Origin: Streptacidiphilus melanogenes
GTDB taxonomy: Bacteria; Actinomycetota; Actinomycetes; Streptomycetales; Streptomycetaceae
Assembly: GCF_000787835.1 (NCBI RefSeq)
Contig: NZ_BBPP01000015.1
Span: 1-64,000 of the forward strand
Reading direction: 5' to 3'
Length of the DNA: 64,000 nt
Below are positions 1 to 64,000 of the stretch, piece after piece. The notes beneath the pieces were generated by a model. That model saw nothing but the letters and a program-made list of their open reading frames with translations. It did not search any database and had not been told where the DNA came from. Positions within the stretch are counted from its first letter, which is position 1. Every line of letters begins with the position of its first letter. A program made the position numbers and the translations under genes.

Positions 1-72
1 ACGCCGCGCGCGTGCCAGCTCCGCCGCTGAGAACAACAGCAGCCGGTCCCGTTCAGTCGGAGTCAATCGCAC
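1..72 (-). CDS. ureA: Urease gamma subunit, N-terminal part (cut by the window edge)
   Basis: The first 24 codons of a leftward gene read MRLTPTERDRLLLFSAAELA and continue RARR. This is the characteristic start of urease gamma subunits, whose product is the small subunit of cytoplasmic nickel urease (urea to ammonia and CO2). The GTG start at 72 has GAGG six bases upstream. An in-frame ATG at 114 has no good ribosome site. The gene runs off the left edge, so it may be a ureA or a fused gamma-beta gene. Allantoicase further right releases urea, so urease completes nitrogen recovery from purines. Confidence 0.85.
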   Translation of the reverse strand, partial: MRLTPTERDRLLLFSAAELARARR

Positions 73-83
73 GGTGCCTCGCA

Positions 84-119
84 GTTTAGAACGCCGTTCA
101 AACGTCCCTCGCATTGAAC
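84..119 (-). promoter_or_regulatory. Inverted repeats upstream of urease
   Basis: GTTCAA (96-101) and TTGAAC (114-119) form a perfect 6-bp inverted repeat with a 12-bp gap. An imperfect palindrome lies at 84-103 (GTTTAGAACG against CGTTCAAAC). Both lie just upstream of the ureA start and could be operator half-sites. The bound regulator is unknown; the pattern does not fit a GlnR box well. Function is inferred from position only. Confidence 0.3.
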
Positions 120-161
120 CCCGACATGGGCCGCCTGTCCAGCCCAAGCCCCGGGAACACG

Positions 162-204
162 CGCAGGGGCACCCGCCCGGATGAGCCGGACGGATGCCCC
201 TGCG
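162..204 (-). terminator. Hairpin terminator downstream of galE
   Basis: A perfect 10-bp outer stem (CGCAGGGGCA at 162-171, TGCCCCTGCG at 195-204) encloses a second partly paired stem. There is no U-tract, as is common in actinobacteria. It lies between the galE stop and the urease start, both leftward, and should insulate the urease genes. Confidence 0.65.
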
Positions 205-236
205 AAGAGATCGGGCCCGAAGGGGCCCCGAGGTGC

Positions 237-1238
237 CTACACCCCCAGCACCGCCTCGCGGTGGGCGAACCAGGCCAGCGTGTCGGCGATGCCCTGCTCG
301 AGCGAGAGCTCCGGACGCCAGCCCAGCAGCCGCTCGGCCTTCCCGGTGCGGGTGAACGCGCCCGCGCTGTCGCCCGGGCGCGGCGGCGCCACCTCCACCG
401 GGAGCGCCGTGCCGGTGACCGTCTCGAAGGCCTTGATCAGCTCACGGACCGTGGTCCCCTGCCCGGTGCCCAGGTTGATCACCTCGTAGCAGTTCGGCCC
501 GTCCATCGGCAGCACCTCGTCGAAGCGCTGCACGGCGGCGACATGGGCCTGGGCGAGGTCCCAGACGTGCACGTAGTCGCGGATGCCGCTGCCGTCGCGG
601 GTCGGCCAGTCGGTGCCGGTGATCTGGAAGGGCAGGCTGTTGGCGCGCGCGTGGATCAGCTTGCCGAGCGCGTGCGAGGGCAGCGCCACCTGCAGGCCGG
701 TCCGCAGCTCCGGATCCGCGCCGATGGGGTTGAAGTAGCGCAGCGACAGGACCCGCAGCGGGGTCGCCTGGGCGGCGTCCTTGAACACCAGCTCGGTGAC
801 CATCTTGGTGCGGGCGTAGGGGGAGAGCGGGTCGAGCGCGGACTCCTCGTCCACCGAGAAGTCCTCGCCCGCGGTGTAGATCGAGGCGGAGGAGCTGAAG
901 AGCAGGCGGTCGCAGCCGTTGCGCAGCAGGTGCTCGGTGAGCGCGATCGTCTTGGCGACGTTGACGCGGTAGTACCGCAGCGGCTGGGCGACGGAGTCCG
1001 GCACGACGATCAGCGCGGCACAGTGGATCGTGGCGCTGATCTCGGGATGTTCCTCGAAGATCCGGTCGATGAGATCACCGTCGGAGATGTCGCCCTCGTA
1101 GAACACCCGCCCCTCGGTGAACTCGGCGCGGCCGGTCACCAGGTTGTCGAGCAGGACCGGTGTGATCCCGGCGTCCAGGCAGGCCGAGGCGACCGTGCTG
1201 CCGATGAAACCCGCTCCGCCGGTGATCAGGACCTTCAC
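237..1238 (-). CDS. galE: UDP-glucose 4-epimerase
   Basis: Protein of 333 residues, the usual GalE size. It interconverts UDP-glucose and UDP-galactose with bound NAD (Leloir pathway, cell-envelope sugars). The Rossmann motif GGAGFIG is at residues 7-13. The SDR catalytic residues are visible as Ser115-117 (FSSSAS) and Tyr141-x3-Lys145 (YARTK). ATG start at 1238. It stands alone, divergent from the phosphatase gene at 1533. The roughly 290-bp gap between them carries both promoters, but I could not assign clear hexamers. GalE-like epimerases can differ in sugar specificity; galE is the best call. Confidence 0.92.
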   Translation of the reverse strand: MKVLITGGAGFIGSTVASACLDAGITPVLLDNLVTGRAEFTEGRVFYEGDISDGDLIDRIFEEHPEISATIHCAALIVVPDSVAQPLRYYRVNVAKTIALTEHLLRNGCDRLLFSSSASIYTAGEDFSVDEESALDPLSPYARTKMVTELVFKDAAQATPLRVLSLRYFNPIGADPELRTGLQVALPSHALGKLIHARANSLPFQITGTDWPTRDGSGIRDYVHVWDLAQAHVAAVQRFDEVLPMDGPNCYEVINLGTGQGTTVRELIKAFETVTGTALPVEVAPPRPGDSAGAFTRTGKAERLLGWRPELSLEQGIADTLAWFAHREAVLGV

Positions 1239-1532
1239 GTTGTCGTTCCCCTCCGTAGGTGGACGGGCGTCGGCGACGACGCCCTCGGAAAGCCCGACGT
1301 TCGGCGTCTCGTGATGGTTCCGTGATCGGGGAGAGATGTTCCGGTGACCGGATGGTCGGTATGTCGTGACGCATCGGGACCCGCCTCGGCATTGCCGCAG
1401 GGCGCATCATCCGACAGGATGAAGTCCGGATATACCCCCCAAGATCCTCCGTTCCAGCTCGGAGCTGGGACAATGGGTGAGTAGCACAAGCCGCGCACAC
1501 CAGGCGCGGCCTCTTTGCAGGGCAGGAGAACG

Positions 1533-3728
1533 ATGGCGCCTAGGACGCAGCCGCCCCGGATCCCGAGCCCCGCGCACCGCCCGCCGCAGCAGAACCAGAC
1601 ACCGGACTGGCTGGAGTCGGCGGCAGCGGCGAACGGGATCGGTTCCTGGCACTGGGACATCCGCGCCGACCGCATCGTCTGCGACCAACGGGCCCTGGCC
1701 ATCCTCGGACTCGAGGAGCTCGGCCTGCAGGCAGGCGAGCGTGTGCCGGTCTGTGGGCTGCAGACGGCGGCCGCCGTGGCCGCGGTCACCGCCGAGCTGG
1801 CGGAGAGCCCGGCGCGGCAGGCGTCGATCAACTCGGAGGAGTTCCTCGCGCTGCTGCACCCCGAGGACGCGCCGGTGGTCAGGCGCCGCGTCGAGCGGGC
1901 CGTCGCCGAGCTGGGCCAGTGCGGCGCCTACTACCGCACCGTCTTTCCTGGCGGGGAGATGCACGCCGTCCGCTTCCGCGGCCGGGTGCTGGCCGATGGG
2001 AACGGCCGCCCGACCCACATGATCGGCTTCGTCTGGGACGCCACCGTCGAGCTGCACAAGCGCCGCCGCGCCGACCAGGCCGCGTCCGTGCGCGAGGAGC
2101 GGACCCTGTTCATCCGCGAGGCCGCCAAGGGCCTCTCGGAGGCGGTGACCACCGCCGACGTCGCCCGCGTCTTCACCGAGCTGCCGCTGCCCGGCATCCC
2201 GCCGGACGGACTGGTCCTCGCCGTGCTGGAGAGCGGGCGGATCCAGATCCTCGCCTCCTCCGGCTACGGCGGCGGCTCGCGCCCGCCGCACGACCACGTG
2301 CCGCTGGACGCCGACCACCCCGCCGCGCTCGCGCTGCGCACCCGCACGCCCGTCTTCCTGGCCAGCCAGGAGGAGTACCGGCAGCGGTTCCCGATGGCCT
2401 GGCCGCAGGTCGTCGGGCACCCCAAGCACGCCTGGGCGTTCCTGCCGCTGGTCGCCAGCGGGCGGCCGCTGGGCGTCTGCCTGGTCAGCTTCGACGAGGA
2501 CCGCGCCCTCGACTACGAGGAGCGGACCCTGCTCAGCACCCTCGGCGGGCTGGTCGGCCAGTCACTGGCCCGCGCCCGGCTCCACGACGCCGAGCACGAG
2601 CTGGCCGCCGGCCTGCAGCGGGTGCTGCTGCCGCGCCGCGTCCCGCCCGTCCCGGGCTTCGACGCCGTCGCCCGCTACCTGCCCGCCGGCACCGGCCTGC
2701 AGATCGGCGGCGACTGGTACGACGTCGTCCCGCTGCCGAACGGCCACGTCGGCGTCGTCATCGGCGACGTGCAGGGCCACGACGTGCACGCCGCCGGCGT
2801 CATGGGCCAGCTTCGGATCGCGCTGCGCGCCTACGCGGCGGAGGGCCACCCGCCGGCCGCGGTGATGACCCGCGCCGCGCGCTTCCTCGCCGACCTGGAC
2901 ACCGGCCACTTCGCCACCTGCCTCTACGCCGAGGTCAACGTGGACTACGGCGCGGTCTACGCCGTCCGGGCCGGCCATCTCAACCCGCTGATCCGCCGTG
3001 CGGACGGCAGCACGGCCGTCCATCACGTCGACGGCGGCCTGCCGCTCGGCGTCGACCCGGAGCAGAGCTACCCGGTCAGCCGGTTCACCCTCGACCCGGG
3101 CGACGTGCTGCTGCTGTGCACGGACGGCCTGGTGGAGACCCGCCGGATCGGCATCGACGAGGGCATGGAGCGGCTGCGACGCGTGGTCGGCGGCTGCAAG
3201 GACGTCGAGCTCTCCTCGCTCGCCGACAAGATCGCCCGGTCCGCCGCGGACAGCGCGGAGCGCGACGACGACGTGGCGCTGCTGCTGCTCCGCTGGGAGG
3301 GGCTGTCAGCTTCCCGTCCGCGCGAGCACCTGCGCCGCCGGATCGGCCAGGCGGATCTGGCGCGCATCGCCGAGGTCCGCGCGGAGCTGCGGGACGCGGT
3401 GCGCCGCTGGGGCGTCGGCGAACTCTCCGACACCGTCGAGCTGCTGGCCTCGGAGCTGGTCACCAACGCGCTCGTGCACACCGATCGCGACGCGATGCTG
3501 ACCGCGCGGCTCTCGCGCGATCCCGAGGGCGGCCAGGCACGGCTGCGGATCGAGGTCGCGGACGACTCCGACCAGTGGCCCAAGCGGCGCACCCCCGGCG
3601 AGCAGGCCTCCTCCGGACGCGGGCTGATGCTCGTCGAGGCGATGAGCGACGCCTGGGGCGTCGAGCCGAACGGGACCGGCAAGCGCATGTGGTTCGAGCT
3701 CGTCTGCCACGGCGAACTCGCGGCGTAG
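1533..3728 (+). CDS. PAS-GAF-PP2C (SpoIIE) phosphatase fused to an anti-sigma-type ATPase domain
   Basis: A 731-residue cytoplasmic regulator. Domains in order: a PAS fold (about 15-175), a GAF domain (about 190-345), an RsbU/SpoIIE-type PP2C serine phosphatase (about 375-590, with the metal motif GGDWYD and IGDVQGHD), and an RsbW-type HATPase_c domain (about 605-728, N-box SELVTNALVH and SSGRGLMLVE). Such proteins dephosphorylate and phosphorylate STAS anti-anti-sigma partners in partner-switching stress circuits. The ATG at 1533 is chosen because GGAGAA sits just upstream; a TTG 18 bases earlier lacks this. A protein with the same architecture is encoded at 51186. No cognate STAS gene or sigma factor lies nearby. 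Confidence 0.88.
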   Translation: MAPRTQPPRIPSPAHRPPQQNQTPDWLESAAAANGIGSWHWDIRADRIVCDQRALAILGLEELGLQAGERVPVCGLQTAAAVAAVTAELAESPARQASINSEEFLALLHPEDAPVVRRRVERAVAELGQCGAYYRTVFPGGEMHAVRFRGRVLADGNGRPTHMIGFVWDATVELHKRRRADQAASVREERTLFIREAAKGLSEAVTTADVARVFTELPLPGIPPDGLVLAVLESGRIQILASSGYGGGSRPPHDHVPLDADHPAALALRTRTPVFLASQEEYRQRFPMAWPQVVGHPKHAWAFLPLVASGRPLGVCLVSFDEDRALDYEERTLLSTLGGLVGQSLARARLHDAEHELAAGLQRVLLPRRVPPVPGFDAVARYLPAGTGLQIGGDWYDVVPLPNGHVGVVIGDVQGHDVHAAGVMGQLRIALRAYAAEGHPPAAVMTRAARFLADLDTGHFATCLYAEVNVDYGAVYAVRAGHLNPLIRRADGSTAVHHVDGGLPLGVDPEQSYPVSRFTLDPGDVLLLCTDGLVETRRIGIDEGMERLRRVVGGCKDVELSSLADKIARSAADSAERDDDVALLLLRWEGLSASRPREHLRRRIGQADLARIAEVRAELRDAVRRWGVGELSDTVELLASELVTNALVHTDRDAMLTARLSRDPEGGQARLRIEVADDSDQWPKRRTPGEQASSGRGLMLVEAMSDAWGVEPNGTGKRMWFELVCHGELAA

Positions 3729-3753
3729 GCCCTGTCGTCGAAGTGGCTGCGGC

Positions 3754-4749
3754 TCAGCCGTAGAGCTTCTCGAGGTCTTTGAGCTTCTGCTCGAGCGAGT
3801 CCCAGGCGCTCGCGCGCGGGACCGCCGGCATCGTGACGGTGTCGTCCTCGGCCGTCAGGTCGAAGACCCGCCTCGCGGGGCGGGGTTCGTCGGCGTTCCG
3901 GGCGGCCTCTATGGCGGGCTCCCCGGAGCCCATCTCCTCCCGCGCGGAACCCGCGGAACCAGGGGATCCGCCGGAGCGCGGCAGCTGCGGCATGCGGCGG
4001 CCGCCGCCCAGCGCGCGCAGCTGCGGCCGCTCGGCCTCCCGCCGCCGGATCCGCGCGCGGCGCTCCTCGCGCACCTCGTCCACGGCCTCGTCGAGGCTGC
4101 GGACGTTCTCCAGCAGCATCAACGACCAGGCGGCATACGTCTCGCGCGGCGCGCGCAGCCACCGCACCACGCGGATCTGCGGCAGCGGCCGCGGCACGAG
4201 GCCCTGCTCGCGCAGGGCAGCCTTGCGGGTCTGCTTGAGCGCGCGGTCGAAGAGGATCGCCGCGGAGAGGGACATCCCGGCGAAGAACTGCGGCGCGCCG
4301 CTGTGGTCGATGCCGCGCGGCGCGTGCACCCAGTTGAACCAGGCGGACGCGGCCGCGAACATCCAGACGAGACTGCGGGACCCGAGCGCGGCGTCACCGT
4401 GGCTGGCCTCGCGCACGGCGAGCACCGAGCAGAACATGGCCGCGCCGTCGAGCCCGAACGGCACGAGGTACTCCCACCCCCCGCTCAGGCCGAGGTTCTG
4501 CAGGCCGAAGCCGACCAGGCCGTGGAAGGAGAGCGCGGCCGCGACGGCCGCGCAGCAGAACAGCAGCACATAGGAGGCCGACCCGTACACGGTCTCCTTG
4601 CGCCTGCGCCGCTCCTCGCTCCGCTCCCAGGTGTCCGTCCCCTGCGGACGCCCCGCCCGGGCCCGCAGCACGACCAGCAGCACGACCACCACCAGCAGCA
4701 ACGCGGTGAGCGTCAGAACCCACCCGAGAGCACCGTCGCTCAGCCTCAT
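3754..4749 (-). CDS. DUF2637 membrane protein (SpdB-like)
   Basis: A 331-residue protein with an N-terminal membrane segment (about 7-29), then a block of hydrophobic helices (about 55-170) and a long charged C-terminal tail rich in Arg and Glu. The core, with FGLQNLGL, LDGAAMFCSVLAVR and WFNWVHAPRG, is the DUF2637 signature found in streptomycete chromosomal and plasmid spread proteins. Function is unknown; DUF2637 proteins are sometimes linked to plasmid spreading, but no plasmid genes occur here. The start at 4749 follows GGAGGAGACGGCG. It converges with the phosphatase gene, 25 bp away. Confidence 0.75.
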   Translation of the reverse strand: MRLSDGALGWVLTLTALLLVVVVLLVVLRARAGRPQGTDTWERSEERRRRKETVYGSASYVLLFCCAAVAAALSFHGLVGFGLQNLGLSGGWEYLVPFGLDGAAMFCSVLAVREASHGDAALGSRSLVWMFAAASAWFNWVHAPRGIDHSGAPQFFAGMSLSAAILFDRALKQTRKAALREQGLVPRPLPQIRVVRWLRAPRETYAAWSLMLLENVRSLDEAVDEVREERRARIRRREAERPQLRALGGGRRMPQLPRSGGSPGSAGSAREEMGSGEPAIEAARNADEPRPARRVFDLTAEDDTVTMPAVPRASAWDSLEQKLKDLEKLYG

Positions 4750-4894
4750 CGCCGTCTCCTCCCACCCTGGCAAGCCGCGCAGGGCGGGACCATCCTGACG
4801 GAGCAGGAGAGACGATCATGTGGATTTGGGACACATACACCAGAACGGGTGAATGCGCCACCGCTGGGGGCGCGAGCACCTCCCGGTCGGAGGC

Positions 4895-5668
4895 TCAGTC
4901 GAACGTGAGCCAGACCGGGGTGCCGGAGAAGGCGCGGGTCAGGCGGCGGGCCTCGGCGCGGAGTTGGGTGGCTTCGGCGGCAGGGGAGACGTCCGCGAGG
5001 GCGGCGAGGGCGGGGGCGAGGCCGACGGCGAAGCCGGTCTCCTCGCGCAGGCGCAGGGACTCGGCGTAGCCGTGGCGCGCACCGGCGACGTTGCCGTCCT
5101 CCTGGGCGATAGCGGCCAGGTGGCGCCAGGTGTAGGAGAGCAGGTGGGCGTCCTGCTGCTGCTCGGCCCCGGCGTGCGCACGCCGGTACGCGGCGCGCGC
5201 CGCGGTCGCGTCGCCGAGCAGGGCGTGGGCGATGAGGCCGCGGCGGAAGTCGAGGAGGGGACGGGCCGGGTCCTCGGGGGCGAGCAGCGCGGAGGCGCGC
5301 CCCAGCGCCGCCTGCGCCTCGTCGAGGCGGTCGTGGACCTTGGACACCGTGGCGCAGTAAGCGAGAAAGCCGCGCGCGCAGGCCGTCGCCGCGCGTTCGT
5401 GGTTGTCGCGGACGACGGCCTCGGCGGCGCGCAGCGCCGTCTCCGCGTCGTCCCAGCCGTCCCCGGTGAAGAACGCCGCCTCGATGAGCAGTTCGGCCCG
5501 TTCCACCGCGGAGCCGGGGTGGCCGTCCAGGAGCTCCGCCGCGGTCTGCCAGCAGCCGCGGGACCGCAGCAGCCAGATCTGTCCGGCGTCGGGCGTCCGC
5601 TGCTCGGGGATGTGAGCCGCCACGGAGGACTCCGACGCACGGGACCGCTGCTGCTCGGACAAGGACAC
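4895..5668 (-). CDS. Tetratricopeptide-repeat protein, function unknown
   Basis: A soluble protein of about 257 residues made almost entirely of alanine-rich helical pairs (for example FLAYCATVSKVHDRLDEAQ and WRHLAAIAQEDGNVAGARHG), as in TPR arrays of streptomycete regulators. No catalytic or DNA-binding domain is visible. The GTG at 5668 has AGGGG six bases upstream; a GTG 15 bases earlier (5683) has none. Between it and the DUF2637 gene, 145 bp hold no recognised gene. A short rightward frame at 4818 with a good ribosome site runs into this gene on the other strand and was not accepted. Confidence 0.6.
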   Translation of the reverse strand: MSLSEQQRSRASESSVAAHIPEQRTPDAGQIWLLRSRGCWQTAAELLDGHPGSAVERAELLIEAAFFTGDGWDDAETALRAAEAVVRDNHERAATACARGFLAYCATVSKVHDRLDEAQAALGRASALLAPEDPARPLLDFRRGLIAHALLGDATAARAAYRRAHAGAEQQQDAHLLSYTWRHLAAIAQEDGNVAGARHGYAESLRLREETGFAVGLAPALAALADVSPAAEATQLRAEARRLTRAFSGTPVWLTFD

Positions 5669-5758
5669 GCCATCGCCCCTCACTGCGACCGCTGTCGGCC
5701 GCCGTTGGTCCGCCCTCGGTGACGGTCATTCAACACGCGGGCCGCGACCCGCGCCAGA

Positions 5759-6559
5759 TCATGGACGCGAGGAGTTACGGACCAACTCCCGTGCGGCGGT
5801 GTTGACTGCCTGCGGCATGCCCGTCAGATCAAGCTCGAAGAGGGCCACCAGCAGCTGGTCCGCCCGGTTGCGGGCCTCGAGCGAATAACCCGCGAGGGTG
5901 AACATGGCCGGGACCAGCTCGTCACCGTGAAGGGTGTTGAGCCAGAGGCACTCGACGGCGCGCAGGTCGGCGGGCTCGGTCCAGGTGTCCACCTGGGCGA
6001 CGATCGTCGGGCCGAGCAGGCAGACGCCCTCGCGGTCCTGGGAGTCGGAGACCTCCAGCTCGCCGAAGCCGAGCCACTCCAGGTAGCGGGCGGCGGCCAG
6101 CACCGCGTCGTCCGAGGTGCGGACCGGGTGGGGCAGGAACGGCTTGCGGGCGAGGGCACGCGGCGGCTGCACCGGCCGTGCGGACGTGACCGGCGCGGGG
6201 GCCGGCGGCACCGGCCCGGGGGTGACCGGACGCACCGGCTGCACGGGCTGCACCGGCGCCGGCGCAGCGACGGGGCCGACCTGGCGCGGGCGACCGCTGG
6301 TGTCGACGGGCAGCCGCACCGTCGCCCCGCAGGCACAGGTGAACTCGGGCTGCGGCCACTGCTCGGAGCGCCCGCAGGAGGGGCAGCGCATGCTCAGCCA
6401 GGAGTCCTCCCAGGAGCGGAACCGCACCTGCACCGGCACGCCGCCCTGCAGCAGCGGGATCTTCAGAGCCGCCCCGCACGGGCACGGGAACACCGGCGGC
6501 TCGTACGCGTGCTCCCGCCTGCAGCTGGGGCAGCGGACGGGCTTGGGTGAACCTGGCAT
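5759..6559 (-). CDS. Double zinc-ribbon protein with an Mrr-like C-terminal domain
   Basis: About 266 residues. Two four-cysteine ribbons come first (CPSC..CPCG at residues 10-29 and CPSC..CACG near 60-80), then a Pro/Val-rich linker, then a domain (about 150-265) with the pattern of Mrr-type restriction-endonuclease folds: EWLGFGELEVS, IVAQVDTW and AMFTLAGYSLEARNRADQ. Where active Mrr nucleases have Q-x-K, this protein has Q-V-D, so it is probably not a nuclease. The ATG at 6559 starts right at the first ribbon; an ATG at 6655 adds a poorly conserved-looking extension. Ribosome site weak. Role unknown; nucleic-acid binding is plausible. Confidence 0.55.
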   Translation of the reverse strand: MPGSPKPVRCPSCRREHAYEPPVFPCPCGAALKIPLLQGGVPVQVRFRSWEDSWLSMRCPSCGRSEQWPQPEFTCACGATVRLPVDTSGRPRQVGPVAAPAPVQPVQPVRPVTPGPVPPAPAPVTSARPVQPPRALARKPFLPHPVRTSDDAVLAAARYLEWLGFGELEVSDSQDREGVCLLGPTIVAQVDTWTEPADLRAVECLWLNTLHGDELVPAMFTLAGYSLEARNRADQLLVALFELDLTGMPQAVNTAARELVRNSSRP

Positions 6560-6736
6560 GAGGGACCGTCCGTTCCTTCCGAGACCGTGACTCGAGACGC
6601 GACAGAGCGGGACGTTGTTTATGAGACTACGCCGCGGGCGCGCTCGCGGTTCCATGCTTCCCGATCCGGTCCGCGAGCGGAATGCCCATCCGCGCCACAG
6701 TTGGGGAAGGCGTAGCCCGAAGGGACGCCCTCGGCG

Positions 6737-7747
6737 TCAGCCGCCGATGGCCGACATCGGCCGTGCGGGACGCCGGAAGTCCGCGCTGTCGATCGCGTGA
6801 CCTGGGCCCTTGCCCGCGATGCAGGCCCGCCAGGCCGCCTCGATCCGGTCGTCGTCCGCGCCGTCGCGCAGCAGCGCGCGCAGATCGGACTCGTCCGTGG
6901 CGAAGAGGCAGTTGCGCAACTGCCCGTCGGCGGTGAGCCGGACGCGGTCGCAGCCGCCGCAGAAGGGGCGGGTGACGCTGGCGATCACGCCGACGGTGGC
7001 CTCGCCGCCGTCGATCCGCCACTGCTCGGCGGGCGCGTTGCCCTCGCGGGGGACGGGGTGCAGGGTGAAGACCGTGCCGAGGGCGGCCAGGATCTCCTCG
7101 GCGGTGACCATCCGGGCGCGGTCCCAGGCTCCCTGGGCGTCCAGCGGCATCGACTCGATGAAGCGCAGGGCGTAGCCGTGCTCGACGGCCCAGATCGCGA
7201 GGTCGCTGATCTCGTCGTCGTTGACGCCGCGCACGGGCACGGCGTTGACCTTGACCGGCGCGAGCCCGGCGGCCTTGGCGGCGGCGAGGCCGGCGAGGAC
7301 GTCCGTGAGCCGGTCGCGGCGGGTGATCGCCTGGAAGCGGTCGCGGCGCAGCGTGTCCAGGCTGACGTTGACCCGGTGCAGCCCCGCCACGCGGAGCGCG
7401 TCGGCCTGGCGGGCCAGACCGATGCCGTTGGTGGTCAGCGAGAGCTCCGGCGCGTCAGGGAGCGTGGAGAAGGCGGCGATCAGGTCCGCCAGCCCCCGCC
7501 GCAGCAGCGGCTCGCCGCCGGTCAGGCGGAGCGACCGGATGCCGAGACGGGTGGTCGCGATGCGGACCAGGCGGAGCAGTTCGCCGTCGTCGAGCAGGTC
7601 CTGCTTCGGCAGCCAGTCGAGCCCCTCGGCCGGCATGCAGTACGTACAGCGCAGGTTGCAGCGGTCGGTCAGCGAGACCCGCAGGTCCGTGTGGACCCGG
7701 CCGAAGCGGTCCAGGAGCGGGCGGGGATGCGGTGGACGTTGCTGCAT
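6737..7747 (-). CDS. moaA: GTP 3',8-cyclase, molybdenum cofactor synthesis
   Basis: A 336-residue radical-SAM enzyme that cyclises GTP in the first step of molybdopterin synthesis. The N-terminal cluster is C30-x3-C34-x2-C37 (CNLRCTYC). The C-terminal cluster is C263, C266 and C280 (FCGGCDRVRLTADGQLRNC). The protein ends in the functional Gly-Gly tail (SAIGG). The ATG at 7747 is chosen because the family starts close to the LLDRFGR motif; the longer open frame adds unrelated residues. It is divergent from the MobA/MocA-like gene at 7878. Xanthine dehydrogenase at 37.8-41.5 kb needs this cofactor. Confidence 0.93.
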   Translation of the reverse strand: MQQRPPHPRPLLDRFGRVHTDLRVSLTDRCNLRCTYCMPAEGLDWLPKQDLLDDGELLRLVRIATTRLGIRSLRLTGGEPLLRRGLADLIAAFSTLPDAPELSLTTNGIGLARQADALRVAGLHRVNVSLDTLRRDRFQAITRRDRLTDVLAGLAAAKAAGLAPVKVNAVPVRGVNDDEISDLAIWAVEHGYALRFIESMPLDAQGAWDRARMVTAEEILAALGTVFTLHPVPREGNAPAEQWRIDGGEATVGVIASVTRPFCGGCDRVRLTADGQLRNCLFATDESDLRALLRDGADDDRIEAAWRACIAGKGPGHAIDSADFRRPARPMSAIGG

Positions 7748-7865
7748 CGGCCCAGTACAACGGGCCCGGGGTCGACCGGTCCAGCGGGTGAAGCCCCGGT
7801 GAACGCCGCAGGCCCGCACGGCAGGCTTGTGTGATTCTCCAAGTACGGCGGGGTGCGGTGCGCGC

Positions 7866-7871
7866 CATGCT
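7866..7871 (+). promoter_or_regulatory. Candidate -10 box for a leaderless transcript
   Basis: CATGCT lies six bases before the GTG start at 7878, the spacing expected when transcription begins on the start codon itself. There is no ribosome site in front of the gene. The hexamer is a moderate match only. Confidence 0.4.
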
Positions 7872-7877
7872 GGGACC

Positions 7878-8453
7878 GTGGACGAGGTGATCGGCCTGCT
7901 GCTGGCCGCCGGCGGCGGACGCCGCATGGGAAACCGCCCGAAGGCCCTGCTGCCCTACGGGGGACGGCCGATGGTGGAGCACGCGCTCGGCGTGCTGCGC
8001 GCGGGCGGATGCACGCGGGTGCGGGTCGTTCTGGGGGCCGAGGCCGCGCGGGTGCTGGCCACCGCGGACCTGGACGACGCGGACGTCGTGCTGAACCCCG
8101 ACTGGGAGACCGGCATGGGGTCCTCGCTCCGCGCGGGCCTGACCGGCCTGGTGGCCGACGCGGCCCTCATCGGCCTGGTGGACACGCCCGGCGTCACCCC
8201 CGAGGCCGTCGCGCGCGTCCTCGCCTGCGGCGCGGAGCTCGCGGCCGCGAGCTACGACGGCGAACGCGGACACCCGGTGCTGATCGCTTCGCGCTTCTTC
8301 GCCGAGGCCCGCGAGGACGCGGTCGGCGACGCGGGCGCGCGGGCGCTGCTGCGCGCGCACGCGGCGGAGCTGCACCTGGTGGAGTGCGGGGACGTGGCCT
8401 CGCCCGAGGACGTGGACACCCCCGAGCAGTTGGCCCGGTTGCAGGCCCCGTAG
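7878..8453 (+). CDS. MobA/MocA-type nucleotidyltransferase (NTP transferase)
   Basis: A 191-residue protein with the NTP-transferase signature LLLAAGGGRRMG..PKALL at residues 7-26 and a metal-binding VDTPG motif near residue 95. MobA and MocA homologues attach GMP or CMP to molybdopterin; MocA serves xanthine dehydrogenase-type enzymes. The position back-to-back with moaA and the xanthine dehydrogenase genes in the same window favour a MocA-like role. Other members of this family act on sugars, so the nucleotide is not certain. GTG start at 7878, apparently leaderless. Confidence 0.72.
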   Translation: MDEVIGLLLAAGGGRRMGNRPKALLPYGGRPMVEHALGVLRAGGCTRVRVVLGAEAARVLATADLDDADVVLNPDWETGMGSSLRAGLTGLVADAALIGLVDTPGVTPEAVARVLACGAELAAASYDGERGHPVLIASRFFAEAREDAVGDAGARALLRAHAAELHLVECGDVASPEDVDTPEQLARLQAP

Positions 8454-8485
8454 GGCGTGGGGAAAGCGCGGGGAGTGCCCACGCC
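8454..8485 (+). terminator. Hairpin after the nucleotidyltransferase gene
   Basis: GGCGTGGG (8454-8461) pairs with CCCACGCC (8478-8485) around a 16-nt loop, directly after the stop codon and before the convergent IclR gene. No U-tract. Confidence 0.45.
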
Positions 8486-8526
8486 AGGACTGCCGTGCCC
8501 GGGTCCCGCGGGTCCCGAGCCCGTGA

Positions 8527-9342
8527 CTACTCCGTCGCGGAGGACGCCAGTGCCGTGCCCAGGCGCTCCGCGATGTCCTGCATCTGCGGGATGAGCGCGC
8601 GGGTGCCGGTGCGGGCCTCCAGGGTCCGCAGGCGGGCTTCCGGACCGGAGATCGACAGGGCGGTGGGGGTGGGCGCGCCGGGGACGACGACGGCGATGCA
8701 GCGGACGCCGATCTCCTGCTCCTGGTCGTCCACCGCGTAGCCGACCTCCCGGGCGGTCTCGAACTGCGGCAGCAGCTCGCCGGGGGAGGTGACGGTGTGG
8801 ACGGTGTGCGCGGGCAGCGGGCCGTTGCCGAGGGTGGCAAGCGCCTCCACGGGCGGGAGTTGGGCCAGCAACACCTTGCCGACGGCGGTGCAGTGCGGCT
8901 GTACCCTGCGTCCGACCTCGGTGAACATCCGCATCGAGTGCCGGGAGGGCACCTGGCCGACGTAGACGACCTCGCCCGCCTCCAGCACCGCGAGGTTCGC
9001 CGTCTCGCCCGTCGCCTCCATCAGTTCGGCGAGGAACGGGCGGGCCCAGCTGCCCAGCAGGCGACCCGCCGTCTCGCCGAGCCTGATCAGGCGCGGGCCC
9101 AGGGTGTAGCGTCGAGCGGTGTCCTGACGGACGTAACCCTGCTGCACGAGCGTGCGGACGAGGCGGTGAATGGTCGGCATGGGAAGCCCCGAGGCGATGG
9201 CCAGATCGCTCAGCGTGCTGACGCCGCCTGCCTCGGCGAGCGCCTCCAGGAGCTGGAAGGCGCGCTCGACCGACTGCACTCCGCCGGCGCGGTCCGTGCC
9301 CGCGGCCCCGGAGCGGGGATCGGACGAGAGGGATGACGTCAC
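8527..9342 (-). CDS. IclR-family regulator, AllR-like (allantoin/glyoxylate regulon)
   Basis: About 271 residues. A winged HTH (GGVSTLSDLAIASGLPMPT and IHRLVRTLVQQGYV) is followed by the IclR effector domain (CTAVGKVLLAQLP and DDQEQEIGVRCIAVVV). In Streptomyces an IclR protein called AllR sits next to malate synthase and represses allantoin-degradation genes. The same neighbourhood (aceB divergent, ureide genes downstream) supports that identity. The GTG at 9342 follows AGGAAGG by eight bases; a GTG one codon earlier and a TTG at 9372 are less likely. A palindromic site at 9378-9394 lies just upstream, consistent with autoregulation and with control of aceB. Confidence 0.85.
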   Translation of the reverse strand: MTSSLSSDPRSGAAGTDRAGGVQSVERAFQLLEALAEAGGVSTLSDLAIASGLPMPTIHRLVRTLVQQGYVRQDTARRYTLGPRLIRLGETAGRLLGSWARPFLAELMEATGETANLAVLEAGEVVYVGQVPSRHSMRMFTEVGRRVQPHCTAVGKVLLAQLPPVEALATLGNGPLPAHTVHTVTSPGELLPQFETAREVGYAVDDQEQEIGVRCIAVVVPGAPTPTALSISGPEARLRTLEARTGTRALIPQMQDIAERLGTALASSATE

Positions 9343-9377
9343 CACAACAGCCTTCCTGGCAGGGTCCGGCAAGCCAA

Positions 9378-9394
9378 CTCAACAAAGTGTTGAA
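9378..9394. promoter_or_regulatory. Operator site 1 of the ureide/glyoxylate regulon (IclR-aceB intergenic)
   Basis: CTCAACAAAGTGTTGAA. TCAACA and TGTTGA are perfect inverted arms around a 3-bp centre. The site overlaps the putative aceB -35 box and lies about 36 bp upstream of the IclR start. Four more copies occur at 17041, 17751, 22699 and 22723. Confidence 0.75.
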
Positions 9395-9418
9395 TTTCTG
9401 TATCGCGGAAACTAGCCT
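9390..9418 (+). promoter_or_regulatory. Putative aceB promoter
   Basis: TTGAAT (9390-9395), a 17-bp spacer and TAGCCT (9413-9418). The -35 overlaps operator site 1. The spacer holds a second partial palindrome, TTCTGTATCGCGGAA (9396-9410), whose reverse complement resembles a site in the hyi promoter (17803-17817). Confidence 0.55.
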
Positions 9419-9491
9419 CCACCTTACAGAAGCGAGGCGCGCCGCACAGTGCGCTTCGATCATCCGCATCTTCTGATCTGACGAGGGTTCC

Positions 9492-11114
9492 ATGGGTGCA
9501 GTGCAGGAAACCGGGAGCAAGCCGCTTCCCACCGGGGTCGAGATCGTCGGGCCGGTGGTGGACCGCGGGGACGAGGTGCTGACTCCGGCCGCACTCGCCT
9601 TCGTCGCCGACCTGCACCGACGCTTCGGTGCCCGCCGCAACGAGCTGCTCGCACGCCGCAAGGAGCGCCGCGCCGAGATCGCGCGCACCGGGAGGCTGGA
9701 CTTCCTCCCCGAGACCGCCGAGATCCGCATCTCCGAGTGGCAGGTCGCTCCCGCGCCGCGGGCGCTGAACGACCGCCGCGTCGAGATCACCGGCCCGACC
9801 GACCGCAAGATGACCATCAACGCGCTCAACTCCGGCGCCAAGGTCTGGCTCGCGGACTTCGAGGACGCCACCGCGCCCAGCTGGCGCAACCTGATCGAGG
9901 GTCAGCTCAACCTCACCGCCGCGCTGTCCCGCACGATCGACTTCACCTCGCCGGAAGGCAAGGAGTACAAGCTGGGGCCCGACGCCGAGCTCGCCACCAT
10001 CGTGGTCCGCCCGCGCGGCTGGCACCTGGACGAGGCGCACCTGCGCGTCGACGGCGAGCCGGTGGCCGGCGCGTTCGTCGACTTCGGCCTGTACTTGTTC
10101 CGCAACGCGGCGACGCTGCTCGCCCGCGGCGAGCAGGACCCCAACTCCGGTCCCTACTTCTACCTCCCGAAGACCGAGAGCCACCTGGAGACCCGTCTCT
10201 GGAACGACGTCTTCGTCCACGCCCAGGAGGCCCTCGGCATCCCGCGCGGCACGATCCGGGCGACCGTGCTGATCGAGACGATCACCGCCGCGTTCGAGAT
10301 GGAGGAGATCCTCTACGAGCTGCGCGAGCACGCCGCAGGCCTGAACGCGGGCCGCTGGGACTACCTCTTCTCGATCGTCAAGAACTTCCGCGACGGCGGC
10401 GAGAAGTACGTCCTGCCGGACCGCAACAGCGTCACGATGACGGCCCCCTTCATGCGCGCGTACACCAGGCTGCTGGTCAACACCTGCCACCGCCGCGGCG
10501 CCCACGCGATCGGCGGCATGGCGGCGTTCATCCCCTCGCGCCGTGACCCCGAGGTCAACGCCGCGGCGCTGGAGAAGGTCCGCGCGGACAAGGACCGCGA
10601 GGCCGGGGACGGCTTCGACGGCTCCTGGGTCGCGCACCCGGACCTGGTCCCGGTCTGCCGGACCTCGTTCGACGCAGTCCTCGGGGAGGCGCCGAACCAG
10701 AAGCAGGTCGTGCCGACGAACGACGTGACCGGCGAGCAACTCCTCGACGTCGCCTCCGCGGGCGGCAGCTGCACCCGCGCCGGTCTGCAGAACGCCGTCC
10801 AGGTGGGTCTGCGCTACATCGAGGCGTGGCTGCGCGGCTTCGGCGCGGTGGCGATCTTCAACATGATGGAGGACGTCGCCACCGCCGAGATCTCCCGCTC
10901 GCAGGTCTGGCAGTGGGTCAACAACGCGGTCGTGCTGGCGGACACCGGCGAGAAGGTCACCGCCGCGCTGGTCCGCGAGATCGTCGCGACCGAGCTGGCG
11001 GACATGAAGCAGTCCGCGGGCCGCTGGGACGAGGCAGCCCAGCTCTTCGAAGAGGTGGCCCTGGCCGACGAGTTCGTCGACTTCCTCACACTTCCGGGTT
11101 ACGCGCTGCTGTAG
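9492..11114 (+). CDS. aceB: Malate synthase (AceB/isoform A type)
   Basis: A 540-residue enzyme, the usual length of isoform A. It condenses glyoxylate with acetyl-CoA to malate. Family segments seen: [18 protein letters not shown] (118-135), [14 protein letters not shown] and [20 protein letters not shown] near the C-terminus. ATG start behind GAGGG. It is divergent from the AllR-like gene and carries an operator of the ureide regulon, so it probably drains glyoxylate produced from allantoin rather than, or as well as, serving the acetate glyoxylate shunt. No isocitrate lyase gene is present in the window. A strong hairpin follows. Confidence 0.95.
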
Positions 11115-11136
11115 GGCGCGGCACCCGGAGACCGAC

Positions 11137-11183
11137 AGCGGCGTCTCACGCAAACCTGGGGAGGTCCTGCGTGAGGCGCCGCT
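11137..11183 (+). terminator. Strong hairpin after aceB
   Basis: AGCGGCGTCTCACGCA (11137-11152) and TGCGTGAGGCGCCGCT (11168-11183) pair at 15 of 16 positions around a 15-nt loop, directly downstream of malate synthase. Confidence 0.8.
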
Positions 11184-11225
11184 TGGCACGTCTTCAGAGT
11201 TTGCTCTGCATTCGGTGACGCCGTC

Positions 11226-11255
11226 TTGAACGCCTGACGTCACTTCAACTAGCGT
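11226..11255 (+). promoter_or_regulatory. Putative promoter of the secreted HExxE protein gene
   Basis: TTGAAC (11226-11231), an 18-bp spacer containing the palindrome TGACGTCA (11235-11242), and TAGCGT (11250-11255). It lies about 100 bp upstream of the GTG start at 11357. Confidence 0.4.
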
Positions 11256-11356
11256 CGCGCATCAGCAGGCAACAACACTTCGCGTGGTGGCACTACTGCC
11301 GTCCGGCCGGCGGCAACCGCACAGCCCTCCCGTTCCTCGTCGAGAAGGGCACCACC

Positions 11357-12334
11357 GTGCTTCGTTCCGCCCTCGTCGCCGGCTGCGCCGCGGCGCTCGC
11401 CACCGGCGCGCTCATCGCCGCGGCCCCCGCCGGAGCCAGCGAGCTCGCCCCCCACCACATGAGCCCGCACTCCGCCGCGAAGAAGGCCCCCGCGGCCTCG
11501 GGCAACAACCTCGCCTACGGCGGCGGCAACATCGTGACCGCCCCCAAGATCTACGTCGTCTACTGGGGCAACCAGTGGGGTACCGGCTCCACCGTCACCA
11601 ACGACCCGTCGGGCGAGGCCGCGCTGCAGCTGAGCTTCTTCCAGCACGCCTACGGCAGCGGCGACACGTTCTTCACCTCGCAGACCCAGTACTGCCAGGG
11701 CGTCGCGGTCGGCACCACCCAGTGCGGCACCTCCGGCACCCACGTCGGACACCCCGCGTCGAACCCGGTCGGCGGCACCTGGCTGGACAGCTCGGCCAAG
11801 GCCCCGACCAAGCCCAGCGACTCGCAGATCGCCGCCGAGGCCAAGAAGGCGGCCTCGCACTTCGGCGTCTCCGGCGACAACGTCCAGATCATCGTGGACG
11901 CGGCCCACGGCGTGGTGCCCTCCGGCTTCAAGACGCAGTACTGCGCGTGGCACGACCACACCACCGCGAGCAACGGCGCGGACCTGCCGTACACCAACAT
12001 GCCGTACGTCAGCGACGCGGGCACGAGCTGCGGCGCGAGCTTCGTCGCCACGGGCTCCAGCGGCGTCAACGCCGCGACGGAGGGTGTCACGATCGTCGGC
12101 GGCCACGAGTACGCCGAGACGATCACCGACCCGGCGCCGAGCAGCGGCTGGGTGGACAGCACGGGCGCGGAGACGGGCGACAAGTGCGCCTGGATCTCCA
12201 GCGGGCAGGGCGCATCCGCGATCATCAGCCTGAACGGCGCGAACTTCGCCGTGCAGTCGCTCTGGAGCAACAACTACGGCGGCGGCGCGGGCAACTGCGT
12301 GGTCTCCTACACGAGCGCGACGAACCAGCACTGA
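11357..12334 (+). CDS. Secreted protein with an HExxE motif, possible metallohydrolase
   Basis: A 325-residue precursor with a typical Sec signal peptide (hydrophobic stretch to about residue 26, cleavage likely near AGAS). The mature part has a segment NIVTAPKIYVVYWGNQWG (58-75), six cysteines likely to form three disulfides, and GGHEYAETITDP, placing His250, Glu251, Glu254 and Asp258 in a metal-site-like motif. Related HE(Y)xE(T)xTDP proteins are secreted actinobacterial proteins of unclear function; a zinc peptidase-like role is inference. GTG start behind AGAAGGG. It interrupts the purine block and shows no link to it. Confidence 0.6.
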   Translation: MLRSALVAGCAAALATGALIAAAPAGASELAPHHMSPHSAAKKAPAASGNNLAYGGGNIVTAPKIYVVYWGNQWGTGSTVTNDPSGEAALQLSFFQHAYGSGDTFFTSQTQYCQGVAVGTTQCGTSGTHVGHPASNPVGGTWLDSSAKAPTKPSDSQIAAEAKKAASHFGVSGDNVQIIVDAAHGVVPSGFKTQYCAWHDHTTASNGADLPYTNMPYVSDAGTSCGASFVATGSSGVNAATEGVTIVGGHEYAETITDPAPSSGWVDSTGAETGDKCAWISSGQGASAIISLNGANFAVQSLWSNNYGGGAGNCVVSYTSATNQH

Positions 12335-12349
12335 GGTAGTCGCACGACC

Positions 12350-12452
12350 GGGGGCGCGAGGAACTGCGCGACAAGCCACTGGCATGCGGATGGTCCTCAA
12401 CGCGCAGGGCCATCCGCACGGGGTGGTTGCCCGCGCGGTTCCTCGCGCCCCC
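12350..12452 (+). repeat. Intergenic hairpin repeat, copy A
   Basis: Arms 12350-12370 and 12432-12452 pair at 20 of 21 positions (outer 15 bp perfect, starting GGGGGCGCGAGGAAC). The middle holds GCCACTGGCATGCGGATGG and GGCCATCCGCACGGGGTGG, conserved in copies C and D. The rest of this gap, to 12545, carries a second GC-rich block (GGCGGAGCCGCATAT and GCGCCCCTCGGG) also seen in copy B. The family resembles the abundant streptomycete intergenic GCGCGGGGAACTGCGCGAC element. It may also end transcription of the secreted protein gene. Confidence 0.75.
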
Positions 12453-12545
12453 TGCAACGACAGTCGGGAGCGCCCCCGAGCCGGCTCGCGCCCGCGCGGC
12501 GGAGCCGCATATCGGCACGAGCCCCGCGCCCCTCGGGAGTGGCAC

Positions 12546-13499
12546 CTAGCTCTTGGGGTCCAGCACCAGCTTGCCGGTGGTCCTGCGGGCGCGGAGCGCC
12601 TCGTGGACGGTGCGGGCCTCGTTCAGGGGGTAGGTGCCGCCGAGCTGCGGGGTGAGCTCGCCGGTGGCGACCAGCTGCAGGAGTTCGCGCATCGGCTCGG
12701 CGTGGAGGTCGGGACGGCCCAGCGCGTGCATCAGCCAGAAGCCGACGACGGAGGTGGAGTGGCCCATGAGCTTCGCCGCGGCCAGCGGCGACGGCTCCTG
12801 GCGGGAGGCCATGCCGTAGGTGACCAGGCGCCCGAAGGGGGCCAGCGCTGCGAGCGACGCGTCGAAGACGGGGCCGCCGGTCATCTCCAGGACGATGTCG
12901 ACCTTCTTGCCGCCGTTCGCCTCGACGAGGCGGTCCTTCAGACCCTCCGCCTCCGCGTCGATCGCCTCGTCCGCGCCGAGCGAGAGCGCGAGCTCGCGCT
13001 TCTCCTTGGTCGACGCCGTCGCGATGACGCGGCCCGCGCCGAAGCGGCGCGCGAGCTGGACGGCCAGCGAGCCGGTGCCGCCCGCCGCGGCGTGCACCAC
13101 GACGGACTCGCCGGGCGCGATCCGCGCCGACGTCCGCAGCAGGTTCCACGCGGTGAGGCCCTGGACGACCAGCGCCAGCGCGGCCGCGTCGGAGACCTCG
13201 TCGGGGACGTCGGTCGCCATCGGCTCCCAGGCGCAGGCACGTTCGGCGTAACCGCCGGTCGCGGTGAGCGCGACCACCCGGCGGCCGTCCGGCGTGCGGC
13301 CGACGACCTCGCCGCCCGGGATCATCGGGAGCGAGGAGCGGGACAGGTAGGAGTCCTCGACGGCGTGGGTGTCGGCGTAGTTGACGCCGGCGCCGTCGAC
13401 GTCGACCAACAGCTGGCCGGGCTGCGGGACGGGCTCGGGGACCTCGGCCGGGCGCAGCACCTCGGGCCCGCCGAACTCCGTGATCTGGATCGCCTTCAT
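12546..13499 (-). CDS. NADPH:quinone oxidoreductase-like medium-chain dehydrogenase
   Basis: A 317-residue zinc-free MDR protein of the QOR group. The N-terminal substrate domain contains GAGVNYADTH and the NADP site is AAAGGTGSLAVQLARRFGA. It lacks the structural-zinc cysteine cluster of alcohol dehydrogenases. It probably reduces quinones or enones in the cytoplasm; substrate unknown. ATG start behind TAGGAG. A TetR-type palindrome lies 46 bp upstream. The gene is monocistronic and unrelated to purine metabolism by sequence. Confidence 0.8.
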   Translation of the reverse strand: MKAIQITEFGGPEVLRPAEVPEPVPQPGQLLVDVDGAGVNYADTHAVEDSYLSRSSLPMIPGGEVVGRTPDGRRVVALTATGGYAERACAWEPMATDVPDEVSDAAALALVVQGLTAWNLLRTSARIAPGESVVVHAAAGGTGSLAVQLARRFGAGRVIATASTKEKRELALSLGADEAIDAEAEGLKDRLVEANGGKKVDIVLEMTGGPVFDASLAALAPFGRLVTYGMASRQEPSPLAAAKLMGHSTSVVGFWLMHALGRPDLHAEPMRELLQLVATGELTPQLGGTYPLNEARTVHEALRARRTTGKLVLDPKS

Positions 13500-13544
13500 G
13501 CGCGCGACTCCTAGCTACTCACCGGTAGTACGTATTGCGCACAA

Positions 13545-13560
13545 CATACCGTCCAGTATG
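13545..13560. promoter_or_regulatory. TetR-type palindrome upstream of the oxidoreductase
   Basis: CATACCGTCCAGTATG has perfect 5-bp arms (CATAC, GTATG) and inner G and C symmetry, a common layout for TetR-family operators. It sits in the promoter region of the leftward oxidoreductase gene. No tetR gene is adjacent. Confidence 0.45.
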
Positions 13561-13578
13561 CCGAAAGGAAACACCGAA

Positions 13579-13607
13579 GCCCCGGACCCTCGCCGTGGGT
13601 CCGGGGC
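13579..13607 (-). terminator. Terminator of the purine deaminase/uricase operon
   Basis: GCCCCGGACCC (13579-13589) and GGGTCCGGGGC (13597-13607) form a perfect 11-bp stem with a 7-nt loop, downstream of the leftward gene ending at 13698. Confidence 0.85.
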
Positions 13608-13697
13608 CTCAGCCCCCTCGGCGCGCGAACGAGCCGGGGAGTCCGGGCAGCACACCGTCCCAGTGCGTGCCCGGAGTCAGTCGGTCGAACCGGCGCG

Positions 13698-15077
13698 TCA
13701 GCCGCGCGAGGCGAGCTCCTTGGCCGCGTCCGCGCACGCCTTGGCGATGCGGTCCTCGTTCACCGTGGTCAGCCGGCCCTGCTCGACCACCGGGCGGCCG
13801 TTGACCAGCAGCAGCGACAGCGGCGGCAGTGCGCCCATCACCAGCGCCGCGACCGGGTCGGCGATGGAGGAGTGCATGATGCCGTCGACCTTCCACAGCG
13901 CGAGGTCGGCGAGCTTGCCGACCTCCACTGAGCCGATCTCGGCCTGACGGCCCAGCACCCGGGCGCCGCCCATGGTGCCCAGGCGCAGCGCCTGACGCGC
14001 GGTCAGCGCGTCGGGGCGGCCGTGGAGCCGGTTGATCAGCAGCGCGTTGCGCAGCTCGGTGCCGAGCTCACCGGACTCGTTGGAGGCGGTGCCGTCCACG
14101 CCGAGGCCGACCGGCACGCCGGCCGCCATCATGTCCGGCACCCGGGCGATGCCCGCGGCGAGGCGGGCGTTGGAGGACGGGCAGTGGGCCACGCCGGTCC
14201 CGGTCTCCGCGAACTTGCGGATGTCGGAGTCGTTCATGTGGACGCAGTGCGCCATCCACACGTCCTCGCCCAGCCAGCCCACCGACTCGAAGTAGTCGGT
14301 CGGGCCCATGCCGAACAGCTCCTTGCAGAACTGCTCCTCCTCGGCCGTCTCCGAGCCGTGGGTGTGCAGGCGCACGCCCTTGCGGCGGGCCAGCTCGGCG
14401 GCCTCCTTCATCAGCTCCGTGGTCACCGAGAACGGCGAGCACGGGGCGATGGCGACGTGCAGCATCGAGCCGAAGGAGCCGTCGTGCCAGCGGTCGACCG
14501 CAGCCTCGGAGGCGAGGAGGATGTCCTCGGTCTTCTCCACCGCGTGGTCCGGCGGCAGGCCGCCGTCGCTCTTGCCCCGGGACATCGAGCCGCGCAGCGC
14601 GGTGAAGCGCATGCCGAGCTCGGAGACGGCCTCGATGGAGGCGCCGAGGATGTCGCCGCCACCCTGGGGGAACACGTAGTGGTGGTCCGAGGCGGTGGTA
14701 CAGCCGGACTTCAGCAGCGCGGCCGCCGAGCCCTGGGAGGCGGCGTGCACCAGCTTGTCGTCGATCCGCGACCAGGTCGGGTAGAGCGCGACCAGCCAGT
14801 CGAACAGGATGTCGTCCTGCGCCAGGCCGCGGGTGATCCACTGGTAGAAGTGGTGGTGCGTGTTGACCAGGCCCGGGGTCACCAGGTGGCCCTCGGCGTT
14901 GATCCGCCGCGCCACGTTGTCCAGCCACATCGGGGCCGGGCCCTCGCCCACGGACTCGATCACGTTGCCGGCGATGACGACGTGGCCGCGCCGGTACTCG
15001 GTGTCCAGGGCGTCGACCGTCGCGATCGCCGCGTTCTCGATGACGATGCGCTCGACGGGGGTTGCTTCGGGTGCCAT
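13698..15077 (-). CDS. 8-oxoguanine / guanine deaminase (amidohydrolase)
   Basis: A 459-residue amidohydrolase. Metal ligands: His74 and His76 in VNTHHHFYQW, a later His in RLHTHGSET, HCVHMND, and Asp in GLGVDGTASNES. The sequence agrees with the 8-oxoguanine deaminase branch (GLAQDDILFDWLVALYPTW), which deaminates 8-oxoguanine to urate or, in relatives, guanine to xanthine. Either would feed uricase. ATG start behind GAGGAG. It follows uricase on the same strand with a 105-bp gap that holds no clear terminator, so co-transcription is likely. Confidence 0.85.
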   Translation of the reverse strand: MAPEATPVERIVIENAAIATVDALDTEYRRGHVVIAGNVIESVGEGPAPMWLDNVARRINAEGHLVTPGLVNTHHHFYQWITRGLAQDDILFDWLVALYPTWSRIDDKLVHAASQGSAAALLKSGCTTASDHHYVFPQGGGDILGASIEAVSELGMRFTALRGSMSRGKSDGGLPPDHAVEKTEDILLASEAAVDRWHDGSFGSMLHVAIAPCSPFSVTTELMKEAAELARRKGVRLHTHGSETAEEEQFCKELFGMGPTDYFESVGWLGEDVWMAHCVHMNDSDIRKFAETGTGVAHCPSSNARLAAGIARVPDMMAAGVPVGLGVDGTASNESGELGTELRNALLINRLHGRPDALTARQALRLGTMGGARVLGRQAEIGSVEVGKLADLALWKVDGIMHSSIADPVAALVMGALPPLSLLLVNGRPVVEQGRLTTVNEDRIAKACADAAKELASRG

Positions 15078-15182
15078 AGCTCGTGCTCCTCGACAGCGGA
15101 CTTTGTGAAGTACCGCCGTCTGGTGCGGCCCAGGGCGGGACGGCGGAGAGAATCCCTGGGGTCGAGCTCGGTTATGCAGGCG

Positions 15183-16097
15183 TTACGCCACGGGGATGAC
15201 CGGAGTCACGCCCTCGCGGTGCACGGTGCCCTCGATGAGACCGTACATCCGGTCTGCAGCGTAGTAGACCTCGTTGTCGTTCTCCAGACCGAACGGCTCC
15301 AGATCCACCAGGAAGTGGTGCTTGTTCGGCAGCTCCAGGCGGACCTCGTCCACCTCGGCGCGGTTGTTGAGCACGCGGGTGCCCATCGCGTAGAGGGTCT
15401 GCTGCAGCGAGTAGGAGTAGGTCTCGGCGAAGGCCTCCAGCATGTGGCGGCGGACCTGCTGGTAGGAGCGGTCCCAGTTGGGCTCCTGCTCACCCTCGGC
15501 GCCGGTGAAGCCGAACTTCCAGCGGGCGGTGACCTGGGTGGCCAGGATGCGGTCGTACGCCTCCTTGAGGGTGGTGTACTCGTCCTTGATGTAGCCCCAG
15601 AACTCCGAGTTGGTCGAGTTCATCACGACCAGGTCCTTCAGGCCCGAGATGACCTGCACGTTCGTGCCGTCATAGACGATCTCGGAGGTGCGGACCTCGG
15701 TGCCGCGGCGGACGAAGGAGTGGCCGATCTCCTCGGAGCCGATGAAGCGGGCCTTGTTGTCCGGGATCTCGATCCGGTCCCAGACGTACTCCTCGACCCT
15801 GATGCGGGCGCGGTGGATCGGCGGGGTGTCGTCGACGAAGTGGCGGGCGAGCAGGATGCCGAAGTTCTCGGGAGACTGGATGCCGAACTTCTTCGCGTAG
15901 GCGAAGACGGTGTTCTTGGTGGTGTCCGTCGGCAGGCAGTGCGCGTTCGAGCCGGTCAGGTGAACGTCGTCGAGGTCGCCGGAGAGGGCGACGGAGACGT
16001 TGAGGTCCCGGATCTCGTGGCGGTTGCCGTTGCGGGTGATCCGTACGACGCGGTTCTCCGCCTTGCCGTACTGGTTCTGGCCGAGCTGGTGGGCCAT
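15183..16097 (-). CDS. Urate oxidase (uricase)
   Basis: A 304-residue cofactor-free oxidase converting urate and O2 to 5-hydroxyisourate and H2O2. Seen: catalytic Lys12 in NQYGKAENRVVRI, Thr in the TDTTKNTVFAYAKKFG segment, and the C-terminal KHHFLVDLEPFGLENDNEVYYA block. The start codon lies 3 bp after the HIU hydrolase stop, so translation is tightly coupled. Operon order uraD, HIU hydrolase, uricase, deaminase follows the pathway. The H2O2 by-product may explain the catalase gene at 25.6 kb. Confidence 0.96.
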   Translation of the reverse strand: MAHQLGQNQYGKAENRVVRITRNGNRHEIRDLNVSVALSGDLDDVHLTGSNAHCLPTDTTKNTVFAYAKKFGIQSPENFGILLARHFVDDTPPIHRARIRVEEYVWDRIEIPDNKARFIGSEEIGHSFVRRGTEVRTSEIVYDGTNVQVISGLKDLVVMNSTNSEFWGYIKDEYTTLKEAYDRILATQVTARWKFGFTGAEGEQEPNWDRSYQQVRRHMLEAFAETYSYSLQQTLYAMGTRVLNNRAEVDEVRLELPNKHHFLVDLEPFGLENDNEVYYAADRMYGLIEGTVHREGVTPVIPVA

Positions 16098-16100
16098 GGT

Positions 16101-16415
16101 CTAGCTCCCTCGGTAGACGGAGTACCCGAACGGGTTGAGCAGCAGGGGTACGTGGTAATGGGCCTGGGCCGGGTCGACGTCGAAGACGATGGCGACCTCG
16201 GGGAAGAAGGCCCCGTTGGTGGTGAAGCGGAGCCGGAGCACGGTGCCCGCGGCCAGGTCCGGGACCGGCAGGTCCTTGCAGCGCCCGTCGGCGTCGGTGG
16301 CGGAGACCCCGAGGGCCTTCCACTCGCCGGCGACCTGCTGGGCCAGCTCGACCGGGATGCCCGCGGCGGGCTTGCCGAGGCTGGTGTCCAGCACATGGGT
16401 GGAGATGGAGGTCAT
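16101..16415 (-). CDS. uraH: 5-Hydroxyisourate hydrolase (transthyretin-like)
   Basis: A 104-residue protein, normal for the family, hydrolysing 5-hydroxyisourate to OHCU. The active-site set is complete: His7 (ISTHVLD), Arg45 (ADGRC), His88 (AHYHVPLLLNP) and the C-terminal tetrapeptide YRGS (101-104). ATG start at 16415. It lies 54 bp after uraD and directly before uricase. Confidence 0.95.
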   Translation of the reverse strand: MTSISTHVLDTSLGKPAAGIPVELAQQVAGEWKALGVSATDADGRCKDLPVPDLAAGTVLRLRFTTNGAFFPEVAIVFDVDPAQAHYHVPLLLNPFGYSVYRGS

Positions 16416-16469
16416 GAAAGTCCTCACGCGGGTTTCGTGTCGCAGCGTGCGCACGGTGCCGTCGGCTCG

Positions 16470-16985
16470 TCAGCTCTCGTCGAGCAGGCGGTCGATGCGG
16501 ATGTCGTTGATCTTGCGGAGCTCGCCCCGGACGATCTCCCGCTCGGTGGTGGCGTCGTTCGGGTGGCGCTCGCGCAGGGCCGCCAGCATGGTCCCGGCGG
16601 TGCGCCCGGTGGCGCAGATCAGGAAGACGTGGCCGAACTTCTCCTCGTAGGAGGCGTTCGCGGCGGCCAGGTCGGCCAGCAGCGCCTCGTCGGCGCCGTG
16701 GACACCGGCCTGTTCGCGCTGGGAGGTGGCGTCGCCCGGCTTGGGGGTGCCGATCCGGGCGTGGCCGGCCATCGCGTCGTTCAGGTCCGCTGTGGAGAGG
16801 GCCTCCATCGCGCTCGCGTTGGCGGCGTGGAAGGCGTCCCGGTCGCGGTAGGGGCGGGCGAGACGCACGAGCGTCGCCCAGGTGTGGCTGGAGCAGATCT
16901 CCGTCAGGAGCGCGTCCAGCACCTCGCCGTCGATCGCGTTGACGCGGTCGAGGGCGATGTCCGTCGGGGTGGCGGGTTGGGTCAC
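16470..16985 (-). CDS. uraD: OHCU decarboxylase
   Basis: A 171-residue enzyme making S-allantoin from OHCU. Family motifs: GHARIG at 74-79 (catalytic His75; the usual Pro of HPxIG is Ala here), SQREQAG with Glu91 and Gln92, and FGHVFLICATGR (117-128). GTG start at 16985 behind GGAGGTCA. First gene of the leftward urate operon, preceded by its own promoter with operator site 2. Confidence 0.93.
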   Translation of the reverse strand: MTQPATPTDIALDRVNAIDGEVLDALLTEICSSHTWATLVRLARPYRDRDAFHAANASAMEALSTADLNDAMAGHARIGTPKPGDATSQREQAGVHGADEALLADLAAANASYEEKFGHVFLICATGRTAGTMLAALRERHPNDATTEREIVRGELRKINDIRIDRLLDES

Positions 16986-17016
16986 TCGTGACCTCCGAAA
17001 GTGAGGTGCCACGAGA

Positions 17017-17045
17017 AAAGTAGATCCGCCGACCCCGATCGTCAA
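17017..17045 (-). promoter_or_regulatory. Putative uraD operon promoter
   Basis: On the minus strand TTGACG (17045-17040), a 17-bp spacer and TACTTT (17022-17017). The -35 is one arm of operator site 2, so a repressor bound there would block polymerase. Confidence 0.6.
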
Positions 17046-17057
17046 CACTTTGTTGAA
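17041..17057. promoter_or_regulatory. Operator site 2 of the ureide regulon (uraD promoter)
   Basis: GTCAACACTTTGTTGAA, the same 17-bp frame as site 1. It lies between the end of the HTH gene and uraD. Confidence 0.75.
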
Positions 17058-17065
17058 AGCTGTCG

Positions 17066-17446
17066 TCAGCTTTGCTTTCCCGCCGCCTGCTGGCGGTTGA
17101 GGTAGTTGTAGACGGTGAACCGGCTGACGCCGAGCGCCGCGGCGACGTTCTCGACGCCGTGGCGGATGGTGAACGCCCCGCGTTCCTCCAGCAGGGCGAC
17201 CACGCGCTGCTTGTCGGCGCGGTCCAGTGTGGTCAGTTCGGCGCCGCCGAACTGCCGACGGACCTCGTTCAGCAGCCGGTCGAGCGCGCTCTCCAAGCCG
17301 GGCAGGCGCACCGCCACGGCCGGCGCGCCGTCCCATTCGAGCGTGACGTCGTTCGGCAGGGCCTCGTCCAGGCTCACCGCGCTGGCGCCGACGGCGTCGA
17401 GCAGCGGCTTGATGGCTATGGCCAGCGGGTGCTGCTCGTCGCTCAT
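17066..17446 (-). CDS. Small HTH protein, probable regulator
   Basis: A 126-residue protein. The C-terminal half (GVENVAAALGVSRFTVYNYLN, about 99-119) is an HTH of the type that ends YheO-like regulators (HTH_22). The N-terminal half has no recognised ligand domain, so it is a shortened form. The ATG at 17446 overlaps the TGA of the preceding gene (ATGA), so the two are translationally coupled. Position directly upstream of the urate operon suggests local regulation; the effector is unknown. Confidence 0.65.
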   Translation of the reverse strand: MSDEQHPLAIAIKPLLDAVGASAVSLDEALPNDVTLEWDGAPAVAVRLPGLESALDRLLNEVRRQFGGAELTTLDRADKQRVVALLEERGAFTIRHGVENVAAALGVSRFTVYNYLNRQQAAGKQS

Positions 17447-17709
17447 CCCGCTCCCTCCCCTTCGTCCTCGGCGCCCTCCAGGACGCTGACCTGGAGTGAG
17501 ATCCGAGTGGCGCCGTGCGCCAGGGTCTCGCGGACCAGTCGGTCGATGGCCGAGAGCGTCGGCTCGGCCTCGCCCTCGGCTGTGGTGCCGAACGGCCCCA
17601 CGTCGACACTGAGCCCGGCCTCGTCGACCACGCGGCGCGCGGTGCGCGCATGCTCCGGGAAGCCGTCCAGTTCGAACGGCTCGGTTGTGAACTCCACCTT
17701 CAATCGCAC
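17443..17709 (-). CDS. Thiamine-binding-like small protein (MTH1187/YkoF superfamily)
   Basis: An 88-residue protein with the ferredoxin-like pattern of the MTH1187/YkoF thiamine-binding family (VRLKVEFTTEPFELDG, SVDVGPFGTTAEGE and GATRISLQVSVL). The family binds thiamine or related molecules, but members of this size are mostly uncharacterised. GTG start at 17709. It shares a 120-bp divergent promoter region with hyi, which contains operator site 3, and is coupled to the HTH gene. The divergent operon encodes glyoxylate carboligase, a thiamine-diphosphate enzyme, which makes the pairing suggestive but unproven. Confidence 0.6.
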   Translation of the reverse strand: MRLKVEFTTEPFELDGFPEHARTARRVVDEAGLSVDVGPFGTTAEGEAEPTLSAIDRLVRETLAHGATRISLQVSVLEGAEDEGEGAG

Positions 17710-17750
17710 GTCCGAAGCGTATCCGGGGAACGGCCAGGATCCGAGAGGTG

Positions 17751-17767
17751 CTTGACAAACTGTTGAA
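17751..17767. promoter_or_regulatory. Operator site 3 (divergent hyi / thiamine-binding-like promoter)
   Basis: CTTGACAAACTGTTGAA, 14 of 17 positions identical to site 1. It sits between two divergent transcription units and overlaps the hyi -35 box. Confidence 0.75.
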
Positions 17768-17782
17768 GCGACGTGCCATAGT
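17752..17782 (+). promoter_or_regulatory. Putative hyi-glxR-gcl promoter
   Basis: TTGACA (17752-17757), a 19-bp spacer and CATAGT (17777-17782) with a TGC extension. The -35 is the left arm of operator site 3. A second partial palindrome, TTCCGCAATGTGGAA (17803-17817), lies just before the start codon. Confidence 0.6.
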
Positions 17783-17829
17783 TTCATCACGCAGAAAACA
17801 TCTTCCGCAATGTGGAACAAGGTGATGGC

Positions 17830-18681
17830 ATGACCGCCGCGCAGAGCTGGCTGAACCAGCGCTGGACCGTGAACCTCTCGATCCTCTTCACCGAGCTTCC
17901 GCTGGTGGAGCGCCCGGCGGCCGCGAAGGCCGCGGGCTTCGACGCCGCGGAGCTGTGGTGGACCCTCGACGGCCCCACCCCGGCGCAGGCCGATCTCGAC
18001 GCGCTGCGTGCGGCGTTCGTCGACTCCGGCGTGCAGCTGACGGGCCTCAACTTCGACGCCGGCAACATGGCCGGCGGCGACAAGGGCCTGCTGTCGCGTC
18101 CCGCCGACTCGCAGCGGTTCCGCGACAACATCGCGGTGGCGGTCGGCCTGGCCGAGTCGCTCGGCTGCAAGGCGCTGAACGCCCTGTACGGCAACCGTGT
18201 CGAGGACGTGCCGGTCGCCGAGCAGGACGCGCTCGCGCTGGAGAACCTCGCGCTCGCCGCGCAGGCCGCGCAGGGCATCGGCGCGGTGCTGCTGGTCGAG
18301 GCGCTGAACGCGCCGGAGGCGCCGCAGTACGGGCTGCTCAGTTCGAAGGACGCGGTGGCGGTGGTGGACGCGGTCAACGCGACCACCGGCCTTGGGAACA
18401 CGAAGTTCCTCTGCGACCTCTACCACCTGGCGCGGAACGGCGAGGATCTTGCCGCGGTCATTGCGGAGTACGCGGACCGGATCGGGCACGTACAGGTTGC
18501 CGACGCGCCGGCGCGCAACTTCCCTGGTTCGGGCGAGCTGGACTTCCCGGCGCTTCTCGGCCAGTTGGAGGCCGTCGGCTACGAAGGCTACATCGGCCTC
18601 GAGTACAAGCCCGTCGCCGGGGTCGCCTCGGCCGACTCCTTCGAGTGGCTGCCTGCCGCGCTGCGGGCCAGCAAGCGCTGA
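17830..18681 (+). CDS. hyi: Hydroxypyruvate isomerase
   Basis: A 283-residue TIM-barrel isomerase of the AP-endonuclease-2 superfamily, interconverting hydroxypyruvate and tartronate semialdehyde. Family segments: RWTVNLSILFTELPL, NFDAGNMAGGDKGLLS, LLVEALNAPEAPQYGL and GHVQVADAPARNFPGSGEL. The ATG at 17830 has AAGGTGA just upstream; an in-frame GTG at 17812 lies in the second palindrome and is less likely. First gene of the hyi-glxR-gcl operon. Confidence 0.92.
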   Translation: MTAAQSWLNQRWTVNLSILFTELPLVERPAAAKAAGFDAAELWWTLDGPTPAQADLDALRAAFVDSGVQLTGLNFDAGNMAGGDKGLLSRPADSQRFRDNIAVAVGLAESLGCKALNALYGNRVEDVPVAEQDALALENLALAAQAAQGIGAVLLVEALNAPEAPQYGLLSSKDAVAVVDAVNATTGLGNTKFLCDLYHLARNGEDLAAVIAEYADRIGHVQVADAPARNFPGSGELDFPALLGQLEAVGYEGYIGLEYKPVAGVASADSFEWLPAALRASKR

Positions 18682-18725
18682 GCGCTCTCCGACTCCCACG
18701 AAACTTCCCACGGAGGAGAACTCCA

Positions 18726-19619
18726 ATGAGCACGACCCCCCGCCGTATCGCCTTCATCGGGCTCGGCATCATGGGCAGCCCGATGGCCGCCAACCTGGTC
18801 AAGGCCGGGCACGCCGTCACCGGTTACAACCTGGTCCAGGCCCCGATCGACAAGCTGGTCGCCGAGGGCGGCAAGGGCGCGTCGTCGATCGCCGAGGCGG
18901 TCAAGGACGCCGAGATCGTCATCACGATGGTGCCGGCCGACCCGCAGGTCGAGGCGGTTTACTTCGGTGAGGGCGGCGTGCTCGACAACGCCCCCGCCGG
19001 TGCGCTGCTCGTCGACATGAGCTCGGTGACGCCGCAGATCTCGCAGCGTGTGGCCGCCGCCGCCAAGGAGAAGGGCCTGCGTTCCATCGACGCGCCCGTC
19101 TCCGGTGGTGAGGCCGGTGCCATCGAGGGCGTGCTGTCGATCATGGTCGGTGGCGAGCGGGCCGACTTCGACGAGGCCGAGCCCGTCCTGAAGGCGCTGG
19201 GCACCACGGTGGCCCTGGTCGGCCCGTCCGGCTCCGGCCAGACCGTCAAGGTCGCCAACCAGTTGATCGTCGCCGTCAACATCCAGGCGTGCGCCGAGGC
19301 CGTGGTCTTCCTGGAGAAGTCCGGAGTCGACCTGGAGGTCGCGCTCGACGTGCTCAACGGCGGTCTGGCCGGTTCCACCGTGCTGACCCGCAAGAAGAAC
19401 AACTTCCTGCGGCGCGACTTCGCGCCGGGCTTCCGCCTCGACCTGCACCACAAGGACATGGGCAACCTGCTGTCCGCCGCGCGTGCCGTCGAGGTCCCGC
19501 TGCCCACCGCCGCGCTGGTCGCGGACTTCATCACCGCCATGCGCAACGCCGGTGACGGCGGGCTGGACCACTCCGCCCTGCTGCGCAACCTGGAGCGCCT
19601 GTCCGGAAAGGTCTCCTGA
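18726..19619 (+). CDS. glxR: 2-Hydroxy-3-oxopropionate (tartronate semialdehyde) reductase
   Basis: A 297-residue beta-hydroxyacid dehydrogenase giving glycerate from tartronate semialdehyde with NAD(P)H. The Rossmann motif is GLGIMG (12-17), the substrate-binding segment [11 protein letters not shown] (122-132), and the catalytic Lys175 is in [13 protein letters not shown] start at 18726 after GGAGGAG. It is 44 bp after hyi and 2 bp before gcl. Confidence 0.94.
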
Positions 19620-19621
19620 CC

Positions 19622-21400
19622 ATGGCCCGCATGACCGCGGCTGAAGCAGCCGTCGAGATCCTCAAGCGCGAGGGCGTCACCAACCTGTTCGGCCTGCCCG
19701 GCGCCGCGATCAACCCCTTCTACTCCGCGATCCGCAAGCGCGGCGGCCTGCACCACACGCTGGCCCGCCACGTCGAGGGCGCGTCCCACATGGCCGAGGG
19801 CTACACCCGCGCCAAGGCCGGCAACATCGGTGTCTGCATCGGCACCTCCGGCCCGGCCGGGACGGACATGATCACCGGGCTCTACTCGGCCCAGGCCGAC
19901 TCGATCCCGATCCTGTGCATCACCGGCCAGGCGCCGGTGGCCAAGCTGCACAAGGAGGACTTCCAGGCGGTCGACATCGCGTCCATCGCGAAGCCGCTGA
20001 CGAAGATGGCCGTCACCGTGCTGGAGCCGGCCCAGGTGCCCGGCGCCTTCCAGCAGGCCTTCCACCTGATGCGCTCCGGCCGTCCCGGCCCGGTCCTGAT
20101 CGACCTGCCGATCGACGTCCAGATGGCCGAGATCGAGTTCGACATCGACACCTACGAGCCGCTGCCGGTCTACAAGCCGTCCGCGACCCGTGCCCAGGTG
20201 GAGAAGGCCCTGGACCTGCTCCAGGCCTCCGAGCGTCCGCTCATCGTCTCCGGCGGCGGTGTCATCAACGCGGACGCTGCCGACCTGCTGGTCGAGTTCG
20301 CCGAGCTGACCGGCGTCCCGGTCGTTCCGACCCTGATGGGCTGGGGCACCATCCCGGACGACCACCCGCTCACCGCGGGCATGGTCGGCCTGCAGACCTC
20401 GCACCGCTACGGCAACGCGACGCTGCTGGAGTCGGACTTCGTCCTCGGCATCGGCAACCGGTGGGCCAACCGCCACACCGGCAACAACACCGACGTCTAC
20501 ACGGCCGGCCGTAAGTTCGTCCACGTCGACATCGAGCCGACCCAGATCGGGCGCACCTTCGCCCCCGACTACGGCATCGTCTCCGACGCCAGGGCCGCCC
20601 TGCAGCTCTTCGTCGAGGTGGCGCGTGAGCGCAGGGCCGCGCAGACGCTCAAGGATTACAGCGCCTGGGCCGCCTCCTGCCAGGAGCGCAAGGCCACGCT
20701 GCTGCGCAAGACGCACTTCGACAACGTGCCGGTCAAGCCGCAGCGTGTGTACGAGGAGATGAACAAGGCGTTCGGGCGCGACGTCCGCTACGTCACCACC
20801 ATCGGCCTCTCGCAGATCCAGGCCGCGCAGCTGCTGCACGTCTACAAGGACCGGCACTGGATCAACGCCGGCCAGGCGGGCCCGCTGGGCTGGACCGTGC
20901 CGGCCGCGCTCGGTGTCGCCACCGCGGTGCCGGACGAGACCGTCGTCGCGCTCTCGGGTGACTACGACTTCCAGTTCATGATCGAGGAGCTGGCGGTCGG
21001 GGCGCAGTTCAACATCGGCTACGTCCACGTGGTCGTGAACAACGCCTACCTCGGGCTGATCCGCCAGGCGCAGCGCGCCTTCGACATGGACTTCTGCGTC
21101 CAGCTCTCGTTCGACAACATCAACGCCCCCGAGGTGGGCGGCTACGGCGTGGACCACGTCAAGGTCGCCGAGGGCCTGGGCTGCAAGGCGATCCGGGTGT
21201 TCGAGCCCGGCGAGATCGCGGGCGCCCTGGAGCAGGCCAAGAAGCTGGCCGCCGAGTTCAAGGTGCCGGTCATCGTCGAGGTCATCCTGGAGCGCGTCAC
21301 CAACGTCTCCATGGCCGCGGCCGACATCGACAAGGTCAACGAGTTCGAGGAGCTCGCGACCGAGCCCGGCGACGCCCCCACCGCCCTGCTGGGCGCGTAG
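19622..21400 (+). CDS. gcl: Glyoxylate carboligase
   Basis: A 592-residue thiamine-diphosphate enzyme joining two glyoxylates to tartronate semialdehyde and CO2. The GCL hallmark is present: the catalytic glutamate of other ThDP enzymes is replaced by Val51 ([17 protein letters not shown]), the same position as in E. coli Gcl. The ThDP-Mg motif is [19 protein letters not shown]. Its start is 2 bp after the glxR stop, with GGAAAGG inside glxR as ribosome site. A short 6-bp stem at 21406-21422 follows. Confidence 0.96.
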
Positions 21401-21485
21401 GGCAGACCCGCCCGAAGCGGGTGCATAGTCTCCTCCCGGCGGCGTGATCCTATCCGGTCGTGCCCGCGTCGCCGGGAGGCATTCC

Positions 21486-22655
21486 ATGGAGAACGAAGGC
21501 GAGGCTCGATTGTTCATGTCCCAGCACCGAGGTCATGTGGTGATCGCGCCCGACAAGTTCAAGGGCAGTCTCACCGCCGCGGAGGCCGCGGACCGTATCG
21601 CGGCCGGGGTGCGGCGTGCCGTGCCGGGCGTCGAGGTCCGGGCCCTGCCCGTCGCCGACGGCGGCGAGGGGACGGTGGCCGCGGCCGTGGCCGCGGGCTT
21701 CCGTGCGGTGCCCGTCAAGGTCGCCGGTCCGACCGGCGAGCCGGTCGCGGCGGTGCTGGCCGTGCAGGGGGAGACGGCGGTCGTCGAGGCGGCCCAGGCC
21801 AGCGGCCTGCAGCTGCTGCCGGGCGGCGTCAAGGCGCCGCTGACCGCCTCCAGCCACGGCACCGGTGAGCTGATCCGCAAGGCGCTCGAACTGGGCTGCC
21901 GCAAGCTGGTGCTCGGCCTCGGGGGAGTGGCCTGCACGGACGGTGGCGCGGGGATGGTCCAGGCACTGGGCCTGCGGCTGCTGGACGCGGACGGCGCGGA
22001 GCTGCCGTCCGGGGGCGCGGCGCTGGCACGGCTGGCGTCGATCGACCCGGGTCCCCTCGCGGACACCCTCAGCGGTGTGGAGGTCGTCGTCGCGAGCGAC
22101 GTCGACAACCCGCTGCTGGGCGAGCGCGGCGCGCCCGCGGTCTACGGGCCGCAGAAGGGCGCGACGCCCGAGGACGTGGCCGAGCTGGACGCGGCCCTGG
22201 CCCACTGGGCCGACCATGTCGCCGCCCTGACGGGCAGCGACCTGCGCGAGACGCCGGGCGCGGGTGCGGCCGGCGGTCTGGGCTTCGGGGCGATGGCGCT
22301 GCTGGGCGCCACGCTGCGGCCGGGGATCGCGTTGCTGCTGGAACTTCTGGGTTTCGACCAGGCGGTGCGGGGAGCCCGTCTGGTCGTGACCGGCGAAGGC
22401 TGCCTTGACGTGCAGACCCTGCACGGCAAGGCGCCCGCCGGAGTCGCCGACGCGGCGGCCGGGCATGGCGTCCCGGTCGCGGCGGTGTCGGGCCTGCTGG
22501 AGCTGAGCGAGGCGCAGTGGCGCGCCGCGGGGTTCGTCGCCGCGCTCTCGCTCGTCGAGCTGGCCGGCCCGGACGGCGACAGCATCACCCGCGCCGGGGA
22601 ACTGGCCGAGTTGGCTGGGGAGCGGCTCGCGCGCATGTTCCTCGGCGCGGAGTGA
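21486..22655 (+). CDS. Glycerate kinase
   Basis: A 389-residue member of the GarK/GlxK family (IAPDKFKGSLTAAEAA, LPVADGGEGTV, GLGGVACTDGGAGM). It phosphorylates glycerate, finishing the conversion of glyoxylate to central metabolism. The ATG at 21486 has GGGAGG six bases upstream; a second ATG 30 bases later is possible. It follows gcl by 85 bp with only a weak hairpin between, so read-through is likely. Confidence 0.9.
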   Translation: MENEGEARLFMSQHRGHVVIAPDKFKGSLTAAEAADRIAAGVRRAVPGVEVRALPVADGGEGTVAAAVAAGFRAVPVKVAGPTGEPVAAVLAVQGETAVVEAAQASGLQLLPGGVKAPLTASSHGTGELIRKALELGCRKLVLGLGGVACTDGGAGMVQALGLRLLDADGAELPSGGAALARLASIDPGPLADTLSGVEVVVASDVDNPLLGERGAPAVYGPQKGATPEDVAELDAALAHWADHVAALTGSDLRETPGAGAAGGLGFGAMALLGATLRPGIALLLELLGFDQAVRGARLVVTGEGCLDVQTLHGKAPAGVADAAAGHGVPVAAVSGLLELSEAQWRAAGFVAALSLVELAGPDGDSITRAGELAELAGERLARMFLGAE

Positions 22656-22698
22656 AGCTTTCTTCGTACGTTCAACCGATTTCGCCGCTGGGCATCGC

Positions 22699-22715
22699 TT
22701 CAACAAGTAGTTGAA
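22699..22715. promoter_or_regulatory. Operator site 4a upstream of allantoinase
   Basis: TTCAACAAGTAGTTGAA. TTCAAC and GTTGAA are perfect arms, one base from the consensus. Centre-to-centre distance to site 4b is 24 bp. Confidence 0.75.
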
Positions 22716-22722
22716 AGAAACC

Positions 22723-22739
22723 GTTGACGTTTTGTTGAA
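22723..22739. promoter_or_regulatory. Operator site 4b upstream of allantoinase
   Basis: GTTGACGTTTTGTTGAA. The left arm contains the -35 hexamer of the allantoinase promoter. Confidence 0.7.
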
Positions 22740-22753
22740 GCGAAGCCTAATCT
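22724..22753 (+). promoter_or_regulatory. Putative allantoinase promoter
   Basis: TTGACG (22724-22729), an 18-bp spacer and TAATCT (22748-22753), 28 bp before the start codon. It overlaps operator 4b. Confidence 0.6.
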
Positions 22754-22780
22754 CACGGCAGCCCGATCAGGAGGCCCGAG

Positions 22781-24115
22781 TTGACCAAGGTGTTCCGTTC
22801 CCGACGCGCCGTCCTCCCGGACGGTGAGCGAGCCGCCGACGTGGTCGTGAGCGAGGGGCGGATCGTCGAGGTCCTGGCCTACGGCGAGGGCGAGGGCGAG
22901 CTCGTCGACCTCGGCGAGCTCACGCTCCTGCCCGGCCTGGTCGACTCCCACGTCCACGTGAACGAGCCGGGCCGCACCGAGTGGGAGGGCTTCGCCACCG
23001 CCACCCGCGCCGCTGCGGCAGGCGGTGTGACCACCATCGTCGACATGCCGCTCAACTCCATCCCGCCGACCACGACGGTCGTGGGCCTGGAGGCCAAGCG
23101 CAAGGTCGCCGAGGGCCGGCTCTTCGTCGACACCGGCCTGTGGGGCGGCGCGATCCCGGGCAACACCGGCGACCTCGCCGAGCTCCACGAAGCGGGCGTC
23201 TTCGGCTTCAAGAGCTTCCTCGCCCCCTCCGGCGTCGACGAGTTCCCGCACCTGAACCGCGAGCAGCTCGAGGAAGCCCTCACCGAGCAGGCCCGGATGG
23301 GGGCCCTTTCGATCATCCACGCCGAGGACCCCCGGATCCTGGACGAGGCCCCGCACACGCCCGGCCCCGCCTACGCCGACTTCCTCGCCTCCCGGCCCGA
23401 CGACGCCGAGGCCGTCGCCGTCGCCGGACTGCTGGAGATCGCGCGCCGCACGGGCGCGCGCGTCCACATCCTGCACGTCTCCTCCGCCGCCGTGCTGCCC
23501 CTGCTGCGCGAGGCCCGCGCCGCCGGCGTGCGGGTGACGGCCGAGACCTGCCCCCACTACCTGACGCTGGCCGCCGAGCAGGTCCCCTCCGGTGACACCG
23601 CGTTCAAGTGCTGCCCCCCGATCCGCAGCGAGGCCAACCGCGACCTGCTCTGGGAGGCGCTCGCCGCAGGCGAGTTCATCGCGGTCGTCTCCGACCACTC
23701 GCCCTCCACGCCGGAGCTCAAGCACCTGCCGAGCCTCGGCGGGGACGGCGACTTCGCCGCCGCCTGGGGCGGGATCGCCTCGCTGCAGCTCGGCCTGCCG
23801 GCCATCTGGACCGAGGCCCGCCACCGCGGCCACAGCCTTTCCGACGTCGTCCGCTGGATGTCCGCCGGGCCCGCCGCGCTCGTGGGCCTCGCGACCAAGG
23901 GCGCCATCGCCGCAGGCATGGACGCCGACCTGGTGGCCTTCGACCCGGACGCCGCGTTCACCGTGGACCCGTCCGGGCTGCACCACCGCCACCCCGTGAC
24001 CCCTTACGCAGGCCGCTCGCTTTCCGGCGTCGTCCGCACCACCTGGCTCCGCGGTGAGCCGGTGGACGTGGACGGCACCCCGAACGGCCGACTGCTGACC
24101 CGAGGAGAGAAGTGA
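22781..24115 (+). CDS. allB: Allantoinase
   Basis: A 444-residue dinuclear amidohydrolase opening allantoin to allantoate. Metal ligands: His57 and His59 ([10 protein letters not shown]), carbamylated Lys144 ([10 protein letters not shown]), His180 (IIHAEDP), His232 (ILHVSSA) and Asp305 (VVSDHSPST). The TTG start at 22781 has AGGAGG seven bases upstream. The stop overlaps the allantoicase GTG (GTGA). Two operators precede it. Confidence 0.96.
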
Positions 24116-25350
24116 CCGACAGCCAGAAGCCCGCCGCCTTCACCGAGTTGGTCAACCTCGCCGCCCGGTCGCTGGGTGCGGGCGTGATCGCCGCCAACGA
24201 CGAGCTGTTCGCTGAGAAGGAGAACCTGCTCGTCGCCAAGCCAGCCGAGTTCCGGCCGCACACCTTCGGCCACAAGGGCCAGATCATGGACGGCTGGGAG
24301 ACCCGTCGCCGTCGTGGGGCGGGCGCCGAGGAGCCGCACCCGACCGACGACGACCACGACTGGGCCATCGTGCGCCTGGGCGTGCCCGGTGTCATCCGGG
24401 GCGTCATCGTCGACACCGCGCACTTCACCGGCAACTACCCCGAGACCGGCTCGGTCGAGGCCGCGTCCGTCCCCGGCAACCCCTCGCCGGAGGAGGTCGA
24501 AGCCGCGGAGTGGACCGAGATTGTGCCGCGCACGCCCCTCAAGGGCGACACCGCGCACGAGTTCGCCGTCGACGTGGAGCAGCGCTTCACCCACGTACGT
24601 CTCAACATATGGCCGGACGGCGGAGTCGCCCGTCTGCGCGTGCACGGCGAGGTCGTCGCCGATCCGCGCGACCTGGACGGCCTCACCTTCGACCTGGCCG
24701 CCCAGGAGTTCGGCGGCGTCGCCACCGGGGCTTCCGACCGGTACTTCTCCTCCCCGCACAACCTCAATTCCCTGGGCCGGGCGGCCGTGATGGGTGAGGG
24801 CTGGGAGACGCGGCGCCGCCGCAACAAGGACAACGACTGGGTCGAGCTCGACCTGGTCGGCGAGGGCGAGGTGCTGGCCGTCGAGATCGACACCACCCAC
24901 TTCGTCGCCAACTGCCCCGGCTGGGCGTCCGTCTCGGGCCGCTCCGCCGCGACCGGCGAGTGGATCGCGCTGCTGCCGCGCACCCGGCTCCAGCCCGACA
25001 CCCGCCACCGCGTCCGGGTCGCCCCGAGCGAGCCGGTCACCGCGGCCCGCCTGGACGTCTACCCGGACGGCGGCATCGCCCGGCTGCGGCTCACCGGCCG
25101 CCTGACCGAGGCCGGCCGCGCCGCGCACGCGCTGCGCTGGCTGAACCTGCTGCCGGCCTTCGAGGCCGAACAGGCGCTCACCGACGCGGGCCTGACGGTG
25201 GGTGAGGCGCGCACGCTGACGGCCGCCCGCCCGCTGGCGGACGGCGCGGCCGTCCGTACCGCCGAGGCCGCGCTCGTACCGGCCGACACCCCCGACGGCG
25301 CGGAGAGCTCGCGTCGCCGGGCCGCGATCTGGCGGCTGCTGGGAGTCTGA
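24112..25350 (+). CDS. alc: Allantoicase
   Basis: A 412-residue protein built of two allantoicase jelly-roll repeats ([11 protein letters not shown] near residue 60 and [16 protein letters not shown] near 230, each followed by the IDTxHFxxN block). It hydrolyses allantoate to ureidoglycolate and urea. The use of allantoicase rather than an amidohydrolase implies urea release, which fits the urease start at the left edge. No ureidoglycolate lyase follows it. GTG start overlapping the allB stop. Confidence 0.95.
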
Positions 25351-25374
25351 CGCCCGCCGACGGCCCTCCTCCCA

Positions 25375-25498
25375 GCGGTCGCCCTTCAAACACCACCGGC
25401 GTGCGGATGGTGCTGTGCGTTCGGCCCGCCACCTCGATGTGTGGCTGAGCGCGCAGCTGCGGCGGAGCCGCACATCAACTCCGCCTCGCGCCCCTAGG
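25375..25498 (+). repeat. Diverged intergenic repeat region, copy B
   Basis: This 205-bp gap holds no gene. It contains GTGCGGATGGTGC, GCGCGCAGCTGCGG, CGGCGGAGCCGCACAT and a closing GCGCCCCTAGG. The block CGGCGGAGCCGCA-Y-AT is shared with the end of copy A. The long outer stem of copies A and C is not preserved, so this is a degraded or different member. Confidence 0.4.
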
Positions 25499-25555
25499 TA
25501 GTGCAACGTCCCCTTGACCCGTCACCAGCGCTCTGCGCCGTTCCGAGGTACCTCC

Positions 25556-27013
25556 ATGTCGAAAATCCTGACCACCGAGTCCGGCGCGCCCGTCGCCGAC
25601 AACCAGAACTCCGCACAGGCCGGCATCGGCGGTCCGCTGCTGATCCAGGACCAGCAGCTGATCGAGAAGCTTGCCCGGTTCAACCGCGAGCGCATCCCGG
25701 AGCGCATCGTCCACGCCCGCGGCTCCGGCGCGCACGGCTACTTCGAGGTGACCGACGACGTCACCCCCTTCACCCGGGCGGCGTTCCTGAACACCGTCGG
25801 CAAGCGCACCGACCTGTTCCTGCGCTTCTCGACCGTGGCCGGCAACCTCGGTGCGGCCGACGCGGTGCGCGACCCGCGCGGCTTCGCGGTGAAGTTCTAC
25901 ACCGAGGAGGGCAACTACGACCTCGTCGGCAACAACACCCCGGTGTTCTTCATCAAGGACCCGATCAAGTTCCCGGACTTCATCCACTCGCAGAAGCGCG
26001 ACCCGTTCACCGGCACGGGCGAGGCCGACAACGTGTGGGACTACTGGTCCTACTCGCCCGAGTCGCTGCACCAGATCACCTGGCTCTTCGGCGACCGCGG
26101 CATCCCGGCCTCCTACCGCCACATGAACGGCTACGGCTCCCACACGTACCAGTGGGTGGCCGAGGACGGCTCCGCCTACTGGGTGAAGTACCACTTCAAG
26201 ACCAACCAGGGCATCCGCTGCCTGGACGCCGGTCAGGCCGCCGAGCTGGCGGGCCAGGACCCGGACAGCCACCAGCGCGACCTGCACCAGGCCATCGAGC
26301 GTGGCATCTTCCCGAGCTGGACCGTCTACGTGCAGCTGATGCCGGTCGCCGAGGCCGCCGACTACAGGTTCAACCCGTTCGACCTGACCAAGGTCTGGCC
26401 GCACGCCGACCACCCGCTGCAGCGCGTCGGCCGCCTGGTGCTCAACCGCAACCCGGAGAACGTCTTCGCCGAGGTCGAGCAGGCCGCCTTCTCGCCGAAC
26501 AACTTCGTGCCCGGCATCGGCCCGTCCCCGGACAAGATGCTCCAGGGCCGTCTGTTCGCCTACGCCGACGCGCACCGCTACCGCCTGGGCGTCAACCACA
26601 CCCAGCTGGCGATCAACGCGCCGAAGGCGACCGAGGCGGACAACTACGGCCGCGACGGCTACGGCGCGGTCAACGCCGGCGGCCGGGCCAAGAACTACGA
26701 GCCGAACTCCTACGACGGCCCGCGTCAGACGGACGCCGCGCTGTCCGCCCCGACGGCCGTCTCCGGCTGGACCGGCACGCACAGCGCCGCCCAGCACGCC
26801 AAGGACGACGACTTCTTCCAGGCCGGTGAGCTCTACCGGCTGATGTCGGACGCCGAGAAGGAGCGCCTGGTCGCCAACCTGGCCGGCTCCCTCGGCTCGG
26901 TCACCCGTGACGACGTGGTCGAGCGCGTCCTGCCGTTCTTCCACGCCGCGGACGCCGACTACGGCAAGCGCCTCGAGGCCGCCGTCAAGGCGCTGCGGGC
27001 CGAGGCGGAGTGA
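25556..27013 (+). CDS. katA: Catalase (heme, small-subunit type)
   Basis: A 485-residue monofunctional catalase. Distal His53 ([12 protein letters not shown]), Asn126 ([11 protein letters not shown]) and the heme-ligand tyrosine segment [15 protein letters not shown] are present. Cytoplasmic H2O2 removal. ATG start at 25556 behind GAGG. A possible -35 (TTGACC) lies about 40 bp upstream. Its position directly after the allantoicase gene fits disposal of peroxide from uricase and xanthine oxidation, though no regulon operator is seen upstream. Confidence 0.95.
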
Positions 27014-27158
27014 AGGGTGGACGCCCGGACACCACGCGGCTCCGCCGCATGGAGGAGGGGCGCCCGCCGGTAACGGAGCCGAGGCGGAGCGGCGCAGAAG
27101 GCCCAGCCGTCCGCAACGCCGACGAGAGCTGACTCCCTTCGCAGCTCGCGTCACCCTC

Positions 27159-27196
27159 CGCGCGTGCCGCCACCGGTTCCGGTGGCGGCACGCGCG
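27159..27196 (+). terminator. Strong hairpin after catalase
   Basis: Arms 27159-27176 and 27179-27196 pair perfectly over 18 bp (CGCGCGTGCCGCCACCGG) with a 2-nt apparent loop. It closes the catalase unit. The upstream part of this gap (27014-27158) shows no gene. Confidence 0.85.
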
Positions 27197-27247
27197 CGTT
27201 GGTAGAAGAGTGTGCGGCGAAGGGGGGTCACGCTTCGGAGGAGAGGC

Positions 27248-28036
27248 ATGTCCACGACCACCAAGCCCTACGCACCGGGCACCCCGTGTTGGGTCGACCT
27301 GATGGCCAAGGACCAGCAGGCCGCGCTGGACTTCTACAAGGACGTTTTCGGCTGGGCGGGCGTGCCGGGCCCGGCCGAGTTCGGCGGCTACGCCGTCATG
27401 GAGCTGGGCGGCCGTGCGGTCTGCGGCATCGGCCCGGCGATGGCCCCCGAGGGGCAGCCCGAGCCGCCGCACGTCTGGACCACCTACCTGGCCAGCGACG
27501 ACGCCGACGCGACGGCCAAGAAGGTCAAGGACGCGCACGGCACCGTCCTGTTCGAGCCGATGGACGTCGGCAACCTCGGCCGGATGTTCGTCGCCTCGGA
27601 CCCGACCGGCGCGGTCTTCGGGGTCTGGGGCCACAAGGAGTTCTTCGGCGCGGTGGCCGTCAACGAGCCCGGCGCGCTGACCTGGAACGAGTGCAACACC
27701 CGCGACGTGCCGGCCGCCGCCGCGTTCTACCAGGCGGCCCTGGGCCTGAAGGCCGAACCGGCCGAGCAGATGCCGGGCTACTTCGGCCTGGAGGCCGGGG
27801 GCCGGACGGTCGGCGGTCTGCAGGACATGGCCGACAACTTCCCGGCCCAGGTGCCGCCGCACTGGATGGCGTGGTTCGCCGTCGACGACACCGATGCGAC
27901 GGTCGATGCAGCCGTCAAGCGCGGGGCTACCGTCGTCGTCCCGCCGATGGATATTCCGCCGGGGCGGATGGCGGGTATCCAGGACCCGTGGGGAGCGGTG
28001 TTCTGCGTGCTCAAGCTGGCGGAGCAGCCGTCCTGA
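27248..28036 (+). CDS. Two-domain VOC (glyoxalase-like) protein
   Basis: A 262-residue protein with two consecutive vicinal-oxygen-chelate modules (about 8-125 and 135-258). Each begins with a PCWVDL/LTWNE strand and contains an AALDFYKDVFGW or AAAAFYQAALGL helix. The family includes dioxygenases and glyoxalases but also many proteins of unknown substrate. ATG start behind GGAGGAG. No functional link to neighbours is evident. Confidence 0.75.
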   Translation: MSTTTKPYAPGTPCWVDLMAKDQQAALDFYKDVFGWAGVPGPAEFGGYAVMELGGRAVCGIGPAMAPEGQPEPPHVWTTYLASDDADATAKKVKDAHGTVLFEPMDVGNLGRMFVASDPTGAVFGVWGHKEFFGAVAVNEPGALTWNECNTRDVPAAAAFYQAALGLKAEPAEQMPGYFGLEAGGRTVGGLQDMADNFPAQVPPHWMAWFAVDDTDATVDAAVKRGATVVVPPMDIPPGRMAGIQDPWGAVFCVLKLAEQPS

Positions 28037-28108
28037 CACCCCCGCGCGGGCGTCCTCGGACGCCGCTCGAACACTGCGTAACCCATGCTCACCAGGCCGG
28101 CTGACGGC

Positions 28109-28114
28109 TAGTCT
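28109..28114 (+). promoter_or_regulatory. -10 box of a leaderless transcript
   Basis: TAGTCT lies seven bases before the ATG at 28122 and no ribosome site is present, so transcription probably starts at or next to the A of ATG. Confidence 0.5.
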
Positions 28115-28121
28115 GGTGGGC

Positions 28122-28871
28122 ATGGCTGCGCGGAACCACAACCCCCGGAGCTCCGTGGAACGTGCCCTGCGACTGCTCGAGGCCGTCGACCGACGCGGCT
28201 TCGGCGCCAGGGCGGACGAGCTGGCCGAGGAGGTCAAGCTCCCGGCCGACCACGCCCGGCGTCTGCTGCGTTCGCTCGTGCGCGAGGGATACCTGGAGCG
28301 GCTTGAGGACGGCGCGTATGTCCTGGGCGGCGCGCTCGCGATGCTGGGGCAGGCCAACCGGGAGCAGCTGGTGCAGTCCCGCCTGGTCGCCAAGATGGCG
28401 TCGCTCCGCGACGAGCTGGGTGCGGCGGTGTACTTCAGCCGCTACGCCGACGGCGAGGTGACGGTGCAGGCCGTGGTGGACGGCCCGCTGACGCCGAGCG
28501 TCCACGAGTGGGTCGACTTCCGCGCCACCGGGCACGCGAGCGCGATCGGCAAGTGCCTGCTGGCGCAGCTCGACCACGACGCCCGCCGTGACCACCTCGC
28601 CCGTCATCCGGCGGCCCGCTTCACCTCCCGCACCGACGTCGACACCGGCGCGCTGCTCCAGCGCCTGGACCGGCACCCGACCACGGTCCCGATGCTGGAC
28701 CTGCAGGAGTACGCGATCGGCACGGTCTGCGCCGCCGTCCCGGTGACGGCCGGCACGACGGTCGGCTGCCTCGCCTTCTCCCTCCCGGTCGAGGAGGCGT
28801 ACCGCCTCAAGGAGACGGCGGAGACGATGGCGGCGAAGGCCGCGCCGGTGCTGCTCGCGCTCACGGTCTGA
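28122..28871 (+). CDS. IclR-family transcriptional regulator
   Basis: A 249-residue protein. The winged HTH (SSVERALRLLEAVDRRGFG and ADHARRLLRSLVREGYLERL, about 11-65) is followed by an IclR effector domain (GHASAIGKCLLAQLD, YAIGTVCAAVPVTAGTTVG). Effector unknown. The gene appears leaderless. It lies just before the glycosidase gene but that gene has its own DasR-like sites, so the target is not obvious. Confidence 0.85.
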   Translation: MAARNHNPRSSVERALRLLEAVDRRGFGARADELAEEVKLPADHARRLLRSLVREGYLERLEDGAYVLGGALAMLGQANREQLVQSRLVAKMASLRDELGAAVYFSRYADGEVTVQAVVDGPLTPSVHEWVDFRATGHASAIGKCLLAQLDHDARRDHLARHPAARFTSRTDVDTGALLQRLDRHPTTVPMLDLQEYAIGTVCAAVPVTAGTTVGCLAFSLPVEEAYRLKETAETMAAKAAPVLLALTV

Positions 28872-28898
28872 GGCCTTTCGGGCACTCTCGGCGCACTC

Positions 28899-28946
28899 TT
28901 GACACCCCAGATTGGTCTACGCCAATATCCATTGGTCCGTACCAAT
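28899..28946 (+). promoter_or_regulatory. Glycosidase promoter with two DasR-like operator boxes
   Basis: TTGACA (28899-28904), an 18-bp spacer and CAATAT (28923-28928). Box 1, ATTGGTCTACGCCAAT (28911-28926), overlaps the core promoter. Box 2, ATTGGTCCGTACCAAT (28931-28946), lies just downstream, centres 20 bp apart. Both match the dre pattern TGGTCTAGACCA recognised by DasR, the GntR/HutC-type regulator of N-acetylglucosamine use in Streptomyces, except at the central bases. Repression relieved by aminosugar phosphates is inferred. Confidence 0.7.
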
Positions 28947-28994
28947 TCGAGTGGGTGCGCCATGCCGTCGGCGCGACCGGGGGAGGGCCTGTCG

Positions 28995-30521
28995 ATGAGT
29001 CCCAGCCGCCACGTCCGGACCAGCCAGGAGCTGCGGCGTCTCGCCCTCTCCGTGCTCCAGCCGGGATTCGCCGGGACCGTGGCGCCGGACTGGGTGCTGC
29101 GGGCCATCGGTGACGGACTGTCATCCGTGGTGCTCTTCGCCCGGAACATCGCCACGCCCGAGCAGGTCGCCCGGCTCGCGGCCGGGCTGCGCGCGGAGAA
29201 CCCCGAACTGATCATCGCGATCGACGAGGAGGCGGGCGACGTGACCCGCCTGGAGTCCTGGACCGGCTCCACCCGTCCCGGCAACTTCGCGCTCGGGGCC
29301 GTCGACGACCTGGAGCTCACCGAGTCCGTCGCCCGCGACATCGGCCGAGAGCTGCACGCGGCCGGGGTGAGCCTCGACTACGCGCCCAGCGCCGACGTCA
29401 ACTCCAACCCCCGCAACCCTGTCATCGGCGTCCGCTCCTTCGGGGCCGGGCCGGACCTGGTCGCCCGCCACACGGCCGCCTGGATCCGCGGGCTCCAGGC
29501 TTCGGGCGTGGCCGCCTGCGCCAAGCACTTCCCCGGGCACGGCGACACCGCCGTCGACTCCCACCTCGGGCTGCCCAGCTACGAGGCGTCCGTGGCGGAG
29601 ATCGCCGCGACCGCCCTGCCGCCCTTCCGCGCGGCGCTGGAGGCGGGCGTGCGGGTGGTCATGACGGGGCATCTGCTCGTCCCCGCCTACGACGCAGAGC
29701 ATCCGGCGACGCTCAGCCGGGCGATCGTCACGGACCTGCTCCGCGGCGAGCTCGGCTTCGACGGGCTGGTGGTCACCGACGCGATCGAGATGGGCGCCGT
29801 CGCCGACCGCTACGGCATCGGCGGCGCCGCGGTGGCGGCGATCGCCGCAGGCTGCGACGCCGTCTGCACCGGCGGCGAGCGCGCCGACGCGGGGATGGTC
29901 GACCTGCTGGCGGGCACGCTGCTGGAGGCGGTCGCCGCCGGGGAGTTGAGCGAGGAGCGGCTGCGCGGGGCGGCCGACCGGGTTCGCGGGTTCGCGGCCT
30001 GGTCCACCGGTCTGGGGCAGGCCGTGCCCACCGACGCGATCCGCGGCGACATCGGCTTCGCCGCGGCCCGACGCGCGATCCGCCTCAGCGGCGCGGTGGA
30101 CCGGTCGCTGCCGATCCCGGCCGCCCCGCACGTGGCCGAGCTGGTCCCGACGACCAATCTGGCGATCGGCAAGGAGACGCCCTGGGGCGTCGCCGCCCCG
30201 CTGCGCGAACGCATGCCCGGAACCACCTTCGTCCGCGTGCACGCCTCGCAACTCACCCCCGACGCAGGGGTGCTGGACGAACTGGTGCTGAAGCCGGCCG
30301 TCGGCCGGCCGCTCGTCGTGGTGGTCCGCGACGCCTCCCGGCACGACTGGATGGGCTGCGCACTCGCCCGGCTGGTCCGCGCCCGGGAGGACGCGATCGT
30401 GGTGGAGATGGGGTTGCCCGGCGCGGAGCGGCCGGGTGCGGTCCACATCGTCACCCACGGGGCGACCACCGCCTCGGGCGTGGCCGCCGCGGAGGCACTC
30501 CTCGCGCGGCGGCCGGCCTAG
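28995..30521 (+). CDS. Glycoside hydrolase family 3 beta-N-acetylglucosaminidase (NagZ-like)
   Basis: A 508-residue protein. The GH3 domain carries the NagZ signature KHFPGHGDT (177-185), the Asp188-Ser-His190 dyad motif, and the nucleophile Asp262 in VVTDAIEMGAV. A C-terminal domain (about 370-508) follows, as in longer actinobacterial members. It should cleave GlcNAc from peptidoglycan, chitin or glycan fragments. No signal peptide, so probably cytoplasmic. The ATG at 28995 follows GGGGGAGGG; an ATG 33 bases earlier is possible. The two DasR-like boxes support a GlcNAc-related role. Confidence 0.86.
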   Translation: MSPSRHVRTSQELRRLALSVLQPGFAGTVAPDWVLRAIGDGLSSVVLFARNIATPEQVARLAAGLRAENPELIIAIDEEAGDVTRLESWTGSTRPGNFALGAVDDLELTESVARDIGRELHAAGVSLDYAPSADVNSNPRNPVIGVRSFGAGPDLVARHTAAWIRGLQASGVAACAKHFPGHGDTAVDSHLGLPSYEASVAEIAATALPPFRAALEAGVRVVMTGHLLVPAYDAEHPATLSRAIVTDLLRGELGFDGLVVTDAIEMGAVADRYGIGGAAVAAIAAGCDAVCTGGERADAGMVDLLAGTLLEAVAAGELSEERLRGAADRVRGFAAWSTGLGQAVPTDAIRGDIGFAAARRAIRLSGAVDRSLPIPAAPHVAELVPTTNLAIGKETPWGVAAPLRERMPGTTFVRVHASQLTPDAGVLDELVLKPAVGRPLVVVVRDASRHDWMGCALARLVRAREDAIVVEMGLPGAERPGAVHIVTHGATTASGVAAAEALLARRPA

Positions 30522-30616
30522 CCGACCGGGGCTTGGGTCGGACGTGGTGGGGGACGCGCCCTTGCCGGGACGCGTGGTGGGACACCCGGGCCCGGCAGAC
30601 GGGCGACCGCGTGGGA

Positions 30617-30650
30617 CCGGGCTTCGGCGGGGGTCTCCGCCGAAGCCCGG
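30617..30650. terminator. Bidirectional terminator
   Basis: CCGGGCTTCGGCGG (30617-30630) and CCGCCGAAGCCCGG (30637-30650) form a perfect 14-bp stem with a 6-nt loop between the convergent glycosidase and PNGase A-like genes. Confidence 0.88.
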
Positions 30651-30693
30651 GGTGGTCAGGGGTCGTGCGGCGGGGCCGCAGGCGGTTGCGGGC

Positions 30694-32370
30694 TCAGCGG
30701 CAGTCGGTGACGTGGTCCTCGGTCACGTACCCGTGGTCGGCGCGGATCAGGTGGTCGTAGCAGGCGCCGGTGTCGGTGGTGCCGGTGAAGTGCTCGGAGT
30801 CCTGACCGTCGGCCGCCGTGGTGACCCCGTTCGTGCGGGCGAGCACGCCGGAGGCGTCGACGAGGTCACGGCTGAATCCGACCGTGCGCCAGTGGCCGCC
30901 CTGGCCGACGCTGTCGGTCAGGATGCGGCCCTGGTGGACGGTGGCGGACAGGGAGTAGTTGTCGCCGTCGGTGTACAGCGGGACGTCGGAGTCGACGGTG
31001 ATCGGGTAGTCCCAGCTGTGCCTCGCCGCCGTTGCGCGCCCGTGCTCCGGCGTCGTGGTCACGACGGTCGTGCCGTTCTCACGCTGGGACATCACCTGCT
31101 TCTGCCCGCCGCTGGAGACGGCGTCGGTGTTGAGGTAGCCCGCCTGCTGCGTGACCGTGGTGCGGACGCGTCCGGCGGAGGTGTCCAGCCAGCCCGAGGT
31201 GGTCCACGAACGGTGCGCGCTGACCCGGACGTCGACCAGGTCGCCCGCGCCGGGTGTCTCCGTGGTTGTGACGGAGGGGCTGAGCGAGAGGGTGTCCTCG
31301 GTGAGTGCGCCGCTGGTCCGCGCGGCGTGGTGGTCGGTGTCGAGGAAGAGCGTGCTGTCCACGGTCCAGCCGTCGGCGGCGCCGTAGGGGGTGATCGTGA
31401 AGGTGTGCGGCCTGCCGTCCACCAGCAGCCCGGCGAAGGGCGTCAGGTCCAGGTCGTAGGCCTGCGTGACGAACTGGTCCACGGCCGGGATGGGCCGCCA
31501 CAGCGTCGGCACGATGCCGCCGGAGTAGACGACGGGGTACGGCTGGGCGATCCCGGCGGGGCGACCGTCGACGGACACCTGCACCTCGCGGTAGGAGCCG
31601 CCACCGCAGAGGTAGTCGGGGTACTTGTTCGCCAGGTCCGTCGGCACCGAGTCGAACCACTGCTCGTCGCAGCCGCCGCCCCGGGCGTAGACCTCCATCC
31701 GCACGCCGGTGAGGTTGCGCGGCAGGGTGACCGTCTTCGAGGACGACTGGCCGGGGTTCAGGTAGGTCCAGCCGGCGTCGGTGGTCGAGGCGGAGAGCGG
31801 CAGCACCTGGTCGGCGGTGTGCGCGGGCGGGTTGCGGTGGTCGGCCTGGTAGTACGTCAGCGTCAGCTTCATGTGGTAGACGCCGGTGTAGGTGGAGTTG
31901 ACCACGTTGCCGAGCGAGACCGCGATCGGCTGCTGCTCGCGCAGCAACGGGATGAACGCGCTGACGTCCTTCTCCAGCGACCAGCTGATGCCCTGCTGGG
32001 TCGGCTCGGGCGTGCTGGTGCGCAGCACCTCCGCGCCGCCGATCCACACCCCCGCGAGCCGGTCGTACTGCCGTCCCTGCACGCTGCCGGACCAGTTCAG
32101 CACGACCTTGCTCCACGGCCCGGGACAGTCGGCCGGCGGCGTCACCGTCCCGCTCCACGCGGGGGAGGAGATGGTGTTGCCGAAGTCGTACTGCATCTCC
32201 GTGACGGTGCAGTGGTGCGTGTCCGGCTGGCTCACCGGGGGCAGTGCGGTGACCGGGTTCTGATAGTTCGTCTCGATCTGCCCCTGGTCGGCCTGGGCCG
32301 TCCCCGTCCCGAGCAGGGCGGCACAGAGCAGGGCCGCCGTTCCGAGCACGCCTGCGGCGCGCATGCGCAT
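30694..32370 (-). CDS. Secreted PNGase A-like peptide-N-glycosidase
   Basis: A 558-residue precursor with a Sec signal peptide (MRMRAAGVLGTAALLCAALL, cleavage near AQA). The mature protein matches plant-type peptide:N-glycanase A homologues (VTEMQYDFGNTISSPAWSG, WSKVVLNWSGSVQGRQYDR, GVWIGGAEVLRTSTPEPT, WSLEKDVSAFIPLL). Such enzymes release N-glycans from glycopeptides. ATG at 32370 behind GGGAGGGG. It converges on the aminosugar-controlled glycosidase gene, so both may serve use of glycoproteins. Enzyme activity is inferred from family similarity. Confidence 0.72.
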   Translation of the reverse strand: MRMRAAGVLGTAALLCAALLGTGTAQADQGQIETNYQNPVTALPPVSQPDTHHCTVTEMQYDFGNTISSPAWSGTVTPPADCPGPWSKVVLNWSGSVQGRQYDRLAGVWIGGAEVLRTSTPEPTQQGISWSLEKDVSAFIPLLREQQPIAVSLGNVVNSTYTGVYHMKLTLTYYQADHRNPPAHTADQVLPLSASTTDAGWTYLNPGQSSSKTVTLPRNLTGVRMEVYARGGGCDEQWFDSVPTDLANKYPDYLCGGGSYREVQVSVDGRPAGIAQPYPVVYSGGIVPTLWRPIPAVDQFVTQAYDLDLTPFAGLLVDGRPHTFTITPYGAADGWTVDSTLFLDTDHHAARTSGALTEDTLSLSPSVTTTETPGAGDLVDVRVSAHRSWTTSGWLDTSAGRVRTTVTQQAGYLNTDAVSSGGQKQVMSQRENGTTVVTTTPEHGRATAARHSWDYPITVDSDVPLYTDGDNYSLSATVHQGRILTDSVGQGGHWRTVGFSRDLVDASGVLARTNGVTTAADGQDSEHFTGTTDTGACYDHLIRADHGYVTEDHVTDCR

Positions 32371-32553
32371 GGGTTCCCCTCCCGTCGATCTTGACTGGGT
32401 GGTACGGGAGGACCCTGGCACCCCTACGCGGGGAGGCACAAGAGGGCGTCGGCGTGCGGTCGTCTGTGGCATGGCTGTGACAGGCGGCTCACGAAGTTGT
32501 GGATCTTCGAGGGATACAACTGTGACGAACACTGACGAACATCGGGGAATCAC

Positions 32554-33258
32554 ATGCGCACCACGTCACGCTTCATCGTCACCGCCGCGACCGCCCTGAC
32601 GGCCGGTCTCGCGTTGACCGCCTGCGGCAGCTCCGCCGCCTCGTCCGCGGCGGCCGGCTCCGCCTCGCCGGTCGCCTCCGGCGGGACGGCCGTCGCGACG
32701 GCCGCAGCGAGCGCCGGCGCCGGCGCCGGTGCGACCTCCGGCGGTACCACGGGCGGTGCGACCGGCGGTGCCGACGGCGGTTCCACGGGCGGCACCAGCG
32801 TCTCCGCGGCGAAGCACTGCACCGTCGCCGACGTGAAGCTCACCGTGCAGGGCCCGACCGCGCACGCCTCCGAGCAGCAGCCGGCCACGGCGAGCATCCA
32901 CGCGGTCAACACCTCGGGCCACAGCTGCACCCTGACCGGCTTCCCCGGCGTGCGGCTCGCCGACGACCAGGGCAAGTCCTCCCCGATCGACGCGGTGCGC
33001 CGCCAGGGCGTCCAGAGCGACCAGGTGACCCTCGCCGCGGGCGCCACGGCCACCGCCGACCTGCTCTACAGCGACGTGAACAGCCAGGGCTCCGCCTCCG
33101 GCCGCCTGGTGTGCGCGGTGACCGGCTCGAAGGTCGCGGTCATCCTCCCGAACACCACCCAGCAGGTGAAGGTGCCGGTCAGCGGCGGCGTCGACAACGG
33201 CACCCTCAACGTCTGCGGCGAGCTGACGGTCGACCCCTTCGCGGGCGTGCAGGACTGA
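32554..33258 (+). CDS. Lipoprotein with DUF4232 domain
   Basis: A 234-residue lipoprotein precursor. Lipobox LTAC with Cys24, a low-complexity Ala/Gly/Ser/Thr linker (about 25-85), then a DUF4232 domain (KHCTVADVKLTVQGP to VCGELTVDPF) with paired cysteines. Likely anchored on the outer face of the membrane; function unknown. ATG start behind GGGGAA. It ends 7 bp from the convergent sugar porter gene. Confidence 0.78.
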   Translation: MRTTSRFIVTAATALTAGLALTACGSSAASSAAAGSASPVASGGTAVATAAASAGAGAGATSGGTTGGATGGADGGSTGGTSVSAAKHCTVADVKLTVQGPTAHASEQQPATASIHAVNTSGHSCTLTGFPGVRLADDQGKSSPIDAVRRQGVQSDQVTLAAGATATADLLYSDVNSQGSASGRLVCAVTGSKVAVILPNTTQQVKVPVSGGVDNGTLNVCGELTVDPFAGVQD

Positions 33259-33265
33259 CCTGCCG

Positions 33266-34669
33266 TCAGCCCATCTCCTCCAGGGTCTTGCCCTTGGTCT
33301 CGGGGACGAAGCGCAGCACGAACGGGACCGAGAGCAGGGCGAAGGCCGCGTAGATCACGTACGTGGCCGTCAGGTTCCAGCCCGACAGGCTCGGGAAGCT
33401 CGCGGTGATGGCCCAGTTGGCGATCCACTGGGCCGCCGCCGCGACGCCCAGCGCGGCGGCGCGGATGCGGTTCGGGAACATCTCGCCGAGCATGACCCAG
33501 ACCACCACGCCCCAGGACATGGCGAAGAAGAAGACGAAGGCGTGCGCCGCGACCAGCGCCACCACGCCCTGCGCGTGCGGCAGTGTGCCGCCGTGCAGCC
33601 AGGAGAAGGCCCACGCCTCGAGCGCCAGGGCGACGGTCATGCCGACGGAGCCGATCAGCGCCAGCGGCTTGCGGCCGATCCGGTCGACCAGCACGATCGC
33701 CACGACGGTGCCGACGATGTTGATGATCGACGTCGTGAACGAGTAGAAGAACGACGAGCTGGGGTCGACGCCCACCGACTGCCACAGCGTGGAGCTGTAG
33801 TAGAAGGCCACGTTGATGCCGACCAGCTGCTGGAACACCGACAGCCCGATGCCGACCCACACCACCGGCAGCAGCCCGAATCGGCCGCCGAGCAGGTCGC
33901 GGAAGGTGGACCGGTGCTCGCTGCGCATGGCCGCGTCGATCTGGGCGACGCGCGCGTCAAGGTCCGTGCCCGGGCCCTCGACCTCGGCGATGACGGCCTT
34001 GGCGCGGTCGATCCGGCCGGCGGAGATCAAAAAGCGCGGGGACTCAGGGATCGCGAAGGACAGCAGGCCGTAGAGCGCGGCCGGGACCACCATCACGCCG
34101 AGCATGACCTGCCAGGCCTCCAGGCCCAGCAGGTGGCCGCGCTGGTCGCCGTGGGCGGCCTGCAGGATGCCCCAGTTGACGAGCTGTGAGATCGCGATGC
34201 CGACCACGATCGCCGCCTGCTGGAAGGAGCCGAGCCGGCCCCGGTAGGCGGGCGGGGCGACCTCGGCGATGTAGGCGGGGCCGATCACCGACGCCATGCC
34301 GATGCCGATGCCGCCCAGGGTGCGCCACAGCACCAGGTCCCACAGCGAGAACGGCAGCGCGGAGCCGACGGCGCTGATCGTGAACAAGGCGGCGGCGATC
34401 TGCATCACCCGGATCCGGCCGATCCGGTCGGCCGTCCGCCCGGCCAGCGCCGCGCCGATCGCGCTGCCGATCAGCGCGACGGCCACGACCTGCGCCAGCT
34501 CGGCCGAGCCCACGTGGTACCGGTGCTGGATCGCGGTGACCGCCCCGTTGATCACGGAGCTGTCGTAGCCGAAGAGGAAACCGCCCATGGCGGCCGCGGC
34601 GGTGATGAAGATGACGTGGCCCAGGTTGTCCGACGGCGCGGCCTTCCCGGGCGCAAGAGTGGTGGTCAC
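33266..34669 (-). CDS. Sugar porter, major facilitator superfamily
   Basis: A 467-residue transporter with 12 predicted membrane segments and all sugar-porter signatures: GGFLFGYDSSVING, DRIGR after TM2, PESPRFLI after TM6, FQQLVGINVAFYYS in TM7, DRIGRK after TM8 and PETKGKTLEE at the end. Probably proton-sugar symport; the sugar (glucose, xylose or other) cannot be told. GTG start at 34669 behind AGGAG. A promoter with a repeated operator-like element lies upstream. Confidence 0.9.
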   Translation of the reverse strand: MTTTLAPGKAAPSDNLGHVIFITAAAAMGGFLFGYDSSVINGAVTAIQHRYHVGSAELAQVVAVALIGSAIGAALAGRTADRIGRIRVMQIAAALFTISAVGSALPFSLWDLVLWRTLGGIGIGMASVIGPAYIAEVAPPAYRGRLGSFQQAAIVVGIAISQLVNWGILQAAHGDQRGHLLGLEAWQVMLGVMVVPAALYGLLSFAIPESPRFLISAGRIDRAKAVIAEVEGPGTDLDARVAQIDAAMRSEHRSTFRDLLGGRFGLLPVVWVGIGLSVFQQLVGINVAFYYSSTLWQSVGVDPSSSFFYSFTTSIINIVGTVVAIVLVDRIGRKPLALIGSVGMTVALALEAWAFSWLHGGTLPHAQGVVALVAAHAFVFFFAMSWGVVVWVMLGEMFPNRIRAAALGVAAAAQWIANWAITASFPSLSGWNLTATYVIYAAFALLSVPFVLRFVPETKGKTLEEMG

Positions 34670-34702
34670 GTTGCGCTCCTGAAGAACAAGGTCAACGTGC
34701 CG

Positions 34703-34730
34703 ACCATATGCCTTTAGGTTGTTAAGTCAA
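34703..34730 (-). promoter_or_regulatory. Sugar porter promoter
   Basis: Minus strand: TTGACT (34730-34725), a 16-bp spacer and TATGGT (34708-34703). The -35 is part of the operator-like element at 34712-34730. Confidence 0.55.
34712..34730. promoter_or_regulatory. Operator-like element, proximal copy
   Basis: CTTTAGGTTGTTAAGTCAA, an imperfect palindrome (CTTTA / TTAAG) followed by TCAA. It covers the promoter of the sugar porter. A matching element lies 55 bp further upstream. The pattern resembles ROK-family operators of sugar genes; the ligand is not known. Confidence 0.5.
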
Positions 34731-34766
34731 AACCGCCTGAAATGCGGGTCAGCCTTGCCAGTATGT

Positions 34767-34785
34767 CTTCAGTTATTGAAGTCAA
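34767..34785. promoter_or_regulatory. Operator-like element, distal copy
   Basis: CTTCAGTTATTGAAGTCAA, with perfect arms CTTCA and TGAAG and the same TCAA tail; 13 of 19 positions match the proximal copy. It overlaps the last codons of the xdhC gene. Confidence 0.5.
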
Positions 34786-35942
34786 GCGATACGACGTGGC
34801 TCCTCGGCCGTCGACCGCAGGTCATGGTGGATCGGGCCGTCGTGGGCGCTGAGCGGGAGGCAGCCGCCGCCGCGCCGGTGCGCCACGATCTCGGCGGCGA
34901 CGGCCACGGCCGTCTCCTCCGGGGTGCGCGCGCCGAGGTCCAGGCCGATAGGGGAGCGCAGCCGTGTCAGCTCCACCTCGGTCAGGCCCGCCTCACGCAG
35001 GCGGTCGAGCCGCTCGTGGTGGGTGCGGCGCGAGCCCATCGCGCCGACGAAGCCGAGCGGCATCCGCAGGGCGCGCTCCAGCAGCGGGATGTCGAACTTG
35101 GCGTCATGGGTCAGCACGCACAGCGCGGTCCGCGCGTCGAGGCGACCGGCCGCCGCCTCGGTGTCGAGGTAGCGGTGCGGCCACTGGACGACCACGCGGT
35201 CCGCCTCCGGGAAGCGGCGCTCGGTGGCGAAGACCGGACGGGCGTCGCACACCGTCACCTCGTAGCCGAGGAACTTGCCGACCCGGGCCACCGCGCCCGC
35301 GAAGTCGATGGCCCCGAAGACGATCATGCGCGGCGCGGGCGCGTAGGACTCGACGAAGAACACCGCCGCCGCATCGGAGTTGGGGTCGCACGGGCGGCCG
35401 TCCAGCGCGAGCGTGAGCCCGCCGGTGCGGCCGGCGTCGAGCATCGCGCGGGCCTGGCGGACCGCGGCGTCCTCGAGCAGCGGCGAGGAGAAGCTGCCGT
35501 GGTGGGTGTCGCCGGTGACGGCGACGGTCCGGCCGAGCAGGTCGGCCGGACCGCGGACGCAGCGCACCAGCGCCACCGGCGTGCCCGAATGGACGTAGGC
35601 GATGCCCGCGTCCATGCCGTCGGACGCGCCCGGGACGACCGGCTGCACGAAGACGTCGATGATCCCGCCGCAGGTGAGGCCCACCGCGAAGGCGTCCTCG
35701 TCGCTGTAGCCGAAGCGGTGCAGCACCGGCTCGCCGCTCGCCAGCGCCTCCTGGCACAGCTCGTAGACGGCGCCCTCGACACAGCCGCCGGAGACGGATC
35801 CCACGGCCTCGCCGTCCGCGTCCACAGCCAGTGCGGCGCCCGGGTCGCGCGGGGCGCTCCCGGACACGGCGACGACGGTGGCCACGGCGAAGGGGCGACC
35901 GGCGGCGTGCCAGGTGGCGAGCTGCTCGGCGATGTCCTGCAT
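34782..35942 (-). CDS. xdhC: XdhC/CoxI-family molybdenum cofactor insertion protein
   Basis: A 386-residue protein. The XdhC N-terminal domain (VSGSAPRDPGAALAVDADGEAVGSVSGGCVEG compressed motif: SGSAPR and GSVSGGCVEG) and a C-terminal Rossmann domain (MIVFGAIDFAGAVARVGKFLGYEV, VLTHDAKFDIPLLERAL) are present. XdhC binds and sulfurates molybdenum cofactor and delivers it to xanthine dehydrogenase. ATG start behind GGAGCG. It follows the purine permease gene after a strong hairpin. Confidence 0.88.
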   Translation of the reverse strand: MQDIAEQLATWHAAGRPFAVATVVAVSGSAPRDPGAALAVDADGEAVGSVSGGCVEGAVYELCQEALASGEPVLHRFGYSDEDAFAVGLTCGGIIDVFVQPVVPGASDGMDAGIAYVHSGTPVALVRCVRGPADLLGRTVAVTGDTHHGSFSSPLLEDAAVRQARAMLDAGRTGGLTLALDGRPCDPNSDAAAVFFVESYAPAPRMIVFGAIDFAGAVARVGKFLGYEVTVCDARPVFATERRFPEADRVVVQWPHRYLDTEAAAGRLDARTALCVLTHDAKFDIPLLERALRMPLGFVGAMGSRRTHHERLDRLREAGLTEVELTRLRSPIGLDLGARTPEETAVAVAAEIVAHRRGGGCLPLSAHDGPIHHDLRSTAEEPRRIA

Positions 35943-35978
35943 GGGAGGCGCTCCTTCGTACGGGTTGCTACGGGTGGT

Positions 35979-36011
35979 GCCGGGCCGCCCCCGGGTGGAG
36001 GGCGGCCCGGC
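35979..36011 (-). terminator. Terminator after the purine permease
   Basis: GCCGGGCCGCCC (35979-35990) and GGGCGGCCCGGC (36000-36011) form a perfect 12-bp stem with a 9-nt loop, directly after the permease stop and before xdhC. Confidence 0.82.
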
Positions 36012-36017
36012 CTCGGC

Positions 36018-37493
36018 TCAGTGGACCCCGAGCCAGAGCTTGATCGGATGAAGTGCGAAGTAAACGAGGAAGACCGCGGTCAGACCCCACATCAGCACGC
36101 CCGGCTCGCGCCAGCGGCCACGTCCGGCCTTGATGGCGCAGTAGGCGATGACGCCCGCGCCGACGCCGGCGGTGATCGAGTAGGTGAACGGCATCAGGGC
36201 GATGGTGAGGAAGGCGGGGATCGCCACCTCGCGGTCGGCCCACTCGATGTGGCGGGCCTGGGCCAGCATCATCGAGCCGATGACGACCAGCGCGGCCGCC
36301 GCGACCTGGCCGGGCACCATGCCGGCCAGCGGGGTGAAGAACAGCATCGCCGCGAAGACCAGACCGGTCACGACGCTGGAGAAACCGGTGCGCGCGCCCT
36401 CGCCGACGCCGGTCGCCGACTCGATGAAGACCGTCTGCCCGGAGGCTCCGGCCACACCGCCGATGATGCCGCCGGTGCCGTCGACGAACAGCGCCTTGGA
36501 CAGGCCGGGCATCCGGCCCTGCTCGTCGGCCAGCCCGGCCTCGGTGCCGATGCCGATGATGGTCGCCATCGCGTCGAAGAAGCCGGCCAGGACCAGCGCG
36601 AAGACGGCGAACCCGGCGCTGAGCGCGCCCATGCCCTTGCTGCCGAACGCGCCGAACAGGTCGATGTGCCCGAAGAGCCCGAAGTCCGGTGAGGCGACCG
36701 GGTTCCCGGGCCACTTCGGCACCGAGATGCCCCAGGTGGCGTCGGGGATGTTCAGCGCGGCGTTGAGGATCAGCGACAGCACGGTGCCGACGACGATGCC
36801 GATCAGGATCGCGCCCGGGACCTTGCGGGTCTGCAGGATGAAGATGGTCAGCAGGGTGATCGCGAAGATCAGCACCGGCCAGCCCTGCAGGTTGTCGCTG
36901 ACGCCCAGCTGGAGCGGGGTGTCGGTGTGGGCGGCGTCCGGGATGCGCGACACGAAGCCGGCGTTGACCAGGCCGATGAGCGCGATGAACAGGCCGATCC
37001 CGATGGTGATGGCGTGCTTGAGCGCCATCGGGATGCCGTTCATGATCTTCTCGCGCAGGCCGGTGACGACCAGCAGCACGATCGCGGCGCCGTAGATGAC
37101 ACAGAGTCCCATGGCCTGGGGCCAGGTCACATGAGGGACCATCACCGCGGCGAGGGTGTTCGAGACGCTCAGACCGGCTGCCGCGGCGAGCGGCGCGTTG
37201 CCGACGACGCCGAGCAGGATGGTCGTGATCGCCGCGGCGACGGCCGTGGCGGTGGTGACCTGCGCGTGGCTGAGATGGTGCCCGTTCACGTCCGGAACGG
37301 ACAGGATGATCGGGTTCAGCAGCAGGATGTACGCCATCGCCATGAAGGTGGTCAGACCACCTCGGACCTCGCCCGCGATGGTGGATCCTCGGGCGGAGAT
37401 CTTGAAGAAGCTGTCGATGACGTTCTTCGGCTTCGGCGTGGGTCTGTTGGGGTCGGACGGAGAGACGCTGGGTTCCGTGGAGATCTGGGTCAC
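36018..37493 (-). CDS. AzgA-type purine (adenine/guanine/hypoxanthine) permease
   Basis: A 491-residue membrane protein of the AzgA/PbuG branch of nucleobase permeases, with about 12 hydrophobic segments. Signatures: ARGSTIAGEVRGGLTTFMAM at the N-terminus, GNAPLAAAAGLSVSNT, FFDAMATIIGIGTEAGL and ESATGVGEGARTG. It brings purine bases in for the xanthine dehydrogenase encoded just upstream. The GTG at 37493 follows GGGAG; the frame stays open upstream but encodes a Pro/Ala-rich stretch unlike the family. The approximately 200-bp leader contains an unusual A-rich run on this strand (near 37645-37680); no purine riboswitch fold was recognised. Confidence 0.9.
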   Translation of the reverse strand: MTQISTEPSVSPSDPNRPTPKPKNVIDSFFKISARGSTIAGEVRGGLTTFMAMAYILLLNPIILSVPDVNGHHLSHAQVTTATAVAAAITTILLGVVGNAPLAAAAGLSVSNTLAAVMVPHVTWPQAMGLCVIYGAAIVLLVVTGLREKIMNGIPMALKHAITIGIGLFIALIGLVNAGFVSRIPDAAHTDTPLQLGVSDNLQGWPVLIFAITLLTIFILQTRKVPGAILIGIVVGTVLSLILNAALNIPDATWGISVPKWPGNPVASPDFGLFGHIDLFGAFGSKGMGALSAGFAVFALVLAGFFDAMATIIGIGTEAGLADEQGRMPGLSKALFVDGTGGIIGGVAGASGQTVFIESATGVGEGARTGFSSVVTGLVFAAMLFFTPLAGMVPGQVAAAALVVIGSMMLAQARHIEWADREVAIPAFLTIALMPFTYSITAGVGAGVIAYCAIKAGRGRWREPGVLMWGLTAVFLVYFALHPIKLWLGVH

Positions 37494-37694
37494 GGTTCCA
37501 CTCCCAAGTTTCGAAGGGGGTTGGGGTGGGGCGGCCGGCCTGGGTGACCCGCTAGGTGGGGATTCAGGGGACGGTGCGGCGCGCTTTACTGATGGTGCTG
37601 CCGGTGTGTCACGGGCCTCGGCGAAGGCGTCGTGCCGGCTGGTGCGGGGTACATCGTTTTCTTTCTGTGGTGCTTTTTTGGTGCGTTGGGATGA

Positions 37695-37743
37695 CCCCGG
37701 GGCGGGGGCGGGAAGACCTGACATGGCTGTCCCCGCCCCGGGG
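37695..37743 (-). terminator. Terminator after xanthine dehydrogenase
   Basis: CCCCGGGGCGGGG (37695-37707) and CCCCGCCCCGGGG (37731-37743) form a perfect 13-bp stem with a 23-nt loop downstream of the large subunit gene. Confidence 0.75.
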
Positions 37744-37760
37744 TGGTCTGTGAGGTCCCG

Positions 37761-40118
37761 TTACTCCCCGGTGCCCGTCAGGTGCTCCGGCCGGACCGGT
37801 ACCCGGTTCAGCGCGAGACCCGTGGCCTGGCGGATGGCCGCGACGACGGCCGGGGTGGACGAGAGGGTCGGCGCCTCGCCGACGCCGCGCAGCCCGTAGG
37901 GGGCGTGCTCGTCGGCGAGTTCGAGGACCTCCACCGGCATGGGCGGGGTGTCCAGGATGGTCGGGATCAGGTAGTCGGTGAAGGACGGGTTCCTGACCTT
38001 GCCGTCCTTGACGACGATCTCCTCCATGACCGCGAGGCCCAGCCCCTGGGTGGAGCCGCCCTGGATCTGGCCGACCACGGAGAGCGGGTTGAGGGCCTTG
38101 CCCACGTCCTGGGCGGCGGCCAGCTCGACCACCTTGACCAGGCCCAGCTCCACGTCCACGTCCACCACGGCGCGGTGGGCGCAGAAGGTGTACTGGACGT
38201 GGCCGAAGCCCTGGCCGGTCTCCTTGTCGAAGGGGACGGTCGGTCGGTGGTGGTGCTCGCGGGTCAGGTCGATGGCGCTGTCGCCGAGCAGGTCCGCGAT
38301 CGGGACCAGCGCGCCGGCGGAGGCCGAGACGACCTTGCCGCCGACCAGCGACAGGTCGTTGTAGTCCCAGCCGTAGCGCTTGCGGCCGAGGGCGACCAGC
38401 TCGTTGCGCACCGCCTCGCAGGCCAGCTTGACGGCGCCGCCGGTCATGTACGTCTGCCGCGACGCGGAGGTCGAACCGGCCGAGCCCACCTCGGTGTTGG
38501 CGGGGTGGATGGTGACCTGCTCGACGCCGAGCTCGGTGCGGGCGATCTGGCCGTGGACGGTGACGCCGCCCTGGCCGACCTCGGCCATGGCCGTGTGCAC
38601 CATGGCGACCGGCTCACCGCCGATGACCTCCAGGCGGACCCGGGCGGTCGAGTAGTCGTCGAAGCCCTCGGAGAAGCCGACGTTCTTGATGCCGACCGCG
38701 TAGCCGACGCCGCGCACGATGCCCTCGCCGTGCGAGGTGTTGGACAGCGCACCGGGGATGTCACGGACGTCCAGGTGCGTGGTGTCCAGCGCAGGCGGCA
38801 GCGGCAGTGCCTTGACGCGGCGCAGCAGATCGGCGACCGGGGCCGGGGCGTCGATCTCCTGGCCGGTCGGCATGATGGAGCCCTGCTCCACCGCGTTGAT
38901 CTGACGCAGCTCCACCGGGTCCATGTTCAGCTCGGCGGCCAGCTTGTCCATCTGCGCCTCGTAGGCGAAGCAGGCCTGGACCGCGCCGAAGCCGCGCATC
39001 GCGCCGCAGGACGGGTTGTTGGAGTAGAGCGCGACCGCGAGCATGTTGACGTTCGGCACCTCGTAGGGGCCCATGCCCAGCGAGGCCGCGTTGCCGACGA
39101 CCGCGGGGGAGGCGGAGGCGTAGGCGCCGCCGTCCAGCACGATGCGGGCGTCGCAGTAGACGAGCTTGCCGTCGCGGGTCGCGCCGTGCTCGTAGCTGAG
39201 CTTGGCCGGGTGACGGTGCACGTGCCCGAAGAAGGACTCCTCGCGGGAGTACACGATCTTGACAGGCTTTCCGGTGCGCTGCGCCAGCAGGCAGGCGTGG
39301 ATCTGCATGGACAGGTCCTCGCGGCCGCCGAAGGCGCCGCCGACACCGGCGAGGGTGAGCCGGACCTTGTTCTCCGGCAGCCCGAGCACCGGCGCGATCT
39401 GCTCGCGGTCCACGTGCAGCCACTGGGTGGCGATGTAGAGGTCGACGCCGCCGTCCTCGGCGGGCACCGCCAGGCCGGACTCCGGGCCGAGGAACGCCTG
39501 GTCCTGCATGCCGACCACGTAGTCGCCCTTGATGACGACGTCGGCGAGTGCGCGCACCTCGTCGGTGACGCCCTGGCCGTACACCACCTTCTGCGAGTGG
39601 ACGACGTTGCCGGAGGCGTGGCCCTTGTACTCGGCCGGCTCGTGCACGTACCCGTACGTCTCCGGGTCGAGGCACTGCTCCTCGGTGGTGATGGTCGGCA
39701 GGATCTCGTACTCGACCTTGATCTTGGCGAGCGCGCGGCGGGCCGTCTCCGGGTGGTCGGCGGCCACGATGGCGATCGCCTCGCCGTGGTAGCGGATCTT
39801 GCCCATGGCCAGCGCCGGCTGGTCCTTGATCTCCAGGCCGTAGAACTTGGAGCCCGGGATGTCCTCGTAGGTCATCACGGCCTCGACGCCGGGGTGCCTG
39901 ACCGCCTCGGTGATGTCCACAGAGACGATCTTGGCGTGGGCGTGCGGGGAACGGAGCGCCATGCCCCAGAGCATGTTCTCGTGCCACATGTCGGAGGAGT
40001 AGGCGAACTCGCCCTTGACCTTCAGGATGCCGTCCGGGCGCAGCGGCGAGCCGCCGATGCCGTCGGGATGGGCGGTGGTGATGCCCTGGAGGTTCTTCTC
40101 GGTGCGGATCGTGCTCAC
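37761..40118 (-). CDS. Xanthine dehydrogenase, molybdopterin-binding subunit
   Basis: A 785-residue subunit of the three-subunit molybdenum hydroxylase oxidising hypoxanthine and xanthine to urate. Seen: GVGGAFGGRED (FGGxE-type cofactor motif), AMRGFGAVQACFAYE, and the catalytic Glu748 in LRGVGEAPTL. GTG start at 40118 overlaps the stop of the iron-sulfur subunit gene (GTGA). Gene order is FAD, 2Fe-2S, molybdenum subunit. Assignment as xanthine rather than another dehydrogenase rests on the purine neighbourhood and the adjacent purine permease. Confidence 0.9.
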   Translation of the reverse strand: MSTIRTEKNLQGITTAHPDGIGGSPLRPDGILKVKGEFAYSSDMWHENMLWGMALRSPHAHAKIVSVDITEAVRHPGVEAVMTYEDIPGSKFYGLEIKDQPALAMGKIRYHGEAIAIVAADHPETARRALAKIKVEYEILPTITTEEQCLDPETYGYVHEPAEYKGHASGNVVHSQKVVYGQGVTDEVRALADVVIKGDYVVGMQDQAFLGPESGLAVPAEDGGVDLYIATQWLHVDREQIAPVLGLPENKVRLTLAGVGGAFGGREDLSMQIHACLLAQRTGKPVKIVYSREESFFGHVHRHPAKLSYEHGATRDGKLVYCDARIVLDGGAYASASPAVVGNAASLGMGPYEVPNVNMLAVALYSNNPSCGAMRGFGAVQACFAYEAQMDKLAAELNMDPVELRQINAVEQGSIMPTGQEIDAPAPVADLLRRVKALPLPPALDTTHLDVRDIPGALSNTSHGEGIVRGVGYAVGIKNVGFSEGFDDYSTARVRLEVIGGEPVAMVHTAMAEVGQGGVTVHGQIARTELGVEQVTIHPANTEVGSAGSTSASRQTYMTGGAVKLACEAVRNELVALGRKRYGWDYNDLSLVGGKVVSASAGALVPIADLLGDSAIDLTREHHHRPTVPFDKETGQGFGHVQYTFCAHRAVVDVDVELGLVKVVELAAAQDVGKALNPLSVVGQIQGGSTQGLGLAVMEEIVVKDGKVRNPSFTDYLIPTILDTPPMPVEVLELADEHAPYGLRGVGEAPTLSSTPAVVAAIRQATGLALNRVPVRPEHLTGTGE

Positions 40119-40603
40119 TGCGACACCTCCGAGCTCGAACACTTGCGGGCCGAGGCGAGACGGACGGCGTCCATGATCTTCTCGTAACCGGTGCAGCGGC
40201 ACAGGTTGCCGGAGAGCGCCTCGCGGATGTCGTTGTCGCTGGGCTGCGGGTTGCGCTCCAGCAGGTCGTGGGACTGCACCAGCAGCCCCGGGGTGCAGAA
40301 GCCGCACTGCACGGCGCCCGCGTCGACGAAGGCCTGCTGCACGTCGTCCAGGCCGCCCTCCGGGTCGGCCAGGCCCTCGACGGTGCGGACCTCGCGGTCC
40401 TGCACCTGGCCGGCCGCGACCAGACAGGAGCAGACCGGGGCCCCGTCGAGGTAGACGGTGCAACTGCCGCACTCGCCCTGCTCGCACGCGTTCTTGGAAC
40501 CCGGCAGGCCCAGACGCTCGCGCAGCATGAACAGGAGGCTCTCGCCCTCCCAGACGTCGTCCGCCTCGACCTCGCGGCCGTTGGCGGTGAAGGTCACCCT
40601 CAT
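40115..40603 (-). CDS. Xanthine dehydrogenase, 2Fe-2S subunit
   Basis: A 162-residue electron-transfer subunit with both clusters intact: Cys40, Cys45, Cys48, Cys60 (plant-ferredoxin type) and Cys100, Cys103, Cys135, Cys137 (C-terminal type). The ATG overlaps the stop of the FAD subunit gene (ATGA) and its stop overlaps the next start, so the three subunits are translationally coupled. Confidence 0.94.
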   Translation of the reverse strand: MRVTFTANGREVEADDVWEGESLLFMLRERLGLPGSKNACEQGECGSCTVYLDGAPVCSCLVAAGQVQDREVRTVEGLADPEGGLDDVQQAFVDAGAVQCGFCTPGLLVQSHDLLERNPQPSDNDIREALSGNLCRCTGYEKIMDAVRLASARKCSSSEVSQ

Positions 40604-41505
40604 GCTGCGCTCCTCAGGGACTGCGTGTACTCGTTCCAGGTCCAGGTCAGGGTCCGCCGGGCCATGACCGCCAGCGCGTGGCGGCGGTAGGCGGCGGTCC
40701 CGCGGACGTCGTCGATCGGGGACGCGGCGGCGGCGACCAGTTCGCCGAAGCGCTGGATGGCGGCCGGGCCGATCAGGCCGCCGGACTGCCACAGGCCGCG
40801 GTCGGCCAGCTCGCCCGCGATGAACTCCTCGGCTTCCACGGCGCGCCGCGGCGTCGGGGCGGCCGAGCCGATGCCGGTGCCGACCGTGCCGTTCTTGGGG
40901 TGCAGCGCGATGCCGAAGGCGCACACCGCGATGACCATCGCGTTGCGGGTGCCGATCTTCGAGAACTGCTGCGGGCCGTCGGCGACGGGGATGCGGACGG
41001 CGCGGATCAGCTCGTCCGGTTCCAGGCTGTTGCGCTTGACGCCGACGTAGAACTCGTCGATCGGGATCAGCCGGGTGCCGCGTACCGACTCGGCCTCGAC
41101 GAGGACGTCACGGCCGGCGGCGAGCAGCGCGGGGTGGGCGTCACCGGCGGGCGAGGCGCCGCCCAGGTTGCCGCCGACGCTGCCGCGGTTGCGGATCTGG
41201 GGGGACCCGACGGTGTTGCCGGCCAGGGAGAGGCCCGGCAGCTCGGTGCTCAGTTCGCGGGTGATCCGGGCGTAGGGGACCGCGGCTCCGAGCCGGATCA
41301 CCTCGCCCTCCTGGCCCTCGAAACGGCCGGACTCCCATGCGGTCAGCTCGCTGATCCGGTTCAGGTCCAACAGGGCGGACGGGCGGTGACGGTCGAAGTT
41401 GAGCTCGACCATCACGTCCGTGCCGCCGGAGATCGGCAGTGCGGACGGGTGCTCGGCCTTCGCCGCGAGTGCCTCGTCCCAAGTGGCGGGCCGCAGGAAC
41501 TCCAT
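40600..41505 (-). CDS. Xanthine dehydrogenase, FAD-binding subunit
   Basis: A 301-residue FAD subunit (CO dehydrogenase flavoprotein type): PISGGTDVMVELN (28-40), TVGSPQIRNRGSVGGNLGGASPAGD for FAD binding (written here as TVGSPQIRNRGSVGG and NLGGASPAGD), and a CutC C-terminal domain. ATG start behind AAGGAG. First gene of the operon; its promoter lies in the 257-bp gap shared with the divergent peptidase gene. No copy of the ureide operator occurs there, so control differs, perhaps by the PucR protein encoded at 44 kb. Confidence 0.92.
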   Translation of the reverse strand: MEFLRPATWDEALAAKAEHPSALPISGGTDVMVELNFDRHRPSALLDLNRISELTAWESGRFEGQEGEVIRLGAAVPYARITRELSTELPGLSLAGNTVGSPQIRNRGSVGGNLGGASPAGDAHPALLAAGRDVLVEAESVRGTRLIPIDEFYVGVKRNSLEPDELIRAVRIPVADGPQQFSKIGTRNAMVIAVCAFGIALHPKNGTVGTGIGSAAPTPRRAVEAEEFIAGELADRGLWQSGGLIGPAAIQRFGELVAAAASPIDDVRGTAAYRRHALAVMARRTLTWTWNEYTQSLRSAA

Positions 41506-41749
41506 GCGGGTGACTCCTTCGGTGGGTACGACGAGCTATGCGTGGGGAGGTACAAGGGGAGGTGTGAGCAGTACACAATTCGCAGGTGGTGTGCCGTCAG
41601 TCACTGATGGCATGAGCTGCGCCGCCGAGCCCACCCGGATGGCTGTACGTTTCTCCAACGGGTGGCGAACGGCACGCGGACTGCGGATGGAGCCCGCGGG
41701 GCTGTTCTCCGCTCGCGAACAGGGCGGGCGCGGCTGCCACCCCTGGTCG

Positions 41750-41755
41750 TAGTGT
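41750..41755 (+). promoter_or_regulatory. -10 box of a leaderless peptidase transcript
   Basis: TAGTGT ends seven bases before the GTG start at 41763; no ribosome site is present. Confidence 0.5.
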
Positions 41756-41762
41756 CTGACCC

Positions 41763-43790
41763 GTGACAGAGCCCACGGCTAACCCGTTCCTGCAGCCCAG
41801 TGCCCTCCCCTTCGAGCTCCCGCCGTTCGCGGAGATCGAGGAGGCCCACTACCTGCCCGCCTTCGAGGCCGGCATGGCCGAGCAGCTCGCCGAGATCGAC
41901 GACATCACGGCGAACCCCGAAGCTGCGACCTTCGAGAACACCCTCGTCGCCCTCGAGCGCACCGGTCAGCTGCTGCGCCGGGTGAGTCTGGTGTTCTTCA
42001 ACAAAGTCTCCTCCGATTCCACGCCCACGCTGCGTGAACTCGACACCGAGATCACCCCGCGCCTGGCCGCGCACACCGACGCGATCCAGCTCGACCCCGC
42101 TCTCTTCGCCCGCATCGACGCCGTGCACGCGCGCCGCGAGGAGCTCGACCTCGACCACGCCGACCTGCGTCTGCTGGACCGCTGGCACTCCCGCTTCGTC
42201 CGCGGCGGCGCCCGCCTCGACGAGCCCGGCCAGGCCCGCCTGCGCGAGCTCAACGCCGAACTGGCCTCCCTCGGCGCCAGCTTCGAGACCAACCTGTTCG
42301 CCGCGACCCGCGCCGCCGCCCTGGTCCTCGACACTGCCGAGGAGCTGGACGGCCTCCCGGACGGCGAGGTCGCCGCCGCCGCGGAGAACGCCAAGGCGCT
42401 GGGCCACGACGGCAAGTACGTACTCAGCCTGAAGAGCTTCACCAACCAGACCGAGCTGGCCTCGCTCACCGATCCGTCGCTCCGCAGCCGCCTGCTCGAC
42501 GCCTCCCTCGCCCGCGGCCTCGCCGAGAACGGCCCGCTCGCCGTCCGCATGGCGGAGCTGCGCGCCGAGCGCGCCCGGCTGCTCGGCTTCCCCTCGCACG
42601 CCGCGTACGAGGTCGCCGACCAGACGGCGGGCACCACCGACGCCGTCGAGTCGATGCTCGGCCGCCTGGTCGCCCCCGCCGTCGCCAACGCCGACCGCGA
42701 GGGCGCGGCGCTTGCCGCGTCCGCAGGTGTGCCGAGCGTCGCGGCGGCGGACTGGCAGTACCTCTCCGAGCGGGTCCGCCAGGAGCGCTACGAGGTGGAC
42801 GGCGCGCAGATGCGCCCCTACCTGGAGCTCGAGTCCGTCCTGCACCGCGGCGTCTTCCACGCCGCGGGCCTGGTCTACGGCCTCACCTTCCACGCGCGGG
42901 AGGACCTCACCGCCCACCACCTGGACGCGCGCGTCTTCGAGGTCCGCGAGGCCGACGGCAGGCCGATCGGCCTGTACATCGGCGACTTCTTCGCCCGCGA
43001 GTCCAAGCGCGGCGGCGCGTGGATGACGGAGTACGTCCAGCAGTCGCACCTGCTCGGCCAGCTGCCGGTGGTCACCAACAACCTCAACATCGCCAAGCCC
43101 CCGGCGGGCGAGCCGGCCCTGCTCAGCTGGGACGAGGTGCGCACCCTGTTCCACGAGTTCGGCCACGCGCTGCACGGCCTCTTCTCCGATGTGAAGTACC
43201 CGTCGCAGTACATGGAGGTGCCGCGGGACTTCATCGAGTACCCCTCGCAGGTCAACGAGATGTGGCAGGAGTGGCCCGAGGTCCTGCAGAACTACGCCCG
43301 CCACGTCGACACCGGCGAGCCGATGTCCCCCGAGCTGGTCGCCCGGGTCCGCGAGGCGCAGAACTTCGGCGAGGGCTTCCGCACCGTCGAGCAGCTGGCT
43401 GCGACGCTGCTGGACTGGGCCTGGCACACCACCCCCGAGGGTGAGGGCGCGGGCGACGCCGCCGCGTTCGAGGCGGCGGCGCTGGAGCGGTACGGCCTGG
43501 CCCACCCGTCCATCCCGCCGCGCTACCGCACCGGCTACTTCGCCCACGTCTTCGCGGGCGGCTACTACGCCGCGGGCTACTACGGCTACATCTGGTCCGA
43601 GGTCCTGGACGCGGACACGGTGGAGTGGTTCAAGGAGTCCGACCGCCCGGTCCGCGAGAGCGGCGAGATCTTCCGCCGCACGCTGCTCAGCCCCGGCGGC
43701 AGCGCGGACCCCCTCACCGCCTTCGCCGCGTTCCGCGGCCGCGCCCCGGAGATCCAGCCCCTCCTGGCCCGCCGCGGGCTCGAAGGCTGA
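41763..43790 (+). CDS. M3-family zinc metallopeptidase (peptidyl-dipeptidase Dcp/oligopeptidase A type)
   Basis: A 675-residue cytoplasmic oligopeptidase. The zinc motif HEFGH is at 464-468 in LFHEFGHALHGLF, with a downstream Glu in the FIEYPSQVNEMW segment. It degrades short peptides. GTG start at 41763, apparently leaderless with TAGTGT at the expected distance. Divergent from xanthine dehydrogenase; no functional link is evident. Confidence 0.92.
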   Translation: MTEPTANPFLQPSALPFELPPFAEIEEAHYLPAFEAGMAEQLAEIDDITANPEAATFENTLVALERTGQLLRRVSLVFFNKVSSDSTPTLRELDTEITPRLAAHTDAIQLDPALFARIDAVHARREELDLDHADLRLLDRWHSRFVRGGARLDEPGQARLRELNAELASLGASFETNLFAATRAAALVLDTAEELDGLPDGEVAAAAENAKALGHDGKYVLSLKSFTNQTELASLTDPSLRSRLLDASLARGLAENGPLAVRMAELRAERARLLGFPSHAAYEVADQTAGTTDAVESMLGRLVAPAVANADREGAALAASAGVPSVAAADWQYLSERVRQERYEVDGAQMRPYLELESVLHRGVFHAAGLVYGLTFHAREDLTAHHLDARVFEVREADGRPIGLYIGDFFARESKRGGAWMTEYVQQSHLLGQLPVVTNNLNIAKPPAGEPALLSWDEVRTLFHEFGHALHGLFSDVKYPSQYMEVPRDFIEYPSQVNEMWQEWPEVLQNYARHVDTGEPMSPELVARVREAQNFGEGFRTVEQLAATLLDWAWHTTPEGEGAGDAAAFEAAALERYGLAHPSIPPRYRTGYFAHVFAGGYYAAGYYGYIWSEVLDADTVEWFKESDRPVRESGEIFRRTLLSPGGSADPLTAFAAFRGRAPEIQPLLARRGLEG

Positions 43791-43822
43791 GTTTCGCTCT
43801 CACGGGCCGTTGCCCTCTGCCA

Positions 43823-43922
43823 GGGCGCGGGGAACTGCGCGACAGGCCACCCTGAGTGGCAGGTCGCTCAGCGAGCAGGGCCATCCACGCAGGGTGGTTG
43901 CTCGCGCAGTTCACCGCGCCCC
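43823..43922 (+). repeat. Intergenic hairpin repeat, copy C
   Basis: Arms 43823-43842 (GGGCGCGGGGAACTGCGCGA) and 43902-43921 pair at 19 of 20 positions. The interior contains GCCACCCTGAGTGGC and GGGCCATCCACGCAGGGTGG, matching copy A. It lies after the M3 peptidase stop in a 238-bp gap with no gene. Confidence 0.78.
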
Positions 43923-44028
43923 TTGAGATAGTGCAGTGACAGGTCGCTTCGATTGCTCGCGCCCCTGACGCTTCCGGTACCGTTCCCCGGAAGCCCACCC
44001 CTTTTGCCGAGTTTCGGAGGTACCCGAC

Positions 44029-45594
44029 GTGCGGATCGGTGCGCTGCTGGCCCCCGCCGCACCGCCGATGCGGCTGCTCGCCGGGAGCGACGAGCTCGAC
44101 CGCGTGGTGACCGGCGTGATGACGACGGACCTGCGGGACCCGAGCCGGTACCTGCACGGCGGGGAGTTCGTGCTCACCGGGATGCTGTGGCGTTACGAGC
44201 CCGAGGACTCCGAGCGTTTCGTGCGCCACCTGGCCTCGGGAGGCGCCGCCGGGCTCGCCGCCGGAGAGGCGGAGGTCGGGCCCGTGCCGCAGGACCTGAT
44301 CGATGCGTGCGAGCGGCACCGCATGCCGCTCTTCGCCGTCGGCGAGGACGTCGCCTTCGGGGCCGTCACCGAGTTCGTCAACCGGCAGGTCTCCGCCGAC
44401 CGCGCTGCGGACCTGTCCGCGCTCGTCGAGCGGCACCGCATGCTCGTCTCCGCCGCCAGCGGGGCCGGGCTCGACGCCGTGCTGCAGCTCCTCGGCGGGG
44501 ACGTGGACCTGGAGAGCTGGGTGCTCACCCCGACCGCCCGGCTGGTCGCCGGCCCGGTCGACGGGCTCGACGCCGCCGAGCGGGAGGCGCTGGTCCGCGC
44601 CCACCTGGAGTCGCAGCGCAGACGCAGCACGCCGGCCAGCCGCACCCGGGTGGGCGAGCGTCAGTTCTCGCTGCTACCGGTTCCCGGCGGGACGCCGCTC
44701 GCCCAGTGGCTGCTCGCCGTCGAGGGTGACATCACCGACTGGACCGCGAAGCGCCGCCAGCTCGCCGAGAACCTCGCCGGCCTGGTCTCCGCGGAGCGGG
44801 TCCGCCGCGACGAGGGCCGCACGCTGCGCACCAGGCTCGCCGACGAGATGATCACCCTGCTCCAGCGCGACGCCGCGCCGGACGAGCTGCAGCGCGCCCT
44901 CGACGCCGCGCACGCGATGAGCAGCGGGCCCGAACTGCCCCTGCCGAAGACCTGGGTGGTGGTCTCCGTCGCCGGTCAGGCGCTCGCCGACGGGGAGGCC
45001 CGCGAGGCCGTCACCGAGGCGCTGACCGGTCTGGACGACCGGGCGCTGGTCGGCGACGACGCGGATGCGGCGGTGGTGCTGCTGCCGCAGCCGCAGGGCG
45101 AGCTGACCGCCTCCGAGGTCCTGGCCGACCTGCTGGCGCCGCTCGAGGCCGGGCTCGGCCCGGAGGGCCGACTCACCGTCGGCGTCAGCGCTCCCGCCGA
45201 CGGTGTCGGCGGCCTGCGCGGCGCGCTGGAGGAGGCCCGGCACGCGCGCCGCATCGCCACGGCCCGACTCGGCCGCCTCTGCGTCGCCGGGCCCGAGGAA
45301 CTCGCCTCGCACGTGCTGCTGCTGGCGGCCGTGCCGGACGAGGTGCGCCGCGCCTTCCGCTCCCGGCTGCTGGACCGCGTCATCGCCTACGACCTCGAGC
45401 ACCAGGCGGACCTCGTCCGCACCCTGGAGGCGTTCCTGCGCTACGACGGCTCCTGGACCCGCTGCGCGGCCGCGCTGCACGTCCACGTCAACACGCTGCG
45501 GTACCGGATCGGGCGGATCGAGGAACTGACCGGTCGTGACCTCTCCCGCCTGGAGGACCGGGTGGACTTCTTCCTCGCGCTCGAACTGAGCTGA
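44029..45594 (+). CDS. PucR-family regulator (purine catabolism type)
   Basis: A 521-residue regulator: N-terminal PucR domain (about 1-120, RVVTGVMTTDLRDPSRYL and GGEFVLTG), a GGDEF-like middle region, and a C-terminal HTH_30 (YDGSWTRCAAALHVHVNTLRYRIGRIEELTG compressed here to TRCAAALHVHVNTLRYRIG, about 472-495). Family founders activate purine catabolic genes. It lies 2.5 kb from xanthine dehydrogenase, separated by a peptidase gene. GTG start behind GGAGG. Confidence 0.85.
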   Translation: MRIGALLAPAAPPMRLLAGSDELDRVVTGVMTTDLRDPSRYLHGGEFVLTGMLWRYEPEDSERFVRHLASGGAAGLAAGEAEVGPVPQDLIDACERHRMPLFAVGEDVAFGAVTEFVNRQVSADRAADLSALVERHRMLVSAASGAGLDAVLQLLGGDVDLESWVLTPTARLVAGPVDGLDAAEREALVRAHLESQRRRSTPASRTRVGERQFSLLPVPGGTPLAQWLLAVEGDITDWTAKRRQLAENLAGLVSAERVRRDEGRTLRTRLADEMITLLQRDAAPDELQRALDAAHAMSSGPELPLPKTWVVVSVAGQALADGEAREAVTEALTGLDDRALVGDDADAAVVLLPQPQGELTASEVLADLLAPLEAGLGPEGRLTVGVSAPADGVGGLRGALEEARHARRIATARLGRLCVAGPEELASHVLLLAAVPDEVRRAFRSRLLDRVIAYDLEHQADLVRTLEAFLRYDGSWTRCAAALHVHVNTLRYRIGRIEELTGRDLSRLEDRVDFFLALELS

Positions 45595-45689
45595 GCCGCT
45601 GATCCGTTCGCGCGGGCCGAATCGCGCCGGGCGCCCTCCAAGCGGCAGGATGGACGGCACCTGTAGCGCGAACACGGATCGGACGCGAG

Positions 45690-46790
45690 TTGAGCAGCGA
45701 TTACGCCGAATACGTCCGCAGGACGGCCCTGCGCCTGCCGACGGTCGGCATCGACATCGGCGGTACGAAGATCGCCGCCGGTGTGGTCGACGGCGAGGGC
45801 CGCATCCTGGAGCAGCTGCGCACCGAGACGCCGCACAAGAGCAAGAGCCCGAAGGTCGTCGAGGACGTCATCACCGAGCTGGTCCTGGCCCTCGCGGACC
45901 GCCACGACGTCCACGCGGTCGGCATCGGCGCGGCCGGCTTCGTCGATGCCCAGCGGGCGCGCGTCCTGTTCGCCCCCCACCTGAGCTGGCGCAACGAGCC
46001 GTTGCAGGAAGCGCTGAGCGACCGTCTGGGGCTCCCGGTCATCGTCGAGAACGACGCCAACGCCGCCGCCTGGGCGGAGTGGCGCTTCGGCGCGGGCGCG
46101 GGGGAGGAGCACCTGGTCATGGTGAACCTCGGCACGGGCATCGGCGGGGCGATCGTGCACGGGGGCCGGCTGGAGCGCGGCCGCTACGGCATGGCGGGCG
46201 AGTTCGGCCACATGACCGTGGTGCCGGGTGGCCACCGCTGCCCCTGCGGCAACCGCGGCTGCTGGGAGCAGTACTCCTCCGGCAACGCGCTGGTGCGCGA
46301 GGCCCGAGAGCTGGCGGCGGCGGAGTCGCCGGTCGCGCAGCCGCTGCTCGACCGGGTCGAGGGCGACGTCGCGTCCATCACCGGCCCGCTCGTCACGGAG
46401 GCCGCGCAGGAGGGCGACCCCTGCGCGGTCGAGCTGCTGCAGGAGATCGGCCAGTGGCTCGGCCTCGGCCTGGCCAATCTCGCCGCGGCGCTGGACCCCG
46501 GCCGCTTCGTCATCGGCGGCGGCGTCTCGGCGGCGGGCGAGCTGCTGCTCGCGCCCGCGCGCGAGGCGTACCGGCGCAACCTCACCGGCCGCGGGTTCCG
46601 CCCGGAGGCGGAGATCTTCGAGGCCGAGCTCGGCAACACGGCCGGCCTCATCGGCGCAGCCGACCTCGCCCGCGGCCGCGCCCGCCGCTTCCGCACGGTG
46701 AAGCGCGCCCGCGTGGAACGCGCGGAGCGCGTCTCCCGCACCGGCGTCGGCCGCCGCCGCACCCAGTGGTGGACCCCACTGGAACGGTGA
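45690..46790 (+). CDS. ROK-family sugar kinase (glucokinase-like)
   Basis: A 366-residue ROK protein without an N-terminal HTH, hence a kinase rather than a repressor. ATP motif GIDIGGTK (20-27), catalytic Asp in VENDANAAAWAE, and the zinc motif CPCGNRGCWEQYSSG. Probably phosphorylates glucose or a related hexose. A basic tail of about 35 residues follows the kinase fold. TTG start at 45690; the ribosome site is weak. Confidence 0.87.
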   Translation: MSSDYAEYVRRTALRLPTVGIDIGGTKIAAGVVDGEGRILEQLRTETPHKSKSPKVVEDVITELVLALADRHDVHAVGIGAAGFVDAQRARVLFAPHLSWRNEPLQEALSDRLGLPVIVENDANAAAWAEWRFGAGAGEEHLVMVNLGTGIGGAIVHGGRLERGRYGMAGEFGHMTVVPGGHRCPCGNRGCWEQYSSGNALVREARELAAAESPVAQPLLDRVEGDVASITGPLVTEAAQEGDPCAVELLQEIGQWLGLGLANLAAALDPGRFVIGGGVSAAGELLLAPAREAYRRNLTGRGFRPEAEIFEAELGNTAGLIGAADLARGRARRFRTVKRARVERAERVSRTGVGRRRTQWWTPLER

Positions 46791-46866
46791 GCAACCACCC
46801 TGTGCCGATGGCCCTGCGCGCCCGGACCATCTGCTCGGGTGGCTGTCGCGCAGTTCCCCGCGCCCC
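46791..46866 (-). repeat. Intergenic hairpin repeat, copy D (inverted, one arm missing)
   Basis: Read on the minus strand it gives GGGGGCGCGGGGAACTGCGC, then GACAGCCACC, GATGGTCC, GGGCCATCGGCACAGGGTGG and TTGCTC, the same order as copies A and C. The second outer arm is absent: the element abuts the stop codon of the ROK gene. Confidence 0.72.
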
Positions 46867-46910
46867 CATGGGGTGCAACCGCGCGCGGGAGCGAATCTTC
46901 GGCATTCGCG

Positions 46911-46939
46911 TTGACCGCGCTACAGTCGCGACATATCGT
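46911..46939 (+). promoter_or_regulatory. Promoter of the DUF1707 gene
   Basis: TTGACC (46911-46916), a 17-bp spacer and TATCGT (46934-46939). A short inverted repeat GACA/TGTC flanks the -10. Confidence 0.6.
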
Positions 46940-46983
46940 GTTGTCACTGTCCGGCACCGCCGTATCGACTGGAGCATGTCGTC

Positions 46984-47598
46984 GTGAACGAGCCCGTACC
47001 GCTTCCCGTGTCCAGCGATGGGCAGGGCCCCGCCCTGCGGGCGGGGGACGGGGACCGTGACCGTGTCGCCGCCGTGTTGGCCGACGCGCTCGCGACCGGG
47101 CACATCGATCCCGACGAGCACGCGCAGCGGCTCGAAGCCGCCTATGGGGCGCGGACGTTGGCCGAGCTGCACCCGCTCACCGCGGACCTGCCGGTCTCGG
47201 CCACCGAGCTGCAGCCCGTTGCGCCGCCCAGCACGCAGCCGGTGACCGCGCTGTTCAGCAAGGTGCGGCGGGGCGGGCAGTGGCCCGTGCCGCCGACGAG
47301 TGTGGTGCGGGCGCGCTGGGGGAAGCTCGTGATCGACCTGCGGCACGCGGTCTTCACCCGGCGCGAGGTGGTGATCGAGGCGGACGCGTTCTGCGGCCTG
47401 ATCGAGCTGGTGCTGCCGCCGCACGTCCGTGTCTACGACGAGGGCAGTGCCCTCTTCGCCAAGCGGGCCCTGTCGAGCCGGACGGACGAGACGCAGACGG
47501 ACGGGCCGATGGTGCGGATCACCGGCCGAGCGGTCTTCGGCCAGGTCCGGGTGCGCCGCGCCGGCGACGCGAAGTACCCGTGGCGGGAGTGGCGCTGA
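46984..47598 (+). CDS. DUF1707 protein with LiaF-like C-terminal domain
   Basis: A 204-residue soluble protein. DUF1707 domain at about 18-70 (LRAGDGDRDRVAAVLADAL, GHIDPDEHAQRLEAAYGA), then a C-terminal beta-rich region (KLVIDLRHAVFTRREVVIEA, GRAVFGQVRVRR) like the cell-wall-antibiotic response domain of LiaF-type proteins. The family is abundant in Streptomyces and of unknown function. GTG start at 46984. Its stop codon is part of a symmetric hairpin shared with the convergent gene. Confidence 0.8.
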   Translation: MNEPVPLPVSSDGQGPALRAGDGDRDRVAAVLADALATGHIDPDEHAQRLEAAYGARTLAELHPLTADLPVSATELQPVAPPSTQPVTALFSKVRRGGQWPVPPTSVVRARWGKLVIDLRHAVFTRREVVIEADAFCGLIELVLPPHVRVYDEGSALFAKRALSSRTDETQTDGPMVRITGRAVFGQVRVRRAGDAKYPWREWR

Positions 47599-47616
47599 GC
47601 CGGGGAGCCCGGCTCA
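47596..47616. terminator. Symmetric terminator containing both convergent stop codons
   Basis: TGAGCCGGG (47596-47604) and CCCGGCTCA (47608-47616) form a perfect 9-bp stem with loop GAG. The outermost TGA is the stop of the rightward gene, and the outermost TCA is the reverse complement of the stop of the leftward gene. Confidence 0.75.
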
Positions 47617-48105
47617 GCCCAGGGCGCGCTGCATCAGGACCGTGTCGATCCATCGGCCGTGCTTGAAGCCCACGCTCCTGAGCCGTCCCGCCGGCTCGAA
47701 GCCGAAGCGCCGGTGCAGCGCGGCGGAGGCGTCGCTGCCGGAGTCCGCGATCACGGCCACCAACTGCCGCAGATCGGTGGGCTCGCAGGCCGTCAGCAGC
47801 GCGTCCAGGAGTGCGCTGCCCAGGCCCAGGCCGGTGCGACCGGGGGCGAGGTAGATCGAGTTCTCGCCCGTGTGCCGGTAGGCGGGCTTGGGCCGGTAGT
47901 GGCTCACGTAGGCGTACCCGGCGATCTCGCCGTCGGCCTCCGCGACGAGGAACGGCAGCCCGCGTGTCGCCAGGTCCTCCGCCTTCGCACGCCAGTCGGC
48001 CTCCGTGGGCGGCACCTCGTCGAAGGTGACGACGGTCTCCCGCACGTAGTGGGCGTAGACCGCGGCGACAGCCGCGAGATCGGCCGGCCGGGCGGGACGG
48101 ATCAC
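47614..48105 (-). CDS. GNAT acetyltransferase, phosphinothricin N-acetyltransferase-like
   Basis: A 163-residue GNAT enzyme with the Pat/Bar-like pattern (DLAAVAAVYAHYVRETVVTFDE, GYAYVSHYRPKPAYRHTGENSIYL, acetyl-CoA loop RTGLGLGSALLDALL). Members acetylate phosphinothricin, methionine sulfoximine or other amino acid analogues; the natural substrate is unknown. GTG start behind AGGAG. Divergent from the MBL gene. Confidence 0.85.
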   Translation of the reverse strand: MIRPARPADLAAVAAVYAHYVRETVVTFDEVPPTEADWRAKAEDLATRGLPFLVAEADGEIAGYAYVSHYRPKPAYRHTGENSIYLAPGRTGLGLGSALLDALLTACEPTDLRQLVAVIADSGSDASAALHRRFGFEPAGRLRSVGFKHGRWIDTVLMQRALG

Positions 48106-48151
48106 CGTGCTGCTCCTGGAGGTTTCGGGGGGACGGAGACTGCGAGCAGGC

Positions 48152-48157
48152 TAGCCT
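48152..48157 (+). promoter_or_regulatory. -10 box of a leaderless MBL transcript
   Basis: TAGCCT ends seven bases before the ATG at 48165, with no ribosome site between. Confidence 0.5.
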
Positions 48158-48164
48158 CACGACC

Positions 48165-48797
48165 ATGAAGCTGACCAAGTTCGGCCACGCCTGCGTCCGA
48201 CTCGAACGGGACGGCCACGTCCTGGTCATCGACCCGGGCAGCTACAGCGACCCGACGGCGATGGACGGCGCCGACGCCGTCCTCATCACGCACGAGCACC
48301 AGGACCACTGCGACGAGGCGGCGATCCGCGGTGCGCTGGAGGCCAACCCGGGGCTGCGGATCTGGACCAACCGCGACCTCGCCGCCCGGTTCGGCGGTCT
48401 CGGCGCCGGGCGGGTGACCGCGGTCGGGAACGGGGACGCCTTCACCGCCGCCGGGTTCGAGGTGCAGGTGCACGGCGAGTGGCACGCGCAGGTCCACCCG
48501 CACTGGCCGATCGTCGCCAACACCGGCTACCTGGTCGAGGGGATCTTCCACCCCGGCGACGCGCTGACGGTGCCGGAGCAGCCGGTCGGCACGCTGCTGC
48601 TGCCGGTCCACGCGCCCTGGTCCAGGCTCGGCGACGTGGTCGACTACGTCAACGCGGTGGGCGCGAAGCGCGCCTTCGCCGTGCACGACGCGGGGCTCAG
48701 CGACATCGGGCTCGGCAGCGCGGCCTTCGCGCTGAACGAGATCGCCCCCGGCACGGCGTACGAGCGTCTGGAGCCGGGGGCGTCGGTGGACCTCTGA
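48165..48797 (+). CDS. Metallo-beta-lactamase-fold hydrolase (UlaG-like)
   Basis: A 210-residue hydrolase. The metal motif is His43-x-His45-x-Asp47-His48 (THEHQDHCDE), with further ligands in IFHPGDAL and FAVHDAG. The closest recognisable subgroup is the UlaG/YtnP-like small MBL proteins; substrate unknown. Leaderless start likely. Converges on the PAP2 gene, 19 bp away. Confidence 0.82.
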   Translation: MKLTKFGHACVRLERDGHVLVIDPGSYSDPTAMDGADAVLITHEHQDHCDEAAIRGALEANPGLRIWTNRDLAARFGGLGAGRVTAVGNGDAFTAAGFEVQVHGEWHAQVHPHWPIVANTGYLVEGIFHPGDALTVPEQPVGTLLLPVHAPWSRLGDVVDYVNAVGAKRAFAVHDAGLSDIGLGSAAFALNEIAPGTAYERLEPGASVDL

Positions 48798-48816
48798 GCG
48801 AGGTCCGGGCGGGAGC

Positions 48817-49455
48817 TCAGTCGGCGGCTGTCAGCAGCGGGCGCAGCATCCCGCTCTGCAGCCGCACCACCAGCGGTGGCGCGTAGCGGCGCGCGGCCAG
48901 GGTCGCCGGGGCGGCGACCAGGGCGCCGACGACGAGGCCGACGACCACGTCGTGCGGGTAGTGCGCGCCCACCCAGACCCGCGAGAAGGCCATGAACAGC
49001 GCCAGCACCGAGGCGACGATGCCGATCCTGCGGTCGAGGATCCACAGCGCCGCGGCCGACGCTGCGGCGATCGTGGAGTGGTTGCTCGGGAAGGACCAGT
49101 CGCCCACGCCGGGGCAGGGCTGCAGGGTGACCGTGTGGGCGATGGCCTGGCATGGTCGGACCTCGGTGAAGACGCTCTTCAGGAGGTCGTTCACCACGTA
49201 GGCGAGGACGACGGCGACCGGTACGGCCAGCGCCGTCGCCATCGCCGCGGCGCTGCGCGCCTGGCGGGCCTGCCACCAGCCCCAGATCATCAGCAGGGCG
49301 AAGACGCCCAGGCCCAGGGTGGCGTAGAAGGAGACCAGGTCGTCCAGCCAGTGCGGCGCGCTCTGCGCCTGACGGGTGAACCAGGTGTACAGGCCGCCGT
49401 CGATGGGGGCCCCGTCCAGTGCGAGGTCGTTCACGGTGTTCAAGGGGGTGGTCAC
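48817..49455 (-). CDS. PAP2-family membrane phosphatase
   Basis: A 212-residue protein with about five membrane segments and the three phosphatase motifs: KSVFTEVRPC, FPSNHST and SRVWVGAHYPHDV. Likely acts on phosphatidic acid or undecaprenyl diphosphate. The GTG start overlaps the DedA stop (GTGA), so the two lipid-related genes form one unit. Confidence 0.88.
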   Translation of the reverse strand: MTTPLNTVNDLALDGAPIDGGLYTWFTRQAQSAPHWLDDLVSFYATLGLGVFALLMIWGWWQARQARSAAAMATALAVPVAVVLAYVVNDLLKSVFTEVRPCQAIAHTVTLQPCPGVGDWSFPSNHSTIAAASAAALWILDRRIGIVASVLALFMAFSRVWVGAHYPHDVVVGLVVGALVAAPATLAARRYAPPLVVRLQSGMLRPLLTAAD

Positions 49456-50108
49456 TCCGCGGAGGCGCTGCTCTTGCGGGAGCGCATCAGTTCGAGGCCG
49501 ATCGGGATGACAGAGACGACGACGATCAGGCCGATGATGGGCAGAAGGTACTTGTCGATGTCGGGGATGCTGGAGCCGAGCGCGTAGCCCGCCATCGTCA
49601 CGCCGACGGACCAGAGCAGGCCGCCGACGACCTGCCACAGGGTGAACGTCTTCACCGGCACGTTGAGCGCGCCCGCCATCGGGTTGAGGACGGTGCGCAC
49701 GACGGGGATGAAGCGCGCGAGCACGATGGCCTTGGCGTAGCCGTACTTGGCGAGGATCTCCTCGGCCCGGTCGGCTCCGGCGAGCAGGTGCTTGTTGTTG
49801 GTGCGTGTCAGCAGCGCCTTGCCGCCCTTGAGCCCGATCAGGTAGCCGACCTGGGCGCCGAGCAGCGCGCCGACGGCGGCGCAGACCAGCACCGCGCCGA
49901 GGTTCAGGTGCACGCCGTTCTTGCTCGTGGTGCAGAGCAGGCCCGCGGTGAACAGCAGGGAGTCGCCCGGCAGGAAGAAGCCGACGAGCAGGCCGGTCTC
50001 CGCGAAGAGCACGACCAGGATGCCGAGTGCGCCGAAGGCGGCCAGCAGCGAGTTCGCATCGAGGATGTTCACCGCGAGCTGGTGCACGCCCGTGGGGTCG
50101 GGGGCCAT
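49452..50108 (-). CDS. DedA-family membrane protein
   Basis: A 218-residue protein with the DedA/VTT signature (FAETGLLVGFFLPGDSLLF, GYLIG, FIPVVRTVLNPMAGALNV). DedA proteins are polyprenyl-phosphate or lipid transporters. ATG start behind AGGAGG. Co-transcribed with the PAP2 phosphatase; together they fit undecaprenyl-phosphate recycling, though other lipid substrates are possible. Confidence 0.9.
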   Translation of the reverse strand: MAPDPTGVHQLAVNILDANSLLAAFGALGILVVLFAETGLLVGFFLPGDSLLFTAGLLCTTSKNGVHLNLGAVLVCAAVGALLGAQVGYLIGLKGGKALLTRTNNKHLLAGADRAEEILAKYGYAKAIVLARFIPVVRTVLNPMAGALNVPVKTFTLWQVVGGLLWSVGVTMAGYALGSSIPDIDKYLLPIIGLIVVVSVIPIGLELMRSRKSSASAE

Positions 50109-50147
50109 GGGTTCGATCCTCCTGCGATAGTGGCTGCGAATCGCTTA

Positions 50148-50169
50148 ACGTCTACATGTGTGTAGTCGT
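50148..50169. promoter_or_regulatory. BlaI/MecI-type palindrome
   Basis: The core CTACATGTGTGTAG (50152-50165) has perfect 5-bp arms; the flanks extend the symmetry to 22 bp with one mismatch (ACG..CGT). It contains the TACA-N-TGTA pattern typical of BlaI-family operators. It lies between the DedA gene and the BlaI-type gene, so both could be controlled. Confidence 0.6.
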
Positions 50170-50231
50170 TCTGTGTCACTGTAGTGGATGGAAGAGCGGA
50201 ATCACGAAGACGACAGAAGGGTGGCTCGCAG

Positions 50232-50600
50232 GTGGCGACCGAGGGGCAGCGGCGGCATCCGGGTGAGCTGGAGTCGGGCGTCCTGTCCGTGCTGTGGGCG
50301 GCCACGGGCCCGATGACCCCGGCCGAGATCCAGCGGTCGCTGGGTGGCGGGCTGGCCCGGACCACCGTCAACACGATCCTCTCCCGACTGCACGAAAAGG
50401 GGGTCGTGCAGCGGACGCGAAGCGGCCGCGCGTTCGCCTACGCGCCCGCGCGCGAGGTCGCCGACGCGCCGGGGCTCGCGGCGCGCCGGATGCGCAGCGA
50501 GCTCGACAAGGAGCAGGACCGCGAGGCCGTGCTCGCGCGCTTCGTCTCGGGCCTGAGCGACGAGGACGAGGAACACCTGCGCCGCCTCCTGGGCGGCTGA
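50232..50600 (+). CDS. BlaI/MecI-family transcriptional regulator
   Basis: A 122-residue winged-helix protein (LESGVLSVLWAATGPMTPAEIQ, ARTTVNTILSRLHEKGVVQRTR, YAPAR) with a C-terminal dimer and cleavage region. No BlaR-type sensor protease is adjacent, so it is an orphan regulator; streptomycetes carry several. GTG start at 50232. A BlaI-type palindrome lies about 65 bp upstream. Confidence 0.85.
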   Translation: MATEGQRRHPGELESGVLSVLWAATGPMTPAEIQRSLGGGLARTTVNTILSRLHEKGVVQRTRSGRAFAYAPAREVADAPGLAARRMRSELDKEQDREAVLARFVSGLSDEDEEHLRRLLGG

Positions 50601-50635
50601 ACCGTCAGGGTGCCGTTCCCGTGGAAGATGGGCGC

Positions 50636-51052
50636 ATGACGTTCAGTACCCGCACCTTCCAAATGACCACCGGGCACCGCGAGACGGCCGTCGACCTCAC
50701 CGACCGCTGCCGGTCCTTCCTCGACGAGGTGGCCGCCGGCGCGGACGGCCTGCTCAACGTCTTCGTCCCGCACGCTACCGCGGGCATCGCCGTGATCGAG
50801 ACCGGCGCCGGCAGCGACGACGACCTGCTGGCCGCGCTGCGGGAACTGCTCCCGGCCGACGACCGCTGGCGCCACCGCCACGGCTCGCCCGGCCACGGCC
50901 GCGACCACGTCCTGCCGGGGCTGGTCGCCCCGCACGCGACCCTGCCGGTGGTGGACGGGCGGATGGCGCTCGGCACCTGGCAGTCGGTGGTGCTGATCGA
51001 CACCAACGTCGACAACCCCGTGCGCACCGTGCGGCTGAGCTTCCTCATGTGA
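50636..51052 (+). CDS. YjbQ/UPF0047 family protein
   Basis: A 138-residue protein of the YjbQ family (LLNVFVPHATAGIAVIE, GSPGHGRDHVLPGLVAPHAT, GTWQSVVLID). Some members have weak thiamine-phosphate synthase activity, but the physiological role is unsettled. ATG at 50636, 35 bp after the regulator gene, so an operon is likely. Confidence 0.85.
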   Translation: MTFSTRTFQMTTGHRETAVDLTDRCRSFLDEVAAGADGLLNVFVPHATAGIAVIETGAGSDDDLLAALRELLPADDRWRHRHGSPGHGRDHVLPGLVAPHATLPVVDGRMALGTWQSVVLIDTNVDNPVRTVRLSFLM

Positions 51053-51185
51053 CGGCTGCGACAGCCACGGCGCGAAGCGGCGTCCGGTGTTATTGAATGG
51101 GATGTGCGGTCAGGCATTTCGGGGCCCCGTCGCACGGGTCAGAACACCGCCCCGGCTCCGCGCCGGGGACTGCTGAGGGAGCCGC

Positions 51186-53297
51186 ATGGACTCCACACCC
51201 TCTCCCTCGTCCTCCTCGCCGTTCGACCTGGTCAGCAGCGCCTTGGAGCGCAACCTCTCACGCGGCGGGGCGGACGCGCCCGAGGACCCGGGGGACGGCC
51301 GTCACGATCAGATTCTCGGCGCGGTCAGTCTGGACAGGGAGCTGAGGATCACCCGCTGCAATCTTCAGGCCCCCGTGTTCGCGGGCCTGGACGCCGGAGT
51401 CGGGAGTCCCTTCGTCGACCTTCTGCCCCCGGGGGACGTGCCGACCGTCACCCGGCGGCTGCGCCAGGTGCTGGAGACCGGTGAGGCGCACGTCGCCCGG
51501 ATCCAGCGCCTGCGCCGGAGAGACGGGTCGGAGCTGGTCGTCTCGTTGAGCGTCCTGCCCGCCGCGGCGCCCCAGGAGGGGCTGACCGTCTCCCTGATCG
51601 CCATGGCCACGAGATTGCACCTGTACGCGGCCGAGACCGCGATCGGCACCTCCCTGGACATCGGCGAGACCGCGCAGTCGCTGGCGCAGTCCCTGCTGGC
51701 CTGGGGAGACGTGGCCGCGGTCGACCTCGACTACGCCGTGTGGACGGGCGAGGGGATCACCGGGCAGGGGGAGGGGCGCATCCGGCTGCGGCGGGCGGCC
51801 CTGGTGCCGGACCGGGCGTGGCCCGAGGGCTACGTGACCCCTGGCGACGACCTTCCCGGCGACGCGAGTCGTCTGCTGGCCCAGGCGGTCCGGCGGGACG
51901 ACGCCCCGCAGGCCATCGTCGTACCCGACCGGGAGGCCGTGGAGCGGGTGTTCGGCGGTCCGCAGGTGATGCGCGCCCTGGTGCCCGGTGACCGGTCGGC
52001 GGGCGTGGCGTGCATTCCGCTGGTCCTGGACGGCGAGCCGCCCGTCGTGCTGGGCGTGGCGGAGGTCTGGCGGCGGGCGGACCTCCCGTTCCGCGACAGC
52101 GAGCTGTTCGACCTGCAGGAACTGGTGGCCAGGACCGCCCACCACGTCGACCTGGCCCGTCAGCACCAGCGCGAGCACACGCAGGTGCTGGCGCTGCAGC
52201 GCCGGCTGCTGCCCCGGACGGGCGGCGACACCGTCGAGATCGCCAGCGTGTACCAGCCCGCCACTCCCGACAGCGCGGGCGTCGGCGGTGACTGGGTGAA
52301 CAGCTTTCCGCTGCCGGACGGCCGCACCGCACTGGTGGTCGGCGACGTCGTCGGGCACGGTCTGGGGGCCGCGGCCGCCATGGGCCAGCTCAGCATGGAG
52401 GCCCGGGCGCTGCTGTCCGCGGGGCTGGCGCCCGACGAGGTGCTGGAGCGCCTGGACGAGACCGTGACGCTGCTGGACGACACGGAGTCCGGGCTGGCGG
52501 CCGGCTACAGCGCCCTGGGATCCACCTGTTGCATCGCCCTCTACGACCCGGTCAGCCACCGGATGGCGCTGTCCAGTGCCGGCCACCTCCCTCCGGTGCT
52601 GCTCCTCCCGGACGGGCGCACCCGCCCGCTGGCGGTCCGGCCTCACCCCGGCCTCGGCGCCGAGTTCGCGCTGCGGGAGCCGTTCGGCGTGCACACGTTC
52701 GACACGCCCCCGGGCTCCCTGCTCGCGCTGTACACGGACGGCCTGGTGGAGGACCCGGCCGTGTCGATCGACGAGGGCATCGGCCGGCTGGCGGACGCCG
52801 TGTCCGCGGTCCACCCCTGGGACGACCTGCAGCAGGCCGCCCGCCGCGTCGTCTCCGCAGTGGCGCCCGCGCGCCAGCGGGACGACGTGACCCTGCTGCT
52901 CGCGCGGATGATCGGCTACCGCAAGGGGGACACCACGACCTGGCGGTTGCCCGCCCGGAACGACGCCCCCGCCGCCGCCCGGGCGCGGCTCTCCGCGCTG
53001 CTGCGGCACTGGGGCACCGCGGACGACACCCGGGACGACGTGCTGCTGCTGGTCAGCGAGCTGGTCGCGAACGCGGTGCGCTACGCCAGCGGTCCGATCA
53101 CGGTCCGGGTGATCAGGACCGGTCACGGCCTGCTGTGCGAGGTGGGCGACACCGGCAACGGCAGACCGCGGCTGAGCCGGGGCGGCCTCCTCGACGAGAG
53201 CGGCCGCGGCCTGCGCATCGTGCACCGGCTCACCACCCGGTGGGGGGTGCGCTGGACGGACACCGGCAAGGTCGTCTGGGCGGAGGTCGCGAAGTGA
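51186..53297 (+). CDS. Second PAS-GAF-PP2C phosphatase with anti-sigma-type ATPase domain
   Basis: A 703-residue protein with the same architecture as the protein at 1533: PAS-like (about 40-150), GAF (about 160-330), SpoIIE-type PP2C (about 350-555, VGGDWVNSFPL and VGDVVGHG) and HATPase_c (about 570-700, LLVSELVANAVRYA and ESGRGLRIVHRL). Likely a partner-switching regulator sensing a signal through PAS/GAF. ATG behind GAGGGAG. No antagonist gene nearby; it converges on the polyketide synthase gene. Confidence 0.88.
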   Translation: MDSTPSPSSSSPFDLVSSALERNLSRGGADAPEDPGDGRHDQILGAVSLDRELRITRCNLQAPVFAGLDAGVGSPFVDLLPPGDVPTVTRRLRQVLETGEAHVARIQRLRRRDGSELVVSLSVLPAAAPQEGLTVSLIAMATRLHLYAAETAIGTSLDIGETAQSLAQSLLAWGDVAAVDLDYAVWTGEGITGQGEGRIRLRRAALVPDRAWPEGYVTPGDDLPGDASRLLAQAVRRDDAPQAIVVPDREAVERVFGGPQVMRALVPGDRSAGVACIPLVLDGEPPVVLGVAEVWRRADLPFRDSELFDLQELVARTAHHVDLARQHQREHTQVLALQRRLLPRTGGDTVEIASVYQPATPDSAGVGGDWVNSFPLPDGRTALVVGDVVGHGLGAAAAMGQLSMEARALLSAGLAPDEVLERLDETVTLLDDTESGLAAGYSALGSTCCIALYDPVSHRMALSSAGHLPPVLLLPDGRTRPLAVRPHPGLGAEFALREPFGVHTFDTPPGSLLALYTDGLVEDPAVSIDEGIGRLADAVSAVHPWDDLQQAARRVVSAVAPARQRDDVTLLLARMIGYRKGDTTTWRLPARNDAPAAARARLSALLRHWGTADDTRDDVLLLVSELVANAVRYASGPITVRVIRTGHGLLCEVGDTGNGRPRLSRGGLLDESGRGLRIVHRLTTRWGVRWTDTGKVVWAEVAK

Positions 53298-53343
53298 CGC
53301 GGCTGCGGACCGGGGAAGCCCGTGCCCGCCGCGCGGATCCGCG

Positions 53344-54528
53344 CTACAGCCACTCGCCTTCCAGGGCGGTGGCGGTGAGGCCCGGAGCGGCCGCGTACAG
53401 GACGGCGCGACTGCCCGGGGCCTGCCCGGCGTCGTGCGCCCGCCGCATGATGTCGAACACCGCGGCGCCTCCGCGGTTGCCGCTGGTGTAGCTCTCCCGG
53501 CTGTGGTCCAGCAGTCCCGACGGCCAGGCGTCGGGCATCGTCTGCTCCATGTACTCCAGCACCCGGGTCCCGCCGGGGTGCGCCAGCAGCACGTCGGGGT
53601 GCCAGGCCTCCGGGTCGTCCTGGTAGCGGACGCGCAGCCACTCCCACATCGCGGTGACCGTCTCCTGGACCGCGCGCGGCCCGCGCCGGTCCATCACGAA
53701 GTGGGCGCCGTCCTCCCGCGTGTCCAGGCGGTGCAGGTCCTGGGTGCCGGGCAGCGTGTGGTGCCAGGCGGAGTCCAGGCGCAGCACCGACTCGTCCCGT
53801 TGACGGCCGGTGACCACCGCCGCGACTGCGGTGTCCGCGAACAGCAGCCGGACGATCAGGGACTCGAGCGTGTCGTCCGCGGGCTGGTAGGTGGTGCTCA
53901 GTGCCTCCGAGATCACGACCAGGACCACCCGGTCGGGATCGGCGGCCACGAGGTCCGCGGCCAGCGCCAGCGAACGGGTCCCCGCTATGCACGCCCACTG
54001 CGTGGCCGGCAGCAGCATCGCGTCGTCGCGCAGCGGAAGGCTGTTGGCCAGCGCGACGTCCAGACCCGGCAGCGCCGGGGTGGTGGAGTGACTGGTGATC
54101 AGGCAGTCGACGTCCGCGGCGTCCAGTCCGGCGATCTGCAGGGCCCCGCGCGCCGCACGCTCACCGTAGGACCGCACGGCCTCCCAGGCCGGTGCGGTGC
54201 GCTCCTGGACGGTCTGCGGCGTGGGTATCGCCTCGAGTGCGGCGATGGCGCGGTCCACCTCCCGCTGGGTGAACCCGTCGCGCTGCAAGGCCTCTTGGGC
54301 CGAGGCGACGCCGACCGCCTGGAGGCCGCCGCCGCTGCCCGGCGCGACTGCCGCCTCCAGCGGCAGCATCCAGCCCCGGGCCTCGATGCCGGTGCTCGCC
54401 GCGATGCCGTCGATGCGCGGCTCCCACGCCGCATGCGGATGCCGGTCGCGCACCTCCTCGACGATCTGGCTGGTCTCCACGGTGTGCTCGCCGTGGATGA
54501 CGGCAGGAGGGCAGAGGTAAGCGGCCAT
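53344..54528 (-). CDS. Divergent type III polyketide synthase
   Basis: A 394-residue protein with the thiolase fold of type III PKS. The catalytic triad is readable: Cys180 (ATQWACIAGTRSL), His317 (LLAHPGG) and Asn351 (YTSGNRGGAAVF). RGWMLPLE (51-58) also matches the family. The GFGPG signature is replaced by AAAPG, and FGDGA by FADTA, so it is far from known RppA or alkylresorcylic acid synthases. Starter and product unknown. No tailoring genes flank it. The ATG at 54528 has AAAGGTG upstream. The 380 bp to the esterase gene hold no further gene. Confidence 0.75.
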   Translation of the reverse strand: MAAYLCPPAVIHGEHTVETSQIVEEVRDRHPHAAWEPRIDGIAASTGIEARGWMLPLEAAVAPGSGGGLQAVGVASAQEALQRDGFTQREVDRAIAALEAIPTPQTVQERTAPAWEAVRSYGERAARGALQIAGLDAADVDCLITSHSTTPALPGLDVALANSLPLRDDAMLLPATQWACIAGTRSLALAADLVAADPDRVVLVVISEALSTTYQPADDTLESLIVRLLFADTAVAAVVTGRQRDESVLRLDSAWHHTLPGTQDLHRLDTREDGAHFVMDRRGPRAVQETVTAMWEWLRVRYQDDPEAWHPDVLLAHPGGTRVLEYMEQTMPDAWPSGLLDHSRESYTSGNRGGAAVFDIMRRAHDAGQAPGSRAVLYAAAPGLTATALEGEWL

Positions 54529-54821
54529 GCTGGTGCACCTTTTCAGGGGGGACATGGGGTCGCGGCCAAGAGGGCGCCGACGGGCGCCACTTCGGAGCGC
54601 GATTCCCTTCGAGGATGCACACAAAATGGACATATACGCTGTGACGTAGACAACTTGGACGGCGTCGATGAGTGTGATGCGGCCCACGTCCTCCGGTCCC
54701 ATGCGAACCGTGCGCCACTGGATCCCCAGCTGACTCCCGTTCATCCGACGATCTGTCAGGAGTCGTCAGCCAAAAGGGCGTACCTTGTCAAAACGCTGGC
54801 ATGAACACTTCCCCGGGTGTG

Positions 54822-54835
54822 TTACCGACTGGTAA
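54822..54835. promoter_or_regulatory. Inverted repeat upstream of the esterase
   Basis: TTACCGACTGGTAA, perfect 5-bp arms around a 4-bp centre, 74 bp before the esterase start. Candidate operator; regulator unknown. Confidence 0.4.
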
Positions 54836-54908
54836 AAAGTTCGACGACGCGCGTCGACCTGTCCCCACCCCTGACCAGTCGTGCACCACCACCACAAGTG
54901 GAGGTTCC

Positions 54909-55715
54909 ATGCGCAGCCCCGCGTCCAGACGGCTCCTGGCAAGCGCGATCGCCGCCGGCGCCCTGCTCACCGGCGCCCTCGCCGCGGCCCCCACCGCGCA
55001 GGCGTCGACGGGCGGCTACGTCGCCCTCGGCGACTCCTACTCCTCCGGAGTGGGCAGCGGCAGCTACATCTCCTCCAGCGGTTCTTGCGAGCGCAGCACC
55101 CTCGCCTACCCCTACCTGTGGCAGCAGGCGCACGCGCCTTCCAGCTTCAGCTTCCAGGCCTGCTCCGGTGCGACCACCGCGGACGTGCTCAGCGGTCAGC
55201 TCTCCACGCTGAGCAGCAGCACCTCCGAGGTCAGCATCACCATCGGCGGCAACGACGCCGGCTTCTCCTCCACGATGGAGACCTGCGTCCTGGACGGCAC
55301 CAGCTCGTGCCTGTCCGCGGTGAACACGGCCGAGAACTTCATCAACACCCAGCTCGGCGCCAAGCTCGACGCCGTCTACACGGCGATCCGCTCCCACGCG
55401 CCCAACGCCCACGTGGTGGTGCTCGACTACCCCCACCTCTACGCGGTCCCCGGTGACTGCCTCTTCGGGATCAGCGACACCAGCCGGTCCGCGATCAACG
55501 GTGCGGCCGACGACCTGGCCTCGGTCACCGCCAAGGAGGTCGCGAAGTACGGCAACTTCAGCTTCGCCGACGTCCGCAGCGCCTTCTCCGGCCACGAGAT
55601 CTGCACCGACTCGCAGTGGCTGCACAGCACCACGCTGCCGATAGACGAGTCCTACCACCCCACCTCCGCCGGTCAGTCGGGCGGCTACCTCCCGGTGTTC
55701 AGCGCCCACACCTGA
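54909..55715 (+). CDS. Secreted SGNH/GDSL esterase-lipase
   Basis: A 268-residue precursor with a signal peptide (cleavage near AQAS, residue 33). SGNH blocks: GDSYSSG with Ser43 (block I), the Gly in the FQACSGATT region (block II), GGND with Asn115 (block III) and DESYHPT with His250 (block V). Six cysteines suggest three disulfides, as in the streptomycete secreted lipases. ATG at 54909 behind GGAGG. Confidence 0.9.
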   Translation: MRSPASRRLLASAIAAGALLTGALAAAPTAQASTGGYVALGDSYSSGVGSGSYISSSGSCERSTLAYPYLWQQAHAPSSFSFQACSGATTADVLSGQLSTLSSSTSEVSITIGGNDAGFSSTMETCVLDGTSSCLSAVNTAENFINTQLGAKLDAVYTAIRSHAPNAHVVVLDYPHLYAVPGDCLFGISDTSRSAINGAADDLASVTAKEVAKYGNFSFADVRSAFSGHEICTDSQWLHSTTLPIDESYHPTSAGQSGGYLPVFSAHT

Positions 55716-55719
55716 TACT
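55714..55719 (+). promoter_or_regulatory. -10 box overlapping the esterase stop codon
   Basis: GATACT, starting inside the esterase TGA, lies six bases before the ATG of the VOC gene at 55726, which has no ribosome site. A leaderless transcript is likely. Confidence 0.5.
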
Positions 55720-55725
55720 GGGTGC

Positions 55726-56151
55726 ATGACCGCTGATCTCCCGCTGGTCCACCACGTCGAGTTGTGGACGGACGACCTGGCCCTCGCCGAACGGCAGTGG
55801 GGGCCGGTGCTGACCGCCCTGGGCTGCGAGCCGTTCCAGCACTGGCAGGACGGCCGCAGCTGGCGGGCCGGCGGGAGCTACGTCGTCATGGAGCAGTCGC
55901 CTGCGCTGCGGCCCGGAGGCCACGACCGGATGCGGGCGGGGATCAACCACCTGGCGCTGCGGGCCCCCGGGCGGGTCCGCAGCGCCGACCTGCGTGACGT
56001 GGCACTGGCCGCCGGCTGGACCGAGCGCGTGGACACCGGACAGGCGCTGCACCTGGTCGACGGTCAGGGCTTCGAGCTGGAGCTCGTCTACGACGAGCAG
56101 GACGAGCAGGACGAGCAGGAGGACCAGGCGGACGGCCCGGTCACGTCGTGA
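55726..56151 (+). CDS. Single-domain VOC (glyoxalase-like) protein
   Basis: A 141-residue VOC-fold protein (LPLVHHVELWTDDLALAE at the N-terminus, INHLALRAP, GFELELVYDE). Substrate unknown. It ends in an acidic tail with DEQ repeated three times. The last 11 bp overlap tail-to-tail with the acyl-CoA synthetase gene. Apparent leaderless start at 55726. Confidence 0.75.
   Translation: MTADLPLVHHVELWTDDLALAERQWGPVLTALGCEPFQHWQDGRSWRAGGSYVVMEQSPALRPGGHDRMRAGINHLALRAPGRVRSADLRDVALAAGWTERVDTGQALHLVDGQGFELELVYDEQDEQDEQEDQADGPVTS
56092..56118 (+). repeat. Triple 9-bp tandem repeat inside the VOC gene
   Basis: Three exact copies of GACGAGCAG, followed by the related GAGGACCAG, coding for the DEQ tail. 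Confidence 0.85.
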
Positions 56152-57997
56152 GCTGGACGGACGGGGCCGCCGCCGCGTCCGCGTAGAGGGCCTCGATGTC
56201 CGCCGCGCAGGCGCGCGCGATGGCCCGGCGGCGCAGCTTGAGCGACGGCGTCAGCAGGCCCGCCTGCTCGGTGAACTCGATCGCGAGGATGCGGAACGCG
56301 CGGACCGACTCGGCGCGCGAGACCGCCGTGTTGGCCGTCACCACCGCGCGCTGCAGCTCGGCGTGGAGCTCCGGGTCCGTCGCGGCCTCGATCGGGCTCA
56401 GCGGAGCGCGGCCGCGCACGCGCAGCCAGTGCTCGACGGCCTCCGGATCGAGGGTGATCAGCGCCGCGATGAACGGCCGGTCGTCGCCGACGAGCGTGCA
56501 GTGCGCCACCAGGGGATGGGTGCGGATGCGGTCCTCCAGCACCACCGGCGAGACGCTCTTGCCGCCGCTGGTGACCAGGATCTCCTTCTTGCGCCCGGTG
56601 ATGTGCAGGTAGCCCAGCCGGTCCAGATGGCCCAGGTCCCCGGTGGCCAGCCAGCCGCCGCGCAGCGTGCGGCCGGTGGACTCGGTGTCGTGCAGGTACC
56701 CCTGGAAGACCTGGCCGCCGGAGATCCAGATCTCGCCGTCCTCGGCGATCAGCACGCTGGTGCCCGGGATGGGCTGCCCGACGGTGCCGAAGCGGACCTT
56801 CTCCTGGGGGTTGGCGGTCGCGGCGGCCGTGGTCTCGGTCAGGCCGTAGCCCTCCAGCACGGTGACGCCCGCGCCGCGGAAGAACAGGGCCTGTTCCCGG
56901 CTCATCGCCGAGCCGCCCGACATGGCGTAGCGCAGCCGTCCGCCCAGGACCGCGCGCACCTTGCCGTAGACGAGGGACTCGTAGAGCTGGTGCTGCATCC
57001 GCAGCGCGGCCGAGGGGCCCGGGCCCTCGTCGAAGGCCTGACGCTCCAGCGCCTCGGCGTAGCGGACCGCGACCTGGTAGGCCTTCTCGAAGGCGGACGC
57101 GCGCCCGGCCCGTTCGGCGCGCTCTCTGGCTCTTCGGAGCATCTTCTCGAAGACGTACGGCACGGCCAGCAGGAACGTCGGACGGAACGCCGCGAGGGTG
57201 GGCAGCAGCTGGGTCGGCGAGGTGCTCGGCTCGTGCCCGAGCTTGATCCCGCCGCGGACCGCGGTCACCTGGATCATGCGCCCGAAGACGTGGGCCAGCG
57301 GCAGGAAGAGCAGGGTCGCCGGCTGCTCGCCACCGCGTCCGCTGAACACGTCGTCGTAGCGGGCCAGCAGGTTGTCGCACTCGGCGAGGAAGTTGCCGTG
57401 GGTGATCACGCAGCCCTTGGGGCGGCCGGTGGTGCCGGAGGTGTAGATGACGGTCGCGACGGTCTCCGCGACGACGGCCTGCCGGTGCTGGTTCACGTAC
57501 TCGTCCGGCATGCCCTGCCCGGCCATCGCCAGCTGCGCCAGCGCGCCCGAGTCCAGCTGCCAGATGTGCTGCAGGTCATCGAGGGTGTCGCAGACCGAGC
57601 CGACGGTCATGGCGTGGTCCTCGTGCTCCACGATGCAGGCGACGGCCCGGGTGTCGGCGAGGATCCAGCGCAGCTGCTCCGCGGAGGAGGTCGGGTAGAC
57701 CGGCACGGGCTGGGCGCCGAGCGACCACAGGGCGTAGTCCAGGACGGTCCACTCGTAGCGGGTGCGGGACATCATCGCGACCCGGTCGCCGAAGCGGATG
57801 CCCTGCGCGAGGAGGCCCTTGGCCACGGCCAGCACCTCGTCGCGGAAGTCGACGGCGGTCACGTCCGTCCAGACGTCTCCCTGACGCCTGGCCAGGACGG
57901 GCTTCTGCGGCGTCTCCTCAGCGGTCCGGTAGACGGACTCGGCCAGCCCCTCTGCCTTGGGGCACCGCGCCAGCGCCGGAACACTGAACTCGCGCAC
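56141..57997 (-). CDS. Long-chain acyl-CoA synthetase, FadD15-like
   Basis: A 618-residue AMP-forming ligase. The ATP motif YTSGTTGRPKG is at 185-195; VLEGYGLTETT, the WLATGDLGHLD segment and GRKKEILVTSGGKSVSP are present. It activates long-chain fatty acids with CoA. GTG start at 57997. Overlaps the convergent VOC gene by 11 bp. Confidence 0.92.
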   Translation of the reverse strand: MREFSVPALARCPKAEGLAESVYRTAEETPQKPVLARRQGDVWTDVTAVDFRDEVLAVAKGLLAQGIRFGDRVAMMSRTRYEWTVLDYALWSLGAQPVPVYPTSSAEQLRWILADTRAVACIVEHEDHAMTVGSVCDTLDDLQHIWQLDSGALAQLAMAGQGMPDEYVNQHRQAVVAETVATVIYTSGTTGRPKGCVITHGNFLAECDNLLARYDDVFSGRGGEQPATLLFLPLAHVFGRMIQVTAVRGGIKLGHEPSTSPTQLLPTLAAFRPTFLLAVPYVFEKMLRRARERAERAGRASAFEKAYQVAVRYAEALERQAFDEGPGPSAALRMQHQLYESLVYGKVRAVLGGRLRYAMSGGSAMSREQALFFRGAGVTVLEGYGLTETTAAATANPQEKVRFGTVGQPIPGTSVLIAEDGEIWISGGQVFQGYLHDTESTGRTLRGGWLATGDLGHLDRLGYLHITGRKKEILVTSGGKSVSPVVLEDRIRTHPLVAHCTLVGDDRPFIAALITLDPEAVEHWLRVRGRAPLSPIEAATDPELHAELQRAVVTANTAVSRAESVRAFRILAIEFTEQAGLLTPSLKLRRRAIARACAADIEALYADAAAAPSVQLTT

Positions 57998-58322
57998 GTG
58001 GTCTTTTCCCTCCCTGCCCCCCGAGGCGCGGGCGGCCGAGATCGAAAGTTACCTCTCGGAAACAGAGAGTGGCCAGAGTGCGTCCAGCTGCTTCACCGGA
58101 CTTCCACTGCGCGCGACCAGCGTCTGCAAGTTGCGGAGAAACCGACCGCACGCTGCGATTTCGCGAGATATGTGCCAGTTGTTCTGGTTTGGTGCACGAG
58201 ATGTGACGACGTGTGGCGAAGATCAGGCGAAATATGCGTTCGATGAGGCGGCCGATGCTCGAACTGGTACATGCGCAAGTAGTAGAGTCGCGGCGTTTCT
58301 GCCGGGCCCACAAGAGGAACCC
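57998..58322. other. Divergent intergenic region between fadD-like and cvnA genes
   Basis: A 325-bp gap without a gene and clearly less GC-rich than its surroundings, as expected for two divergent promoters. An inverted repeat CTCTC-N7-GAGAG lies at 58053-58069. A possible cvnA -10, TAGAGT, lies about 35 bp before the start codon. No firm promoter pair could be assigned. Confidence 0.5.
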
Positions 58323-61001
58323 ATGCGACTCCGCCGCAGATCCATCCGCGCGAAGATCACCGCGTTGCTCCTGGTACCGCTCATCGCGCTGACCGGTCTC
58401 TGGGCCTACACCTCGGCGGTCTCCGCTACCCAGGTGTGGGGCCTGCTCAAGGTCGTCGACGACTACAAGTGGTACGGCGCACCCGCCGACACGCTCTCCC
58501 GGGCGCTCCAGGACGAGCGGTGCGCCGCGGTCTCCTTCGCCGCGACCAGGATCAGCGGCAGGACCGTGCCCGCCTCGGTGCTGGCGCCCCTTCAGGCCGC
58601 GGAGGCGCGGACGGACGCGGCCGCCGCGGTCTTCGAGGCGCACGCCACCGACGCGGGGCACCGCAAGGACCTCAACGCCCCGTCCGAGGACGCGGTGCGG
58701 ACGATCCTCGACCAGGTGAACGCCCTGAAGGTGGAGCGCACCGCCGTCCAGCAGCACTACCTCGACTGGTTCAGCGTCTACGTCTGGTACACGAACGTCC
58801 AGGACCCCTTCTTCGACCTGCGCCTGGGCCTGAGCGACATCCCCGCCGGCGACCTCGCCCGCACCGCCCAGAACCTCGTCGAGCTGGTCCGCGCCCGCGA
58901 GTACATCTCCCGCGAGGACGCCCTGGAGGAGGGCGCCCACCTCCAGCCGGACCTGAGCGCCGTCCAGTTCCAGGAGATGCTCTCCACCTCCGCGACCGAG
59001 CAGCTGCTGCTGCGCGTCCACATCACCCAGCTGCCCGCGCAGCTGGCCTCGCTCTACCAGGACTTCGCCGACAGCTCCGACTACTCCGAGCTCAACGCCC
59101 TGGAGGACTACTCCGGGCAGCTCGGCGAGTCCCAGCACATCAGCCGGCTCAACTACGCGCAGTGGCGCGAGACCGCTGACCGGGTGCTGAACCGGCTCAG
59201 CGACATCGACCAGCAGGCCGCCACCGTCGCCGGACAGCAGGGGCGCGACTACGCCCTCGGCGTCATCTGGCGCGACGGCATCGCCGGCGCGCTCGGCCTG
59301 CTCGCGGTCGTCGCGACCGTCTTCATCTCGGTGCGCATCGGCCGCCGCCTCGTGCGCGAGCTGGTCCAGCTGCGCAACGGCGCCTTCGACCTGGCCGGCG
59401 TGCGCCTGCCCTCCGTCATGCGACGGCTGCGCGAGGGCGAGAAGGTCGACGTGGCCGTCGAGGCCCCGCCGCTCACCGCTCCCGACGAGCCCGGCCACGG
59501 ACCGACCGCGCCCGACGAACTGGCCCAGCTCGGCCGCGCGTTCAACGCCGTCCAGCGCGCCGCCGTCGAGGCCGCCGTCGAACAGGCCGAACTGCGGCGC
59601 GGCGTCTCCGCCGTCTTCGTCAACCTCGCCCGCCGCAGCCAGGCGCTGCTGCACCGCCAGCTTTCCCTCCTCGACGAGATGGAGCGGCGCGCCGAGGACC
59701 CGGAGGAGCTGGAGGACCTGTTCCGGCTCGACCACCTGACCACCCGTATGCGCCGCCACGCCGAGGGCCTGATCATCCTCTCCGGCTCGGCGCCCGGCCG
59801 CTCCTGGCGGCGGCCGGTCCGCATCCTCGACGTGGTCCGCGCCGGCGTCGGCGAGATCGAGGACTACGCCCGCGTGCGCGTCCACCGGATGCCGCCCGTC
59901 GCCGTCGTCGGCGGCGCCGTCTCGGACCTGGTCCACCTGCTCGCCGAACTGGTCGAGAACGCCACCGTCTTCTCGCCCCCGCACACCCAGGTGCGGATCG
60001 TCGGCGAGGAGGTCGCGCACGGCTTCGTGCTGGAGATCGACGACCGCGGCCTCGGCATGGGCGACGAGGCGCTGTCCGCCGCCAACGACCGCCTCGCCAC
60101 CGGAGGCGACTTCGACCTCGGCGACACCGACCGCCTCGGACTGTTCGTCATCAGCCGCCTGGCCGCCCGTCACCAGATCCGCGTCTCGCTGCGGCGCTCC
60201 CCGTACGGCGGCACCACCGCCGTGGTGCTGCTGCCCCACGAGCTGCTGACCCCGGCCGCGCCGCGTCCCGGCGACGCCGCCGGGACCGGTTCGGCGTCCG
60301 TCTCCGGCGCGGAGTCCGGCACCGCCTCGGGCGAGTACGCGCTGCCCGCGTCGCTCACCCGCGGACTGCGCGACGCACCGCCCGAGACCGGCCGCGCCTC
60401 GGGCAGCCGCCTCGCGTCGACCCCGCGCTCCTACCCGGGCCGCCTGGGCGGACCGCGCCCGCACACGCCCGACGAGGCCACCGGCGGCGGCCTGCCGCGG
60501 CGGCGGCCCAACCCGGCCCTGCAGGCCGTGCGTCAGGAGGTCCTGGCGGACGAGGTGCTGGTCGAGGAGGTGCTAAACGTCGAGGTCCTCGACGGTGGCG
60601 GCCTCGGCGCCCTCAGCGCGGCGGACCAGGTCGTCGGCACGGACGTGATCGACGCCGAGGTGCTGAGCGAGGAGGACCTCGCCGTCGAACTGCTGCCCGC
60701 CGTCGAGGACAGCCGTGTCGGCCACCCGGAACGGACCGCCCACGGCAGCGCGGCCGGAAGCACTCCGCCCGCACTGCCCCGCCGCGTGCGGCAGGCGAAC
60801 CTCGCGCCGCAGCTGCGCCGCAGCGGGGACGCCCCCGCACAGCCGGAGGGGCCGCGCTCCGAGCGCACGCCCGAGCAGGCGCGGGCGACCTTCGCCTCGT
60901 TCCAGCGGGGCCTCCAGCGCGGGCGCACCCAGCCCGCCCCGCCCACCGATGACCACACTGGCGCGAACACAGAACCGACTGCGGAAGGAACCACCCGATG
61001 A
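58323..61001 (+). CDS. cvnA: Conservon sensor kinase CvnA
   Basis: An 892-residue membrane histidine kinase-like protein. TM1 about 12-32; an extracellular nitrate/nitrite-sensing (NIT-like) helical domain about 45-305; TM2 about 318-338; HAMP-like linker; kinase core with FRLDHLTTRMRRHAEGL (His471) and HATPase_c boxes (Asn546 in LAELVENATVFSP, DDRGLGMG 573-580, DTDRLGLFVISRL). The long C-terminal tail is disordered. In conservons this protein works with a roadblock protein, a DUF742 protein and a Ras-like GTPase in a membrane-associated signalling complex. ATG behind AGAGGAA. Confidence 0.93.
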   Translation: MRLRRRSIRAKITALLLVPLIALTGLWAYTSAVSATQVWGLLKVVDDYKWYGAPADTLSRALQDERCAAVSFAATRISGRTVPASVLAPLQAAEARTDAAAAVFEAHATDAGHRKDLNAPSEDAVRTILDQVNALKVERTAVQQHYLDWFSVYVWYTNVQDPFFDLRLGLSDIPAGDLARTAQNLVELVRAREYISREDALEEGAHLQPDLSAVQFQEMLSTSATEQLLLRVHITQLPAQLASLYQDFADSSDYSELNALEDYSGQLGESQHISRLNYAQWRETADRVLNRLSDIDQQAATVAGQQGRDYALGVIWRDGIAGALGLLAVVATVFISVRIGRRLVRELVQLRNGAFDLAGVRLPSVMRRLREGEKVDVAVEAPPLTAPDEPGHGPTAPDELAQLGRAFNAVQRAAVEAAVEQAELRRGVSAVFVNLARRSQALLHRQLSLLDEMERRAEDPEELEDLFRLDHLTTRMRRHAEGLIILSGSAPGRSWRRPVRILDVVRAGVGEIEDYARVRVHRMPPVAVVGGAVSDLVHLLAELVENATVFSPPHTQVRIVGEEVAHGFVLEIDDRGLGMGDEALSAANDRLATGGDFDLGDTDRLGLFVISRLAARHQIRVSLRRSPYGGTTAVVLLPHELLTPAAPRPGDAAGTGSASVSGAESGTASGEYALPASLTRGLRDAPPETGRASGSRLASTPRSYPGRLGGPRPHTPDEATGGGLPRRRPNPALQAVRQEVLADEVLVEEVLNVEVLDGGGLGALSAADQVVGTDVIDAEVLSEEDLAVELLPAVEDSRVGHPERTAHGSAAGSTPPALPRRVRQANLAPQLRRSGDAPAQPEGPRSERTPEQARATFASFQRGLQRGRTQPAPPTDDHTGANTEPTAEGTTR

Positions 61002-61405
61002 CAGCCACGACGAAGCCGTCCGGCGACCTCAACTGGCTTCTGGACGACATGGTCCGGCGGGTGCCCGCGATCCGGCACGCCGTGGTGCTGTCCAGCGACG
61101 GTCTGGCCACCGGAGCCTCCGGTGAGCTGGCCCGGGAGGACACCGAGCACCTCGCGGCCGTCGCCTCCGGCTTCCACAGCCTCGCCAAGGGCGCCAGCCG
61201 CCACTTCCAGGCCGGGGACGTCCGGCAGACCATGGTCGAGCTCGACCAGGCCTTCCTCTTCGTCACCGCGGCCGGGGACGGCAGCTGCCTCGCCGTGCTC
61301 AGTGAGTCGGACGCCGACGTCGGCCTGATCGCCTATGAGATGGCCCTGCTGGTCCGCCGGGTCGGCGAGCACCTCGGCACGGATCCGCGGGGCTCGGCGG
61401 GGTGA
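60998..61405 (+). CDS. cvnB: Conservon roadblock/LC7 protein CvnB
   Basis: A 135-residue roadblock/LC7 fold protein (DLNWLLDDMVRRVPAIRHAVVLS, SDGLATGAS, FLFVTAAGDGSCLAVLS). In the conservon it is thought to bind CvnD and regulate its nucleotide state. The ATG overlaps the cvnA stop (ATGA). Confidence 0.94.
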   Translation: MTATTKPSGDLNWLLDDMVRRVPAIRHAVVLSSDGLATGASGELAREDTEHLAAVASGFHSLAKGASRHFQAGDVRQTMVELDQAFLFVTAAGDGSCLAVLSESDADVGLIAYEMALLVRRVGEHLGTDPRGSAG

Positions 61406-61854
61406 GACCGATGCCGGGGGAGCAGGACGGTTTCGACGGCGCCGACGGTTTCGAGGAGGAGCCGGACGACGCCCTCGCCGACCACGACGCCGAGGAGGCG
61501 GAGCTCGGTCAGCTGGTGCGCCCGTACACCCTCACCCGCGGGCGCACCCGCCACGCCGTCTCCGAGGCGTTCGATCTCGTCACCCAGATCAGCCCCGCGC
61601 CGCGGGAGTCCGGCGGCGCGGACGAGGAGGCCCAGGACCCCGAGCACGAGGCGATCCTGGAGCTGGTGCGGGTCCGCACGCTCTCCGTCGCCGAGCTCGC
61701 CGCCGATCTGGACCTGCCGCTCGGGGTGGTCCGCATCCTCCTCGGCGACCTGTTCGAGGCCGAGTTGATCGAGGTGACCCGGCCGGTCCCGGCGGCGGAA
61801 CTGCCGCACGTCGACATCCTGCGCGAGGTGATCCGGGGCCTGCGCGCGCTCTGA
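61402..61854 (+). CDS. cvnC: Conservon DUF742 protein CvnC
   Basis: A 150-residue DUF742 protein (LVRPYTLTRGRTR, then a winged-helix-like part LVRVRTLSVAELAADLDLPL, VVRILLGDLFEAELIEV). The acidic N-terminus is extended. GTG start overlapping the cvnB stop (GTGA). In most conservons cvnD follows at once; here a hairpin and two other genes intervene. Confidence 0.93.
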   Translation: MRPMPGEQDGFDGADGFEEEPDDALADHDAEEAELGQLVRPYTLTRGRTRHAVSEAFDLVTQISPAPRESGGADEEAQDPEHEAILELVRVRTLSVAELAADLDLPLGVVRILLGDLFEAELIEVTRPVPAAELPHVDILREVIRGLRAL

Positions 61855-61926
61855 CACGCGCACGCCCACGGATCACCTGTTCGTCGAATCGGGGCCGGGC
61901 CTCACCCGGAGGGGTCAATCGGACGC

Positions 61927-61948
61927 CGCCGCGGGCTGGCCCGCGGCG
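61927..61948 (+). terminator. Hairpin after cvnC
   Basis: CGCCGCGGGC (61927-61936) and GCCCGCGGCG (61939-61948) form a perfect 10-bp stem. It may end the cvnABC transcript before the inserted genes. Confidence 0.55.
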
Positions 61949-61967
61949 CGCTGGGCAGCTTCGCGGC

Positions 61968-62348
61968 ATGGAGCCACGGATCTGTCCGCCACCCCCGGTC
62001 CCGGCCGTCCCGCCGGTGCGACCGGGAGGCCCGCACATGCCGCCCAGGCCGCCGGCGTTCCCGCCCGCGCTGCGCTGCGCCTACGTCCACCCGCACCCGC
62101 CCGCGCACCCCCACCCGCGCCCGCTGCTGCGTCCGCCGGCGCCCCGTCCCACCCCCGTGCACGTCCAACCGGCCCCGGCCGTCCACACGCACGCCGCCAC
62201 GGCCGTGCCGCGCCCGCTGCCCGCGCCCGAGGTCGCCGCCCAGCCCGCCGCTCCCGAGGCCGCCTTCGTCTACGTGGCCATCACCATCCCCGCCCTGGTC
62301 GCCGCCGGGACCGGCGCCTTCCACCAATTCTTCGGAAGGGGACGCTGA
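61968..62348 (+). CDS. Proline/histidine-rich small membrane protein, unknown
   Basis: A 126-residue protein. The first 95 residues are dominated by Pro, His and Ala (for example YVHPHPPAHPHPRPLLR, with seven His in about 30 residues). A hydrophobic segment (VYVAITIPALVAAGTGA) and a short basic tail end it, so it may be tail-anchored. The stop codon is followed directly by the GTG of the next gene. No ribosome site at the ATG, so the start is uncertain. Codon use and coupling support a real gene, at moderate confidence. Confidence 0.5.
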   Translation: MEPRICPPPPVPAVPPVRPGGPHMPPRPPAFPPALRCAYVHPHPPAHPHPRPLLRPPAPRPTPVHVQPAPAVHTHAATAVPRPLPAPEVAAQPAAPEAAFVYVAITIPALVAAGTGAFHQFFGRGR

Positions 62349-63086
62349 GTGGACCTCGGTTTCCTGTTCGCCGCGATCGTCGGCCTCGCCCTCGCGGTGC
62401 TCGTCCTCGCCCTCTTCGGCCGCACCGCCCGCTCGCGCGAGGGAGTCTTCTCCGGCAGCGCCCTCGCCTTCCTCGGCTCGGCGTCCCTGTCCTCCTTCGT
62501 CCTCATCGCCGCCTTCCTCATCGCGGGCTCCTGGTCCAACCTCAACACCGCGCGGGGCCACACCCTCGACGAGGCCCGCGCCCTCAACGCCGCCTACACG
62601 GACGCGGACGCGCACACCCGCCCGCTGCTGCACGCCTACGTGACCTCGGTGATCCACGACGAGTGGCCCACGATGGCCAAGGGCCAGGCCAGCCCGGTGT
62701 CCTGGGAGCGGCTCGACGCAGTGCGCGCCCAGGTCCTGGCCGAACCGTCCTCGGCCGCCCGCGAGCAGGAGCTCAGCGACCTGGGCGGCGTCTACACGAG
62801 CCGGCAGGTCCGCCTGGCCGACTCCTGGGCGACGATGCCGTGGCCGCTGTATCCCGCGCTGGTCTGCACCGGACTGCTGGTCCTGCTCTACGCCCCGATC
62901 GCGGGCCTCACCTTCCACCGGCGCGAGGCGGTGGCGCTGGGCCTGGTCGGGGCGGTGGTCGGCTTCGGGGTGTGGATGGTGCTGCACATGACCCACCCGT
63001 ACACCGGCCCGGTCCACGTGACACCGGTGGCATACACACAATCCCTGCAACGCTTCACGCAGTTGGCGGGCACGGTGCCGAAGTAG
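62349..63086 (+). CDS. DUF4239 membrane protein
   Basis: A 245-residue protein with four membrane segments (about 4-22, 38-58, 166-186, 193-215) and the DUF4239/bestrophin-like pattern (GSWSNLNTARGHTLDEARALNAAY, HAYVTSVIHDEWPTMAKGQ split here into two parts). Function unknown. GTG start directly after the preceding stop, with GGAAGGGG upstream. It lies between cvnC and cvnD, which is unusual. Confidence 0.72.
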   Translation: MDLGFLFAAIVGLALAVLVLALFGRTARSREGVFSGSALAFLGSASLSSFVLIAAFLIAGSWSNLNTARGHTLDEARALNAAYTDADAHTRPLLHAYVTSVIHDEWPTMAKGQASPVSWERLDAVRAQVLAEPSSAAREQELSDLGGVYTSRQVRLADSWATMPWPLYPALVCTGLLVLLYAPIAGLTFHRREAVALGLVGAVVGFGVWMVLHMTHPYTGPVHVTPVAYTQSLQRFTQLAGTVPK

Positions 63087-63141
63087 CGGCGTGGTGCGCG
63101 CGACATGGGGGGTGAGGTTCCGCACGCCGGTCCGCATTGCC

Positions 63142-63147
63142 TATGAT
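63142..63147 (+). promoter_or_regulatory. -10 box for a separate, leaderless cvnD transcript
   Basis: TATGAT, a near-consensus -10, ends six bases before the GTG at 63154 and nine before the ATG at 63157. No ribosome site is seen. Confidence 0.6.
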
Positions 63148-63153
63148 GCGCGC

Positions 63154-63735
63154 GTGATGCGTGGCACGAAGGGGGACGGCTCGTTCGTCGCCGTCAAGAT
63201 CCTTGTTGCGGGCGGCTTCGGCGCGGGCAAGACGACGCTGGTCGGAGCCGTCAGCGAGATCCGGCCTTTGCGGACGGAGGAACGGCTGAGCGAGGCGGGT
63301 CGTCCCGTCGACGACACGCACGGGGTGGAGGGCAAGACGACCACCACCGTCGCCATGGACTTCGGCCGGATCGACATCCGGGAGGGCCTGGCGGTCTACC
63401 TCTTCGGCACGCCCGGCCAGGACCGGTTCTGGTTCGTCTGGGACGAGCTGGCCCAGGGGGCCCTCGGCGCCGTCGTGCTCGCCGACACACGGCGGCTGGA
63501 GGACTGCTTCCCGTCCGTCGACTACTTCGAGCGGCGCGGCATCCCTTTCGTCGTCGCCGTCAACTGCTTCGAGGGCGCTCAGCACTACCCGGCGGACCAG
63601 GTGCGCGACGCGCTCGACCTCGGCGCGCACGTGCCGGTCGTGCTCTGCGACGCACGGGAGCGGGACTCCGTCAAGGAGGTCCTGGTGCACGTGGTCGAAC
63701 TTGCGCTGACCGAGCGGGAGTCCGTCTACAGCTGA
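63154..63735 (+). CDS. cvnD: Conservon Ras-like GTPase CvnD
   Basis: A 193-residue GTP-binding protein of the CvnD family. Walker A GGFGAGKTT (20-28); switch region EGKTTTTVAMDFGRI; LFGTPGQDRFWFVWDEL (G3); ADTRRLEDCFPSVDYFE; NCFEG (G4-like). It should act with CvnA-C at the membrane. Start chosen at GTG 63154 from the -10 spacing; ATG 63157 is equally possible. Its separation from cvnC by two genes and its own promoter are atypical. Confidence 0.92.
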   Translation: MMRGTKGDGSFVAVKILVAGGFGAGKTTLVGAVSEIRPLRTEERLSEAGRPVDDTHGVEGKTTTTVAMDFGRIDIREGLAVYLFGTPGQDRFWFVWDELAQGALGAVVLADTRRLEDCFPSVDYFERRGIPFVVAVNCFEGAQHYPADQVRDALDLGAHVPVVLCDARERDSVKEVLVHVVELALTERESVYS

Positions 63736-63780
63736 GCCCGGCGTGAGCCGGTGCGGTCGGTGCGGCCGGTGTGGTCGGGT

Positions 63781-63804
63781 GGTCAGGCGGTCAGGCGGTC
63801 AGCC
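63781..63804 (-). repeat. Triple 8-bp tandem repeat at the gene end
   Basis: GGTCAGGC, GGTCAGGC, GGTCAGCC in tandem. The last unit covers the stop codon of the leftward gene. The preceding 30 bp are also GGTC/GGTG-rich. Confidence 0.7.
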
Positions 63805-64000
63805 CGGCGAGAGCCTGAGCGTCGCGTTGGTGACCGTCATCGGGCGGTCGGTCAGGATCGTCAGCAGCGTGCGTCCGGCCGGGTTGGGCGCCAGCGGGGC
63901 GCCGACGCGGCGCAGCACGTAGACGGCGCTGCCGTGCGGCGGGACGGCGGCCGGGCCGGAGACGATCCGCCAGCCGGTGTCGGGCCAGGCGCTGACGCTG
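63799..64000 (-). CDS. C-terminal part of an unidentified protein (cut by the window edge)
   Basis: A leftward frame open to the right edge gives 66 residues ending TLLTILTDRPMTVTNATLRLSPG before TGA. The sequence (SVSAWPDTGWRIVSGPAAVP, GSAVYVLRRVGAP) looks like a beta-rich domain of the kind found at the end of secreted enzymes. Codon use is normal for the window. Identity cannot be given from this piece. Confidence 0.55.
   Translation of the reverse strand, partial: SVSAWPDTGWRIVSGPAAVPPHGSAVYVLRRVGAPLAPNPAGRTLLTILTDRPMTVTNATLRLSPG

Follow-up and report, generated by a model that had tools for sequence, protein, structure and literature searches.

A genus-wide split conservon in Streptacidiphilus, with a GTPase gene that apparently has its own promoter

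Introduction

The closest described relatives of the locus analysed here are the conservons, the core of which consists of four genes, cvnA to cvnD. According to PMC13343842, conservons follow a contiguity rule that places cvnD three genes from cvnA. The same source gives two further points of comparison. In the mycobacterial Mfp system, CvnB is reported to serve as the GAP and CvnC as the GEF of CvnD. Some conservons carry an accessory gene, cvnE (a P450) or cvnF (a GAF protein), which follows cvnD and is paired with a CvnA that has no sensor domain.

Results and Discussion

The window is a stretch of 64,000 nt from contig NZ_BBPP01000015.1 of Streptacidiphilus melanogenes. Six genes lie on its forward strand in the order cvnA, cvnB, cvnC, X, E and cvnD. 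The first (cvnA, nt 58,323–61,001) specifies a histidine-kinase-like sensor with NIT and HATPase_c domains, and is followed by cvnB (nt 60,998–61,405), which encodes a Roadblock/LC7 protein of the MglB type (Robl_LC7), and cvnC (nt 61,402–61,854), which encodes a DUF742 protein. The three genes overlap, cvnA and cvnB by ATGA (nt 60,998–61,001) and cvnB and cvnC by GTGA (nt 61,402–61,405), just as the initial annotation had described. The small GTPase gene, cvnD (nt 63,154–63,735), starts with GTG, and the best Pfam match of its product is ATP_bind_1 (115 bits against a cut-off of 27). The conservon core is therefore complete, with NIT, HATPase_c, Robl_LC7, DUF742 and ATP_bind_1 all above their Pfam cut-offs.

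Two genes, designated X (nt 61,968–62,348) and E (nt 62,349–63,086), separate cvnC from cvnD. E matches the Bestrophin-like membrane protein family DUF4239 (PF14023) at 95.1 bits, against a curated cut-off of 32. The earlier description of a split conservon, with two membrane-type genes between cvnC and cvnD and a DUF4239 protein immediately before the latter, was thus accurate in both coordinates and domains. As X and E place cvnD five genes from cvnA instead of three, the locus departs from the contiguity rule and counts as a split derivative rather than as a conservon of the canonical type. While it shares all four core components and their domains with canonical conservons, it differs in that cvnC and cvnD stand apart, the 3' end of cvnC lacks the overlapping cvnD start of canonical loci, and cvnD is preceded by a promoter-type box. 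In the same genome, the other six DUF742 loci keep B, C and D together. The locus resembles the CvnE/CvnF conservons of PMC13343842 in having extra genes alongside the four core genes. It differs from them in that the two extra genes are of membrane type and precede cvnD, E belongs to PF14023, X has no family match, and CvnA carries a NIT domain.

The insertion is not unique to one strain, which the initial annotation would have taken as a refutation: E lies directly before cvnD in 14/14 Streptacidiphilus genomes, each of which carries a close E ortholog (70–100% identity) and X. Both cvnB and cvnC are found upstream in all 13 loci whose contig extends that far; in the remaining genome (G008) the contig begins inside X and cvnB is on a separate contig. 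Two of the 14 loci were left out of the tree and of the cvnC-end count described below, which leaves 12: in L144 (genome G013, with a completeness of 76) the reading frames of cvnB and cvnD are broken, and L150 has no cvnC. Genes outside the window were called with a frame-bias script of our own, and four duplicate loci (L061–L064, repeats of L101, L104, L106 and L103, respectively) were counted once. Across three closely related species, none of the six genes reaches a dN/dS of 0.35: the values are 0.02–0.05 for D, 0.14–0.22 for E, 0.17–0.34 for X and about 0.11–0.22 for A and C, with no amino acid change in B.

The X protein (126 aa) returned no match in Pfam, NCBIfam or PADLOC. It is rich in proline and histidine and ends in a conserved hydrophobic C-terminal tail (hydropathy of 2.06 over 17 residues) followed by a basic end, and from this hydropathy and conservation the tail is a putative membrane anchor. 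No solved relative of E was found at a significant level by sequence. Its AlphaFold model is weak and mostly helical (pLDDT 64.9, pTM 0.50), and a Foldseek search with this low-confidence model gave 386 matches, the best with an E-value of 0.066 and a TM-score of about 0.55, and none at an E-value of 0.001. Among the best 50 of the 386 matches, 49 are bestrophin-type, partly by title; they include VCCN1 and 6iv entries named 'membrane protein', which we take to be bestrophin-type. Given the weak model, these matches serve as supporting evidence. The weak resemblance to bestrophin structures agrees with the Pfam name, and a channel activity of E would be putative. Unlike PF14023 in general, E here lies after X and ahead of a GTPase gene. 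A role in defence was also considered and rejected, as PADLOC returned no match for X, E, D or a relative of c1 (a gene described below).

E was searched for in 200 genomes of the family, drawn from a larger group. Outside Streptacidiphilus, 13 orthologs with 69–72% identity were detected, 12 in Kitasatospora (g14) and one in g3. A further 28 distant loci comprise 27 from other genera and one (L116) from a Streptacidiphilus genome, in which it is the second E. In all 41 of these other E loci (40 from other genera plus L116), cvnB, cvnC and cvnD are absent from the fetched stretch. Eight of the 13 close orthologs share a contig with the best cvnB match, at a distance of about 0.65 to 4.95 Mb, and in the other five the two are on different contigs. 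A class-wide search found E in 7/148 genomes at E ≤ 1e-15, including the source genome of the window, and the six other loci show no cvnB, cvnC or cvnD in their flanks, which extend no further than 1.5 kb.

By a strict rule (Pro-rich, hydrophobic tail, basic end), chosen after the sequences had been viewed, an X-like gene precedes E in 39/55 E loci (13/14 in Streptacidiphilus, 10/13 close and 16/28 distant) versus 0/506 control genes. The rule misses clear cases (L103/L064 and L106) and also L150, where the contig starts inside X and a search detects X at 90%. The gene after E in Kitasatospora is mostly c1, which encodes a protein without a Pfam match, and an encapsulin-like gene is found near c1 in six Kitasatospora loci.

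The initial annotation had proposed that X and E may be new components of the conservon complex. As X-E occurs without nearby cvnB, cvnC or cvnD in 41/41 other loci, this proposal is not supported, and the NIT-bearing CvnA is also unlike those CvnAs that are paired with an accessory CvnE or CvnF. A more specific form of the idea gives X and E a working role in the conservon, with CvnD-GTP acting on an X-E complex and, for example, gating a Bestrophin-like channel; E and D would then be expected to stay together. They do so in all 14 genomes, with the E-D pair unbroken, while an antisense amine-oxidase gene has opened the cvnC-X junction in 2/13 loci (L142 and L143, two species), and this offers the strongest hint that X-E and CvnD are linked. 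The low dN/dS of all genes and the Bestrophin-like nature of E, by Pfam and weakly by fold, point the same way. Set against this are the 41 E loci without nearby conservon genes, which include the 13 orthologs at 69–72% identity, and the separation of E from the best cvnB match by at least about 0.65 Mb in eight of these 13. Moreover, one event may explain an adjacency inherited within a single genus. Taken together, X and E acting as working parts of the conservon is improbable; X-E may be coupled to CvnD in function, which is unproven.

The split gene order is probably derived from a contiguous conservon. In each of the best 17 D loci outside the genus (L080–L096), B, C and D follow one another in the usual order, and no more than 440 bases separate the C match from the D match. 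In a tree of 62 D sequences that includes 12 of the 14 split loci, the split D proteins form one clade (support 98/85), which groups with canonical D proteins of Kitasatospora, g11 and L196 at a weak, unresolved node (85/73). The B tree has little resolution and fails to bring the split loci together on its own. At the end of cvnC, 22/29 canonical rows contain an overlapping cvnD ATG, which spans the codons AAT and GGx (with CAT or GAT replacing AAT in two). In the seven canonical rows that lack it, the C and D matches are 148–438 bases apart. The remaining seven rows of that canonical set comprise six with 23–62 bases and L093, which retains the ATG at 176. In the split loci the overlapping ATG is absent from all 12 that are readable, the corresponding codon being CGG, CAG or GCG. 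It is the canonical order of the best 17 outside D loci, together with this lost start, that makes the split look derived.

An empty ancestral X-E site was sought through relatives of c1, which are present in 14/14 Streptacidiphilus genomes (eight at 71–72% identity, the rest at 45–49%), and none was found in the nine loci examined. As none of these nine loci has a TetR gene beside the c1 relative, no scar was found.

The cvnC/cvnD junction has been opened elsewhere as well. At least 12 wide gaps between cvnB and cvnD occur outside the genus among the matches listed. They were picked by eye, and ten were fetched (G094 and G159 were left out). In each of the ten, cvnC is separated from cvnD by other genes and the overlapping cvnD ATG is absent. 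They resemble the Streptacidiphilus locus in both respects and differ in cargo. Four g9 loci carry an oxoprolinase/hydantoinase gene, while a GH3 glycosidase gene lies in the junction of two g16 loci and one g17 locus. Three g13 loci have a gene of 276–280 aa beside cvnD, and for one of these three genes there is a TPR match below threshold. The interval from cvnC to cvnD holds about ten genes in one g13 locus. In g9, D starts inside the end of the oxoprolinase gene, and in g13, g16 and g17 it starts after a GGAGAAGAG-type stretch. Since unrelated genes open it in other genera, the junction tolerates unrelated cargo.

This tolerance bears on a neutral rearrangement, in which X-E came to lie in a permissive junction and was never removed, the functions being unrelated. 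The openings by oxoprolinase, GH3 and the gene of about 280 aa in the junctions of related conservons speak for it, but the order has been kept in 14/14 genomes, and cvnD shows a conserved promoter-type box, low dN/dS and no decay. A purely neutral origin is thus a tentative reading that deserves some weight, and it is compatible with the explanation preferred below. The opening of the cvnC/cvnD junction by four kinds of cargo may be a new pattern, as may the presence of an X-like gene upstream of DUF4239 genes. A search of literature that includes few of the subscription papers on conservons found none that paired a conservon with Streptacidiphilus or with oxoprolinase, and within the same scope none that paired Bestrophin-like with Streptomyces. 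The papers found there that name DUF4239 appear to concern other subjects. PF14023 was discarded as a literature term, since nearly all of its hits concern malaria parasites, apparently through an identifier clash.

Between cvnC and X the window carries a GC-rich perfect hairpin (nt 61,927–61,948, assigned to neither strand) with a stem of 9 bp and a loop of 4 nt (10 bp and 2 nt when judged by eye). The initial annotation had noted a perfect 10-bp hairpin after cvnC. It is real in the window, where one of 200 shuffled sequences gave a stem as long, but it is not supported as a boundary element: in the first 113 bases after cvnC, the best stems of the other 12 split loci are 4–8 bp, and a role as a conserved terminator was rejected. 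The hairpin is not followed by a T-run, and a terminator pattern scan found none between cvnC and X, its sole match lying across the X/E border.

A box, GGGTCAATC (nt 61,912–61,920, forward strand), precedes X and is common to some Kitasatospora X-E loci. The word GGGTCAATY, chosen after the sequences had been viewed, occurs 11 times in 1.35 Mb of E loci (both strands counted), each time upstream of X. It is exact in 7/13 close loci outside the genus and in 4/13 Streptacidiphilus loci with sequence in this position. A search allowing three mismatches found nothing in L105, L106, L107, L108 and L140, and doubtful matches alone in L103, L142 and L143.

These signals are relevant to the alternative of one long operon, with cvnA-B-C-X-E-D read through and the box before cvnD merely an auxiliary start. 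It would be in keeping with six genes on the same strand, with an E-D gap of tens of bases and with the lack of a terminator pattern between cvnC and X, but two species in which an antisense gene separates cvnC from X, and the partly conserved box upstream of X, speak against it. A single transcript is accordingly rather unlikely, although the E-D gap is short enough for read-through into cvnD to be possible.

The start of cvnD has a signal of its own. A TATGAT sequence (nt 63,142–63,147, forward strand), which resembles a −10 box and would fit a putative leaderless cvnD mRNA, ends 6 nt before the GTG at nt 63,154. A box of the form TA[ACGT][AG][AG]T, a pattern chosen after the sequences had been viewed, is found 6–7 nt before the GTG in 14/14 loci, once per stretch searched after E. 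Across the same 14 stretches, the looser pattern TANNNT stands before 16 of 8760 GTGs, and 14 of these 16 are the cvnD starts. A box of this type occurs at 1/179 other predicted gene starts, with 6–8 nt allowed (these control starts are approximate, as the genes were called by the frame-bias script), and at 0/15 canonical overlapping ATGs. A generic sigma-70 scan for two hexamers across nt 61,800–63,200 returned no promoter and no −35 match; leaderless starts often lack a −35 element. The conserved box fits a leaderless cvnD mRNA with a putative promoter of its own. This agrees with two earlier suggestions, that cvnD has its own TATGAT box and a leaderless start, and that the GTPase could be expressed apart from its partners; on sequence grounds both are supported by the box in 14/14 loci and by the loss of the canonical overlapping start.

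The explanation that best accounts for these observations, and which as a whole is held to be quite likely, is that X-E was inserted, cvnD was restarted as a leaderless gene, and three units (cvnABC, X-E and cvnD) resulted. The ancestor would have had a contiguous A-B-C-D order, in which translation of cvnD began at an ATG within the 3' end of cvnC. In the Streptacidiphilus lineage, an independent X-E membrane module, probably with its own upstream control region, would have come between cvnC and cvnD. The overlapping start was then presumably lost and a leaderless −10-type promoter gained at the GTG, so that the locus would now most likely be transcribed as the three units. X and E may form a membrane complex of their own, perhaps channel-like. 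CvnD would still serve A-B-C, its dose being set separately: CvnA may sense through its NIT domain, and CvnB and CvnC would act on the GTP state of CvnD, by analogy with Mfp (as outlined in PMC13343842). That X, E and CvnD instead form an output branch of the conservon, in which a Ras-like GTPase made from a leaderless mRNA controls a Bestrophin-like membrane complex anchored by a new family of Pro-rich, tail-anchored partners of the X type, would be a long shot.

Conclusions

Streptacidiphilus carries a genus-wide split conservon in which, judging from the DNA, the GTPase gene apparently has its own promoter. Surveys that require cvnD to lie three genes from cvnA, the rule given in PMC13343842, would score such loci as lacking cvnD. 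A genus in which the GTPase is uncoupled from its regulators would also be a natural experiment on whether fixed A:B:C:D ratios are required in conservons.

Genes Surrounding and Interrupting Conservons

Upstream of the window conservon lie a PAS-SpoIIE-HATPase gene (nt 51,186–53,297) and a gene of the chalcone/stilbene synthase type (nt 53,344–54,528). In two species, the junction between cvnC and X, the Pro/His-rich putative tail-anchored protein gene, holds an antisense flavin amine-oxidase gene (PF01593; L142, nt 8984–10,762 and L143, nt 8575–10,197 of the fetched loci). Relatives of this gene, as grouped by clustering, also occur near distant homologs of E, the DUF4239 protein gene (L066, L116, L123, L124 and L131).

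Other genes are found inside the cvnC/cvnD junction. In genus g9, cvnC is separated from cvnD by a gene of approximately 1210 aa that matches oxoprolinase/hydantoinase A and B (L206, L207, L208 and L210), and the cvnD start apparently lies within the end of this gene. The two conservon genes are separated by GH3 glycosidase genes in g16 and g17, and by an unnamed gene of 276–280 aa in g13 (L203, L204, L205 and L197, L202, L209, respectively).

There are two settings in which DUF4239 genes were found close to an encapsulin-like gene that also encodes a cyclic-nucleotide-binding domain (PF19307 and PF00027 in the one gene tested). One is the neighbourhood of a distant E paralog in the Streptacidiphilus melanogenes genome (G000 contig C106, nt 399,741–401,945; L244). 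The other is the neighbourhood of E and c1, the unnamed gene that most often comes next after E in Kitasatospora, at six of the 13 close loci outside Streptacidiphilus (L098, L100, L101, L104, L108 and L109). In genomes G011 and G012, a different, complete conservon has next to it a gene that shares about 50% identity with c1 (L239 and L240, about nt 2800–7250).
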